46,971 nucleotides of DNA, taken from positions 1 to 46,971 of the forward strand of contig JALHNQ010000026.1 in assembly GCA_022843405.1 (NCBI GenBank). The letters are read 5' to 3'. This stretch comes from Methylocystis sp. Its GTDB lineage: Bacteria > Pseudomonadota > Alphaproteobacteria > Rhizobiales > Beijerinckiaceae. The notes under the pieces were generated by a model. That model did no database searches, was not told the origin of the DNA, and worked only from the letters and a program-made list of their open reading frames with translations. Position numbers and translations under genes: made by a program. Below, one piece after another: positions 1 to 46,971 of this stretch (within the stretch, counting starts at the first letter, position 1; each line of letters begins with the position of its first letter).

Positions 1-96
1 GCATTGAAAATCTGGGCCATGGCGCGTGCAAAAGTTGAGCGGCATTTCATCGAAGATATTGCGCCCTTGGGAATGACCGAGTCGGTCACAGTCTGA
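1..96 (+). CDS. 3' end of an unidentified gene (partial)
   Basis: Frame 1 is open from the first base to a TGA at 94-96, giving about 31 residues that end ...IAPLGMTESVTV. The stretch has protein-like composition and no other gene claims it. I do not recognise the family, and a 31-codon open frame can occur by chance in GC-rich DNA. If real, the gene lies mostly to the left of the window and is transcribed towards the TonB-dependent receptor. Confidence 0.35.
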   Translation, partial: ALKIWAMARAKVERHFIEDIAPLGMTESVTV

Positions 97-141
97 AATT
101 CAAATGATACGAATTCCGGCTGATCGATTCGCTGGGGCTGT

Positions 142-248
142 GTCATTCCCGGCAGGCCGAAGGCCTGACCGGGAATCCAGGGCCAACCCAAGAATGTTGG
201 TTTTGCTCTGGATTCCCGATCGCGCGCGCTGCGCGCGTCGGGAATGAC
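142..248. repeat. 107-bp nested inverted repeat (REP/MITE-like)
   Basis: The outer ends are GTCATTCCCG (from 142) and CGGGAATGAC (to 248), perfect inverted complements. The inner parts, CGGGAATCCAG near 170-180 and CTGGATTCCCG near 208-218, form a second inverted pair. Each half also folds on itself: GGCAGGCC/GGCCTGaCC on the left, and a GCGCGC-rich arm on the right. This nested-palindrome design is typical of small dispersed non-coding repeats of alphaproteobacteria. No transposase is present. It sits between the upstream partial gene and the receptor promoter. Confidence 0.6.
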
Positions 249-324
249 TGCCGAGAAGATCAACCGGATTTCGTATGACCCACCGCCCACTCAGCATGAT
301 GTTTGAACCCGAAAATCACCTGCC

Positions 325-354
325 TTGGCGTCGGGATTTTGTCCCGATTATTAC
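325..354 (+). promoter_or_regulatory. candidate promoter with a dyad in the spacer
   Basis: TTGGCG (325-330) could be a -35 box and TATTAC (349-354) a -10 box. The 18-base spacer contains a perfect dyad, TCGGGA (331-336) / TCCCGA (342-347). The arrangement resembles an operator lying between the promoter boxes. It would give the receptor gene a leader of about 140 bases. Both hexamers match the sigma-70 consensus only 4 of 6, so this is tentative. Confidence 0.3.
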
Positions 355-499
355 AGGATCATGTCCTAACAAAACCGTTATTTTTCAGAAGTGTAGACAG
401 CATGTCACACCTTTGAAATTTTAGCTCTACAGCCAAGCTGACGAGGGACGAAAAGTCATTTCTGACGGTATAACCGCCCACATAACGCATGGGGCAGAA

Positions 500-3400
500 A
501 TGACCGGTTCCAAAAAACACGTTTCCTTCATTGCGCTTGCCGCTTCGCTCGCATCTGGGGCTGCTTATGCCCAGCAGTCGCTCCCGACGATCGAGGTCGG
601 CGCCACGCCGCTCCGCTCTTCCTCCCGTCCCGCGCCAGCCGCCGCCGCGCCCGCGCCGCAGCGCTCGACCGTGGCGGCGCCCGCGCCCAGGATCGCCCAA
701 ACCGCGCCCGCGCCGGCGCCCTATGTCTCGCCGCTGGTGAACTACCCGGTGCCCGCCGCCGTTCACGTCGTCGACAGCAAGGAGATCGCCAACACCCGCC
801 AGTTCGACCTCGGCGGGGCGCTGCAACGCACCGCCCCCGGCGTGATAATCAACGATGTCGGCGGCAATCCTTCCTTCCCCGAGGTCGATTATCGCGGCTT
901 CGTCGCGTCGCCCTACGCCGGCGTGCCGCAGGGCCTCGCCGTGTTCCAAAACGGCGTCCGCATCAATGAGATGTGGGGCGATACGGTCAATTGGGACCTG
1001 ATCCCGAGCGTCGCCATCGACCGGGTCGCGATCGAGACCGGCAATCCTCTCTATGGGTTGAACGCCGTTGGCGGCGCCATCGTTCTCGACATGAAGAACG
1101 GCTTCACCTGGCAGGGGTCGGAACTCGACATCCGCGGCGGTTCGTTCAACCGCCGCCAGGGCGTGTTTCAATATGGACGCAAGATCGCGGATTTCGCCCT
1201 CTACGCCGCCGGCGAGGCGTCGGGTGACTCCGGCTATCGCTATTTTTCCGGCTCGCAGATCAAGCGCTTTTATGGCGACATCGGCTATCGCGCCGAAAGC
1301 GTCGAGATTCACGCCAATGCGACGCTCGGCTCGAATCGTTTCGGCGCCTCGGGGCCGGCGCCGGTGGAGATGGTCGCGGGCGACAAGAGTTCGACCTATA
1401 CGACGCCGCAGACCTACAAAAATCAGGTGATGATGTTCGACCTTAACGGCGTGGTCGACGTCAGCCCGACGACAAAGCTGCTCGGCGACATTCATTATCG
1501 CGGCTATAATCAGGCGCGCGTCGACGGCAATACGACCGAGTTCGAATGCGAGGGCGGAGAGGAATTTTGCACGACGGACGACGACCAGCCGACCAACGTC
1601 CCGAATTTTTTCAATACCGGGAACGAGCTGATCCTGGGTCCGGCGCTCGGCGCAATCGACCGCACATGGACGAAGATCAACACGCTGGGATTCACCGCGC
1701 AGCTCAATAACACCGACAGGATACTCGGCTTCCCGAACAGATTCACCTTCGGCGTCAATCTGGAACACGGTTACACGGGCTTTAAAGCTAATCAGGAACT
1801 CGGCATCATCAATCGTGATTTTACGGTCACCGGCTTCAACTACTTCACCAACGAGCCCGCCGCCGGCATCTCGCCGGTCAGCCTCAATGTGTCGAACTAT
1901 TACCTCGGCGCCTATGCGCTCGACGCGCTCGATCTGACTGATCAGCTCACCGTCACCGGCGGCTTTCGCTACAATCGCGCCAGCGTCCAGATGTACGACA
2001 ATACCGGCACGGCGCTGAACGCGACTCATATCTTCAATCACGTCAATCCGATGGGCGGCCTGACCTATAAGATCACGCCGCAGATCGCCGCCTTCGCCAG
2101 CTATTCGGTCGCGAACCGCGCCCCGACGCCCCTGGAGCTGGGCTGCTCGGACCCGAACCGGCCCTGCGTGATCGATGCCTTCCTGGTGTCCGATCCGCCG
2201 CTGAAACAGGTGACGTCGAACACGATCGACATGGGCCTGCGCGGCGGTTTCAGACCGGCCGAAGCCCTGCCCGACATGCTCTACCGCTTCCCGGGAACCG
2301 TTCAGTGGTCAGCAGGAATCTTCCGCACCAATGTCTTCGACGACATTTTGAGCATTCCCAGCCAGATCGTCGGCCGCGGCTATTTCACCAACGCCGGCAA
2401 CACCGTGCGTCAAGGCGTTGAGTTCTCCATGCGCTACGCCGGCGAGCGCATGTCGGCCTATGTGAATTACACGCTGACCGACGCCTACTTCAATTCAGAG
2501 AACATTCTCGGCGCGCCGGGCAACCCCGCAGTGATGGCGGCCGGCGCGACCGGCGTTCTGGTCAAGCCGGGCGCCTCGCTGCCGTCGATTGCGCACCACC
2601 GCTTCAAGACCGGCGTCGATTATTCAGTGACGCCGAAATGGCGGATTGGCGGCGACTTCGTCTATGCCAGCGGCCCCTATCTCGTCGGCGATTGGGCCAA
2701 CCAGTTCGGCACGCTGTCGCCTTACGGCCTGCTGAACCTGCGCACGTCCTATGACCTGACGCCCTATCTGCAGCTCTATGCGCTGATCGAGAATGTGACG
2801 AATACGCGGTCGCGCAACTTCGGCACGTTTTTCGAAACCGACTCGATCAACTTTGCGAATTTCTTTAATCCGAAGATGGTGTCGGTCGGCCCGCCCACCG
2901 CCTTCTACGCCGGCATGAAATGGAATTTCGGCGCCGAGCCGAGCGGCTGGATGGCGTTGGCGCCCAACGAACCCGCGCGGCCAAGCGCCGATGCGCCCGC
3001 CCCGCGCAGATGGGCCGGTCTCTATGCCGGCCTCAACGCGGGTTACGGCTGGGGCGCAAAAACCGGCGCCCGCGTCAGCCCCAATGGCTTCGGCGACCAA
3101 TTCGCCGCGCTGTGGAACGAGAAAATCATCGACGAGGAGCCGCCGGAAGACAATGCGGCCTGGTGGAATCTGTTCCTGCCTGGCGCGGCCGCGGGCGCCA
3201 ACACCGGAATCGCCAATGTCAGCCGCAACGGCTTCATTGGCGGCGGCCAGATCGGTTGGAACTATCAGGACGAATCAAACGTCGTGCTCGGCCTTGAAAC
3301 GGATATTCAGGGGACGCTGTTCCGCGGCAAGGGCTCCTATGCCGGCGGTCTCGTCGAAAGCGCGGGCTATATCGACAAGGAGGAGAACGGCGGGTTGGAG

Positions 3401-3985
3401 TCTCTTGTGCTGACCCGCCAAACCATCGGCGGCGGCGCGGTCTCCGCGGGAACCCACTGGATGGGCACTTTCCGCGGCAGGCTCGGCTATGCGGTCACCG
3501 ACACGCTTCTGGCCTATGGCACGGGCGGTCTCGCCTATGGCGACGTCTACGCGTCCGCCTCGCACGTCAATACATCCAGCATCCAGCGCCAAAATGATTT
3601 GGGCGTGTTCGCGTGGAATTACGCCAATCCCGCCGCGTTTGGCGGCGGCGCCTATTCGGGTTTCATGACCGGCTGGTCGGCGGGCGGCGGCGCCGAGTGG
3701 ATGTTCGCCGATAATTGGAGCGCCAGGGCGGAAGGCCTCTATTATAATCTTGGCAGCGTCGATCTCATGTCGTCGCCACTTGTGACCACCTGTTCGAGTC
3801 AGGCGACGAACACCCCTGGCGGCGCTTGCGCCCGCAGCGCGTCAAGCGCCGACCGCATCGCGCCGGGGGGCCTCCTCTGGGCCAATATTCCGGTGACGAA
3901 GGTCGTATTCGACGGCGTCGTCGTTCGCGCCGGGGTCAATTATCATTTCAATTGGGGCGCCGACCTTCTCAATTCGGCGCTCTGA
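500..3985 (+). CDS. TonB-dependent receptor fused to an Omp25/31-like beta-barrel
   Basis: 1161-residue outer-membrane protein. Residues 1-25 form a signal peptide ending AAYA-QQ. A TonB-box-like LPTIEVGA and an Ala/Pro-rich linker follow. The plug domain spans roughly 90-230 (VHVVDSKEIANTRQFDL..., GNPLYGLNAVGGAI). A 22-strand-type barrel runs to about residue 810 (FYAGMKWNFG). A Pro/Ala-rich linker (about 818-836) then leads into a second domain of about 320 residues with the pattern of small porin-like OMPs: WAGLYAGLNAGYGWG, IGGGQIGWNYQ, VVLGLETDIQG, and a closing VVVRAGVNYHFNW strand. Receptor-only homologues usually end near the first barrel, so this is a two-barrel fusion. The receptor half presumably imports a metal chelate or other ligand; the substrate cannot be read from sequence. 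The ATG at 500 follows GGGGCAG. It converges with the sugar transferase gene, and no functional tie to the polysaccharide cluster is evident. Confidence 0.9.
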   Translation: MTGSKKHVSFIALAASLASGAAYAQQSLPTIEVGATPLRSSSRPAPAAAAPAPQRSTVAAPAPRIAQTAPAPAPYVSPLVNYPVPAAVHVVDSKEIANTRQFDLGGALQRTAPGVIINDVGGNPSFPEVDYRGFVASPYAGVPQGLAVFQNGVRINEMWGDTVNWDLIPSVAIDRVAIETGNPLYGLNAVGGAIVLDMKNGFTWQGSELDIRGGSFNRRQGVFQYGRKIADFALYAAGEASGDSGYRYFSGSQIKRFYGDIGYRAESVEIHANATLGSNRFGASGPAPVEMVAGDKSSTYTTPQTYKNQVMMFDLNGVVDVSPTTKLLGDIHYRGYNQARVDGNTTEFECEGGEEFCTTDDDQPTNVPNFFNTGNELILGPALGAIDRTWTKINTLGFTAQLNNTDRILGFPNRFTFGVNLEHGYTGFKANQELGIINRDFTVTGFNYFTNEPAAGISPVSLNVSNYYLGAYALDALDLTDQLTVTGGFRYNRASVQMYDNTGTALNATHIFNHVNPMGGLTYKITPQIAAFASYSVANRAPTPLELGCSDPNRPCVIDAFLVSDPPLKQVTSNTIDMGLRGGFRPAEALPDMLYRFPGTVQWSAGIFRTNVFDDILSIPSQIVGRGYFTNAGNTVRQGVEFSMRYAGERMSAYVNYTLTDAYFNSENILGAPGNPAVMAAGATGVLVKPGASLPSIAHHRFKTGVDYSVTPKWRIGGDFVYASGPYLVGDWANQFGTLSPYGLLNLRTSYDLTPYLQLYALIENVTNTRSRNFGTFFETDSINFANFFNPKMVSVGPPTAFYAGMKWNFGAEPSGWMALAPNEPARPSADAPAPRRWAGLYAGLNAGYGWGAKTGARVSPNGFGDQFAALWNEKIIDEEPPEDNAAWWNLFLPGAAAGANTGIANVSRNGFIGGGQIGWNYQDESNVVLGLETDIQGTLFRGKGSYAGGLVESAGYIDKEENGGLESLVLTRQTIGGGAVSAGTHWMGTFRGRLGYAVTDTLLAYGTGGLAYGDVYASASHVNTSSIQRQNDLGVFAWNYANPAAFGGGAYSGFMTGWSAGGGAEWMFADNWSARAEGLYYNLGSVDLMSSPLVTTCSSQATNTPGGACARSASSADRIAPGGLLWANIPVTKVVFDGVVVRAGVNYHFNWGADLLNSAL

Positions 3986-4009
3986 CTCCGACGGCCCAAC
4001 GCCGGAGTC
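3984..4009. terminator. stem-loop between convergent genes
   Basis: GACTCCG (3984-3990) pairs perfectly with CGGAGTC (4003-4009) around a 12-base loop. The element overlaps the receptor stop region and the 3' end of the sugar transferase gene on the opposite strand. No T-tract follows on either side, so intrinsic termination would be weak. A bidirectional terminator is the likeliest role given its place. Confidence 0.4.
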
Positions 4010-5528
4010 ACAACCTATCGGCTTTGGCGTCGGCGCCAACGAAGGCGGGGTCCGACGCGAGATTTTCCTCCCGCCAGCGCAGCGCTTGCGCGACCGCTGA
4101 GTGATTCATTTTTTCTCCAGTGAACGCGATCAGCAGCGTGTTTGCCGCGATTTTTAGATCGAGCCAAAAGGACGCGTGCAAAATATACCAGACGTCCAGC
4201 GCGTCTTTCTCTCTCGCCGTGACGGTCCTGCCGCCATTCAGCTGCGCCCAGCCGGTAATGCCCGGGCGCACGAGCAGCCGAATGCGCGGATCGGCGGGTT
4301 GATCTTGCGGCAGCAACGGCCTTGGCCCGATCAGCGACATATCCCCGACCAGAACGTTGAGCAGCTGAGGGATTTCGTCCAGACGCGCCGCGCGCATCAT
4401 GCGGCCGATTTTCGAGAGTCGCTGACTGTCAGTAATTCTGTCGCCATTCTTGTCGAATGGCGCCGGATAGGTGCGAAATTTGTATAGGAGAAATTTACTT
4501 CCGTTTCGTCCGACCCTCTGTTGCCAGAAAATCACCGGCGCTCCAACGTCGAGCAGCGCCAAATAGGCAGCGATCAATGTCAGCGGCAAGAGCGCGATGA
4601 GCAGGATGATCGACACGAAAATGTCGATCGCGCGCTTGAACTTGAAATACTCGCCAACTTTGATCGAGGGGAGCGCGCCGTCATTCGACCGCTGAGCTGG
4701 CGCACGATCGGAAGGCGACAAATTCAGCGCCTGAGATATTTTAATAAACTTCATGCCGCGACGATCACAATAGTCCGTCGCCGCCTCGATGACCTCATCT
4801 GGAATGCCGGTCGCCTCATCCGAAAGCCAAATCTCATCGATATCGACGCCATGAACGGCGTATTCTTCCAGAACGCTTTCCAAATCCTGAAGCAGCCCGA
4901 CGATTTTGACGCCGCAGATGCTTCGTCCGATGAACGTCGGACGCGTGTCGACGGCCGCAATGACCTGGAACGTTCGCGGCCGTTGATGATCCAGCAATTT
5001 GATTGTGAGCGACGCGAAGCGGTCGGCGCCAATAATGATGAGTCGACGCGGGTTGTATGGCGCCGCGGCGGTCTCCGCCGATCGACGCTGTTCTCTCCAT
5101 GCCTTCTGATGAATGAGCGTTGCGACCGCGCGATCGACCATCAGGCCGCCGGCAAACGCCAGCCCATAAATCAACGGCGTCGATCGAGGGACGCCGTCGA
5201 GGCGCGTGAATATGAAGAGAATGACGCTGCTCGACGCGACAGCCAGCGCGACGGCGCCGCAGACCGATAGCGCGTCTTGAACGGAAACCAGATGGTTCAA
5301 TCCATCGCTGACCCGAAAGGCGAGCAAAGCGGGAATCGCGCAAAGAATCGCGACCAAGACATAAAGATATGTCGCCGGAATCTTTTGCGGGAAGTCGGCA
5401 GGATCGAGAAGACCTGGGTCGCGCAATGCGAGGGCGATCACCGGCGCCGCCGCCGCCCAAAACAAATCCGTAGCAGCCAATCTCGCTCGAAAATGCGACT
5501 TTGAGGTTGGCAAATGATGACGCGCCAC
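4008..5528 (-). CDS. polyprenyl-phosphate sugar-1-phosphate transferase (WcaJ/ExoY family)
   Basis: 506 residues. It would start polysaccharide repeat synthesis by moving a sugar-1-phosphate from a nucleotide sugar to undecaprenyl phosphate in the inner membrane. The N-terminal half has four to five hydrophobic segments and a CoA-binding-like cytosolic domain (about 150-270: LIIIGADRFASLTIKLL...). The C-terminal catalytic domain begins near residue 295 with KRAIDIFVSIILLIALLPL. It carries the family motifs QQRVGRNG, KFRT, ARLDEIPQLLNVLVGDMSLIGPRP and PGITGWAQLNG. The start is GTG at 5528. The first sugar (glucose, galactose or other) cannot be told from sequence. It is separated from the fucose genes by 267 bases, so it may have its own promoter. 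Confidence 0.9.
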   Translation of the reverse strand: MARHHLPTSKSHFRARLAATDLFWAAAAPVIALALRDPGLLDPADFPQKIPATYLYVLVAILCAIPALLAFRVSDGLNHLVSVQDALSVCGAVALAVASSSVILFIFTRLDGVPRSTPLIYGLAFAGGLMVDRAVATLIHQKAWREQRRSAETAAAPYNPRRLIIIGADRFASLTIKLLDHQRPRTFQVIAAVDTRPTFIGRSICGVKIVGLLQDLESVLEEYAVHGVDIDEIWLSDEATGIPDEVIEAATDYCDRRGMKFIKISQALNLSPSDRAPAQRSNDGALPSIKVGEYFKFKRAIDIFVSIILLIALLPLTLIAAYLALLDVGAPVIFWQQRVGRNGSKFLLYKFRTYPAPFDKNGDRITDSQRLSKIGRMMRAARLDEIPQLLNVLVGDMSLIGPRPLLPQDQPADPRIRLLVRPGITGWAQLNGGRTVTAREKDALDVWYILHASFWLDLKIAANTLLIAFTGEKMNHSAVAQALRWREENLASDPAFVGADAKADRL

Positions 5529-5795
5529 GGCGCTAGCCCCCGCCTAAATCGTCTCGAACCGCTTCAAGGCGCCGAACAGGCATTGCGCCGCCATGCGCCG
5601 CGTTTCGAGATGGCGCGTTCGACTCCCGAGCTACGATTTCAAGCACCCATAAATTGAACGCGAGCCGGAAAGGTCTGATCAAATGATAGAGCCTCCAGAG
5701 CGGTTGCGGCGAAGGAATCGCATTATAGTCGCTCACCGTCCTCGTGGCGGCGCGGAGCCTCCGGGATCTATGTCCCCCATTAAGCTCACAGCAAA
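5529..5795 (-). other. 267-bp spacer upstream of the sugar transferase
   Basis: The open frames here are short and do not resemble known proteins. It probably holds the leader of the sugar transferase. I see no convincing -35/-10 pair, terminator hairpin with T-tract, or ops-like motif. Confidence 0.4.
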
Positions 5796-6746
5796 TCAAG
5801 CGCTTTGCGTCTCCGCTTCCGCCCTATTCGCCATATGCCGAAGATACCATTGGTAGGTCGACGCTAGACCTTCTTCGAGCGCAATTTTCGGCTTCCATCC
5901 CAGCGCGCGAATCCGGCTTGAGTCCATAATCTTGCGCGGCGTTCCGTCCGGCTTGCTGGCGTCGAAGACGAGGCTCCCCTCATATCCGACGACGCGGGCG
6001 ATGGTTTCAGCGATGTCGCGAATCGTATGGTCCATGCCGGGGCCGCAATTGATATGGTCATATTCGTCATATGAGTCGAGGCAACACACGACGCCCCTGG
6101 CGAGGTCGTCGACATGCATGAATTCGCGCAATGGCGCGCCTGTGCCCCACACGACGACTTCCGGCGCGCGGCTAAGCTTCGCTTCGTGAAATTTGCGCAT
6201 GAGCGCCGGCAGGACATGGGCGCTCTGCAAATCGAAATTGTCGTTTGGACCGTAGAGATTGCACGGCATTACCGAAATATAGCGCCGGCCATGTTGGCGT
6301 CTGTATGCTTGGCAGGTCATGACGCCGGCGATCTTGGCGATCGCATACCATTCGTTGGTAGGCTCCAATGGGCCGGTCATCAGCGATGATTCGACGATCG
6401 GCTGCGCCGCGAATTTTGGATAAATGCAGGAGGAGCCGAGAAAAACCAGGCGGTCGACGCCGGCCTTATGCGCGCCATGGATGACATTGGTCTGAATCGT
6501 CAGATTGTCGTAGATGAAGTCGGCTGGATAAGAGCTGTTGGCGAGGATGCCGCCAACCTTGGCCGCCGCAAAAATGATCGCCGTGGGCCGATTTGCGCGC
6601 AGCCAGGTTTCAAGCTCACTCTGACGCCTTAAATCGAGAGTCGAACGATCGACGGCAAGCACGTTGCGACCCTGCGATTCCAGCAGGCGCGTAATCGCCG
6701 AACCAACCATGCCGCGATGGCCGGCGACCCAGATGCGTTCTTCCAT
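5796..6746 (-). CDS. fcl: GDP-L-fucose synthase
   Basis: 316 residues, the usual length. It converts GDP-4-keto-6-deoxy-D-mannose to GDP-L-fucose with NADPH by 3,5-epimerisation and 4-reduction. Visible motifs are the Rossmann glycine loop VAGHRGMVGSAI at the N-terminus, the catalytic pair in NEWYAIAKIAG (Tyr-x3-Lys), and the family signatures GSSCIYPKFAAQPI and LYGPNDNFD. The start is set at ATG 6746: a GGGAG lies 9 bases upstream and the protein then begins at the Rossmann strand. A longer reading from 6821 would add 25 unlike residues. It lies 31 bases downstream of the glycosyltransferase at 6778-8034. The partner GDP-mannose 4,6-dehydratase (gmd) is not in the window and must be encoded elsewhere. 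Confidence 0.92.
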   Translation of the reverse strand: MEERIWVAGHRGMVGSAITRLLESQGRNVLAVDRSTLDLRRQSELETWLRANRPTAIIFAAAKVGGILANSSYPADFIYDNLTIQTNVIHGAHKAGVDRLVFLGSSCIYPKFAAQPIVESSLMTGPLEPTNEWYAIAKIAGVMTCQAYRRQHGRRYISVMPCNLYGPNDNFDLQSAHVLPALMRKFHEAKLSRAPEVVVWGTGAPLREFMHVDDLARGVVCCLDSYDEYDHINCGPGMDHTIRDIAETIARVVGYEGSLVFDASKPDGTPRKIMDSSRIRALGWKPKIALEEGLASTYQWYLRHMANRAEAETQSA

Positions 6747-6777
6747 CGATGCAAACTCCCTTATGCCGTTTGCGCAG

Positions 6778-8034
6778 CTATGCCTCTGCACGGACATCTG
6801 TCTCTTTCGACTCGCGTTCAACCCTCCGCAAAAGCGACTCCCAGCGTTCGAACGCGATCTTTCTGCAGAATGATCGATCGATCAACGCGCGCGCATTGCG
6901 TCCCATCTCCTCAAGACGAACGCGGTCATGCTTAAACTCGCGGATCACCCGGGCGAGCGCGCGGCCATCGCCCGGCGCGACGACCGCGCCGCATTGAGTT
7001 CGCCTGACCAGTTCGGCGATTTCTCCGGCAGGATCAGTCACGGCGATGGTTGGGCGTCCTGCAGCCGCGACGCCATAAAATTTGCTAGGCACGATCAAGC
7101 CTTCCATCGCAGGCAAGAGCGAGATCCAATGCGCGTCGGGAACGCTCAACGACTGCGCCAAGGCGCTCGCCGGCTGGTAGGGCCGAAACTGAAACATCGC
7201 CGCAAGGCCTTTGCGCTCGACCTCGGCGTGCAATGCTTGCGTCAAATGCCCGCCGCCAATAAACAAGAAGACAATGTCCTGCTCCATACGCAGATATTCC
7301 GCCGCATCGAGCACGGTTGCATATTCATGCGCTCTACCGAGATTGCCGGAATAGCCGATAATGAATTTGTCATCGAGTCCCCAGGCGGAGCGGAGCGGAT
7401 TGTCGCTTGGGGGAGTCGGCCTGATCGACTCGTCATCACACCAGTTTGCGATGATCTCGATTTGCCCGGCGCTGACGCCGACCGTTTCGAGACGCCGCCG
7501 CATGCGCTCTCCGAGCACCACGTTGCGATGCGCCGCCTTAAGGCTGGCGTTTCGGGCGGCGCGAATCAGCGGCGCGATGGGCGCCAGCATGCGCATCCCG
7601 AGCGCAAGCGCCAATTCAGGATAGAGGTCTTGCAACCAGTTGACGAACGCAAGCTTTTTCAGTCGCGCCACTGGCGCAAGAGCGATCGACAATAGCGGCG
7701 GATCGGTCTTGACGATCAATCGATCTCCGGGTTCCGCAAGCCGCCAGGCGGCGGCCGCGAAGCTTCCATACATGGCGAGATAGTCGATCGCCCTGCCGGC
7801 AAGCGAACCCCGACCAAATCGCGGCTTGTAGACGCGATGAATGTCGACGCCGTCCTTGAATTCGAACGCCGGCAGATCGGACCGGGCGTCGTCATAGAGT
7901 CCGCGACTGGCGATCACGCTGACCGGCGCTCCTTTGCTCGCGAGATGAAAGGCGAGATCGGACAAAATTTGGCTCGTCGCGGAATGATCTGGAAAGAAAA
8001 AGCGATTGACGAAGATGAGCCGTGGACCGGTCAT
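6778..8034 (-). CDS. glycosyltransferase family 4 (WbuB/WcaI type)
   Basis: About 418 residues. A GT-B fold transferase of the WbuB/WcaI kind that adds a sugar to a lipid-linked chain at the cytoplasmic face. The N-terminus reads PRLIFVNRFFFPDHSATSQILSDLAFHLA. The acceptor domain has a hydrophobic patch near LKKLAFVNWLQDLYPELALALG. The donor domain has FIIGYSGNLGRAHEYATVLDAA and a C-terminal KFYGVAAAGRPTIAVTDPAGEIAELV. Because fcl follows by 31 bases, fucose is a reasonable guess for the donor, not proven. The ATG at 8034 matches the family N-terminus; a GTG at 8061 is an alternative. It faces the UXS gene across a 303-bp divergent region. Confidence 0.85.
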   Translation of the reverse strand: MTGPRLIFVNRFFFPDHSATSQILSDLAFHLASKGAPVSVIASRGLYDDARSDLPAFEFKDGVDIHRVYKPRFGRGSLAGRAIDYLAMYGSFAAAAWRLAEPGDRLIVKTDPPLLSIALAPVARLKKLAFVNWLQDLYPELALALGMRMLAPIAPLIRAARNASLKAAHRNVVLGERMRRRLETVGVSAGQIEIIANWCDDESIRPTPPSDNPLRSAWGLDDKFIIGYSGNLGRAHEYATVLDAAEYLRMEQDIVFLFIGGGHLTQALHAEVERKGLAAMFQFRPYQPASALAQSLSVPDAHWISLLPAMEGLIVPSKFYGVAAAGRPTIAVTDPAGEIAELVRRTQCGAVVAPGDGRALARVIREFKHDRVRLEEMGRNARALIDRSFCRKIAFERWESLLRRVERESKETDVRAEA

Positions 8035-8337
8035 CGCGCGACTCTGCGGATCCTTACTCACAGACCTGCATCCGCGCGTTTCGCGAGCGTATGTCAACTG
8101 CGGATATCCAACAGACGAAGTTTGAATTTAGCTTGATCTATTTGCCCCTGTTGGCCGTCGAATGGCCCCAAGCAAATACGCCGATCCGCAACTATAGCCA
8201 TTGGCGCCGGCAGCCGGCAAGCGTCGTTAAATAACCGAATAAGCTACGCATCTTATGCGACGCGCTCGGTCACTGGACAAATGTGCGTTCGCATGGCCTA
8301 TTCGCGGCGCGTCTTCATTCGTCGCGATAGGATGGCC
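8035..8337. promoter_or_regulatory. 303-bp divergent intergenic region
   Basis: This region lies between two outward-facing genes (glycosyltransferase on -, UXS on +), so it must hold promoters for both. It contains an AT-richer patch near 8125-8150 and a GCCGGCaGCCGGC repeat near 8207-8219. I cannot fix a -35/-10 pair with confidence and see no small gene. Confidence 0.4.
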
Positions 8338-9318
8338 ATGCATAAACGGATTCTCGTGACAGGCGGCGCCGGATTTCTCGGCTCGCATTTATGCGAAAGG
8401 CTTATCGAACGCCGGCACGACGTTCTGTGCGTCGACAATTTTTTCACCGGCGCGCGACGCAACATTGGGCATCTTCTCGATCATCGCAATTTCGAACTGC
8501 TGCGCCACGACGTGACCTTTCCGCTCTATGTGGAGGTTGACGAAATCTATAATCTCGCCTGTCCGGCGTCGCCCATTCATTATCAGTTCGATCCAGTTCA
8601 AACGACCAAGACCAGCGTGATGGGCGTGATCAACATGCTTGGCCTCGCCAAGCGCGTGAAGGCGAAGATGCTGCAAGCATCGACCTCCGAAGTCTATGGC
8701 AATCCAACCGTTCACCCGCAGCCGGAAGAATATTGGGGCAGCGTCAATCCGATCGGATTTCGCTCCTGCTATGACGAAGGCAAGCGTTGCGCCGAGACGC
8801 TCGTGTTCGACTATATCCGCCAGCACAAAATGGCGGCGAAGGTCGTGCGCATTTTCAATACCTACGGCCCCCGCATGCATCCCAATGACGGGCGCGTCGT
8901 GTCCAACTTCGTGATGCAGGCGCTCACCGGCAAGGACATCACGCTCTATGGCGATGGCGGCCAGACCCGTTCATTCTGCTATGTCGACGATCTCGTCGAG
9001 GCGATGATACGGATGATGGCGACGGATCGAGAGACGACCGGTCCGATCAATATCGGTAATCCGAGCGAGTTTACGATCAGGGAACTCGGCGAACTCATCG
9101 TGGAGTTGACCAACTCCAAGTCGAAGCTCGTGTTTATGCCGCTCCCTGCCGACGATCCCAAGCAGCGTCGGCCAGACATCGCCAAGGCGAAGGCTTTGTT
9201 GGGATGGGAGCCTTCCGTGGCGCTCAGAGACGGACTGATGAAAACAATCGACTATTTTGACGAATTATTGCGTAGCGGGGACGGCCCGCATGAAATCGGC
9301 GCCAAGCGCCTCCTCTAG
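8338..9318 (+). CDS. uxs: UDP-glucuronate decarboxylase (UDP-xylose synthase)
   Basis: 326 residues of the extended SDR family. It converts UDP-glucuronate to UDP-xylose with enzyme-bound NAD. Motifs: [17 protein letters not shown] at the N-terminus, the [18 protein letters not shown] block typical of this subgroup, the TSEVYGNP loop, [13 protein letters not shown] holding the Tyr-x3-Lys pair, and [24 protein letters not shown] 8338 is preferred because AGG sits 6 bases upstream and the Rossmann strand follows at once; an upstream frame to 8281 adds unlike residues. It is the only plus-strand cluster gene and converges with the carbamoyltransferase with 10 bases between stops. UDP-glucose dehydrogenase, which makes its substrate, is not in the window. 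Confidence 0.93.
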
Positions 9319-9328
9319 GCGTTCACGA

Positions 9329-11104
9329 CTATCGGCCTTCAAGCAAGGCGCCGGCGTCTGATCCGCAGCGCGCGATCATCGCGTTCCCGAGGACAAGAAC
9401 GTCCATATTGGTTCTCAGGAAACAGTCCAGCGCCTCTCCCGGCCTGCACACGACAGGTTCGTTTTCGTTGAACGACGTGTTCAGGACCATGGGCACGCCC
9501 GTGAGGTCTAAGAACGCAGAGATCAGCGCATGGTAGCGCGGATTGGCCGCCTGTTTCACCGTCTGCAGGCGGCCGGAGCCGTCGACATGTGTGACGGCGG
9601 GAACGATCGGCCGCTTCGCTTCGCGGATCTGAAACGCCTGCATCATGAACGGAACATCGTCGTCGTCTTCGAACCAGTCCGAAACCGCTTCCTGGAGCAC
9701 GGACGGCGCGAAAGGACGAAACGACTCGCGCCGTTTGATTTTGGCGTTAAGAATTTCCTTCATGTCGGCGCGACGCGGATCGCCAATGATCGAACGATTG
9801 CCGAGCGCGCGAGGCCCCCATTCCATGCGTCCCTGAAACCAGCCGACAACCTTGCCATCGGCGACCGCTTGCGCGGTTCGGCTGCAAAGCTCCTGCTCGT
9901 CTCCGATTTCCACGACAGCGCAATCGGCTGACGCAATGCGCGCCGACTGCTCGGTCAGGAGACGTTCAATGTCGTCCGCTCCGAACTGCGGCCCCCAATA
10001 GGCGTGATCCATCACGAACGCGCGCCTGCCGCCGCTCTTGTGCCAGACGGCGAAGGCCGCGCCGATTGCGCCGCCGGCGTCGCCAGCCGCCGCTTGCACA
10101 TAGACCTTCTTGAACGGCGTCATCCGGCGGATCTTGCCGTTGGCGACGCAATTCATCGCGCAGCCGCCGGCAAGAGCGATGTTAGCAATCTTGTGTCGGG
10201 CGTGCAGCACATTGAGCAGATTGAAGAAGGCTTCCTCGTACATCGCCTGGGCGGAGCGCGCGATGTCGCGGTGACGATTTTCGAGCCGCTCGGTTGGTCT
10301 GCGTCGAGGCCCTAGCAGCGCCTCGAGCGCCGGCGTGAACAGGTCCGCGAATTCCGGCGCGCCGCCTTGCCATTCATAGGCGATCTTTTCCTTCTGATGC
10401 CGGAAATAGCGCAGATCGAGTTCATACGAACCATCGCTCTTCAGCAAGACGATCTCGCGCATCTGCGGCAAATATCGCGGCGCGCCATAAGGCGCGAGCC
10501 CCATAATTTTGTATTCGTCGCCGTATTGCGGAAAGCCGAGATATTGCGTGATCGCCTGATAAAATATGCCGAGCGAATGCGGAAACAGACTTCTGCCTTC
10601 GATGTCGATGCGTTGCCCGCTACCGACGCCCCAAGCGCCGCTGGCAAAATCGCCAAAGCCATCGACTGAAACGACGACCGCCTCCTCGAACGGCGACACG
10701 TGAAAGGCGGATGACAGATGCGCCAGATGGTGCTCGACGTGGTGAAGCTCGGCCCGCGGCGCAGCGCCCGGAAAGGCTTGCGCGAGGAACTCGGACGAGC
10801 GCGCGCGGGTGCCGCGAGTCTTGAGCTTTTCCATCAACAAGCCAAGGCCCGGGCGGGCTTTGAGGAGGTAAGCGAGCTTTGCGGAGAAGTTGGCGCCGCC
10901 GTCTTGATTGATCGCAATGTGATCGACATCCGACAAAGACGCCTGAGCTTGGGACAGGCAATAGCGAATCGCCTCTGAAGGAAAGCCCGCCCAATGCTTG
11001 ACCCGACGGAAGCGCTCTTCCTCGGCCGCAGCGACAAGTTGGCCATCGCGCAGGAGGGCCGCAGACGCGTCGCCATGAAAGGCGTTGAGGCCAATGATGA
11101 TCAT
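9329..11104 (-). CDS. O-carbamoyltransferase (NodU/CmcH family)
   Basis: 591 residues, normal for the family. It transfers a carbamoyl group from carbamoyl phosphate, via carbamoyl-AMP, to a hydroxyl of an acceptor sugar. The N-terminal Kae1-like domain begins MIIIGLNAFHGDASAALL and contains EEERFRRVKHWAGFPSEAI and a metal-site ELHHVEHHLAHLSSAF. The C-terminal domain holds GWFQGRMEWGPRALGNRSI and RESFRPFAPSVL. It is the last gene of the long run, 55 bases after hldD. Pseudomonas aeruginosa WapO, of this family, carbamoylates core heptose, so with hldE/hldD next door heptose O-carbamoylation is an attractive guess. The acceptor is unknown; Nod-factor or antibiotic roles are unlikely here. Confidence 0.9.
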   Translation of the reverse strand: MIIIGLNAFHGDASAALLRDGQLVAAAEEERFRRVKHWAGFPSEAIRYCLSQAQASLSDVDHIAINQDGGANFSAKLAYLLKARPGLGLLMEKLKTRGTRARSSEFLAQAFPGAAPRAELHHVEHHLAHLSSAFHVSPFEEAVVVSVDGFGDFASGAWGVGSGQRIDIEGRSLFPHSLGIFYQAITQYLGFPQYGDEYKIMGLAPYGAPRYLPQMREIVLLKSDGSYELDLRYFRHQKEKIAYEWQGGAPEFADLFTPALEALLGPRRRPTERLENRHRDIARSAQAMYEEAFFNLLNVLHARHKIANIALAGGCAMNCVANGKIRRMTPFKKVYVQAAAGDAGGAIGAAFAVWHKSGGRRAFVMDHAYWGPQFGADDIERLLTEQSARIASADCAVVEIGDEQELCSRTAQAVADGKVVGWFQGRMEWGPRALGNRSIIGDPRRADMKEILNAKIKRRESFRPFAPSVLQEAVSDWFEDDDDVPFMMQAFQIREAKRPIVPAVTHVDGSGRLQTVKQAANPRYHALISAFLDLTGVPMVLNTSFNENEPVVCRPGEALDCFLRTNMDVLVLGNAMIARCGSDAGALLEGR

Positions 11105-11159
11105 CTCGCGCTTTCACGATATTTCCCGATGGCGGCCATCGACGATCGCAATTGGATGA

Positions 11160-12149
11160 TCAACGATGGCGATCGGGTTGTTCGAGATAGTTCCGCACAT
11201 AGCGGCGCAGACCTTCCTCGAGCGACGTCGTCTGCTTCGCGAAGCCGGCCGCGCGCAAGCGCTCCAATGAGGCGCAAGTGTAATATTGATATTTGCCGGC
11301 GAGGTTCTCGGGCAGGTCGATGTATTCGATCTGCGGGGCGAGGCCGAGCTCGCCGAATATGATCTCCGCCGTGTCGCAGAATGAACGGGCGACGCCCGAG
11401 CCGACGTTATACACGCCCGATTGCGACAGTTTCGGATCGAGCGCCCACAGCGTCGCGTCGACGCAATCGCCGACCCAGACGAAATCGCGCAATTGCGCGC
11501 CGTCAGCATAATTCGAATTATCGGACTTGAACAAACGCGCCTTTCCTTGCGCGCGGATCTGTTCGTGCAACTTCGCCGCTACGCTGCGCTGGTTGCCCTT
11601 GTGACATTCATTCGGGCCGTAGACATTGAAGAACTTGAGGCCCGCCCAATGCGGCGGCGCCGGCTCGCCGCCCTGCGTGCTGCGCAGCGCAAAGCGGTCG
11701 AAGACATGCTTGCTCCAGGCATAGGCGTTGAGCGGACGCAGACTCCCCAGATATTGCTCGTCGAAACGGTCATCGAAACCGAAGGCGCCGTCGCCATAGG
11801 TCGCGGCCGAAGAGGCGTAGACGAGCGGAATGCCCTGCGTCGCGCAAAAGCGCCACAGATCGACCGACGGCCGGATATTGTTGGCGACGATCGCGTCGAC
11901 ATCGCTTTCGGTCGTCGTCGAGATCGCGCCCATATGCGCGATCCCCTCGATAGTCGACTTATTGGCTTCGACGAAGGAGATGCAATCCTCGGGCTTCACG
12001 AGATCGACGAGGCGCCGTTTGGCGATGTTGCGCCACTTGAAATCATTCGCGCCCAACGCGTCGACGATGGCGATCGCCTTGCCGGCGTCGTCGAGAGCGG
12101 CTGCGACGTTCGAACCGATGAAGCCGGCGCCTCCGGTGATTACATGCAT
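11160..12149 (-). CDS. hldD: ADP-L-glycero-D-manno-heptose 6-epimerase
   Basis: 329 residues. It epimerises C6 of ADP-D,D-heptose to ADP-L,D-heptose, the donor for LPS-core heptose. The protein begins MHVITGGAGFIGSNVAAAL. It carries IVDALGANDFKWRNI, HMGAISTTTESD, SSAATYGDG, the catalytic Tyr/Lys in AYAWSKHVFDR, and KFFNVYGPNECHKGNQRSV, all characteristic of HldD. ATG 12149 is chosen because the Rossmann strand starts there; no strong Shine-Dalgarno is visible. It lies 70 bases downstream of hldE, completing the end of the heptose pathway. gmhA and gmhB are not in the window. Confidence 0.95.
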   Translation of the reverse strand: MHVITGGAGFIGSNVAAALDDAGKAIAIVDALGANDFKWRNIAKRRLVDLVKPEDCISFVEANKSTIEGIAHMGAISTTTESDVDAIVANNIRPSVDLWRFCATQGIPLVYASSAATYGDGAFGFDDRFDEQYLGSLRPLNAYAWSKHVFDRFALRSTQGGEPAPPHWAGLKFFNVYGPNECHKGNQRSVAAKLHEQIRAQGKARLFKSDNSNYADGAQLRDFVWVGDCVDATLWALDPKLSQSGVYNVGSGVARSFCDTAEIIFGELGLAPQIEYIDLPENLAGKYQYYTCASLERLRAAGFAKQTTSLEEGLRRYVRNYLEQPDRHR

Positions 12150-12219
12150 GCCGGCGCGCTCACACTGTCGGACCAAGCATGCTCATCGCGCGCCACCTTC
12201 AGAACCTCCCGCGCGCCGC

Positions 12220-13692
12220 TCATGAGGCGCTTTCCTTGGCGCCGCGCGCGATGATCGAACTCGTGCTGTGTCCGGCCTCGAGCGGCACGAGGAGAACCTT
12301 GCCGCCATAAGCCTGCACGATATCCGCGCCGACGACGGTCTCGATCGTATAATCCGCGCCCTTGATCAACACGTCCGGCTTCAAGAGCTCGATCAGTTCG
12401 AGCGGCGTGTCTTCCTCGAACAGGGTGACGAGGTCGACGCTGGCGATCGACGCCATGACCCGCGCCCGCGCCGTTTCGTTCTGCACCGGCCGCGTCGGCC
12501 CCTTGAGGCGACGCGCCGAGGCGTCGCTGTTCAACGCCACCAGAAGGCGGTCGCAACCGGCGCGCGATCGCTTCAGAAGTTCGACGTGGCCGGGATGCAG
12601 AAGATCGAAGCAGCCGTTGGTGAAGCCGACTTTGAGCCCTTGGCGCTTCCAGTCGCAAACGATCGCGAGCGCTGCGCGGCGCTCGACGATCTTGGGGTCA
12701 CCCTGCGCCGAGCCGAACAGCGCAGCGGCGAGTTCCATTGCGCGGACGACGCCGGTGCCGCGCTTGCCGACTGCGATGCCGGCCGCCGCATTGGCGACGC
12801 GCGCTCCGCTGGTCACATCAAGCCCGGCCGCGAGCGAAAGCGCGAGCGCCGCGACGACCGTGTCGCCTGCGCCCGACACGTCGAAGACCTCGCGCGCAAC
12901 CGCCGGAACGCTGATCGCGGCGCCTGCCGCGGCGCTGTCGAAAATCGTCATTCCCTGGGCGCCGCGCGTCATGACGACGGAATCGACGCCAGCCAGTTCG
13001 CAAATCCTGCGCGCCGCCGTCTGGGCGCTCTCGTCGGTCCGGCAGTCGAGATGCGTGATCGCCTCGGCTTCCGAGCGGTTCGGAGTCAGCGCGGTGGCGC
13101 CTGCGTAGCGCTTTACGTCGAGCGATTTCGGATCGACGACGACGGGAATCGTGCGGGCGCCGGCGAGCGCTATGATTCGGCCGATCACGGCGGGCGTGAG
13201 AATCCCCTTCGCGTAGTCGGAAAGGACGACCGCGTCGATCGTCGCGAGCGCCGTCTCGAAACTGCCGACTATGTCGTCGGACTCAGCCTCGGTTAAATCC
13301 TGCTTCCTTTCGACGTCGAGCCGCATGATTTGCTGGCCATCCGAGACGAAACGAGTCTTGACCGTTGTGGGGACGCCCGGGCGGCGCAGGAAATAGGCTT
13401 CGATGCCTTCCTCCGCAATCAGAGAGCCGGCGATCAGCTCTGCGGATTTATCTTCGCCCAGCGCCCCGATGAGGGTGACCCTTCCACCCAGCGCCGCAAT
13501 GTTTCGTGCGACATTGCCCGCACCGCCGAGCATGACCGTTTCCGACTGAAACTGGAGAACGGGGACGGGCGCTTCGGGTGAAACGCGCTCGACCTGGCCA
13601 TAGACAAAGCGATCGAGCATGACGTCGCCGAGCACGCATACATGCTTGCCGAGCCAGTTTTCTGTCGCCACTTTCAGATTGCCGGATCGCAT
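12220..13692 (-). CDS. hldE: bifunctional heptose-7-phosphate kinase / heptose-1-phosphate adenylyltransferase
   Basis: About 490 residues, two fused enzymes. The N-terminal ribokinase-type kinase (about 10-320) phosphorylates D-glycero-D-manno-heptose 7-phosphate at O1: GDVMLDRFVYGQVERVSPEAPVP, GGAGNVARNIAALGG and the catalytic DVSGAGDTVVAAL. The C-terminal nucleotidyltransferase (about 345-490) makes ADP-heptose: GFTNGCFDLLHPGHVELL with the HPGH motif, and LIKGADY. The start is likely ATG 13692, with GGAAAG just upstream; GTG 13671 is possible. A longer frame to 13857 would run into the preceding glycosyltransferase and looks non-coding. It follows that gene by 64 bases. Confidence 0.95.
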   Translation of the reverse strand: MRSGNLKVATENWLGKHVCVLGDVMLDRFVYGQVERVSPEAPVPVLQFQSETVMLGGAGNVARNIAALGGRVTLIGALGEDKSAELIAGSLIAEEGIEAYFLRRPGVPTTVKTRFVSDGQQIMRLDVERKQDLTEAESDDIVGSFETALATIDAVVLSDYAKGILTPAVIGRIIALAGARTIPVVVDPKSLDVKRYAGATALTPNRSEAEAITHLDCRTDESAQTAARRICELAGVDSVVMTRGAQGMTIFDSAAAGAAISVPAVAREVFDVSGAGDTVVAALALSLAAGLDVTSGARVANAAAGIAVGKRGTGVVRAMELAAALFGSAQGDPKIVERRAALAIVCDWKRQGLKVGFTNGCFDLLHPGHVELLKRSRAGCDRLLVALNSDASARRLKGPTRPVQNETARARVMASIASVDLVTLFEEDTPLELIELLKPDVLIKGADYTIETVVGADIVQAYGGKVLLVPLEAGHSTSSIIARGAKESAS

Positions 13693-13756
13693 GCTTTCCA
13701 AGCGCCTTGTCCTGCCTGCGCGCCCGACGCGCCCGTAACGTCGCGCATCTCCGCCT

Positions 13757-14602
13757 TCAGCCCTCGCGCGGCTTGTCCGTCGGCGACGCGCGCGTGGCGC
13801 CAGACGCGGCGCCAAGCCCGGCGCCTTGGCGCTGAAGGCGTCGGTCGACGATTTCAAGCGCGATCATCGTCTCGGCGAGCGTCCGCTGCAACACATAAAA
13901 CCAGCCCGGCCAGCCGTCGAGAATACAGCGCTTCCAGATCAGCGCATACAAGAACATAAGAATTGGCGCCGCCCAGCCGGTAAGCCTGAGGCGGTCAGTG
14001 AGCCGCATGTTTCCGCGCTGCATGTCGAGTAGGTGCAGCGCCTCCAGCCGCGCATAACGCTGCTGGGACTGCAGCCACCGGCAAAGTGGTTTGCGGTCGT
14101 CATGGTCGATCCGCTTCTTGAGCTCCGCGATCACGCCATTGACGACAAGCCGCTGCGTATGACCTTCCTGGACATAGCGCGCGCGGTCACGGCGAAAGAG
14201 GACCATGACAGGCGGATAGAGGGCGCCCGACAATGGCCGCCCGTTAATGCAATAGCGAAAATTCGCGCGATAGGCGGATATTTGGTCGGATGGCGCCAGT
14301 CGCGATATCTCATCGACGAGTTCGGCAGGCAAAAGATAGTCGGCGTCAAGCGCCAGCGCCCACGGGCGCGTCAGCCCGCACTGGGTAAGGCCCCAGCTCC
14401 ATTGTTTGGCGTGCTCATCGAACGGCCGAGCGACGAGCCGCGCGTTGGCGAAGCCCTCGACGATCGAGGGCGTTGCATCGGCGCTGCCGCTGTCGAGCAC
14501 GACGATCTCCGGGAACGCGCGCAACGCGCCAAGCGTTCGGCCGATATTAGGCGCCTCATCATAGGTTAGAATCAGCACGCCGATCTGATCGAGAAAATTC
14601 AC
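13757..14602 (-). CDS. glycosyltransferase family 2 (WaaE/KdtX-like)
   Basis: 281 residues, GT-A fold. The N-terminus IGVLILTYDEAPNIGRTLGAL and the short spacing to IVVLDSGSADAT and LALDADYLLPAELVDEI (DxD-type metal site) match the WaaE/KdtX group, which adds a beta-glucose-like residue to the inner LPS core. A C-terminal hydrophobic segment (APILMFLYALIW) suggests membrane association. The GTG start at 14602 overlaps the stop of the preceding GT4 as GTGA, implying coupled translation. Its position before hldE/hldD supports a core-region role. Donor and acceptor are not determinable from sequence. Confidence 0.85.
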   Translation of the reverse strand: MNFLDQIGVLILTYDEAPNIGRTLGALRAFPEIVVLDSGSADATPSIVEGFANARLVARPFDEHAKQWSWGLTQCGLTRPWALALDADYLLPAELVDEISRLAPSDQISAYRANFRYCINGRPLSGALYPPVMVLFRRDRARYVQEGHTQRLVVNGVIAELKKRIDHDDRKPLCRWLQSQQRYARLEALHLLDMQRGNMRLTDRLRLTGWAAPILMFLYALIWKRCILDGWPGWFYVLQRTLAETMIALEIVDRRLQRQGAGLGAASGATRASPTDKPREG

Positions 14603-15906
14603 GCCGGCCGCTCCCGGCTGGATTGGACCAGAGAAGCATAGAGCGCGATCAGTCGCTGGGCCATGACCTCTGTCGCAAATTCCTGTTGCGCAAAAGCGGC
14701 CGCCCGTCGCCCGATGCGCTCACGCGCCGCCTCGTCATCGAGCAATTGCGCAATCGCTTCAGCAAGAGCGTGTGGTTCAGGCGCCGTCACATGGCAAGCG
14801 CCGGCCGCGCCCGCTTCATTGGCGATGCCGACGCCGTCAGCAAGGATGCATGGCAGTCCCGCGAGCATCGCCTCAACCGCAGCGATGCCAAAGTTCTCCG
14901 AATAGGACGGCAAGACGAATAGATCGGCCGCCGCGAGGACTGCGGCTTTGGCGTCTCCTTCGACATGGCCGAGCCATTCGACGCGGCGCTCGATCGACAG
15001 CGCGGCCGCGCGCGCTTTGAGCGTTTTGACATATTCGGCCGGTCCATCGCCCGCGATATTCAGCGTCACGTCCTGGCGCTGGCGCGCAACACTTGCAAAG
15101 GCGCTGAGCAAGGCTTCGATATTTTTCTTGGGGTCGATGCGCGACAGATAAAGCAAAGTCAGGCGAGGGCCGCCATCTGAAGCGGTTTTCTTTACTTTCT
15201 GCGCCACACCCCCGGCGAGTGATCGCTCGACCCCGAGAGGAATCACCCCACCGTTGAAGCTCAACCCCAACGCCTGTGCTTCGTCGAGTTCGGATTGGCT
15301 CGTGCAATGCACATAGGCCGCGCCATGCAGTATCGGCCCCTCGATCACCCTCAGAGAGATGCGCTTGAGCCAAGGACGCCGCTGCGTCACCCCATAGACC
15401 GACAGCGCGCCGAGCGGGCGGATGACATAGGGAATGCGTCTTAGCCGCGCAATGACGCCGGCGGCGATGCTGGCGAAGGAGAATATCGCGTGGACGTGGA
15501 TCACGTCGAAACTCTGTGCATTGCGCCACAGCCAGGGCGCGAACCCAGGCGCAATTTTGTAAAAATCGACCCGCTTGCGAAAATAGATTCGCTTCGCTCC
15601 ATTAGCCTCGGCAGCACGATCATCGCGGCGCAATCGCCGGCCGGGACCGTCATCATCGGTCGTCGCCGTGGTCACATTCACACCCGCCGCCGTGAGCGCC
15701 CGCTCCATTGTGGCGATGGCCCGGCTTGGTCCGCCATGCGCGGCCGAGATCGACGGGATGACATGGAGGATATTCAACGGCCGCGGACGCCGGCTCTCGC
15801 CGATGCTCTCGACGCGGAGATCGACGAAGACAGCCGCCGGCAGACGAGCTTGACCCTCTTGGTGTCGCGCTTGGACGGCGTCATCATCGTTTACATCGGA
15901 CGTCAA
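14599..15906 (-). CDS. glycosyltransferase family 4
   Basis: 435 residues, GT-B fold. After a polar N-terminal leader of about 40 residues come LNILHVIPSISAAHGGPSRAIATM, an acceptor domain with HVHAIFSFASIAAGVIARLRRIPYVIRPLGAL, and the donor domain RLTLLYLSRIDPKKNIEALLSAF. The E-x7-E type motif follows in SYSENFGIAAVEAMLAGLPCILADG. The start is a TTG at 15906 overlapping the acyltransferase stop as TTGA. No ATG lies near the fold start, so the TTG is probably real. The donor sugar is unknown. Confidence 0.87.
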   Translation of the reverse strand: MTSDVNDDDAVQARHQEGQARLPAAVFVDLRVESIGESRRPRPLNILHVIPSISAAHGGPSRAIATMERALTAAGVNVTTATTDDDGPGRRLRRDDRAAEANGAKRIYFRKRVDFYKIAPGFAPWLWRNAQSFDVIHVHAIFSFASIAAGVIARLRRIPYVIRPLGALSVYGVTQRRPWLKRISLRVIEGPILHGAAYVHCTSQSELDEAQALGLSFNGGVIPLGVERSLAGGVAQKVKKTASDGGPRLTLLYLSRIDPKKNIEALLSAFASVARQRQDVTLNIAGDGPAEYVKTLKARAAALSIERRVEWLGHVEGDAKAAVLAAADLFVLPSYSENFGIAAVEAMLAGLPCILADGVGIANEAGAAGACHVTAPEPHALAEAIAQLLDDEAARERIGRRAAAFAQQEFATEVMAQRLIALYASLVQSSRERPA

Positions 15907-17021
15907 CGCCTGAAACGCTCCGACTCGACATGCACGCCCATTAAGACAGACTTCTGCGCCGTCAAGCCTGGCGCCTCCGGCGCGCGCAGCGAAATTTTGC
16001 GGGCCAGGGCGTGCGACGGAGCCTCAATAAGCACAAAGACGAGGTAAGAAATCCCGAGAATCAGCGCCATCGTCAGCGTCCACGCGACCACAGAAGCATT
16101 GGCGTCAAGCCCATTGTGAACGACGAATGAAATGACCAGCGGGTGCATTAGATAAAGCGAATAGCTCCAGGCTCCAAACCAGATGAGAAATGGACGAGGC
16201 GTCGCCGCATTCGCTAGTTCCGCCTTGAGCCACAGAAATGCGAAAACGCCCAAGATGAGACCGGATGCCGTCTGATGCAGACCGCCATGAAAATGCATGA
16301 GCAGCGCCAGCCACATCACACCCCATGCCCCGGCGCGCCACCAACCGACGCCGACGCCAAAATTGCTACTCATGGCTAGCGGGGTCCGCGCGCTTTTCGC
16401 CCGTTCCGCCAGCATGGCTCCAAGAAGCCAAACGGGAAGCAAGACGATTGATGCGCCGACCACGCCGAGATCGCTCCAGTCAACGGCCGGGAAGGTCAAG
16501 GCGATCACGGCAATGGCGGACAGCCCTGAACCCGCCACCAGCGACCTTATGCCGACATAGCGCAGAGCCAACAGCAGCAATGGATAAAGCGCATAGTAGA
16601 TTTCCTCGCATAAGACGCTCCAGAGCGTCGATCTCCATAGTACTGAGTTTTTGCCCAGCACGACCACGTGCGGCTGCATCAAATGGAGGATCGCGACGAC
16701 CGCTATGATCGGCACGCCGATGCGGAGGTATCTGCGAAGATAGAAGCGTAGAACCGGCAATTTTTCGCCCGTGCATGCAAACGGGTAGTGGATGCAAAAG
16801 CCGGAGATCACGAAAAAAGCGATGACGGCCGGGGGAGCGAACGCCAATGTGCGCCAGAGCCGCGCCATGCCGCTCAAGAACTGATCGCTCTGTTCGATTG
16901 CGCCGAACACCGGCGGCATCCCGAGATGCCCGAGGACAACGACGAATGCGAGAACGCCGCGCAGCGCGTCAAGAATGAGAAAACGTTCCGGCGCACTCAC
17001 GACACGAGCCTGATCCCGCAA
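15903..17021 (-). CDS. acyltransferase-3 family membrane protein (OafA/NodX type)
   Basis: 372 residues with about ten hydrophobic segments. The family O-acetylates (or otherwise acylates) surface sugars, using cytoplasmic acyl-CoA. The N-terminal motif FLILDALRGVLAFVVVLGHLG (Arg in LRG and a conserved His in the first helix) and FFVISGFCIHY are diagnostic. LYLMHPLVISF near the C-terminus is the usual late motif. The start is TTG 17021, supported by AGGGAGAG nine bases upstream; GTG 17000 is an alternative. The Wzy-like gene ends 15 bases before it. The modified sugar is unknown. Confidence 0.88.
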   Translation of the reverse strand: MRDQARVVSAPERFLILDALRGVLAFVVVLGHLGMPPVFGAIEQSDQFLSGMARLWRTLAFAPPAVIAFFVISGFCIHYPFACTGEKLPVLRFYLRRYLRIGVPIIAVVAILHLMQPHVVVLGKNSVLWRSTLWSVLCEEIYYALYPLLLLALRYVGIRSLVAGSGLSAIAVIALTFPAVDWSDLGVVGASIVLLPVWLLGAMLAERAKSARTPLAMSSNFGVGVGWWRAGAWGVMWLALLMHFHGGLHQTASGLILGVFAFLWLKAELANAATPRPFLIWFGAWSYSLYLMHPLVISFVVHNGLDANASVVAWTLTMALILGISYLVFVLIEAPSHALARKISLRAPEAPGLTAQKSVLMGVHVESERFRR

Positions 17022-17036
17022 CTTGCTGCGCTCTCC

Positions 17037-18455
17037 CTAGCGTGTCTTCGCGACGCGAAGTCGGCGCGCGTGGTAATCCTCGATGACTGCGCCGCCGTTC
17101 CCGAGCCATCGGTCTAGGATCGCTCCGCCGAAGCGAAGCGCAAAGGCGAGCACCAGCAACGCCCAGATCAACCCGCCTAACTGCTTGTCAATGTTCGCGG
17201 CGAATGCAAGGGCGTTGAACAGGCAAGCGACGGCAATAGCCTCGCGGATGAGCGGCGGCGCCGGTCTCGTGAGAAAATAGGCATAGACGGCGCCTAAGGC
17301 CGCGCCGAGCAGGATCATCGGCGCCAGCAGGCCGGGAAAACCAAAATCGATATGGGCCTGCGCGATATAACCTAGACCGATCGACGTATCGTCCATGATC
17401 GACCAGCCGAGCGCCTGCGCCGTCTGCGCCGAATCGTCGAGGACCGCCTTGTCGGGGAAAAACGCGCGCGGCGTGACGATATGCAGAAGCGCGCGGTAGT
17501 AGATGCCCTGCAGGCTTTCCGTATTGGCGTTGATGATCATCGCGTAAAACTTATTGTAGCCAATACGATCCAGAAGGTCGACGGTCGCCGCGCCAAGATC
17601 GATTTCGTCGCCGAAATATTTGTCGGCGAGCCACGTGAGAGACGTCCACACGTCGCTGCCGACAATATTGCGACGAAACTCTTTCTTGACCGCGGTCCAT
17701 CCCAGCGAGAGGTAGAGCATCGCCGCGACGCCGGCGATCGCGACGCTGACCTGCTGGACGCTAAAGCGACGCGACGTCGTCAAGAGCGCGATCATGACGA
17801 CGAAGAAACCCTCCTTGTAGGAGGCCCAGCCTCCGATGCTGCCGGTCAGGATCTCGACGACGATGACGAGCATAAGCAGATAAGTGTCGCGGCCGGTCGC
17901 AAAGACTCTTGCAGCGAGCAGATAGATCAAGGCGAATTTTATCAGGCCAAAAGCGTAGATGGGCTGCGAGAGCCCGGGCATGACTTGGCCGATCACGCCG
18001 ACCACGACCGAAATGGGCAAGAATGCGAGATAGGCCAGCGCGATGCGCTTCACCGAATAAGAGGCGTTCGCGGCCTGGTCCTGCACGGCGTCGCGGCGAT
18101 ATCCGAAGATTTTGCGGCCGAGCAAAAGACCGCATCGCATGCCGATCGCCAGGAACGCGATCGCACATGAACTGCGGACGATGGCGTCGGGCAGATTGGC
18201 GACGACGCCAACGGCCGCCCAACCGTTGTTGTTCAATTCGATCTGGGCGATATCCGCCCAAACCGTCAGCATGTTGATCGCGATCAACCACACCAGGACC
18301 GGAGGCGCCCTATGCCACCCAAGGGCCACAAGCGCGGCGACGAAAGCGATGATCGATGTCGCCCACAGCTCCGGCGTGGAGGATGGCAGCACGGTCAGAT
18401 AGAGCGCGATGGCCAGCAGCAGGCAAAAGGCGGGCTCGGAGAGAATGCGCCTCAT
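17037..18455 (-). CDS. polytopic membrane protein, Wzy/oligosaccharide-polymerase-like
   Basis: 472 residues, mostly hydrophobic, with about 11-12 predicted helices and one large loop (about 220-330: YKEGFFVVMIALL ... GYNKFYAMIINANTESLQGIYYRALLHIVTPRAFFPDKAVL). That layout, and a periplasmic-loop motif ending in a Pro-Arg-x-Phe-Phe-Pro-Asp-Lys run, resemble Wzy-like O-antigen or exopolysaccharide polymerases. Such proteins have little sequence conservation, so the call rests on topology and context. A Wzy-like protein is unexpected next to an ABC-type exporter. The ATG at 18455 lies 22 bases after the GT4 stop. Confidence 0.65.
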   Translation of the reverse strand: MRRILSEPAFCLLLAIALYLTVLPSSTPELWATSIIAFVAALVALGWHRAPPVLVWLIAINMLTVWADIAQIELNNNGWAAVGVVANLPDAIVRSSCAIAFLAIGMRCGLLLGRKIFGYRRDAVQDQAANASYSVKRIALAYLAFLPISVVVGVIGQVMPGLSQPIYAFGLIKFALIYLLAARVFATGRDTYLLMLVIVVEILTGSIGGWASYKEGFFVVMIALLTTSRRFSVQQVSVAIAGVAAMLYLSLGWTAVKKEFRRNIVGSDVWTSLTWLADKYFGDEIDLGAATVDLLDRIGYNKFYAMIINANTESLQGIYYRALLHIVTPRAFFPDKAVLDDSAQTAQALGWSIMDDTSIGLGYIAQAHIDFGFPGLLAPMILLGAALGAVYAYFLTRPAPPLIREAIAVACLFNALAFAANIDKQLGGLIWALLVLAFALRFGGAILDRWLGNGGAVIEDYHARRLRVAKTR

Positions 18456-18477
18456 GCCGGCGCCTTCGATGCGCAGG

Positions 18478-19620
18478 TCATTCTAAACTGGCCAGCAGTC
18501 GCGAAAAATCGTTGATGAAGCGCTCATGATTAAAGTGCCGCGTCGCGCGCTCGCGCGCCGCCGCGCCCATCCGGCGACACAACTCCGGACTTGCCAACAG
18601 CCGGTCGAGCCGATCGGCGAGCTGAATTGGCGAGCGCGCATCGACAAGAAAGCCGGTTACGCCGTCGACGACGATTTCGGGGAGGCCGCCTTTGCACGTC
18701 GCGATGGCTGGCAGGCCGAAGAATGAGGCCTCAATCGCCGACGTCGGCAAAGGATCGTCTGCGCGGCTCGGCGTTACGCAGATGTCTAGGGCCTGATAAA
18801 TTTTTGTTCTGTCGGTGATGTAGCCATGCCAAATGACGCGCTTCGCGATACCGGCGCTCTCCGTCCGCTCGATAAGACGGCGTGCGAACTCTCGGTCGGC
18901 GTCGCCGAAAATGTGAAGCCGAGCGTCTGGGTGCTTGTCGGCGATCCGAGCGAACGCTTCGAGCAGATCCTCATGCCCTTTCCATTCGCCGATCTGGCCG
19001 ACGATGCCTATGTCACCGCCGGTCGTTGTACGACCGTCTGTGTTTAGTCCCAACGCCGGATCATTGAGGCCATTTCGAATGACGTGAATCTTCGCGTTCG
19101 GCACGCCGATCTGTCGCAGCGAACAGGCCACAGCGTCCGAGACGACGACAAAGCACTGCATGCGGCGTCCCAACCCACGGAACAGGCGTGCATACCGCGG
19201 CATGTCGGGTACGACTTCGTGTAACCAGAAGATGTCCCGCTCAGGCCGAAGGAACGGCCATAGCAGGAGCGCGTGGTGCCAATTGGTGTGGATGACGCGG
19301 CGTGGCTTCTCTCGCTTGAGAAAGGTTGCGTAATCGTAGAGAAGTTTCGGCCACCGAACGAATTGGTCCGCGGTCATCCTCATACAGTCCCAATTGAGCG
19401 CAGCCGAAATGAAGCCGAGCCGCATGCTATAAAACGGGATTGCATGGCTGGTGAGCCGTCGGCTGAAGTCTTTGTCCCCCCACAAGCTGGTCACATAGAC
19501 GATCCTATCCCCCCTCGCGCGCAAACCGTCGCCGAGTTCCAGCGCCATAACCTCCTTGCCCGACACGATCCCAGCGCCACAGATGACAGCCGCGCGCACT
19601 GGACTGGGGCTAATGCGCAA
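18478..19620 (-). CDS. glycosyltransferase family 4
   Basis: 380 residues, GT-B fold. AVICGAGIVSGKEVMALELGDGLRARG begins the acceptor domain. The donor domain has DIGIVGQIGEWKGHEDLLEAFARI and ALDICVTPSRADDPLPTSAIEASFFGLPAIATCKGGLPEIV. The likely start is TTG 19620, with AGGAAG just upstream, overlapping the end of the methyltransferase gene by 11 bases. By eye this gene and the next are less GC-rich than neighbouring genes, which may mark separate acquisition. The donor sugar is unknown. Confidence 0.85.
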   Translation of the reverse strand: MRISPSPVRAAVICGAGIVSGKEVMALELGDGLRARGDRIVYVTSLWGDKDFSRRLTSHAIPFYSMRLGFISAALNWDCMRMTADQFVRWPKLLYDYATFLKREKPRRVIHTNWHHALLLWPFLRPERDIFWLHEVVPDMPRYARLFRGLGRRMQCFVVVSDAVACSLRQIGVPNAKIHVIRNGLNDPALGLNTDGRTTTGGDIGIVGQIGEWKGHEDLLEAFARIADKHPDARLHIFGDADREFARRLIERTESAGIAKRVIWHGYITDRTKIYQALDICVTPSRADDPLPTSAIEASFFGLPAIATCKGGLPEIVVDGVTGFLVDARSPIQLADRLDRLLASPELCRRMGAAARERATRHFNHERFINDFSRLLASLE

Positions 19621-20374
19621 TCGGCTTCCTGCCGATGAATGTGAAATGCCTGCCGAAGGGCTTGGCCAATCGTTTCGCTAACGGACTATCGAAATGTTGC
19701 GTGCACAGGCGCGCGGGGTCCACCCGCGGAAGCAAGAGCCATTGGTAGTGTGAGGCTTCGGTCTGAGCAACAATCAAACCTGCCTTTCGCAAATAGCCGC
19801 TCACCATCCAGAACACGAAGAAATTCTCTCTTGGCTGCACGCCAGAGCCCGAGTTAAACGACTGGCCGCGAACCCAGCTCATAAGCCAAGCGAGCAGCAT
19901 GCCGTTGAAATAGTTTTCGGTCGTCAGCAGGAAGCGACCGCCCGGCTTGAGCACGCGTGCAATTTCACGAGCCATCTGGGACGGGCTCGGCACGTGCTCC
20001 AAACACTCGCAGCTCACTATGATGTCAAAGCTGTCGTCGGCATAGGGCAAAGCCTGCGCGTCTCCCTGCATGAACGTAACGCCCGCCCGTTCCGCCATCG
20101 CTCTTTGCGTCGCCAAATTTATCGCGGCTTCCGAGAAGTCGAGGCCGGTAATCTCAAAATTTGGCTTTTGCTTAGACAGCCAGACGGCGAACTGTCCCCG
20201 TCCACACCCTACCTCAAGCAGGCGTCCTGTCGAAATTGGCCTTAAGCCACGGTACACAGATTCGTACCATGGATAGTCGAGCGGGCTCTTTGTTTCGGCG
20301 CAGACCATATGTTCATGCCATTCGTCATAGTCCGTCCGACTGCTGTCGTCGGATAGGATCTGCTTGTCGTTCAC
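19610..20374 (-). CDS. class I SAM-dependent methyltransferase
   Basis: 254 residues. The SAM-binding motif I is GRLLEVGCGRGQFAVWL (about 51-67), followed by ITGLDFSEAAINLA. Motif IV-like FDIIVSCECLEHVPSPSQMAREIARVLKPGGRFLLTTENYF follows. The family methylates small molecules; here a sugar hydroxyl of the polysaccharide is the plausible substrate. The start is GTG 20374, with GGAAGG about 9 bases upstream and 18 bases after the preceding stop. It overlaps the next GT4 by 11 bases. Lower GC by eye than the flanking GT4 at 20393. Confidence 0.85.
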   Translation of the reverse strand: MNDKQILSDDSSRTDYDEWHEHMVCAETKSPLDYPWYESVYRGLRPISTGRLLEVGCGRGQFAVWLSKQKPNFEITGLDFSEAAINLATQRAMAERAGVTFMQGDAQALPYADDSFDIIVSCECLEHVPSPSQMAREIARVLKPGGRFLLTTENYFNGMLLAWLMSWVRGQSFNSGSGVQPRENFFVFWMVSGYLRKAGLIVAQTEASHYQWLLLPRVDPARLCTQHFDSPLAKRLAKPFGRHFTFIGRKPIAH

Positions 20375-20392
20375 GCCATCCGCCTTCCGTCG

Positions 20393-21595
20393 TCAGCCAA
20401 TGCCATCGAAAGCCGCGCATACGGTCTCTACGCTGCGTTCGAACGAGAACGCCGCCAGCGCCTCGGGCGCGACGCTTGCGCGTGGTTCACGGCGCGCCAG
20501 GACTTCAAGACGCTCAGCGAGGGCGTCGACGTCGCCGAATGGGAAAATCAGATTTGGGCTTATGACGCCGAGGTCCTCGGCGCAGCCGCAGCGATCGCTG
20601 ATAATGCACGGCAGACCGCTCGCCATCGCCTCATTGACGACCAAGCCCCAGGTCTCTTTGAAGTCGGAAGGCAGCACGAGACAATCGGCCGCCACATAAG
20701 CCATGGAGATTTCCGTCTGATTGAGAAAGCCGGCGAAGGATGCGGGCGGTCGCTCATCGTTGAGGTGGCTCGTCTTGGCGCCGCCTTGATCAACATCGAA
20801 GACGACATTGCACGACCGGCGCAAGTCGTCGCCCAGCTCGCCCGAACCGACGAACAGTAAATGTATGTCAAACCCGTCCCTTCTCGCCTGTCTCGCCGCC
20901 GAGACGAGATCCTGTGGACGCTTCTTGGCGACGAGCTTGCCGCAGAACATCGCCACGAAAGCGTTCTCGCCGATCCCCCAACGGGCGCGGAGAGAAGCTC
21001 TCTGCGGGCGCAACGCCGCCGCTTGCGCAGCGAACCGGTCGTTGTCGACGGCGTAGGGCGCGTGGCCGAGGCGGCTGTCGGGAACGCCGAAGCGCTCATA
21101 GAGGCGCCTGTTGGCGGCGCCGATGCAGAGAAACCTGTCGACGCGCGCGAAAAGCTGGCCAAGCAGTAGGCGCTTGATCAGGGCCTTCCACCGGGGCGGC
21201 GTCGCCAGATCGTTGCTTTCGCCACGCAACCAGACCTCGCATCCCGCCCGTTTGGCCGCCCGCGCCGCCTGCCAATATCCCAGCGCCTGCCAGCCTTGAA
21301 TCCACACAGCCTGCGCGCCCGCCGCCCGCAACATCGGCTCGAGCGGCTCGATCGAGCGACAGCGCATGAAGGTCGTTGGCGTCGCGCCGGGAGCGGCGTT
21401 CAGCAGACGGCGCCGATAGCCCGCCAGCAAATCGATGTCCCAGGCGAAAGTCTTGCCGAATTCGGCGTCGAGACTCGCGGCGACAGCGTGATGCGTGAGG
21501 TACCAGACCTCGAAAGGCACGCGGCCGTCCTTCGCCAGCGCCTGCCATAAGGGCGCCTGATATTGGACTGGGTGGGTGGCGATGATGATCAGCAT
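20393..21595 (-). CDS. glycosyltransferase family 4
   Basis: About 400 residues, GT-B fold. It begins MLIIIATHPVQYQAPLWQALAKDG. The donor domain has FVAMFCGKLVAKKRPQDLVSAARQ and the E-rich motif VLPSDFKETWGLVVNEAMASGLPCIISDRCGCAEDL. ATG 21595 is preferred over the longer frame to 21646 because it shares its A with the TGA stop of the preceding gene (TGATG), a common coupling signal, and starts directly at the first beta strand. The donor sugar is unknown. Confidence 0.88.
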   Translation of the reverse strand: MLIIIATHPVQYQAPLWQALAKDGRVPFEVWYLTHHAVAASLDAEFGKTFAWDIDLLAGYRRRLLNAAPGATPTTFMRCRSIEPLEPMLRAAGAQAVWIQGWQALGYWQAARAAKRAGCEVWLRGESNDLATPPRWKALIKRLLLGQLFARVDRFLCIGAANRRLYERFGVPDSRLGHAPYAVDNDRFAAQAAALRPQRASLRARWGIGENAFVAMFCGKLVAKKRPQDLVSAARQARRDGFDIHLLFVGSGELGDDLRRSCNVVFDVDQGGAKTSHLNDERPPASFAGFLNQTEISMAYVAADCLVLPSDFKETWGLVVNEAMASGLPCIISDRCGCAEDLGVISPNLIFPFGDVDALAERLEVLARREPRASVAPEALAAFSFERSVETVCAAFDGIG

Positions 21596-22830
21596 CAGAC
21601 GAATTCGTCGAGGACTTCCGCCCAGCGCTCGCCATAAGCCGTCCAACTCAGCCGATCACGCTCGGCGCGCGCCGCGCTTCGCATCGCGTCGAGCAGGTTC
21701 CGATCAGTGGCTGCCTGCAGCATCCGATCTCTCAAAATCGTGGCGTCTCCAGCAGGAACGAGGAATCCATTCGCGCCGTCGCGAACGATGTCTTCCGCTC
21801 CGGCTTCAATCGTGCTGATCACCGGCAGGCCGGACGCCAGCGCCTCGATCTGGACCTGCGCCAAGCCTTCAAAGAAGCTCGGAAACACAAATATGTCGGC
21901 TCGCCGCATCAATTCGGCGATCTCCGACCGGCTCCTACGTCCCAAGAACCGGACCGAGGCGGGCAAATCGACAGTTGCGGCTTCCGGCGCCACGCCAGGT
22001 CCGACCAACCACAATTCGGCAGCGTCGATTCGCATCTGACGCCAGGCTTCGAGGAGAATCGGGACGCCTTTGCGCGCCGAGATCGAACCCACGAAGAGAA
22101 ACACGATCGGTCCGGTCCGCCTCGCCGCCTCTGCGGGGTGGAAGCAGCCGAGGTCCGTGCCAAACGGTATGACCCGAATTTTTGCCTCGGAAACGCCCTG
22201 CGCCGTCAGCGTTCGGCGCACGAAGGCGCTCGGGACCACGACGAGATCGGCAAGCTTGTACTCCTCTATTTCCTCGTCGATATGGGCGTCCGACTTGCGC
22301 GGCGCCGTAGCGTTCCACTCCGGAAAGCGATCGCGGAGGAAACGAAAGATCCGCTCCTTCTCGACCGGATGGCCAATGCTCTGGTCGAGAATGAATGCGC
22401 CGTTCAACTGCTTCACACGGCGCGCAAGCAGCCAGGATGACGTATCGTATCCGACGACAACGTTGGACGCTTTGATGTCTCGGTCGGGAATCGAGAGCTG
22501 AAACTGCTCATTGCGACGATGCAGCGCCGCCTCGCTGCGACCGCCTCCGAATCGACCATGTATGAGATGTCTTATCTCACTCCATGGATGAAGGCGAACC
22601 TTGGCGGCAGGCAGATCGCCGAGCCAGCGATTAGCCAATTGTCCACGCGCCCAAGCTGGCAAAACGGCGGCCAGTTTTCTCAAAGCGAAGTCGCTTGTTA
22701 TCGCAACTCCCGTGTGGAAAGCGAACAGTCTGCCCCGCCGTTCCAGCTCTCGCGCCAGATGATAGGAATATTGGGTTCCAGGATGGGCGAGCAGAACCTG
22801 TCGCCGCCCTATGTCGATGTCATTAAACAT
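21595..22830 (-). CDS. glycosyltransferase family 4
   Basis: About 411 residues, GT-B fold. RRQVLLAHPGTQYSYHLARELERRG starts the acceptor domain. The donor domain shows GPIVFLFVGSISARKGVPILLEAWRQM and the E-x7-E motif in FPSFFEGLAQVQIEALASGLPVISTIEAGAEDIV. ATG 22830 is chosen; a TTG at 22875 would add 15 residues and neither start has a strong Shine-Dalgarno. It ends one base into the next gene's start codon. The donor sugar is unknown. Confidence 0.86.
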   Translation of the reverse strand: MFNDIDIGRRQVLLAHPGTQYSYHLARELERRGRLFAFHTGVAITSDFALRKLAAVLPAWARGQLANRWLGDLPAAKVRLHPWSEIRHLIHGRFGGGRSEAALHRRNEQFQLSIPDRDIKASNVVVGYDTSSWLLARRVKQLNGAFILDQSIGHPVEKERIFRFLRDRFPEWNATAPRKSDAHIDEEIEEYKLADLVVVPSAFVRRTLTAQGVSEAKIRVIPFGTDLGCFHPAEAARRTGPIVFLFVGSISARKGVPILLEAWRQMRIDAAELWLVGPGVAPEAATVDLPASVRFLGRRSRSEIAELMRRADIFVFPSFFEGLAQVQIEALASGLPVISTIEAGAEDIVRDGANGFLVPAGDATILRDRMLQAATDRNLLDAMRSAARAERDRLSWTAYGERWAEVLDEFV

Positions 22831-22954
22831 TGCGATTTTCTTGACGGCTTCCTGCGAACTGACGGGCTCGGTCAAGGCTCGTTGCTACACCTTGATCCAA
22901 CCGACTGAGGTGGTCGCGTCGCCCGACCGGCGCCAAAGTTCCGCTGGCGCTTTC

Positions 22955-23662
22955 TCAGGCCGCCTTCGCTCTGAATGCCCGCTTCGCCATGCGAGCGAGG
23001 CCCGCGCCATAGCGGTGAGCGTAGCTCAAATATAGCCTGCTCAGGAAAGGCACATTAATGAGATTGCGGTTGAGCAGTAGGACATCGCCATAGCTGCGCC
23101 AGCTCATTTTCAGCACGAGGAACCCGAGTCGCTCCATCCGAGCAATTACGCGGCGAATGGCTGGCCGGCTTGCGGGATCGAGGAAGTCGTGGAATTCAAC
23201 TGTCAGCTGCGCAATACGCTGCAAAAGCTCATCCGCCGCGCCTTCGAGAACCGGCAGCTCTTCACCTTCGATGTCTAGCTTAACAAGATCAATAACGCCG
23301 GCGGGGTGAAGGGAGAGCGCGTCGGCGAGGGTAATGGCGTCCACATCCGCCAAAGTGTGGCGACCGTCCGCATAATGGAGGGATGAACATGTCGTGGAGT
23401 TGACGAAGAGGCGGATCGTGCCTCGCTTCGCAGCGACCGCCTTCTCGAACAGAGTGACGTTCGCTGGAAGATCAAGGCGGCCGCGCCAGGTCGGATCTGG
23501 CTCGAACGCGAAGACACGCCCGCAGCACGACGCAATTGCACATGAGAACCCGCCGTAATTTGCGCCGAAATCGAAAGCCACGCCATCCGTCCGGACAAGT
23601 TCTGGAATGAACGAGTGGCTCCAATAGGTCGCGACTTTCCACCATGGCGTCTTACTTTGCAT
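22955..23662 (-). CDS. FkbM-family methyltransferase
   Basis: 235 residues. SAM motif I is GVAFDFGANYGGFSCAIASCCGRVFAFEPDP. The FkbM signature IDLVKLDIEGEELPVLEGA (about 128-146) follows the conserved VDAITLADAL block. FkbM enzymes O-methylate sugars or macrolides, and in surface-sugar clusters they usually methylate a chain residue. ATG 23662 has a clear AAGGAG eight bases upstream. Between it and the next gene are 84 bases with nothing recognisable. One of two FkbM proteins in the cluster (the other is at 38360-39214). Confidence 0.88.
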   Translation of the reverse strand: MQSKTPWWKVATYWSHSFIPELVRTDGVAFDFGANYGGFSCAIASCCGRVFAFEPDPTWRGRLDLPANVTLFEKAVAAKRGTIRLFVNSTTCSSLHYADGRHTLADVDAITLADALSLHPAGVIDLVKLDIEGEELPVLEGAADELLQRIAQLTVEFHDFLDPASRPAIRRVIARMERLGFLVLKMSWRSYGDVLLLNRNLINVPFLSRLYLSYAHRYGAGLARMAKRAFRAKAA

Positions 23663-23746
23663 GGCAAGAACTCCTTCAAATTTAGAAAAGTCTTCAACGA
23701 GAGCGAAAGCGACCTCTTGGGCGGAATTCCGTTGGGAACGACTGTG

Positions 23747-24301
23747 TCAGGTCGGGTTCATCAAGCGCGCCGGAACGCCCGCAATCACGCTTCCGGGCGC
23801 GAAGCTGCGGGTGACGACGGCCCCCGCGGCGATCACGCAGCCGTCGCCGAGCTCCACGTCCTTGAGGATGATCGCCTTTGCTCCGATCCAGCAGCGATCG
23901 CCGATCTTCACGCGTCCCTTGTTCATCGGCGCTTGGCTGGGCGTGACGCCGCGCCCGAATGTGTGATTGCTGTCGGTGATATAGACATCCGGACCGAACA
24001 TATTGTCGTCGCCGATCTCGATCGAGCCGCAGGCGTCGATCATGAGATTGCGATTAAAATAATTGCGGCTGCCGATGCGAAGGCGGACGCCATCGTCGTC
24101 GGTATCTTCCGGCCACAGCCAGCAGCCTTGCGTAAAGGCGTTGTCGTCGCCGATCTCGATCTGCGCGAGACGCCGGCAGCGGCCGCCGCCCTCCATGCGA
24201 TTGCGGCGGCCGAGGCGCATGCCGAGGGCGCGATAGAGGGCGAGCCGGAGTCGACTGGCCAGTCCGCGTGGAACGCGCAAGAGCATCGGCTCGACTCTCA
24301 T
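23747..24301 (-). CDS. left-handed beta-helix acyltransferase (WcaF/LbH type)
   Basis: 184 residues. Hexapeptide repeats ([LIV]-G-x4) run from about residue 50 to 175: AQIEIGDDNAFTQGCWL, SIEIGDDNMFGPDVYITDSNHTFGRGV, VKIGDRCWIGAKAIILKDVELGDGCVIAAGAVVTRSF, ending GVPARLMNP. The family transfers acetyl or similar groups from acyl-CoA to sugars as a trimer. ATG 24301 lies 5 bases after the preceding stop; the open frame continues upstream to 24538 but there it overlaps the GT2 gene and is not protein-like. It presumably O- or N-acetylates a polysaccharide residue or precursor. Confidence 0.87.
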   Translation of the reverse strand: MRVEPMLLRVPRGLASRLRLALYRALGMRLGRRNRMEGGGRCRRLAQIEIGDDNAFTQGCWLWPEDTDDDGVRLRIGSRNYFNRNLMIDACGSIEIGDDNMFGPDVYITDSNHTFGRGVTPSQAPMNKGRVKIGDRCWIGAKAIILKDVELGDGCVIAAGAVVTRSFAPGSVIAGVPARLMNPT

Positions 24302-24306
24302 GAGCG

Positions 24307-25194
24307 TTACTGTTGCCGCGACATTGCCGAATAGGCCCGAAGCGTGCTGAGTCGCACCGGATTTCGCCAGCGCCACACCAGGGGCAGCGATCCCGCAAGG
24401 AGCATCAACCCTGACAGGCATGGCTTCATCAGACCGGCCCGCCATGAGAACGAAAGGTGCCGGATCAGCTTGATCGGGACGATGGCTGGCAGCAGCGCCA
24501 GCGGCGTGCGACGAATGGCCATGGCAAGATCGTTGCAAACTCCGGAGCGGTGCTGGCTAGCGATATCGCGAGCGACCATGGTCTTGTCATGCCACACATG
24601 AACGCCAGGAAGCAGAATGATCTTCCTGCCAGCATCGATGAGACGCAGACAAAGGTCCTTTTCTTCTCCGCCATATCCGCCGGGCGTCGGCGCATAGTCT
24701 CCGACCGCGCGGATCGCGGACAAGCGCAGCATATGCCCGCAGCCGATGAACGTTGCGGCCGGCTGCGCCGGACCGCGCGACCGCGCCTGCGTTCGGTCCG
24801 GCGAGAGAATGTCGAAAGCGATGGCCGCCAGAGATGGATCCCGGTCGAAATGCGCAAGCGCGATGTCCAGCTCGTCGCCTTGCAGGAACCATGAATCATC
24901 ATCGAGGCTGACGAAATAGTCGAAGCCTTCGCGTCCCATGAACTGATTGCGCGCCGACATATAGCCTTGCGGCGCAACGCGAAACGTCCAGTCAACTTGA
25001 GGGAAAGCGTCCTGCAGGCGCGCCGTGTCGTCGGTGGAGGCGTCGTCGATCACCGCGACTTCGACGCCGCCTGCTGATTGCGACAAGGCCGACGTCAGCG
25101 CTTTCGGAAGAATCTTCGCGCGATTGCGCGTTACGATCCCAATGAGAATGCGAGCGGCCACGCCCTGTCCGTTCTTCGCTTCCGTTTCGCTCAT
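24307..25194 (-). CDS. glycosyltransferase family 2
   Basis: 295 residues, GT-A fold. ILIGIVTRNRAKILPKALTSALSQS and VEVAVIDDASTDDTARL start the nucleotide-binding half. FDYFVSLDDDSWFLQGDEL gives the DxD-type metal site. The middle GYGGEEKDLCLRLIDAGRKI is the usual acceptor-binding ED motif. Two C-terminal hydrophobic segments suggest membrane anchoring. ATG 25194 overlaps the galE stop as ATGA, so the longer upstream frame is not used. The donor sugar is unknown. Confidence 0.88.
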   Translation of the reverse strand: MSETEAKNGQGVAARILIGIVTRNRAKILPKALTSALSQSAGGVEVAVIDDASTDDTARLQDAFPQVDWTFRVAPQGYMSARNQFMGREGFDYFVSLDDDSWFLQGDELDIALAHFDRDPSLAAIAFDILSPDRTQARSRGPAQPAATFIGCGHMLRLSAIRAVGDYAPTPGGYGGEEKDLCLRLIDAGRKIILLPGVHVWHDKTMVARDIASQHRSGVCNDLAMAIRRTPLALLPAIVPIKLIRHLSFSWRAGLMKPCLSGLMLLAGSLPLVWRWRNPVRLSTLRAYSAMSRQQ

Positions 25195-26192
25195 CAGTTT
25201 TGGGCGGATGGCGAGCGCTGGCGCCAGTTCCAGGCCGTCCGCACAATATCGTCGATGTCGGTGACATGCGGCGTCCAGCCTAGCGCCTGCCGCGCCGCGC
25301 TGGCGTCGGCGATCAGGGCCGCCGGATCGCCCGGCCGACGCGCGCCCCAGCGCACAGGAATTTCGCGCCCTGTGACGCGAGCGGCGGAATCGATGATCTG
25401 CCGCACCGAGAACCCGTGACCGACGCCCAGATTGAACGCCGTCGACGGCGATCCCGCCTCGATCGCCTGAAGCGCCTTTACATGCGCGTCCGCGAGGTCC
25501 GAGACATGGATGTAGTCGCGAATGCACGTTCCGTCATGGGTGTCGTAATCGGTTCCGAAAACCGTCACCTGTGGGCGATGACCGGACGCGGCGTCGAGCA
25601 CAAGCGGGATGATATGCGTTTCCGGCGCATGCGCTTCGCCGATTTCACTGTCGTGATCGGCGCCGGCGGCGTTGAAATATCTCAGCGCGATCGAGCGCAT
25701 CCCATGCGCCATCTCGAAGTCAGCGAGAATGCGTTCGACCATCAGTTTGGATGCGCCATAGGGATTGATCGGACGCTGCGGCGCGTCTTCACGCAGCGGC
25801 AGTTCGTTCGGATGCCCATAGGTCGCGCAGCTGCTCGAAAACACGAACCGGTCGATCCCCGCGTCTCGCGCCGCTTCGATCAGCGTCAGCGAACCTGCAA
25901 CGTTGTTGCGATAGTATTTGCCCGGATCGGACATTGATTCGCCGACATAGGCATAGGCGGCGAAATGCAGGATGGCGCGCGGGCGATGCGCGCGGATGAC
26001 GTCATCGAGACGGGCGCGATCCGCGATATCGCCGCGCTCCAGGGGCCCCCATTTAACCGCCCACTCGTGTCCGTGGACGAGATTATCGTAGGCGACAGGC
26101 AGATAGCCCGCCCTCGCCAGCGCCTTGCAGGCATGCGAGCCGATATAGCCGGCGCCGCCCGTGACCAGCACCGTGCGCGGCTCGCCGATCAT
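25194..26192 (-). CDS. galE: UDP-glucose 4-epimerase
   Basis: 332 residues. It interconverts UDP-glucose/UDP-galactose (and sometimes the GlcNAc/GalNAc forms) with tightly bound NAD. Motifs: VLVTGGAGYIGSHACKAL, HFAAYAYVGESM, FSSSCATYG, INPYGASKLMVE (Tyr-x3-Lys), RYFNAAGAD and the late FNLGVGHGFSV. ATG 26192 brings the protein to the family length; a GTG at 26237 preceded by no clear site is an alternative. A perfect GGAGGTGA lies at 26227-26234 without a start codon at normal distance, so the true start deserves a check. Stop overlaps the next GT2 start. Confidence 0.94.
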   Translation of the reverse strand: MIGEPRTVLVTGGAGYIGSHACKALARAGYLPVAYDNLVHGHEWAVKWGPLERGDIADRARLDDVIRAHRPRAILHFAAYAYVGESMSDPGKYYRNNVAGSLTLIEAARDAGIDRFVFSSSCATYGHPNELPLREDAPQRPINPYGASKLMVERILADFEMAHGMRSIALRYFNAAGADHDSEIGEAHAPETHIIPLVLDAASGHRPQVTVFGTDYDTHDGTCIRDYIHVSDLADAHVKALQAIEAGSPSTAFNLGVGHGFSVRQIIDSAARVTGREIPVRWGARRPGDPAALIADASAARQALGWTPHVTDIDDIVRTAWNWRQRSPSAQN

Positions 26193-26289
26193 TTTGCGGG
26201 CGCTCGCGCCATCAGGCGATGCGATCGTCACCTCCACTTGCGCTCGACGGCGACGGCATAGTTGAAGCGTTCATGAAGCGCGCCGGATT

Positions 26290-27216
26290 TCAAAGCGCCG
26301 CCCGTAAGCGGCGGAGCGCCCGCAGCTTGCCGCGCAGGCGAGCGCCCTTGCCGCCACTGCAGGCGAATTGGAACGCTTCCCACAATGCGAGGCGCGCGTA
26401 ATCCAGCCCGCGCGTTCTCCCGAGCGCTTGCGTCATCACGTAATGCCGATTGACGAGCTCCATCTCGGCCAGCGCCGCACTGTCGGCCTTGTGCGCGCCC
26501 GGCTGGCTGTCGTGGTAAATGCGCGCCGTCCGCGCATTGGCGAGGCGCCATCGCTTCGCGACGCGCAAGGACAGCGTCAGATCTTCCATCATCGAATAGC
26601 CGGTGAAGATCGAATCGAAGGGCGGGTCGGGCAGCGCTTCGCGGCGGTAGATCGTACAGGTCGTATTGAGCCATTCGGTCGAGACCACCTCGGGCAGGTC
26701 GTCGCGATCTTCGGGCAGAAGATTCACCGCCGGACCCAGCACCTTTCCGGCGAAGGTCGGCTCGTTCCTGCCGCTCATCAGAGCGAACATCATGCGGCTG
26801 ACGCGGCCCGGCGGCTGATAGCGCTGATTGACGATCATGGCGTTGACGCCGCCGAGCGCCTCATCGGACTCGATCGCCCGCCACAGCCGGGCGACGCACT
26901 CCGGCTCGAACAGTATGTCATCGTCAAAGAACCAGACGAAAGGCTGCGTCGCGATCGCCACGCCTTGATTGCGCTGGGCGGCGGCGCCAAAAGTCGTCGC
27001 GCGCAGCCAGATCGCCTTCGTGGCCGGCGCAAAATCTGCGGCCCATTGCTCAACCATCGCGTTGGCGCCGTCGTCCATCGAGCCGTCCACGACGATCAGC
27101 TCCGCCGGCAGGACGCTTTGCGCCGTGAGCGACTTGAGCGTGCGCAGCAGGACGGGCGCTCTGTCCTTGGTCGGCAGGACTGCGCTCAAGGGCAAACATT
27201 GGAGCGGTCGAGTCAT
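26290..27216 (-). CDS. glycosyltransferase family 2
   Basis: 308 residues, GT-A fold. LPLSAVLPTKDRAPVLLRTLKSLTAQS and ELIVVDGSMDDG open the protein. FVWFFDDDILFEPECVARL carries the metal-binding DDD. TGYSMMEDLTLSLRVAKRW is the acceptor-side ED motif. It begins at ATG 27216, 35 bases after the GT9 stop, and is followed by 97 bases before galE. The donor sugar is unknown. Confidence 0.88.
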   Translation of the reverse strand: MTRPLQCLPLSAVLPTKDRAPVLLRTLKSLTAQSVLPAELIVVDGSMDDGANAMVEQWAADFAPATKAIWLRATTFGAAAQRNQGVAIATQPFVWFFDDDILFEPECVARLWRAIESDEALGGVNAMIVNQRYQPPGRVSRMMFALMSGRNEPTFAGKVLGPAVNLLPEDRDDLPEVVSTEWLNTTCTIYRREALPDPPFDSIFTGYSMMEDLTLSLRVAKRWRLANARTARIYHDSQPGAHKADSAALAEMELVNRHYVMTQALGRTRGLDYARLALWEAFQFACSGGKGARLRGKLRALRRLRAAL

Positions 27217-27251
27217 TGCGTCAGTTGAAAACCAACGGGCGCTTTACGCTC

Positions 27252-28412
27252 TCAACCATGTGCAACTTGGCCGACGGCGCGAGGCTCGGCTGTCGCTTTC
27301 CTCAGGAACTCTTCGCATCCATCCGCCACCTCGTCGACTGTGATCCGGGTCAGGCATTCGTTGTGGCGATCGGCGCATTCGACGAGATAGCAACCTTCGC
27401 AGTCGAGCGGGACGCGGAACACGCGCCGAGCGACTCCGTACGGATACCAGGCGCCCGGCCAGTCGCGGGCGGAGAAAATCGCGACGCAGGGCGTGCCGGC
27501 CGCCGCCGCCAGATGCATCGTGCCGGTGTCATTGCCGACGAACATTGCGCAGTTCTTAAGCGCCATGGAAGACGCGCGGACGCTCAAGGCGCCGGCCGCA
27601 TTGTAGCCGCGTCCCCAGCGCGCCAACAGGACTTCGCCGTCGCGGCGATCTTCCGGCCCGCCGAACACCACGGGCCATATGTCGTAGCGCGCGATCAGCC
27701 TGTCGAGGACCTCGCCGAAGCGTTGGAGCGGCCAGCGCTTCGCCGGCATTTTCGAGCCCGGCCCCACGCCGATCCAGGTCCGGCCGCCGTCGGCGCCCAG
27801 CGTCGCGCGCCATTGAGCGACCGCCGCGGCTTCGGCGTCGCCCAGCGCGAGATCGAGCGAGCCGTCGCCAGGCGAAGGCGCGGGGATTCCATCGGCGGCC
27901 AGACGCGCCAGCAGGAGATCGGCCTCAGGCAGGCCTTCGTCGAAGGGGCGACCCGGCGTCTTCACCGGCACGGGCGGAAAATGAGCGGCGCCGTAGATGC
28001 GGTCGATTCCCGCCGCTCGAAAGAAGGCGACGTCGCGCCTGACCTGTTCCGGCGTGCGTATGCTCGGCGCGAGATAGACCAGCGCATCGAAGCGCAACGC
28101 CCGAAGCTTGAGGACCAGCGCCAAGCGGCGGCCGAGCCATCGAACGCTCTCGCCCTCGCCGGACGGCACGGCATAATGCTCGATGCTGTCGAACAGCCCC
28201 GTCGGACCGAGAACGTCCGAACCGAGCACAAATCTACGGCGAGGATGCACATCGCAAAGCAAAGTCAGCTTGGCGTCCGGCCAGTATCGGCGAACCGCCC
28301 ACAGCGCCGGCAAGGCGACGATCATGTCGCCAAGCTGGCCGACTCTAAAAACCAGAATCTTCCGCGCGGCCTCGCTCCCGGCCAAATCCGTCGTCGCGCT
28401 CCTCGTGATCAC
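27252..28412 (-). CDS. glycosyltransferase family 9 (heptosyltransferase-like)
   Basis: About 386 residues, the ADP-heptose:LPS heptosyltransferase family. The N-terminus KILVFRVGQLGDMIVALPALWAVRRYWPDAKLTLLCD is the family hallmark. The donor domain has WIGVGPGSKMPAKRWP, PVVFGGPEDRRDGEVLL and FVGNDTGTMHLAAAAGTPCVAIF. A Cys-rich tail (about 350-375: CEGCYLVECADRHNECL) is common in the family. A GTG at 28412, six bases from the preceding stop, is the likeliest start. With hldE/hldD in the same run, a heptose donor is plausible, but GT9 enzymes in O-antigen clusters can use other donors. Confidence 0.87.
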   Translation of the reverse strand: MITRSATTDLAGSEAARKILVFRVGQLGDMIVALPALWAVRRYWPDAKLTLLCDVHPRRRFVLGSDVLGPTGLFDSIEHYAVPSGEGESVRWLGRRLALVLKLRALRFDALVYLAPSIRTPEQVRRDVAFFRAAGIDRIYGAAHFPPVPVKTPGRPFDEGLPEADLLLARLAADGIPAPSPGDGSLDLALGDAEAAAVAQWRATLGADGGRTWIGVGPGSKMPAKRWPLQRFGEVLDRLIARYDIWPVVFGGPEDRRDGEVLLARWGRGYNAAGALSVRASSMALKNCAMFVGNDTGTMHLAAAAGTPCVAIFSARDWPGAWYPYGVARRVFRVPLDCEGCYLVECADRHNECLTRITVDEVADGCEEFLRKATAEPRAVGQVAHG

Positions 28413-28417
28413 AGCGC

Positions 28418-29290
28418 CTACTTGCGCGTCGCCTCGGCGACGATCATCGATCCCCACCGGCCGAGAACGGCGGAGGCGAGCGCGTCCGGGGTCACGCTTT
28501 CCAGCCAGACTTTGAAGCCTGTGCGCGGGATCGGATAGAGTTCGGCCTTAAGTCCGATGACGCTGAACGCGACATTTTCGAACGCCGGAGCGAGATGGGC
28601 GCTCAATTCGCGCTTGTTGAACGTTCGAGCGTAAAAACCGTCGCCCGCATCGACATAGATCTGCTCCAAGGACTTGCGCAGCAGATGGCCCATGAGCACG
28701 CCGCGGATCACGCCGTTGTGAACATAGTAGACGATGCTCGGACGGTAATAGACCATCATCATCAGATGGCCACCCGGGCGCAGCACGCGCGCGATTTCCG
28801 AAAGGCAGCTTTCGAAACGCGCGCTGTGATGGATCACGCCCCAGGTCCACACGGTATCGAAGGATTTATCCGGAAACGGCAGTTGCTCCGCATCCGCGCG
28901 CTGGATGTTGGCATTCAGCCCGAACACTTCGAAACGGCGTCTCGTGACCTCGATGGCGCGCGCCGTGAGATCAATCGCCGTCAGCCGCGCGCCGGCCCGC
29001 GTCAGCATCGCCGCATGCGCGCCCATGCCGCAGCCGACTTCGAGCACGTCCCTGCCGGCGATGCGCTCCGGCTTCATGAAGCGCCCGAATGGCGCGCCGT
29101 CCGCGCCTTTGGCGAAGTAAGAAGCCGAGAAGAAACGGCGGTCGATCTCCTCATACCATTCGCGGCTGCCCGGCGTCAGCCGCAGCGTGTTCTCCCAGTC
29201 GTAAGTCATGGGGTTTTCTTCCCACCAGCTTACGTTCTTCTGCTGGGCGTCGGAAAGCGCCGGCGTTGAGTCATTCATCGGCTCGGCCAT
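28418..29290 (-). CDS. class I SAM-dependent methyltransferase
   Basis: 290 residues. After an N-terminal WWEENPMTYDWENTLRL segment comes motif I, RDVLEVGCGMGAHAAMLTRAGARLTAIDLT (about 85-114), then ADAEQLPFPDKSFDTVWTWGVIHHSARFESCLSEIARVLRPGGHLMMMVYYRPS. This is the UbiE/Methyltransf_11 pattern. ATG 29290 is preceded by GGAAGAG eight bases upstream; the open frame continues to 29689 but overlaps the GT2 gene and is not protein-like. The C-terminal part has a short hydrophobic stretch, so it may act near the membrane. Substrate unknown; a sugar precursor or chain residue is likely. Confidence 0.87.
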   Translation of the reverse strand: MAEPMNDSTPALSDAQQKNVSWWEENPMTYDWENTLRLTPGSREWYEEIDRRFFSASYFAKGADGAPFGRFMKPERIAGRDVLEVGCGMGAHAAMLTRAGARLTAIDLTARAIEVTRRRFEVFGLNANIQRADAEQLPFPDKSFDTVWTWGVIHHSARFESCLSEIARVLRPGGHLMMMVYYRPSIVYYVHNGVIRGVLMGHLLRKSLEQIYVDAGDGFYARTFNKRELSAHLAPAFENVAFSVIGLKAELYPIPRTGFKVWLESVTPDALASAVLGRWGSMIVAEATRK

Positions 29291-29325
29291 CACATGGTCT
29301 CTTCCAACAGCTCGCGTTGACCGAC

Positions 29326-30315
29326 TCAAGCCGAAGCGCGCCGTCTGTCCGCGCGCCGCGAGCGAAGCAAATGAATCTGCTCGGCGACGGTTTCTGCGGC
29401 GACGAACCCCAGAAGCCGGTAGAGCACGCGGTAGGTCAGCGGCGGATGATGCCCGCCCGGCTGATTCCCGAGCGGAACGAAACGCCGATCGGCCGCGAGA
29501 ATGTCCTGAACGATCGACAGCGCCGCGCCTCGGTCCTCGCGCCACGCCAGCCTCGCCATTTCGAAGCGGGCCTGATTGATCGCCTGCAGGCGGGTCGCGG
29601 TCAGCTCTCCTGCGCCGCGCAGATGCGCTTCCTCGGCGGCAAGTATCGCGCGCCGCCGCCGCCGCACTTCGCCGCCGTCCCTGTGGCAAAGAGTGTCGCC
29701 GCTCCAGATTCGATAAATCGCCCCGTTATGCGGGCAATAGACGAAACGCTTTCCGGCCTTAAGCAGTCTCAGATAAAGTTCGTGCTCTTGACAGCATGGC
29801 TGATCGATCTTCCAGCCGCCGACGTCGAGCAAAGCCGATTTGCGATAGATCGGGCCGCCGGTCTGCGGCAAATACCAGCGTGCAAGCAGCACCCAGGGAT
29901 CGCGCGGCTCAGGGATGAGCTGCAGCTCTTGATTGACGCCGTCGCCGTCGCGCCACTCTTTCGTCACCAGACCATACAGCACGTCAGCGTCGGGACATTC
30001 CTCCAGAACGCGCATCTGCGTCGCGATCTTGTCGGGGAGCAGATAATCGTCTGAGTCGAGATATTGCGCCCATTCTCCGCGCGCGAGCGCCAGCAGACGG
30101 TTGCGCGCGGCGTTGGCGCCCCGGTTGGGGCCCGTCTCCCAGCGAATGCGATCGCCAAAGCCGCGAATAATGTCGAGACTTCCGTCAGTCGATCCGTCGT
30201 CGACGACGATCACTTCGCACAGCGCATAGGTCTGCGCCAGCGCACTCTCGATCGCCTGTCCGACCCAGCGCTCCGCGTTGTGGCAAGGGATTAGGATGGA
30301 GACGAGATCGCTCAT
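29326..30315 (-). CDS. glycosyltransferase family 2
   Basis: 329 residues, GT-A fold. SDLVSILIPCHNAERWVGQAIESALAQTYALCEVIVVDDGSTDGSLDII is the classic start, and WAQYLDSDDYLLPDKI gives the DxD. The central YLPQTGGPIYRKSALLDVGGW and QEHELYLRLLKAGKRFVYCP motifs are typical of EpsH/WcaA-like enzymes. ATG 30315 is preferred over a TTG at 30330. The preceding methyltransferase gene ends 16 bases upstream. The donor sugar is unknown. Confidence 0.88.
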   Translation of the reverse strand: MSDLVSILIPCHNAERWVGQAIESALAQTYALCEVIVVDDGSTDGSLDIIRGFGDRIRWETGPNRGANAARNRLLALARGEWAQYLDSDDYLLPDKIATQMRVLEECPDADVLYGLVTKEWRDGDGVNQELQLIPEPRDPWVLLARWYLPQTGGPIYRKSALLDVGGWKIDQPCCQEHELYLRLLKAGKRFVYCPHNGAIYRIWSGDTLCHRDGGEVRRRRRAILAAEEAHLRGAGELTATRLQAINQARFEMARLAWREDRGAALSIVQDILAADRRFVPLGNQPGGHHPPLTYRVLYRLLGFVAAETVAEQIHLLRSRRADRRRASA

Positions 30316-30331
30316 TGTCTCTAGGACCAAA

Positions 30332-31183
30332 TCACCCCAGCAACATATTATAGTGGCGCCTCACCGAGCCGCCGATGACGCAAACGCCCATGCCCGAGAG
30401 CGTCACTGAAACCGCCACTGTCGGATCGCGCTGGATCGCTTTCCAAGCCCTGTTCATGCCTGGAGACCAGTTAATGTCATCGAAAACAAGGACTGATCGG
30501 TCCGCCAAGAATGAAATGGCTTGCCTGAAGTAGCTCAACGTCGCCGCTTCGTCGTGATGCCCGTCGATGAAGACGTAATCGAGCGGCTTCAGTCGCTGCA
30601 ATACAGCCGCTAATGTATTCTGGAAGGGCCCTATCTCGACCGAGGCGATGTCGGAAAGTCCCAGCGTGCTGAATGTTTCGGCCGCGATTTCAGCAAAGCT
30701 CGGCGCCCCTTCGAGGCTGACGAGGCGCCCCTGTCCATTGCATCGCATGGCGGCGGCTTGGTAGGCTGCCGACAGACCCATGCAAGCGCCGAGTTCGAGT
30801 CCCCTCATCGGCTTGCACGCTCTCACGACGTTGAAGAGCAGCAACGAGGAACGGCCGACTCGGCTATATTCGCGGCACGCATCCGCTACCCGAATGGCGC
30901 CGACGCTCGACGCGCCTGGCGGTCGCGGTCTGCTCTTTGGATCACCCGCGCCATAATCGATCTCTTCAACCAAATCGGTTCGCTCTAGAAGCGCCGTGCG
31001 CCTTGTTTCGATCCTGTCGATTGCGTCTTTTTCGAATTTGACAAGTTTTCCGGACAGCGTGCGCTCGAATGCGTCGGCGAGCGCAATCACCATCGGATCT
31101 CCCGATTTGCGCATTGCGGCGATGGTAAATGGATTGAGCGCGTGCTGCTTGACCAGCCGCGAAATTTTCGAAATGCCCAACAT
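30332..31183 (-). CDS. class I SAM-dependent methyltransferase (Methyltransf_24/CmcI-like)
   Basis: 283 residues. An N-terminal helical part of about 110 residues leads into MRGLELGACMGLSAAYQAAAMR (motif I), GRLVSLEGAPSFAEIA, and PLDYVFIDGHHDEAATLSYFRQAISFLADRSVLVFDDINWS. The DGHH and DDINW motifs are typical of the Methyltransf_24 group, which includes catechol- and sugar-O-methyltransferases with an active-site metal. Lower GC than the genes downstream, by eye. Substrate unknown; the cluster context suggests sugar O-methylation. Confidence 0.82.
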   Translation of the reverse strand: MLGISKISRLVKQHALNPFTIAAMRKSGDPMVIALADAFERTLSGKLVKFEKDAIDRIETRRTALLERTDLVEEIDYGAGDPKSRPRPPGASSVGAIRVADACREYSRVGRSSLLLFNVVRACKPMRGLELGACMGLSAAYQAAAMRCNGQGRLVSLEGAPSFAEIAAETFSTLGLSDIASVEIGPFQNTLAAVLQRLKPLDYVFIDGHHDEAATLSYFRQAISFLADRSVLVFDDINWSPGMNRAWKAIQRDPTVAVSVTLSGMGVCVIGGSVRRHYNMLLG

Positions 31184-31210
31184 CGAACGATCGAATCCCT
31201 GTGGGCAATC

Positions 31211-32395
31211 CTACCGACGTCCGGGTGCGCCAGAATATACCGGCTCAATGTCGGGAAAACTCGACAGAATCATCCGCGCGCCCCCTTGCAACGGGTGCTG
31301 CAGAGATTCGACGACCTCCGCGATATGCTGACCCAGATCCGCCGACAAACGGCACGCGCGCCCTTCGCGTCGCGCCGCCGCCATCTCCGAAGGCCCGCGC
31401 AGAAAATCGACGGCCTTGCGCCCCGCAAGCCAATGGGGAGGCGTGGCGACGTAAGGGTAAGTGCGCCAACCGGTCCACCCACTGTGCAGCAATGGCATGC
31501 CGAGCCAAAGCCGCAGCGCGTCGACACGCCGCTCGATGGCCGCGCCGAGACGACTGCGCTCATAGGTCTGATAGCGGACCGGACAGCGCTCGTGCCTGAC
31601 ATTGTGGACGTGGAGGATCCCCTTGTCGCCGATGATCGTTAGCGATTTGTCCTCCGGCGCCACGAGGCTACACGTCACGCGCGCCACGACGCCATCATCA
31701 TATTCGATGCAGCCAGCGGTGAAATCCGGGGCCATGCGCTCGACCGCGATGCCTTTATCGGGCAGCAGGCAGGCCGCGAACGAGGTGACCCGCCGCGCCG
31801 GGCCGAAGAATGCCGCCAGCCAAGTCAAAATGTAGCCGGCATGCTCATAGGTGCAGCCGACCTCGAATTCGTCCTTGGCCGGCCACGCGACGCCGGCCGC
31901 GTTGCGCCAATTCCACGGCGCCAGCCGCGGCGCGATCATGCCATCGTCGAAGCTGGCATAGATCAAACGAACCTTGCCGATCGCGCCGGCGCGCAGCGCC
32001 TGCCACACCGTCTGCGCCGTTTCGCTCAGTATGCTGCACGGCGCGCTCGCGAGCATCAGGCTACGAGCGCGCGCAATGTCGACCAGCGCGCCTGCCTCTT
32101 CCCCGGTCATGCCAAGCGGCTTTTCCGAGTAGACATGCTTGCCGGCCTCGAGTGCGGCGCGGGTGACGCTGGCGTGGCTGCGGGGATTGGTCAGGTTCAA
32201 CACCAGCTCTACCCTGTTATCCGCCAGAAGGTCGGCCTCGCTCGCATACCGCCTGCATCCCCAGCGCGTCGCGAACGCCTCGAGCTTTTGCGCATCCTGA
32301 TCCCAGGCTCCGACGAGCTGCAGCTCGCGGTGATACGGCAAAGCGCTCGCATATGATTCTGCAATGTAGCCGCAGCCGATGACGGCGAACTTCAT
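31211..32395 (-). CDS. Gfo/Idh/MocA-family NAD(P)-dependent oxidoreductase
   Basis: 394 residues. Rossmann start MKFAVIGCGYIAESYASAL, then VELVLNLTNPRSHASVTRAALEAGKHVYSEKPLGM with the catalytic EKP (91-93), and a C-terminal alpha/beta domain with EVGCTYEHAGYILTWLAAFFGP. Family members oxidise sugar or cyclitol hydroxyls to ketones. Directly preceded by, and overlapping (ATGA), the DegT aminotransferase gene, so the pair probably makes and aminates a keto-sugar or keto-cyclitol, as WbpB and WbpE do at C3 of UDP-GlcNAcA. It is not close enough by eye to call it WbpB. Confidence 0.88.
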   Translation of the reverse strand: MKFAVIGCGYIAESYASALPYHRELQLVGAWDQDAQKLEAFATRWGCRRYASEADLLADNRVELVLNLTNPRSHASVTRAALEAGKHVYSEKPLGMTGEEAGALVDIARARSLMLASAPCSILSETAQTVWQALRAGAIGKVRLIYASFDDGMIAPRLAPWNWRNAAGVAWPAKDEFEVGCTYEHAGYILTWLAAFFGPARRVTSFAACLLPDKGIAVERMAPDFTAGCIEYDDGVVARVTCSLVAPEDKSLTIIGDKGILHVHNVRHERCPVRYQTYERSRLGAAIERRVDALRLWLGMPLLHSGWTGWRTYPYVATPPHWLAGRKAVDFLRGPSEMAAARREGRACRLSADLGQHIAEVVESLQHPLQGGARMILSSFPDIEPVYSGAPGRR

Positions 32396-33720
32396 GCGCC
32401 GCCCGACACATAATACGCTGTGATCTTTGCGATCGCGGCCGCGATGTCCTGCATGTCGGCGTCGGTCCCGAGGAAAATCTCATGCGCGATATAGACGAGT
32501 TCGTCGATCGCCCGATCGGCGTTCGGCGTCGGCAGGACGCGAACATAGTCGGGCCGCGTCGCCGCCAACTTGCGCATGATCGGCTGACCGGCGATCGTCG
32601 CCGGGTAAAGCCGATGCACGGGGGCGCCTTCGGCGGCCAGCGCCGCGAGAAATATGTCCAGCGGCGCGCCGCGACAGCGCTCTGGGCGATAGCGCATCGC
32701 GAACATATACATGCCGTGCCGCCGCACGCCCGGATGACGACGCAGCGGCGCCAACGCCTGTTCCTCGCCGATCAGCCGTTCGAGCAGTTCGAACCGCTTG
32801 GCGCGCCGCGCCTGAAGCTCGTCGAACCGGCGAAGACGATGCAACAGCAGCGCCGCCTGATATTCGGTCGGACGCAGGTTCCAACCGAGCTCCGGATGTT
32901 CCCACCGGCTTCCGCCTTCCGGCGCGCGGCCGACATTGCAGATCGAACGCGCGCGCGCGATGACGGCGTCATTGCTCGTCGTCAGGACGCCGCCTTCGCC
33001 GCAGGCGAGGGTCTTGCTCGACTGGAAGCTGAAGCCGGCGGCGTCGCCGAGCGCCCCCGCCTTTCCTGTCTCCCACTCTGCGCCATGCGCCTGCGCCGCA
33101 TCCTCGACGATCTTGAGGCCGTGCCGGCGTGCGATCAACGTGAGCGCCGTCATGTCCGCGGGATGGCCGAACTGATGGACCGGCATGATCGCGCGCGTGC
33201 GGCCGGCGACGATCGCCGCCTCGACGGCGGCCGGATCGAGCATCATCGTGTCGGGATCAACGTCGACGAGCGCGACGCCGAAGCGGCGGTCGAGACAACT
33301 CGTCGCCGTCGCGATGAACGATAGGTTGGGAACGATCACTTCCCCGCCATACTCAAGACCGTCGTGATCGAAAATCGCGGCGAGGGCGACGCGCAGCGCG
33401 TCAGTCCCATGCGGCAAAAGCAGCGCGTGCCGGCAGCCGCAATAGGCCGCCCATTTGCGTTCGAATTCGCGCGCGAGCGGCTGTGGCAATCCCTCGGCGC
33501 CCGACAGGAAAATGCGCCGAAACGCCGGCCCGATAGCCGTGCGCCAGGCAAGCCACCTACCAGAACGCGGGTCGGCGTATGGCCGCAGCCGCGTATCGCG
33601 AACCGGCGCGCCCCCATGGATGGCGAGTTGGCCCGTTAGTCGTGATGCCGGCGCCGGCAACCAGCCAATGGTGTTGCGCGCCACGAGTCGGACTGCGGAT
33701 TTCAGCGCAACGCCGCTCAT
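32392..33720 (-). CDS. DegT/DnrJ/EryC1/StrS PLP aminotransferase
   Basis: 442 residues, longer than the usual 360-400. After about 30 extra N-terminal residues comes LAIHGGAPVRDTRLRPY. That start is more like the StsC (inosose) and AHBA-synthase subgroup than ordinary sugar aminotransferases. Conserved elements: HALLLPHGTDALRVAL, VIVPNLSFIATAT, VEDAAQAHGA (Asp207) and the PLP lysine in FSFQSSKTLACGEGG (Lys236). It would add an amino group from glutamate or glutamine to a keto-sugar or keto-cyclitol, probably the product of the overlapping downstream Gfo/Idh gene. Start ATG 33720 overlaps the AAC(3)-like stop. Confidence 0.9.
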   Translation of the reverse strand: MSGVALKSAVRLVARNTIGWLPAPASRLTGQLAIHGGAPVRDTRLRPYADPRSGRWLAWRTAIGPAFRRIFLSGAEGLPQPLAREFERKWAAYCGCRHALLLPHGTDALRVALAAIFDHDGLEYGGEVIVPNLSFIATATSCLDRRFGVALVDVDPDTMMLDPAAVEAAIVAGRTRAIMPVHQFGHPADMTALTLIARRHGLKIVEDAAQAHGAEWETGKAGALGDAAGFSFQSSKTLACGEGGVLTTSNDAVIARARSICNVGRAPEGGSRWEHPELGWNLRPTEYQAALLLHRLRRFDELQARRAKRFELLERLIGEEQALAPLRRHPGVRRHGMYMFAMRYRPERCRGAPLDIFLAALAAEGAPVHRLYPATIAGQPIMRKLAATRPDYVRVLPTPNADRAIDELVYIAHEIFLGTDADMQDIAAAIAKITAYYVSGGA

Positions 33721-34562
33721 GCAAGTTCAGTCTTGCACGAATCGCGAAGAAAGTCAGGACAGCGCTTCAGGCGGTTAAGCAGCAAGTCATGCACCTTTGC
33801 ACTGTCCGGCACGAACAGCAGAAAACCCATGCCCAGCGGTTCGCGTCGCACGAGACCAATCCGCTCGAGAAAGAGCCCCGCCTCGGCAAACCGCGTTGGC
33901 GATCGCCCCTGCCGGCGAGAGATACGCGCCCTTGTCCGCCCGCCTTCATCAAGAAAACGGAGGCTGTCACGTACCCCCATCTCAGCGGCGAACGGGCTTG
34001 CAGCGCTGAACTCCGCCGTATGGAAGAATGTGTAGGCATTGAATGTGACCCCGAGCATGAGCACCGAAGCCCTACTGTGGACCAAGCGTTCATAAGGCGT
34101 GCCCTCTCCACACGGCGAATCGTGGAGATAGTGTCCGGCGCACCAAGATCTCGCATCCCGTCCGGAAACGGCAAGTGAATGCGTTGAATGAATACTACGC
34201 TCGACCCCTGGCTGTCGCCAGAAACGCTCCGTAATAGCGCCCACTTTGGATGAAGTGTTCCGAGCGTCAAACAGCGGGGCGAGCACGTCTGGGGCGGGCG
34301 GGTAACAGTAGGAATGAGTCGGCATTGCCAACGTGTTGCAGGACTCAGCCAGAGCCGCAATCACATCATTTGCCCCGGCGACGTAACGGCCGCATGCCGA
34401 CAGCGAGCTATGCACGAGCAGAATGTCGGCGCCTCCCGCAGTCACTCTATCGAGCGCCAAGCGGAATTCCACTGGTTGGATCGGATTACGATAGCGTGAG
34501 AATATCATCTCAGCCCGCCGCGCAATGCGACGCATCCTGTGGCCAATCCGACCTTCCGTCAT
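33717..34562 (-). CDS. AAC(3)-like N-acetyltransferase (antibiotic_NAT family)
   Basis: 281 residues. Family features: ADILLVHSSLSACGRYVAGANDVIAAL near the N-terminus, LAMPTHSYCYPPAPDVL, VERSIHSTHSLAVSGRDARSWCAGH, and SPCGEGTPYERLVHSRASVLMLGV with the conserved His and Glu positions. Aminoglycoside 3-N-acetyltransferases define the family, but many members sit in sugar clusters and acetylate amino sugars. Here it sits between an aminotransferase and an amidotransferase, with ATGA overlaps on both sides, so acetylation of the newly made amino group is likely; an antibiotic-resistance role is not suggested. Start ATG 34562. Confidence 0.83.
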   Translation of the reverse strand: MTEGRIGHRMRRIARRAEMIFSRYRNPIQPVEFRLALDRVTAGGADILLVHSSLSACGRYVAGANDVIAALAESCNTLAMPTHSYCYPPAPDVLAPLFDARNTSSKVGAITERFWRQPGVERSIHSTHSLAVSGRDARSWCAGHYLHDSPCGEGTPYERLVHSRASVLMLGVTFNAYTFFHTAEFSAASPFAAEMGVRDSLRFLDEGGRTRARISRRQGRSPTRFAEAGLFLERIGLVRREPLGMGFLLFVPDSAKVHDLLLNRLKRCPDFLRDSCKTELA

Positions 34563-35761
34563 TCCTTAGCGATCTGCCCCCGCTGTTGGACGACCCTGCG
34601 CCGTATGCTGCCGATGGGGTCCAACAAGATTCGCGCAAACCTCGCGCCTTGCGCGTCGGTGCCATAGTCTTCGTGCCGCCGGGTAGGAAGTGACAAAATC
34701 TCGTCAAATTCGGCATCCGAAAAGCCGAGCTTCTTGGCGACGTAGATCTTCTCATACTCTTGGCGAGTTCGATCATCAGTCGGGCGCGCGAGCTCCGCCA
34801 ACGCCTCCTCGCGCGTAATCTCGTTGTTCAGAATTTGATTTGATAGATGCGCCTTACGCTTGTCGACGCCAAACCGACGCGGCAGGATGTAGCCCTGGTA
34901 GAACCGAGTGAACACCGACTCGTAGTGCTTGCCGCCATAATCACGCCAGCCGTACTCATCGATCAGGAGTTGCTTTGCCATGCTCTTTGAATACGGCACG
35001 AGGTCCAAAATGTTGATCGTTCGGATGCCCTCGACAATGTCGTAGTAGTACCGCTGCCAAACGCCGAGCTTGGGCAGCCGTTTCAACGGCGCATCGCCAA
35101 ATCTGCGATGAATCGCCGTGAGATTGACGAGATCGAACTTCGAGTAGACCCAGGCTCGCGGCATCACCCACTCAGTGGCGAAATTCGTGCCCGCGAGGAT
35201 GTGCTTAATGCCGTTCTGACTCGCGACCTTGTTCATTGCGCCAAAGATCATGTGATCGGTCGGGACTTCGAGGTCGATCACCGAGGCTCGAAAATACGCT
35301 CGCTGCAGATCCCGGAACTCAGGCCAGTGCATAACGAACGTTTGCAGCTGGAATCCGGTCTTCTTTAGTAACCTGTCGATGTTAAACACTGCCAATTCGT
35401 CGTTCCAACCGTTATCGAAATGCAATACTAGCGGCCGCAACGACCAAGTTTTTGCGAGATGCAAAACATACGAGCTGTCGACGCCGCCACTCACGCCGAT
35501 AAGGCAATCAAACGCCCGACCGGCGCCTACGGCCCGAATCTCCTCGAGCTTCGCCTTCAATGCGGCATCGCGCAGCTCTCCCTCAAGCCTTCGCGCTCTC
35601 TCTGCGTGGAAATCATGCCACCAGTTAGACACCCCCTGATCATCGAAGGTAATGTCTGGATCGGTCGTATCCATCACCGTCTTGGCGCACATGCGGAACT
35701 TGTCGGGAACTAAAAGCCCCTGCTCGGTCGCATCGTTTGAGATCAAGGGACTCGAGACCAA
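34559..35761 (-). CDS. N-acetyl-sugar amidotransferase (WbpG-like)
   Basis: 400 residues. ATP-PPase (PP-loop) enzyme that, with HisH- and HisF-like partners, turns an N-acetyl group into an acetamidino group. PP-loop SGGVDSSYVLHLAKTW (SGGVDS at 91-96) follows the N-terminal signature CAKTVMDTTDPDITFDDQG. As I recall the family, the N-terminus reads CxxCVMDT...GVCNxC; here only the first Cys (25) remains, the others being Thr28, Ser45 and Trp47-48. A metal site is therefore probably lost. The start is TTG 35761: GGAGG lies 8 bases upstream, and the gene overlaps the end of hisF by 19 bases. A TTG at 35746 would overlap the hisF stop as TTGA but lacks such a site. Confidence 0.9.
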   Translation of the reverse strand: MVSSPLISNDATEQGLLVPDKFRMCAKTVMDTTDPDITFDDQGVSNWWHDFHAERARRLEGELRDAALKAKLEEIRAVGAGRAFDCLIGVSGGVDSSYVLHLAKTWSLRPLVLHFDNGWNDELAVFNIDRLLKKTGFQLQTFVMHWPEFRDLQRAYFRASVIDLEVPTDHMIFGAMNKVASQNGIKHILAGTNFATEWVMPRAWVYSKFDLVNLTAIHRRFGDAPLKRLPKLGVWQRYYYDIVEGIRTINILDLVPYSKSMAKQLLIDEYGWRDYGGKHYESVFTRFYQGYILPRRFGVDKRKAHLSNQILNNEITREEALAELARPTDDRTRQEYEKIYVAKKLGFSDAEFDEILSLPTRRHEDYGTDAQGARFARILLDPIGSIRRRVVQQRGQIAKE

Positions 35762-36516
35762 AAACTCGCCTCCAATTCTTGCTCAGTCGGATAGTTTATA
35801 AGCACGCCTTCTTTCTTCCCGGCAAAGACGAAAATGCTACTTGCCGCCACAGCGCTGCACTTTCCATCCCTCACGGCCGCTATAAAATCATCAATTCCCC
35901 TCGCGCCGCCGTTGGCAATTACGGGCACATCGACGGCCTCGGCAACTGAACGCAGGAGCTCAATATCGTAACCTTGAAATGTGCCCTCCCGTTCTATGGC
36001 GGTGACCAGGAGCTCGCCCGCGCCCATACGCGCACAGGCGACGGCGTGTTCTGCCGGCGTTGCATTGATCGCTAAACGTCCGTTCCTGAAAAGGACTTGA
36101 TTGCGACGCAGCAGTTTACTGCCGACATCGATCGAGGCGACTACGGCCTGAGAGCCGAAGCGCTCGGCCAGCCGCGTGATCAAGCTAATATCTGTTGCCA
36201 GGGCCGAGTTGATAACGACCTTCTCAACGCCGCAACGGAATAAACCCGCGCATGCCTCTACGCTGCTTATCCCACCGCCGTATGCGATTGGCATGAAAGC
36301 CTCGCTCACGATTTCTTCAACGCGCTGATAATTGATGCGATTGGCGGTTGTTGCCTCAATGTCCAGCAGCACTAACTCATCGACTTGCTTGTCGTTGAAT
36401 ATCTTCACGACGTTAATCGGATCGCCAAGATAGCGTGGCCTGCGAAAACGCTGCGTCTTGACCAAACCATCGTTAGTGAGAAGCAGAATTGGGATCACAC
36501 GCACGCGACGAGTCAT
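35743..36516 (-). CDS. hisF2: HisF-like amidotransferase cyclase subunit (HisF2 type)
   Basis: 257 residues, TIM barrel. Starts MTRRVRVIPILLLTNDGLVKTQRF and keeps DELVLLDIEAT, YGGGISS, SIDVGSK (Asp130), AGELLVTAIEREGTFQGYD and VIANGGARG. True HisF has catalytic Asp11 in CLDVKDG; here that position is Leu13, as in the surface-sugar HisF2 group, so this copy should not make imidazole. It is thought to channel ammonia from the HisH-like glutaminase to the WbpG-like enzyme. ATG 36516 directly abuts the hisH stop. Lower GC than the flanking core. Confidence 0.92.
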   Translation of the reverse strand: MTRRVRVIPILLLTNDGLVKTQRFRRPRYLGDPINVVKIFNDKQVDELVLLDIEATTANRINYQRVEEIVSEAFMPIAYGGGISSVEACAGLFRCGVEKVVINSALATDISLITRLAERFGSQAVVASIDVGSKLLRRNQVLFRNGRLAINATPAEHAVACARMGAGELLVTAIEREGTFQGYDIELLRSVAEAVDVPVIANGGARGIDDFIAAVRDGKCSAVAASSIFVFAGKKEGVLINYPTEQELEASFWSRVP

Positions 36517-37137
36517 TCATTCGGTCGCCATGCGCGCAAAATTCATGAGCACCGTGCTCCCGAAAACATGACTCTTTTCCGGATGAAACTGAACGCCCAT
36601 GACGTTGCCAGTTGCTACAGCCGATACGAATTCATATCCATGAACTGCGGTTGCGACTGCAATCTTCGGATCAGCGCATATGAAGTGGTATGAGTGAACA
36701 TAATAGAACCGCGCGGGGATCTGCAAACCTGCAAACAGCGGATGTGGCGCACACTTCGTCTCTAACCAGCCCATGAGCGGCACCTTGTCCAAGCTCGTCA
36801 AGCGAGCGCGATCGAAGGGAACCGTCTCTATGTCGATCCAGCCAAGTCCTTTCGTATCGCCTTCTTCGCTGTGGCGCCCCAACATCTGCGCACCGAGGCA
36901 GATACCGAGAATCGGCCGCCGTTTACCAATCACTAAGTCGTCAAGCAGGTCCAAGAGACCGCTGTCCCGCAGTTGCTCCATGCCGTAACGGAAGTGACCA
37001 ACTCCGGGAAGTATCAGCTTCGACGCCTTGGCGACTACGTCCCTATTGGACGAAACCACGGCTTTGAAGCCAGCACGCCGAAGCACGTTCTCGATCGAGC
37101 GCAAGTTACCGAGCCCATAATCGATGATGGCGATCAT
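36517..37137 (-). CDS. hisH2: HisH-like class I glutamine amidotransferase
   Basis: 206 residues, normal HisH length. It hydrolyses glutamine to supply ammonia. Catalytic triad visible: Cys80 in GICLGAQML, His185 and Glu187 in GVQFHPEKS. N-terminal MIAIIDYGLGNLRSIENVLRRAG is typical. Its neighbours are the HisF-like (adjacent) and WbpG-like genes, the known trio for acetamidino sugars in Pseudomonas aeruginosa and Legionella surface glycans; no other his genes are nearby. Start ATG 37137 overlaps the GT4 stop as ATGA. Confidence 0.93.
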   Translation of the reverse strand: MIAIIDYGLGNLRSIENVLRRAGFKAVVSSNRDVVAKASKLILPGVGHFRYGMEQLRDSGLLDLLDDLVIGKRRPILGICLGAQMLGRHSEEGDTKGLGWIDIETVPFDRARLTSLDKVPLMGWLETKCAPHPLFAGLQIPARFYYVHSYHFICADPKIAVATAVHGYEFVSAVATGNVMGVQFHPEKSHVFGSTVLMNFARMATE

Positions 37138-38363
37138 GCGCGCGTCTTCGATAATTCCAGCAGGATTTGTGCGAGCCTGTTGGCATTTAAATCGCGGTCA
37201 TGGTCTCGTCGAATTTTGGCCCGGCAATTCTTGCGCAACAGCTCAATTTCGTCCGGCCTCAAGTCGGCAAACGTCTCCAATGCGGCTGTGAGATCAGTTG
37301 CGGCAAAATTTGCTGGCAGCAGCATGCCGGTACTGGCGTCGACGAGTTCACTCGACCCCCCCACATCTGTCGCTATTACAGGAATTCCAGCGCACATAGC
37401 TTCCATGATGGAGACCGGCAGCCCTTCGGTCGCGCTGACGTTAACAAATACATCTATTGGAAGCCTCTCGTAGAGCTGTAGAATCGCTTCGTTCGACATT
37501 CGACCGAGCAGACGTGCAGAAACATTTGTGGGGAGCAATGCTGTCGCGGCCTTCAACTCATCGAACAGCGGACCATCCCCAATGTGCGTCCATTCGACTC
37601 TTCGCGTAGTCGAGCGCAATGCCTCGGCGATAAGGTTCGTGCGCTTTTCAGATCTGACGAAGCCACAGCTGACAACGCGCAAAACACCATCGTCACTCCG
37701 TTTGCACTGGCCTCGCACTTCGGTGCCAAGCGCGGCCACTCTGATCTTGCCAGCATGGCGCGGATAGCACGTTCGCAAATATGCGGCTCCGTGCGCAGAC
37801 ACGGCTAGGACACTGCCGGCATGCTCAATAATCGCTTTCTGATGCGGTAAAAAGCCGCTTGCCCGCTGATGATAAAGGTCAAAGCCGTGAAACCGAACCG
37901 CCGACGATCGAGCAACGCTCATTGGCAGGAAAGGTAGAATGCGGGCGTAATCCGTTCCCCAAAAAAAATACAAAACCGCTTCTTTCATCGCCGGCAGAAG
38001 CTGATCTCGAAAGAAGGCGGTGCGGAGCGCTCGTTCAACGCCCACTGACGAGATTAGCCACTTCTTTGCATTTTCTATGCTCGGCTGACACCGTTCGATT
38101 GCCAGTCCTCGGAGATGCCTGTGGAACCGAGGCCCGAGGAGCGATAGAACCTCATGCCTTCTGATCGGCCCCGCGTACATCCTTGACAATGGCGGCAGCA
38201 CATTGACGTTGGTCGGCAATTCCACGCCAATTGGCTCCAGCTCGACAAACGGAGCAATCGTAATATTATCAAAATGTTGTGCAAGAATTCGCAGTTCATT
38301 AAGCTTCCAGGGTTCCGTCGACGAATACGGAAAGGCATTCGTAAAGAACAAGAGACGTTTCAG
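37134..38363 (-). CDS. glycosyltransferase family 4, probable CTG start
   Basis: 409 residues, GT-B fold. Read from CTG 38363 the protein starts MKRLLFFTNAFPYSSTEPW. The donor domain has LRVVSCGFVRSEKRTNLIAEAL and VFVNVSATEGLPVSIMEAMCAGIPVIATDVGGSSELV. Start choice: an in-frame TAA at 38367-38369 excludes anything upstream. CTG 38363 overlaps the FkbM stop as CTGA and has GGGAAG seven bases upstream. The next candidate, TTG 38351, lacks a spaced site and would cut off a conserved-looking MKRLL. AT-rich by local standards: 26 of 60 bases are G/C at 38221-38280. The donor sugar is unknown. Confidence 0.85.
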   Translation of the reverse strand: MKRLLFFTNAFPYSSTEPWKLNELRILAQHFDNITIAPFVELEPIGVELPTNVNVLPPLSRMYAGPIRRHEVLSLLGPRFHRHLRGLAIERCQPSIENAKKWLISSVGVERALRTAFFRDQLLPAMKEAVLYFFWGTDYARILPFLPMSVARSSAVRFHGFDLYHQRASGFLPHQKAIIEHAGSVLAVSAHGAAYLRTCYPRHAGKIRVAALGTEVRGQCKRSDDGVLRVVSCGFVRSEKRTNLIAEALRSTTRRVEWTHIGDGPLFDELKAATALLPTNVSARLLGRMSNEAILQLYERLPIDVFVNVSATEGLPVSIMEAMCAGIPVIATDVGGSSELVDASTGMLLPANFAATDLTAALETFADLRPDEIELLRKNCRAKIRRDHDRDLNANRLAQILLELSKTRA

Positions 38364-39214
38364 AGTTTAGCTTCCCGGCCAAGGCGCGATCCGAAAACAT
38401 GATCCCGCACATAGTCCCGCTCGTCGTCCACTCGCCTCCAGACAGTGAAACCATGATCTCGTAAGAAAGACTCGACAAAATTGCGCGTGCGATAACTTTC
38501 TCCGTGCCCGCGTTCGGCGCGAAAATCATGCGCGCAGATGCAGACTTCTGACACCATGTCTATCGCTTTGAGCATGCCAAGCAAAGCGTGCTGCTCGGCC
38601 CCTTCTATGTTCATCTTCAGGAAGTCTATGCGCGTAATCGAATGGCGTGCGCAAAGCTCATCAAGAGTCGTCGCCATGATCGAGGTAGTGCCGCAACCAA
38701 TGGTGTTGCCTTCCCAAGCCTGATCATCACCAATTTTAACCAATCCCGACTGATCCATCAGCGCCGTATGGATTGGCGTCACATTGGTCAGGCCGTTAAG
38801 ACGACAGAGGCGTGAAAGACGATCAAATGATGAGGAATTTGCCTCTATCGCATAAATTCGACCCATTGGGCCAACCGCCGTCGAGAAAGGCAATATATCC
38901 TCTCCACGCCCCGCACCCACGTCGACAATAACGTCACCTAGACGCGGTCGATAGCTCCGGTACCAAAGGTCCTCAACGTCGGCAAAATAAGTGTCAATCT
39001 CGCTTGGCCAATTCCGAAACGTTGACTCATAATAGTCGAAACGATTTCCATCCGGAATACGATACAGTCCAACCCGATGAAACCAGCCTTGATCGAAGCC
39101 TATCTCCACATCGCTTCCGGCTATCTGTCTGGCTTTAGCCGTACCTAGAGCTTTCAGCATATGTCGACCGCCCGGCCCGTCTAACATAGAAAGCACGCGC
39201 CGCTTGAGCGTCAT
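38360..39214 (-). CDS. FkbM-family methyltransferase
   Basis: 284 residues. SAM motif I is GDVIVDVGAGRGEDILPFSTAVGPMGRIYAIEAN. The FkbM signature is ITRIDFLKMNIEGAEQHALLGM, preceded by TTLDELC. ATG 39214 overlaps the wzt stop as ATGA, so it is translationally coupled to the exporter ATPase. Chain-terminal methylation is the export tag in several ABC-type O-antigens (for example O8/O9), and the C-terminal domain of Wzt reads it. The coupling makes this enzyme a candidate chain terminator, an inference only. A longer frame to 39322 is rejected because it lies inside wzt. Confidence 0.87.
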   Translation of the reverse strand: MTLKRRVLSMLDGPGGRHMLKALGTAKARQIAGSDVEIGFDQGWFHRVGLYRIPDGNRFDYYESTFRNWPSEIDTYFADVEDLWYRSYRPRLGDVIVDVGAGRGEDILPFSTAVGPMGRIYAIEANSSSFDRLSRLCRLNGLTNVTPIHTALMDQSGLVKIGDDQAWEGNTIGCGTTSIMATTLDELCARHSITRIDFLKMNIEGAEQHALLGMLKAIDMVSEVCICAHDFRAERGHGESYRTRNFVESFLRDHGFTVWRRVDDERDYVRDHVFGSRLGREAKL

Positions 39215-40449
39215 AGTGAATCCGTGAATTCGTAGCTGCAAGACGGATATATCGAGCCAACTTTCCTCTGCTCCAATTGGTACCGGGAGTCGATCATGGC
39301 GGAAACTTCCAACGCTAAGCACTGCGGATCTGAAAAGTATGTGTGATGATGATCTCCCATCTGAATCGATATCAAATAACTTCCATCCAAAAGCGGCGGC
39401 CCGTTGACTACAATGCGCGCGTGACCGCCATTCCGCGTAGTCGACCTTTGCGGGCGTTCTTCAAGCATTGAGTTGTGCCCAAATAGCGGTCGCCCATCCC
39501 AGCCATGAATGATGAAACCGACGCCTGGGAAACAAACATCTGATGGAAGGGCGGAGTATTCGAGCTCGATAACAATTCTGCTCTCGGATTGGCGCGCAAC
39601 GATCGAACGTACCAAGGACCCTTCCGGATAAGACTTCGAATTCGCAGCCGCTCTTGCACGGTTATACTCTGAAATCACGGTATGCGTTTCGCCAAACGCA
39701 TCGATGTTCCCAGACGCTAGGAGGATGCACCTTGGGCACAAGAACCGCATAGCCGCCATGTCATGACTGACAAACAGCACAGTACGACCCTGCCCCGACA
39801 CATCCTGCATCTTGCCGAGGCATTTCTTCTGAAATTCGGCGTCGCCAACCGACAGCACCTCGTCGACGACCAATATCTCCGGCTCCAGATGCGCGGCGAC
39901 CGCGAAGGCCAGCCGAACATACATACCGGACGAATAGCGTTTGACCGGCGTGTCTAGAAACTTCTCGACCTCGGCGAAGGCGACGATTTCGTCGAACTTC
40001 CTGCGGATTTCCGCGCGCGTCATGCCGAGGATCGCGCCGTTGAGAAAAATATTCTCGCGCCCGGTGAGTTCCGGATGAAAGCCGGTGCCGACTTCGAGCA
40101 GGCTCGCGAGACGTCCCCTGATCTCGACCCTGCCCCGCGTCGGCTCGGTAATGCGCGAGAGCACCTTTAGCAGCGTCGACTTGCCGGCGCCGTTGCGTCC
40201 GATGACGCCGACCACCTCGCCACGTTTGACCTCGAAGTTCACATCTCTTAGCGCCCAGAACTCCTCGACCGAACTGTCGCCGGAAACGCTCGCGCCGCGC
40301 GCCGGATCGCGAATCCTGCCCATCGCTCTGCGCGCCGCGCCCGCGAGAACGTCGCGCAGGGCGACGTATCTTTCATTGCCGCCGGCCGCGTGGCTGATCA
40401 TATAGGCCTTGCCGAGGCCGTCGGCCCGGATGACGACGTCTCCGCTCAA
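39211..40449 (-). CDS. wzt: O-antigen/polysaccharide ABC exporter ATP-binding protein
   Basis: 412 residues. ATPase domain: Walker A GRNGAGKST (84-92), signature YSSGM (172-176), Walker B ILVVDE (192-197), switch His229 in FVSHDM. An extra region of about 150 residues after residue 260 corresponds to the Wzt C-terminal carbohydrate-binding domain (beta-sandwich; SRIVIELEYSALPSD, GVGFIIHGWDG, LLDGSYLISIQMGDHHH). The start is TTG 40449 with AGGAG seven bases upstream. The ATPase half is GC-rich; the C-terminal half (about 39211-39660) has visibly lower GC, pointing to a domain swap. It works with Wzm to move a finished chain across the inner membrane. Confidence 0.95.
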   Translation of the reverse strand: MSGDVVIRADGLGKAYMISHAAGGNERYVALRDVLAGAARRAMGRIRDPARGASVSGDSSVEEFWALRDVNFEVKRGEVVGVIGRNGAGKSTLLKVLSRITEPTRGRVEIRGRLASLLEVGTGFHPELTGRENIFLNGAILGMTRAEIRRKFDEIVAFAEVEKFLDTPVKRYSSGMYVRLAFAVAAHLEPEILVVDEVLSVGDAEFQKKCLGKMQDVSGQGRTVLFVSHDMAAMRFLCPRCILLASGNIDAFGETHTVISEYNRARAAANSKSYPEGSLVRSIVARQSESRIVIELEYSALPSDVCFPGVGFIIHGWDGRPLFGHNSMLEERPQRSTTRNGGHARIVVNGPPLLDGSYLISIQMGDHHHTYFSDPQCLALEVSAMIDSRYQLEQRKVGSIYPSCSYEFTDSL

Positions 40450-40467
40450 GCCGCCGCTCCTACGCGC

Positions 40468-41385
40468 TCAGATGACATCCGCGAAGGACCGCTCGAACTT
40501 GCGGAAATAAGCGACGCCAAGCCAGGCGAGCGCGGCGGCGACGGCGCAGCTTCCGACGAATCCCGGCATATAGAGCTGGCTCTCGCCGCCGAGCAGGCAC
40601 CAGCGAAAGCCGTCGATGACCCCGACAACTGGATTGAGGCTATAGAAGAACCGCCAGCCGTCAGGCACCACGCTGCTGGAAAAGCCGACCGGCGAAACAT
40701 AGAGCCCGAATTGCAGCAAGAAGGGCAGGATGAAGCGAAAGTCTCGGTATTTGACGTTGAGCGCGGCGATGAGCAGCGCGGGCCCGAAGCTCGCAACAAC
40801 CGCGAAGGCGATGAACGCCGGAAGCAGCGCGATCCTCCAGCCCGGCAAGAAGCCATAGAACGCCATCAGGGCGAGCAGGACGACAAGATTGATCGCCAGG
40901 TCGACGAGCGCCACAACCGCCGTCGAGGCCGGGAGGATGATCCGGGGGAAATAGATTTTTCCGATCAAATTGGCGTTGCCGATCATGCTGCTTGAAGCGT
41001 CGCCCAATATGCTCGAGAAGAGGAACCACGCCAGCATTCCCGACAGCACCAGGATCGGATAGGGCGTCGCGCCTTCGCTCGGGAGCTTCGCGAGCCTGCC
41101 GAAGATGATGGTGAAAATGACCATTGTCGTCAGCGGGCGGATGACCGCCCAGGCGACGCCGATCATGGTCTGCTTGTAGCGCACCGAAACGTCGCGCCAC
41201 GCGAGGATCAGAAACAGCTCGCGATAATTCCACAGATCGCGCCAATAATTGCTCTCGGCGCGTCCGGCCTCAAGCACCACCACGCGTTCGCCAGTCATCG
41301 TCGCGGCAGGCGCGCGCTCGACATGCGTCTGCATGACGTCGCCTGCCGGGCTTGCGCCGCCATGCTCGGTTTGCGGCATCGTCAC
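40468..41385 (-). CDS. wzm: O-antigen/polysaccharide ABC exporter permease
   Basis: 305 residues. A polar N-terminal extension of about 45 residues precedes the ABC-2 permease domain. YRELFLILAWRDVSVRYKQTMIGVAWAVIRPLTTMVIFTIIFGRL is the gate-helix region and first membrane segment, with about five more helices to LAWLGVAYFRKFERSFADVI. FRFILPFLLQFGLYVSPVGFSSS is the usual conserved stretch. The start is GTG 41385, overlapping the asnB-like stop as GTGA, or ATG 41379. Eighteen bases separate it from wzt. Together they form the channel for the undecaprenyl-linked chain. Confidence 0.94.
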   Translation of the reverse strand: MTMPQTEHGGASPAGDVMQTHVERAPAATMTGERVVVLEAGRAESNYWRDLWNYRELFLILAWRDVSVRYKQTMIGVAWAVIRPLTTMVIFTIIFGRLAKLPSEGATPYPILVLSGMLAWFLFSSILGDASSSMIGNANLIGKIYFPRIILPASTAVVALVDLAINLVVLLALMAFYGFLPGWRIALLPAFIAFAVVASFGPALLIAALNVKYRDFRFILPFLLQFGLYVSPVGFSSSVVPDGWRFFYSLNPVVGVIDGFRWCLLGGESQLYMPGFVGSCAVAAALAWLGVAYFRKFERSFADVI

Positions 41386-43241
41386 GCTATGGCGTCCGCC
41401 AGAACCCGTTGCGCCCAGATACGCGAGTCGATTCCCTTGCGGGAACGATCGCCGCCCGACGCAGATCGCGATTGTCCCTTGCTGTCGGCGGCCATCCAGG
41501 CATGCGTTGGCGCGACGAAGCCGGTCTTTGACCGTCGGACCACCGCGTCCGGAAGCGGGCGCCGTGGCGCCTGCGCAAGAAGCGATTTTGGCGCGATGCT
41601 CTGTGGGGGTTCGCCAAGCGCGACGATCCGTTCGAGCAAGGTCGCGTCAACCAACGGAACGCGAACCTCCAAACCATGCGCCATGCTGGCCCAATCCGTA
41701 TCGCGGAGAAGCTGATTGCGCATATAGAGCGACGACTCAAGCGTCGCGACCGTGGCGAACGGCGTCGCCGGACATGGCGTCATCGCTTCCTGCACACGCT
41801 CGAGCGTTTGCAATGTCGCAAGGCCCTCGCGCAGCATGTCGCCGTCGATCAGGCGATCAAGCTCCCAAGGCATGAAGAGCCCGCGACGCAGCATATAGGC
41901 GCCGGCGAAACTCCCCCCCAACTCAAGGAGTCCAGCGGCTTTCGGGCTCGGCAGCCGATGGTCGAGCCCGCTGGCGACCAGCAAGCGTCGAACGATCGCT
42001 CCAAGTTTCGCAAGGCGCGCGGGCGCGCTAAGACGCGCCACCCATCGCGGAATGTCCCGGAACGAGGGATAGCCGCCGAACAGTTCGTCGCCGCCAAGGC
42101 CAGAAACGACAACTTTGAGGTCAAGCTCTCGCGCGGCCTTCGATGCAAACCATGTGTTGACGCCGTCGATCGAAGGCTGGTCCATTGCGGCGAGGATTTT
42201 AGGCAGATCGGTTCGCAACTCTTGTTCGGCGACAACCCGCGTCGCATGCGCCGCGCCATAGGTCCGAGCCACTTCGGTGGCGAGCGGCGCTTCGTCTTCC
42301 GCACTGCCCCGAAACGCATCGAATGCGATCGTGACGGTCTTGATTTCAGCCTGGCCGGCGTCTCGCATCAAGCCGACAAGCGCGCCTGAGTCGATTCCCG
42401 CCGACAGGAACGCCCCTACAGGAACATCGGCCACCAGGTGGCGCCGGACGGCGTCAAGCAGCGCGTCTCGCGTCTTTTGCGCCAGCTCTTCGCCAATCGC
42501 ATATTGACGAACGCCTGGCCCCCGCATGCGAGCCTGCGCATCGCAATAGACCTGTCCGATCGAATGATATCGGGCCGGCGCGCCAACGCCGGTTTGATTG
42601 ACGACAAGACAACATCCGGCAGGCAACATGCGAATGGCGCGGTATGTGGTGAAGGGCTCCGGCACGCTGCCCCACAGCAAGAAACCGACCTGACCCGCAG
42701 GATCGGGATCTCGCGCGACCGCGCCGCCGGCGATGAGCGCCTTGACCTGCGAAGCGAAACGGAAGGTTTTGTGATCGTCGGCGTAATAAACTGGCTTGAC
42801 GCCATAGGGATCGCGCGCCAGCAAGAGTTCGCGCTTGGCCTCGTCCCAGATCGCGAAGGCGAACATTCCCTGCAGCGCATGGACCATGTCGGGGCCGCGA
42901 TCGGCATAGAGGTGCAGAAGCGCTTCGGTGTCGGAACGCGAACGAAAGACATAGCCTTTCGCTTCGAGTTCGGATCGCAAATCGCGGTAGTTGTAGATTT
43001 CGCCGTTGAACGTCACCGCGAGCCGACCGTCGATCGTGCGCATCGGCTGCGCCCCGTTCTCGGATAGATCGATGATCGCCAGGCGACGGTGCCCCAGGCC
43101 AACACGTTGATCATCGCTGATCCAGAAACCTGCGCCGTCCGGCCCCCTTGCTGTCATGTGGTCGCGCGTCGCCAACAGCTCCCGACGGTCGACCGGGTTG
43201 GCGAGGCCTTGGTAAGCAAAGACTCCGTTAATGCCGCACAT
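41382..43241 (-). CDS. asparagine-synthetase-B-like glutamine-dependent amidotransferase
   Basis: 619 residues. Met is followed by nucleophile Cys2 (MCGINGVFAYQG). The glutaminase domain has HRRLAIIDLSENGAQPM and AVTFNGEIYNYRDLR. The synthetase domain has the PP-loop SAGIDSGAL near 280 and VVSGLGGDELFGGYPSF. In polysaccharide clusters such proteins often amidate uronic acids (WbpS of P. aeruginosa is a known example) rather than make asparagine. ATG 43241 is fixed by the required N-terminal Cys; the frame upstream to 43394 is leader. It is the first gene of the 34-kb run and follows the ops-bearing leader. Confidence 0.93.
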   Translation of the reverse strand: MCGINGVFAYQGLANPVDRRELLATRDHMTARGPDGAGFWISDDQRVGLGHRRLAIIDLSENGAQPMRTIDGRLAVTFNGEIYNYRDLRSELEAKGYVFRSRSDTEALLHLYADRGPDMVHALQGMFAFAIWDEAKRELLLARDPYGVKPVYYADDHKTFRFASQVKALIAGGAVARDPDPAGQVGFLLWGSVPEPFTTYRAIRMLPAGCCLVVNQTGVGAPARYHSIGQVYCDAQARMRGPGVRQYAIGEELAQKTRDALLDAVRRHLVADVPVGAFLSAGIDSGALVGLMRDAGQAEIKTVTIAFDAFRGSAEDEAPLATEVARTYGAAHATRVVAEQELRTDLPKILAAMDQPSIDGVNTWFASKAARELDLKVVVSGLGGDELFGGYPSFRDIPRWVARLSAPARLAKLGAIVRRLLVASGLDHRLPSPKAAGLLELGGSFAGAYMLRRGLFMPWELDRLIDGDMLREGLATLQTLERVQEAMTPCPATPFATVATLESSLYMRNQLLRDTDWASMAHGLEVRVPLVDATLLERIVALGEPPQSIAPKSLLAQAPRRPLPDAVVRRSKTGFVAPTHAWMAADSKGQSRSASGGDRSRKGIDSRIWAQRVLADAIA

Positions 43242-43332
43242 CAGCCGGTTCGCATGGAAAGCAATGACTTGGCATTGATCCTGACACTTGCGAGATCGCC
43301 TCTTATCGCGTCGGCGTTTTCGCGAATTGGTC

Positions 43333-43357
43333 CGAAGGGCCGGTCGAACCGGCTTCG
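43333..43357 (-). other. bulged hairpin downstream of ops
   Basis: CGAAG (43333-43337) and CCGGT (43340-43344) pair with ACCGG (43348-43352) and CTTCG (43353-43357), a 5+5 bp stem with a 2-base bulge and a 3-base loop. It would form in the transcript 35-60 bases after ops. No run of T follows, so it is more likely a pause or RNA structure than an intrinsic terminator. Confidence 0.4.
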
Positions 43358-43391
43358 ACGCCATCAGCTGCAGGCGGCAGAGCATTCGCTC

Positions 43392-43403
43392 CACGCTACC
43401 GCC
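43392..43403 (-). promoter_or_regulatory. ops element (RfaH recruitment motif), perfect match
   Basis: Read on the minus strand this is GGCGGTAGCGTG, identical in all 12 positions to the enterobacterial ops/JUMPstart core. There, ops on the non-template strand makes RNA polymerase pause and recruits RfaH. The strand and place are those required: transcribed leader of a very long polysaccharide operon, 189 bases downstream of the stop codon of a NusG/RfaH-like gene. The upstream half of the 39-base JUMPstart is not recognisable here. Confidence 0.75.
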
Positions 43404-43446
43404 GTTCGGGTGAAGAGGGTCTCCTCACTCGTTGTCGCCGACTATT

Positions 43447-43472
43447 GGCGTCGCGCCACGCTGCGCGACGCC
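43447..43472 (-). other. perfect 10-bp stem-loop in the leader, with alternative pairing
   Basis: GGCGTCGCGC (43447-43456) pairs with GCGCGACGCC (43463-43472) around a 6-base loop. The second arm can instead pair as CGACGCCG (43466-43473) with CGGCGTCG (43502-43509), enclosing a small AGCCG/CGGCT hairpin (43484-43497). The two forms cannot coexist. Such an arrangement is typical of attenuators, but no U-tract follows. Confidence 0.5.
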
Positions 43473-43599
43473 GATCATTTGCAAGCCGCTAACGGCTCAT
43501 GCGGCGTCGAATGATTCAACCGCGACGCCGCCGGGTTCCTGCTACCGTTGTTCGCGTTTGACGCTCACAACGCCCGACGCCTTCGCCATTTCTTTCGCG

Positions 43600-44169
43600 T
43601 CAGGCCGCCTCCAACGCAAGGCGATCCAGATGCGCGGGCACTTTACCGTTCATGATGTCCAACAACACGCGTACCCGCCCATTGGCGTCCAATCGCTCCA
43701 ACACGCCAATTGCATTTGCAAAAGCGCCGGCGACGACTCGCACCGTTTGACCTTCACGCAAATTGCGATCGAGCCGGACCATGCCTTCCTCGTCGAGAAG
43801 ATCGAGCAGATTTTCGACGACGCCGACAGGAACCGGCTGGGGCGTATCGCCTTGCATGATCAAGCTCGCGACGCCGCCGGTGCCGTTGACCGACCGCCAG
43901 CGATCGCGTTCGACGTCGAGCACGACGAACATATAGGTGGGAAAGACGGCGCCCTTCACCATGCGCAGCTTTCGCGCATGCCGGACGGTTTTTGTCGCGC
44001 GCGGGAAAAAAACGGGAAAGCCCTGCCGAAGAAGTTGAAACTCGGCTCGCGCTTCCTGTCGCGGCAAGGAGCGGACGACGTACCACCGCTCTCCCTTCTC
44101 AAGGGGACTTCGAACATCCCACTTTCTCGGAAGCATTGTCTCTGATCGCTCAATGCGCTCCAAATACAC
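43600..44169 (-). CDS. specialised NusG paralog (RfaH/UpxY/LoaP-like antiterminator)
   Basis: 189 residues. The NusG N-terminal domain runs about 27-120: ERWYVVRSLPRQEARAEFQLLRQGFPVFFPRATKT, MVKGAVFPTYMFVVLDVERDRWRSVNGTGGVASLI. A KOW domain lies about 135-185 (REGQTVRVVAGAFANAIGVLERL). It binds RNA polymerase to suppress pausing and termination. Location beside a large surface-glycan cluster, not beside secE/rplK, marks it as a specialised paralog. GTG 44169 has GGGAGG five bases upstream; ATG 44136 is the alternative. Regulation: an ops-like motif lies about 90 bases upstream and a perfect ops lies downstream, before the operon it presumably controls. Confidence 0.92.
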   Translation of the reverse strand: MYLERIERSETMLPRKWDVRSPLEKGERWYVVRSLPRQEARAEFQLLRQGFPVFFPRATKTVRHARKLRMVKGAVFPTYMFVVLDVERDRWRSVNGTGGVASLIMQGDTPQPVPVGVVENLLDLLDEEGMVRLDRNLREGQTVRVVAGAFANAIGVLERLDANGRVRVLLDIMNGKVPAHLDRLALEAA

Positions 44170-44258
44170 GATCGCCTCCCGGCCATGGAGCGCGGCTCAC
44201 GAAAAAGTGGAACCCGGCTTTTCGCATCGCGCGCGCTCTATATTTTTTCGAGATCGAT

Positions 44259-44270
44259 CACGCTACCCCG
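44259..44270 (-). promoter_or_regulatory. second ops-like motif upstream of the NusG paralog
   Basis: On the minus strand CGGGGTAGCGTG, 10 of 12 positions identical to ops with the 9-base core GGTAGCGTG intact. It lies 90 bases upstream of the nusG-like start. If transcription begins near 44530 it would be in the RNA leader, allowing autoregulation. If it begins nearer 44230, the motif would overlap the -35 region instead and not act as ops. Confidence 0.5.
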
Positions 44271-44535
44271 CCCTCGGGCGATTCCGTCAAAAGGCGGCGC
44301 GATCCCAATCTTTCTTCGCTGCGCTCTGGGCCTCCACCAAGACGCCAGGACGCGTTCGCCCGCGCCCACCCCGACAACAGCCGATTCATCGATGCGCGCC
44401 AAAATGGCCCAATCCTCGAGAATCTGGCTTTGGCCGAGCAATTTATACGCCGCTGGGAAACGATCAAGACGTGCCAAAAAAGCGCGCCGTCGCGACGCCG
44501 CGAAATAGCGCGCCTCGAATGTCAACAGCCGAATA

Positions 44536-44564
44536 GTTATAGGGCTTTAGGATAAATTGCCGAA
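44536..44564 (-). promoter_or_regulatory. candidate promoter for the NusG paralog
   Basis: On the minus strand TATAAC (44541-44536) is a good -10 match (5 of 6). TTCGGC (44564-44559) sits 17 bases upstream as a weak -35. It would give the nusG-like gene a leader of about 360 bases that includes the ops-like motif. Not verified; other choices are possible. Confidence 0.3.
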
Positions 44565-44630
44565 AGCCGAAGAACTCGCCGCGCTGTTTGCGCGCTTCGG
44601 CGCCATGCGCAAGCGTGACAGGTCTCATCT

Positions 44631-46061
44631 TCAATTTCGTTGCGCTTGTCTCGACGGCGGCGGCGTTCTCCGCCGACGCGCGAAGGGGGCGCGGCCCGAA
44701 ACCGGCGAGGGATCGATCAGCAGGCCGCAACAAAATGCGAAGACCGCCATCATCGCGCCGGTACGCAACGGATAATCGACGAGCGAATGGCCGAGAAGCA
44801 GAAGAATGACAAAGACTGACGCCTGCGCCAAAGGTCGGTCAACGGGGAGCCGGCCGGGATCCGGCGTCGTCCAGGCGGCGATCGCCTTGCGCGCCAGCCA
44901 AACCAAGAACAGACCAAGCATGACTGGACCGATAAGTCCCGTCTCCAGCCACAATTCGAGAAAATCATTATGCGCGTGATTGGCGTATGCGCCCGCCTGT
45001 AAATCGGCCGGCTTTTCGAAAGTCATGTAGAAAGAGGGAAAGCTGCCGAGTCCCGCGCCGACCGGGGTCACGCTCTTTGCGGCCGTGATCGTGTTTCGCG
45101 CAAAGACCAGCCTAGCGCCGGCGAGGGTGTCAGCGTCAAATCGGTCAAGCAGTCGAGACAGCGCGTGCTGTCCGAGGAGAAAGATCGCGACGACGACAAT
45201 CGCGGCCAACGCCCGAGGGAAGGTTTTTTTCTCGACGATCCGACGCCGTTCGTCGCCGATGACGAAACACAGGGAAAGACCGATCGCGGCCAACATTACG
45301 CCGGCCCGGGAACGTGCGGCGACTTCGCCGGCGATCAGCACGATGAGCGCGACGCCGGCGGCGATGGCGCCCACGGGGCCAATGGCCGAAGACGCGTCGA
45401 TCCCGCGGCGAGATGAGCCGGGTCCGGGCGAAAAGGCGGCAAGGCGAGGCGCAAGCGCCGCTGCGGCCAACAACATCGAACTATAGAGCAGCGCCGCGAA
45501 ATGATTGCGGTTCGCGAAAAACCCTACAGGATCGCCCGCGTTGGTAATTTTGTAAAAGCGGAGCTGGCTTGTCTGCCCCTGCGCGAGCTGAATCAATCCG
45601 AGAAAGACGCTGACGACGCCAACAATGACAATCGCGTAGCTCATCCGCCGACGCTCGCGCCGATCGAGCGTCAGAACCGCAAGGAAGATCGCGAGCGGAG
45701 GCAGAAGCGAAAGAGCGGCGAGCCAGGTCGCCTCAGGCGTCATGCTGATCGGCGCCCATGTAGGCGAGCGGCCAAGCAGTTCATAGCTCTCGACGACGAG
45801 CGCGCGCCCTGGCAAACGCGTCCAGATCGCGGGCGGCAACGGCGCAAGCTGCAGGATTGGGACGGCGACGATCGCTGCGCAAAAGACCAAGGCCCAACGC
45901 CTGTCGCGGCTGAGCGGCGCATCCAGGAGGCGCCAAAGCGCCGCGAGGAAAACGGGGATTGAGAGAAGTTGAAGAACCGCGTCGGAAAGCAACCCTTCGC
46001 GCGTTCCGCCGCCCAAAAGGAGACAGGACAACAGACCGAAAGCTGAGACGAAAATGAACAA
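44631..46061 (-). CDS. O-antigen ligase/polymerase family membrane protein (Wzy_C)
   Basis: 476 residues with about 11-12 hydrophobic helices. The long periplasmic loop (about 300-370) contains GAGLGSFPSFYMTFEKPADLQAGAYANHAHNDFLELWLETG. The HAHNDFLELWLETGLIG motif is characteristic of the ligase family (WaaL/Wzy_C), which joins a lipid-linked glycan to lipid A-core or to another chain. NRNHFAALLYSSMLLAAA is also typical. The start is TTG 46061, with AGGA close upstream and an in-frame TAG at 46068-46070. A ligase would be the expected last step after Wzm/Wzt export. It may be transcribed separately from the cluster. Confidence 0.88.
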   Translation of the reverse strand: MFIFVSAFGLLSCLLLGGGTREGLLSDAVLQLLSIPVFLAALWRLLDAPLSRDRRWALVFCAAIVAVPILQLAPLPPAIWTRLPGRALVVESYELLGRSPTWAPISMTPEATWLAALSLLPPLAIFLAVLTLDRRERRRMSYAIVIVGVVSVFLGLIQLAQGQTSQLRFYKITNAGDPVGFFANRNHFAALLYSSMLLAAAALAPRLAAFSPGPGSSRRGIDASSAIGPVGAIAAGVALIVLIAGEVAARSRAGVMLAAIGLSLCFVIGDERRRIVEKKTFPRALAAIVVVAIFLLGQHALSRLLDRFDADTLAGARLVFARNTITAAKSVTPVGAGLGSFPSFYMTFEKPADLQAGAYANHAHNDFLELWLETGLIGPVMLGLFLVWLARKAIAAWTTPDPGRLPVDRPLAQASVFVILLLLGHSLVDYPLRTGAMMAVFAFCCGLLIDPSPVSGRAPFARRRRTPPPSRQAQRN

Positions 46062-46327
46062 TCCGTCCTACCGACGCGAGGTCAAATCGGACCCATAGGG
46101 ACTTTCCGGCTTCTCTATGAGGATCAAGAGCATCACGCCGCTCTGGCTCGAAAATTATGTGAGCGCTCGCCAAAACGCAAGTCGATGCGCCCGAACTGCG
46201 CCTATCTCCGTCGCCGTTGCGATCAGGCGAACAGCGGCCTCGATCGGCGCCGACACACGCCCAGAGTGAATATGGCAGAGAGAAGAGGTCAGGCGCCAAG
46301 AAGCTGCCGCCAATCGCGAAATCAAAT
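46062..46327. other. 266-bp intergenic spacer
   Basis: No protein-like frame, repeat or terminator hairpin is evident. It presumably contains the promoter of the ligase gene. No ops-like motif is present. Confidence 0.4.
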
Positions 46328-46939
46328 TCAATAAATGCCAGGCACCAGGCGCGCCGTCCGCTTCGCGTAATCGTGATAGGAGGGAAATGTTTCGGACAAT
46401 ATTTTCTCCTCAAAATGCATGCGAAGGATTTGAATGCCGACGGCGCAAACTAATATGACGAGCGGCCAAGGCTGTCGGATGTCCCAGAGAGCGCCCGAGA
46501 TCGCCGCGAGTTCCGCAAGATAAAGCGGGTGGCGGACCACTCTGTACGGTCCGTCAGTCGTCAGCCGCCGCGCTTGCGGAAAGACGCTGAAGGCGCGCCC
46601 GAGGAAGAAAACCGAATAAATCGCAGCGCCCGTCCCTATGAGGGCGATCGCCGACGCAAGAACCATTGTCGTCGGGGACGCATCGGTTCGAGGCGCCAAC
46701 GCGACAAAAGACGGCAGAGCGCAGCCGATGATCGCGACCAGTCGTGGCGTCACGCCCGGCGCTTTCCCAACCGTCGGCCGCCGGATGACGAGGCAGGCGA
46801 TAACGAGCCCCAGGAGGACGATGGTTGCGAAATGAGAGGATATTGCGAGCGCAGCGCTCCATTCGGGAGTCATGTGCCAGATTCTTAGGGTTGATCCGAC
46901 AATGCCGAGTCCCAACCACATGATTAGAGGCGAGGCCAT
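46328..46939 (-). CDS. isoprenylcysteine-carboxyl-methyltransferase-like membrane protein
   Basis: 203 residues with four to five hydrophobic helices. The C-terminal signature reads LTTDGPYRVVRHPLYLAELAAISG, then MHFEEKILSETFPSYHDYAKRTARLVPGIY. The G-P-Y-x3-RHP-x-Y and E-E-x3-L...Y-x2-Y pattern is that of the ICMT/PEMT family of membrane methyltransferases. The bacterial substrate is usually unknown (phospholipid, quinone or isoprenoid). ATG 46939 has no strong ribosome site. Whether it belongs to the polysaccharide locus is uncertain. Confidence 0.82.
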   Translation of the reverse strand: MASPLIMWLGLGIVGSTLRIWHMTPEWSAALAISSHFATIVLLGLVIACLVIRRPTVGKAPGVTPRLVAIIGCALPSFVALAPRTDASPTTMVLASAIALIGTGAAIYSVFFLGRAFSVFPQARRLTTDGPYRVVRHPLYLAELAAISGALWDIRQPWPLVILVCAVGIQILRMHFEEKILSETFPSYHDYAKRTARLVPGIY

Positions 46940-46971
46940 CGCTAAATCATAAAGTCTATTTCTTGTGGCTG

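Follow-up and report, generated by a model that had tools for sequence, protein, structure and literature searches.

An ops-type element behind a predicted RNA hairpin accompanies RfaH-like NusG paralogs and polysaccharide operons in Alphaproteobacteria

The window analyzed here, a 46,971-nucleotide stretch of Methylocystis DNA, encodes an RfaH-like NusG paralog followed, on the same strand, by a leader that carries an exact ops motif just behind a predicted hairpin and that leads into a long polysaccharide operon. The first-pass annotation had proposed that an ops-type element is tied to such a paralog at a long polysaccharide operon outside the gammaproteobacteria, and this association is kept in relatives; the module is not peculiar to the window locus and recurs across the class. 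Together, the paralog and the element probably constitute a cis-encoded alphaproteobacterial antiterminator and its recruitment site, an ops pause behind an RNA hairpin. The module extends far beyond the window and most probably works like RfaH/ops. The label Alphaproteobacteria for the family, order and class sets used below rests on the nearest named relatives found for the paralog protein, an alphaproteobacterial MAG (96% identical) and Methylocystis sp. ND2_Bin_18 (89%).

The paralog gene (43600..44169, minus strand; an ATG at 44136 is a possible alternative start) encodes NGN and KOW domains and has RfaH TIGR01955 as its best NCBIfam model. A leader of 358 bases (43242..43599, minus strand) separates its stop codon from a putative target operon (9329..43241, minus strand), which is defined by ORF count and Pfam matches. 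As the first-pass annotation had it, thirty-one same-strand genes cover 34 kb: 31 ORFs span 33,914 bases from 43242 to 9329, with a largest gap of 84 bases and with some overlaps that arise from taking each start as the longest possible. An ATG at 43241 is usable as the start of the first gene, which is of the asparagine-synthase family. The remaining Pfam matches include an ABC-2/Wzt-type ABC transporter, glycosyltransferases, methyltransferases, nucleotide-sugar enzymes and a carbamoyltransferase, and the overall profile is that of a polysaccharide locus; the transporter consists of an ABC-2 membrane protein and an ABC ATPase, whose Wzt_C match lies slightly below the Pfam cut-off. The operon ends at 9329, facing a plus-strand gene at 8281-9318. 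It also contains His_biosynth (HisF-like) and class I glutamine-amidotransferase genes (35743-37137, minus strand), which, with the asparagine-synthase-like first gene (41382-43241, minus strand), may point to amidated or acetamidino sugars. Two of its ORFs, 17037-18455 (472 aa) and 34559-35761 (400 aa), both on the minus strand, had no Pfam match at E 0.001. A promoter scan of 43200-44700 found no sigma-70-like promoter, and the scanned region held one terminator-like site versus 2.3 expected by chance. A terminator-like stem with a T run at 44498-44484 (minus strand), between an O-antigen-ligase-like gene and the paralog, would part the module from the upstream gene, though chance sites are expected. 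A search of the same genome with the RfaH model returned one further NusG-type gene (C80), which is taken as the housekeeping NusG on the basis of 53% identity to E. coli NusG over the aligned stretch.

The ops 12-mer GGCGGTAGCGTG occupies 43392..43403 on the minus strand, so that the exact 12/12 match noted in the first-pass annotation, in the 358-base leader, on the right strand and behind the NusG paralog, is present as described. In the established ops numbering, in which pausing occurs at U11 (PMC6391919; PMC5995543; PMC11001881), G2 to C9 form the GCGGTAGC core, T11 at 43393 is the expected pause position, and G12 lies at 43392. The low chance probability that had been claimed for the motif holds for its position, since the sense strand of the leader is expected to contain only 0.00005 copies, but not genome-wide. 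Base composition predicts 0.016 copies in the window and ~1.1 in a genome of this size and composition; GGCGGTAGCGTG at this site is the sole exact copy in both the window and the 3.34-Mb genome, where the reversed-pattern control also occurs once. The 12-mer alone is only moderately unusual, and its position is the remarkable part; what decides the matter is its conservation. The genome-wide expectation is what would favor a chance match, an explanation that is so improbable as to be negligible, being ruled out by the conservation behind paralogs, the unprimed 8-mer count and the paralog co-occurrence described below. Allowing two mismatches, a dinucleotide shuffle gave 6 ops-like sites found versus 7.2 expected, which is not significant and says nothing on the exact copy. 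One such site, CGGGGTAGCGTG (44259-44270, minus strand), lies upstream of the paralog gene itself; a similar sequence, CGAGGTAGCGTG, is its counterpart in the 96% relative, while no site with up to two mismatches is found there in the 89% relative. This site was considered as a second, autoregulatory one and rejected, since the 89% relative lacks it and the regions upstream of paralogs show no pattern of this kind; it is probably a chance match or a relic.

Comparison with relatives revealed that ops is part of a longer conserved unit. The conserved element in the window, CACCCGAACGGCGGTAGCGTG (43392..43412, minus strand), has the 12-base ops as its 3′ end, and the unit in relatives usually consists of a base-paired hairpin followed by TCACCC-N4-(G/T)GCGGTAGC. 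The earlier view of the 12-mer as the signal was thus right as to the presence of ops, but the unit that is conserved is a composite, usually hairpin plus CACCC-N4-ops. Paralogs were collected from a family search of 397 genomes, from which every listed match at or above 42% identity (46 in all) was taken along with 15 more distant matches, together with the best 28 of 81 listed matches as order loci and the best 29 of 94 as class loci. An element defined by the regular expression CACCC, 4-5 bases, GCGG[T/C]AGC was present on the same strand within 300 nt downstream of the stop codon in 64 of 103 paralog genes across the class (31/46 close family paralogs, 21/28 order loci and 12/29 class loci), and 39/103 had none in this range. 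The distance from stop to GCGG was 48-217 nt, with a median of 71.5. The reverse strand of the same downstream intervals yielded 0/103 (101 intervals of full length), and four other same-strand intervals (98-100 of full length) yielded 1, 0, 0 and 1 matches. The first-pass annotation had staked its reading on conservation of the motif in relatives with the NusG paralog, and the reading survived this comparison. The 15 distant family paralogs (L082-L096), which were set apart from the 103, had no element (0/15). In genus g32, a variant block GGTGATTTTCACCCGGAGTGCGTTAGCTTT (one copy GGAATGCG), with GTTAGC for GGTAGC, lies 0.3-9.8 kb downstream and on the same strand of four of these distant paralogs (L090, L091, L095, with two copies, and L096), and may belong to a second class of paralogs that has an element variant of its own, or else be a dispersed repeat. 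A different arrangement was seen at locus L048 (genome G171), where two tandem hairpin-plus-ops copies, both with C for T6, lie 70 bases apart behind one paralog.

The same motif emerged when none was supplied. The commonest 8-mer was GCGGTAGC, present in 61 of 97 non-redundant leaders, and unprimed Gibbs sampling over the 97 leaders produced TTCACCCGGACGGCGGTAGCGTGG, with frequencies of 0.90 for G2, 0.92 for C3, 0.93 for G4, 0.81 for G5, 0.69 for T6, 0.74 for A7, 0.86 for G8, 0.89 for C9, 0.79 for T11 and 0.66 for G12. In a core-anchored alignment of 63 non-redundant leaders, TCACCC and an A three bases before the core carried 1.4-1.9 bits and T11/G12 1.5/1.1 bits, against a flank mean of 0.07 and a flank maximum of 0.36. 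Among class-wide elements, G or T occupies ops position 1, and position 10 is free.

A predicted RNA hairpin lies directly upstream of ops in the window (43407..43431, minus strand, with outer pairs to 43431/43407). Its stem, GTGAGGAG/CTCTTCAC (43428-43410), consists of 8 bp, including one G-U, and closes a loop of ACC. A simple search identified a stem of at least 6 pairs before the element in 40/46 sites; the 3′ arm of the hairpin reaches into CACCC and stops a few bases short of ops. In the family set (41 sites), the 3′ part of each site folded with its own 5′ arm at -13.1 kcal/mol, compared with -9.4 for the arms of other sites and -7.6 for shuffled arms (p 1e-8). The corresponding values for 31 order/class sites were -12.7, -9.2 and -8.0, with the own arm folding better in 26/31 (p 1e-5). 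At ~4/41 family sites and 5/31 order/class sites the own arm was no better than the arms of other sites, and a minority of sites have a weak stem or none. RNAalifold on a MAFFT alignment found only 2 pairs, located in the ops core, and no hairpin, presumably because differing loop lengths shift the arms. A hand-written 11-pair stem, aligned for 28 of the 46 sites that were hand-chosen and biased to clear stems, had 71% of cells paired and 27 both-side changes versus 8.6 ± 2.9 in shuffled alignments; the number of pairs with a both-side change was not unusual, as 88/500 shuffles reach it. The hairpin claim rests on the own-arm folding tests because these include every non-redundant site of the respective set. 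When the RNA ends at T11, the base of the stem is ~14-17 nt back, which we take, from polymerase geometry, to be near the mouth of the RNA polymerase exit channel. The Rfam JUMPstart model (RF01707) had no match in the window at the gathering score, and matches up to E = 5 in 43200-44400 included no JUMPstart; the one match, lsy-6, was far below the gathering score.

The presence of the element in a genome follows that of the paralog. With at most one mismatch, a 21-base pattern was found in 39/41 family genomes with a close paralog versus 2/39 without (Fisher p 1e-17), and exact matches in 33/41 versus 0/39 (3e-15); these p values, like the one below, ignore kinship, the patterns were derived from the family’s own leaders, which makes the positive half of the family comparison partly circular and leaves the negative half unaffected, and the 39 paralog-free genomes were hand-picked. 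The reversed 21-base pattern gave 3 matches in the 80 family genomes. Six of the 39 positive genomes have the pattern only with one mismatch, among them G346, whose sole match (L137) is likely due to chance and which is still counted in 39/41. In the order outside the family, an 18-base pattern was present in 26/40 paralog genomes versus 0/40 others (6e-11), and its exact form was absent altogether from 14/40 genomes with a paralog; the comparison drew on 40 of the 75 order genomes outside the family that had a match, plus 40 that had none, both in listing order, ‘without paralog’ meaning no match at E 1e-22. The reversed 18-base control gave 9 matches in 8 of the 80 order genomes. The plain 12-mer KGCGGTAGCRTG occurred in 58/80 family genomes (37/41 with paralog, 21/39 without) and separates the groups much less, which indicates that the flanking letters matter. 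Two incomplete genomes with the paralog (G327 and G337) were left out of the family pattern and 12-mer counts.

Several copies of the element lie away from a paralog gene. In genome G322 the element is 1.1 Mb from the paralog on the same contig, and G128 has three copies: one precedes a paralog by 6.8 kb on the same strand, another stands in front of a different operon, and the third follows a second paralog. The description of the module as self-contained therefore applies to the window but is not a rule, since several relatives have their element at a large distance from the paralog or on its upstream side. The first of the G128 copies (locus L128, contig C1) suggests that the regulator may sit inside its own target operon, with the potential for feedback. 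Fourteen of 19 retrieved away regions were examined, and polysaccharide genes were among the first three ORFs scanned in 11/14; the types encountered were UDP-glucose/GDP-mannose dehydrogenase, Poly_export/Wzz, glycosyltransferases, acyltransferase and UDP-GlcNAc 2-epimerase. Two of the 14 regions lacked polysaccharide genes (L135 and L141) and one reached a contig edge (L138). The other five (L137, L139, L142, L144 and L145), one-mismatch sites that are likely due to chance, were excluded, along with all two-mismatch sites, from this count and from the hairpin tests (46/41 sites). For cis copies of the order and class sets, the downstream ORF, defined as the longest in the rest of the 1.5-kb flank and scanned for 30 of 33, had a sugar or polysaccharide Pfam match in 24/30, broad families among these being GFO_IDH_MocA oxidoreductases (n=4) and FkbM methyltransferases (n=2); five had no such match and one matched a transposase.

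These distributions bear on two alternatives. It is very improbable that the conserved block is where an unrelated regulator binds, or a piece of a promoter, and accompanies such operons by coincidence: a promoter between paralog and element is possible, but the ops match, the strand bias, the arm fit, the co-occurrence with one protein family and the occurrence of the element before diverse operons away from the paralog all argue against it. The element might instead be a strong pause only, for example for ribosome or NusG coupling, with the paralog delivered in cis and not reading it, in the manner of monomorphic RfaH homologs. Such a role would be compatible with the fit of ops to the general consensus pause (PMC7819879) and with RfaH homologs that lack some ops-binding residues and are reported to be active in E. 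coli without ops, like an E48A mutant (PMC13015549); E48 is found in 0/64 alphaproteobacterial carriers of the element. We nevertheless consider it quite unlikely, since in the unprimed sampling G5 and T6 (0.81 and 0.69), which mediate recruitment of RfaH by the ops hairpin (PMC11001881), show conservation comparable to that of T11 and G12 (0.79 and 0.66), copies far from the paralog need a recognized site, and the element is found in none of the 40 order genomes and 2/39 family genomes that lack the paralog.

The protein resembles RfaH in part. The window paralog scored 101.2 bits against RfaH TIGR01955 (cut-off 144.5), 63 against UpxY (cut-off 100), 58 against NusG and 43.4 against LoaP (cut-off 125). 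In a tree of 151 leaves rooted on two NusGs, a quick FastTree rather than a thorough phylogenetic analysis, E. coli RfaH and 30 comparison loci, called gammaproteobacterial from high RfaH scores and tree position, formed one clade (0.84), while the alphaproteobacterial proteins, including the distant ones, formed another (0.86). Within the latter, the 64 element carriers share a single sub-clade of 100 leaves (0.77) with 36 alphaproteobacterial proteins that lack a cis copy. F56 is found in 64/64 carriers, and the Rho-contact Phe of NusG is lost in 64/64, position 146 being M or L in all of them and F in both NusGs compared. The residues with known roles in autoinhibition (PMC7593976, which also treats F56 and the Rho loop) are poorly kept: E48 in no carrier versus 28/30 gammaproteobacterial RfaH proteins, I93 in 13/64 (V in 49) and F130 in 12/64, with G, V and L, respectively, in the window paralog. 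Similarly, among the residues that read ops in RfaH (PMC5995543), K10 is present in 1/64 carriers versus 27/30 gammaproteobacterial proteins (the other 3 have R) and R73 in 6/64 versus 30/30; H20 (21/64) and R23 (29/64) are variable in gammaproteobacterial RfaH too. The window paralog has L, Q, R and G at K10, H20, R23 and R73. Of these four residues, none is kept in 23 carriers, one in 27, two in 12 and three in 2, compared with four in 9, three in 14, two in 5 and one in 2 of the 30 gammaproteobacterial proteins. Other positions are kept in all or most carriers, namely Q24 and T72 (both 64/64), N70 (54/64) and R67 (62/64, versus 4/30 in gammaproteobacterial RfaH). An AlphaFold2 model of the window paralog from a 3-row alignment had a mean pLDDT of 42. 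The RfaH-type protein of the first-pass annotation is accordingly RfaH-like in keeping F56 and in having lost the Rho-contact Phe, but judged by its sequence it is not RfaH proper by the criteria tested, namely the model cut-off, its separate clade, and the absence of E48 and most base-reading residues.

Since the ops-reading side chains are mostly lost, binding of ops by the alphaproteobacterial paralog does not follow from homology. The absence of E48 and, mostly, of K10 and R73 suggests that recruitment probably occurs via other side chains and that release from autoinhibition may be unneeded. The loss of these residues, together with an arm-matched hairpin before the core in most sites, would also suit recognition of RNA in the manner of LoaP, which itself binds a leader RNA hairpin (PMC12691694): the paralog would bind the nascent hairpin and flanking RNA instead of non-template DNA, and the conserved letters would be read as RNA. 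This alternative is unlikely, because the stem does not contain the most conserved letters, which are those of the ops core plus T11/G12, a minority of sites have no good stem, the LoaP model gives 43 bits versus a cut-off of 125, the window loop is ACC and not the UNCG of LoaP, and T72 and Q24, which are part of the RfaH ops surface, are present in every carrier.

Under the preferred interpretation of a cis-encoded antiterminator and its ops pause, pausing, binding, Rho exclusion, and antitermination or ribosome coupling are inferred from homology to RfaH. As the leader is transcribed by RNA polymerase, the enzyme would pause at ops with the RNA end at T11 (43393), and the nascent hairpin would fold near the mouth of the exit channel. 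The GCGGTAGC core would then be displayed in the non-template strand, and the NGN domain of the paralog would bind the paused complex at the displayed core. The bound paralog would shut out housekeeping NusG, and hence Rho, and would remain bound through the 34-kb polysaccharide operon. A further proposal, offered tentatively and with somewhat less than balanced confidence, is that the alphaproteobacterial proteins are a sister branch of RfaH that reads the same ops core through another protein code, in which conserved R67, N70, T72 and Q24 replace K10 and R73, with a signal composed of hairpin and non-template DNA and with no E48-type autoinhibition.

Target recognition by NusG paralogs other than RfaH was called unknown in two papers (PMC6391919, 2019; PMC7593976, 2020). 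Since then, the LoaP RNA hairpin has been reported, and a 2026 preprint proposes ops-free cis loading for non-autoinhibited RfaH homologs. A conserved ops-plus-hairpin element that co-occurs with the paralog across the class provides a defined candidate site for such proteins and links many polysaccharide operons to one regulator. It also presents a puzzle: the ops core has been retained, whereas the residues with which E. coli RfaH reads it have not. This combination of the same DNA core with different amino acids allows the sequence of steps by which RfaH evolved to be tested. If the sister-branch proposal were true, site-specific loading would predate autoinhibition and the R73 code or have arisen independently of them, in conflict with the published scheme of a joint and late origin of ops contacts and autoinhibition. 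Among open-licence PMC papers, mainly their titles and abstract openings, no description was found of an alphaproteobacterial ops element or of a CACCC-hairpin-ops composite.

Several known systems share features with this module. JUMPstart RNA (RF01707), which is listed for gammaproteobacteria and has a reported stem-loop (PMC2864571), likewise places a stem-loop beside ops in polysaccharide leaders; its conserved letters differ from those of the alphaproteobacterial element, and it has no Rfam match in the window. LoaP and its dfn RNA hairpin offer another pairing of a specialized NusG paralog with a conserved leader hairpin, but the window paralog is below the LoaP cut-off, the element is mostly ops core and the window loop differs from UNCG. 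UpxY, TaA and other operon-encoded NusG paralogs resemble the present case in having the regulator gene at or in the target operon; their recruitment is called unknown in PMC7593976, which gives E. coli RfaH as the only member whose detailed recruitment mode is known. The monomorphic cis-acting RfaH homologs, proposed to be free of autoinhibition and loaded in cis without ops (PMC13015549, preprint 2026), are similar in lacking some ops-reading residues and in lying beside long envelope operons. Compared by description, they differ from the alphaproteobacterial paralogs, which are accompanied by a conserved ops-type element that is sometimes far off.

A further parallel is RfaH/ops of E. coli and other gammaproteobacteria. 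In both systems ops is found in the leaders of long polysaccharide operons, and in E. coli the rfb leader, too, has a hairpin immediately before ops, as in most alphaproteobacterial sites. The 12 bases of ops in the window are identical, and the alphaproteobacterial paralogs, including that of the window, keep F56 and lack the Rho-contact Phe. According to PMC7593976, 18% of rfaH genes are alphaproteobacterial and several RfaH clusters adjoin envelope genes, and recruitment of recent paralogs in cis has been proposed (PMC6391919). The contiguous arrangement of regulator and element, which the first-pass annotation had contrasted with the usual action of RfaH in trans, is also found in 5/30 gammaproteobacterial RfaH loci (L222, L229, L231, L235 and L236), where exact GGCGGTAGCGTG lies 63-493 bases downstream on the same strand and the encoded proteins keep R73 in 5/5 and E48 in 4/5. 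The alphaproteobacterial system differs from gammaproteobacterial RfaH/ops in the CACCC-N4 sequence that stands in front of ops and in a regulator that is often encoded directly upstream of the element.
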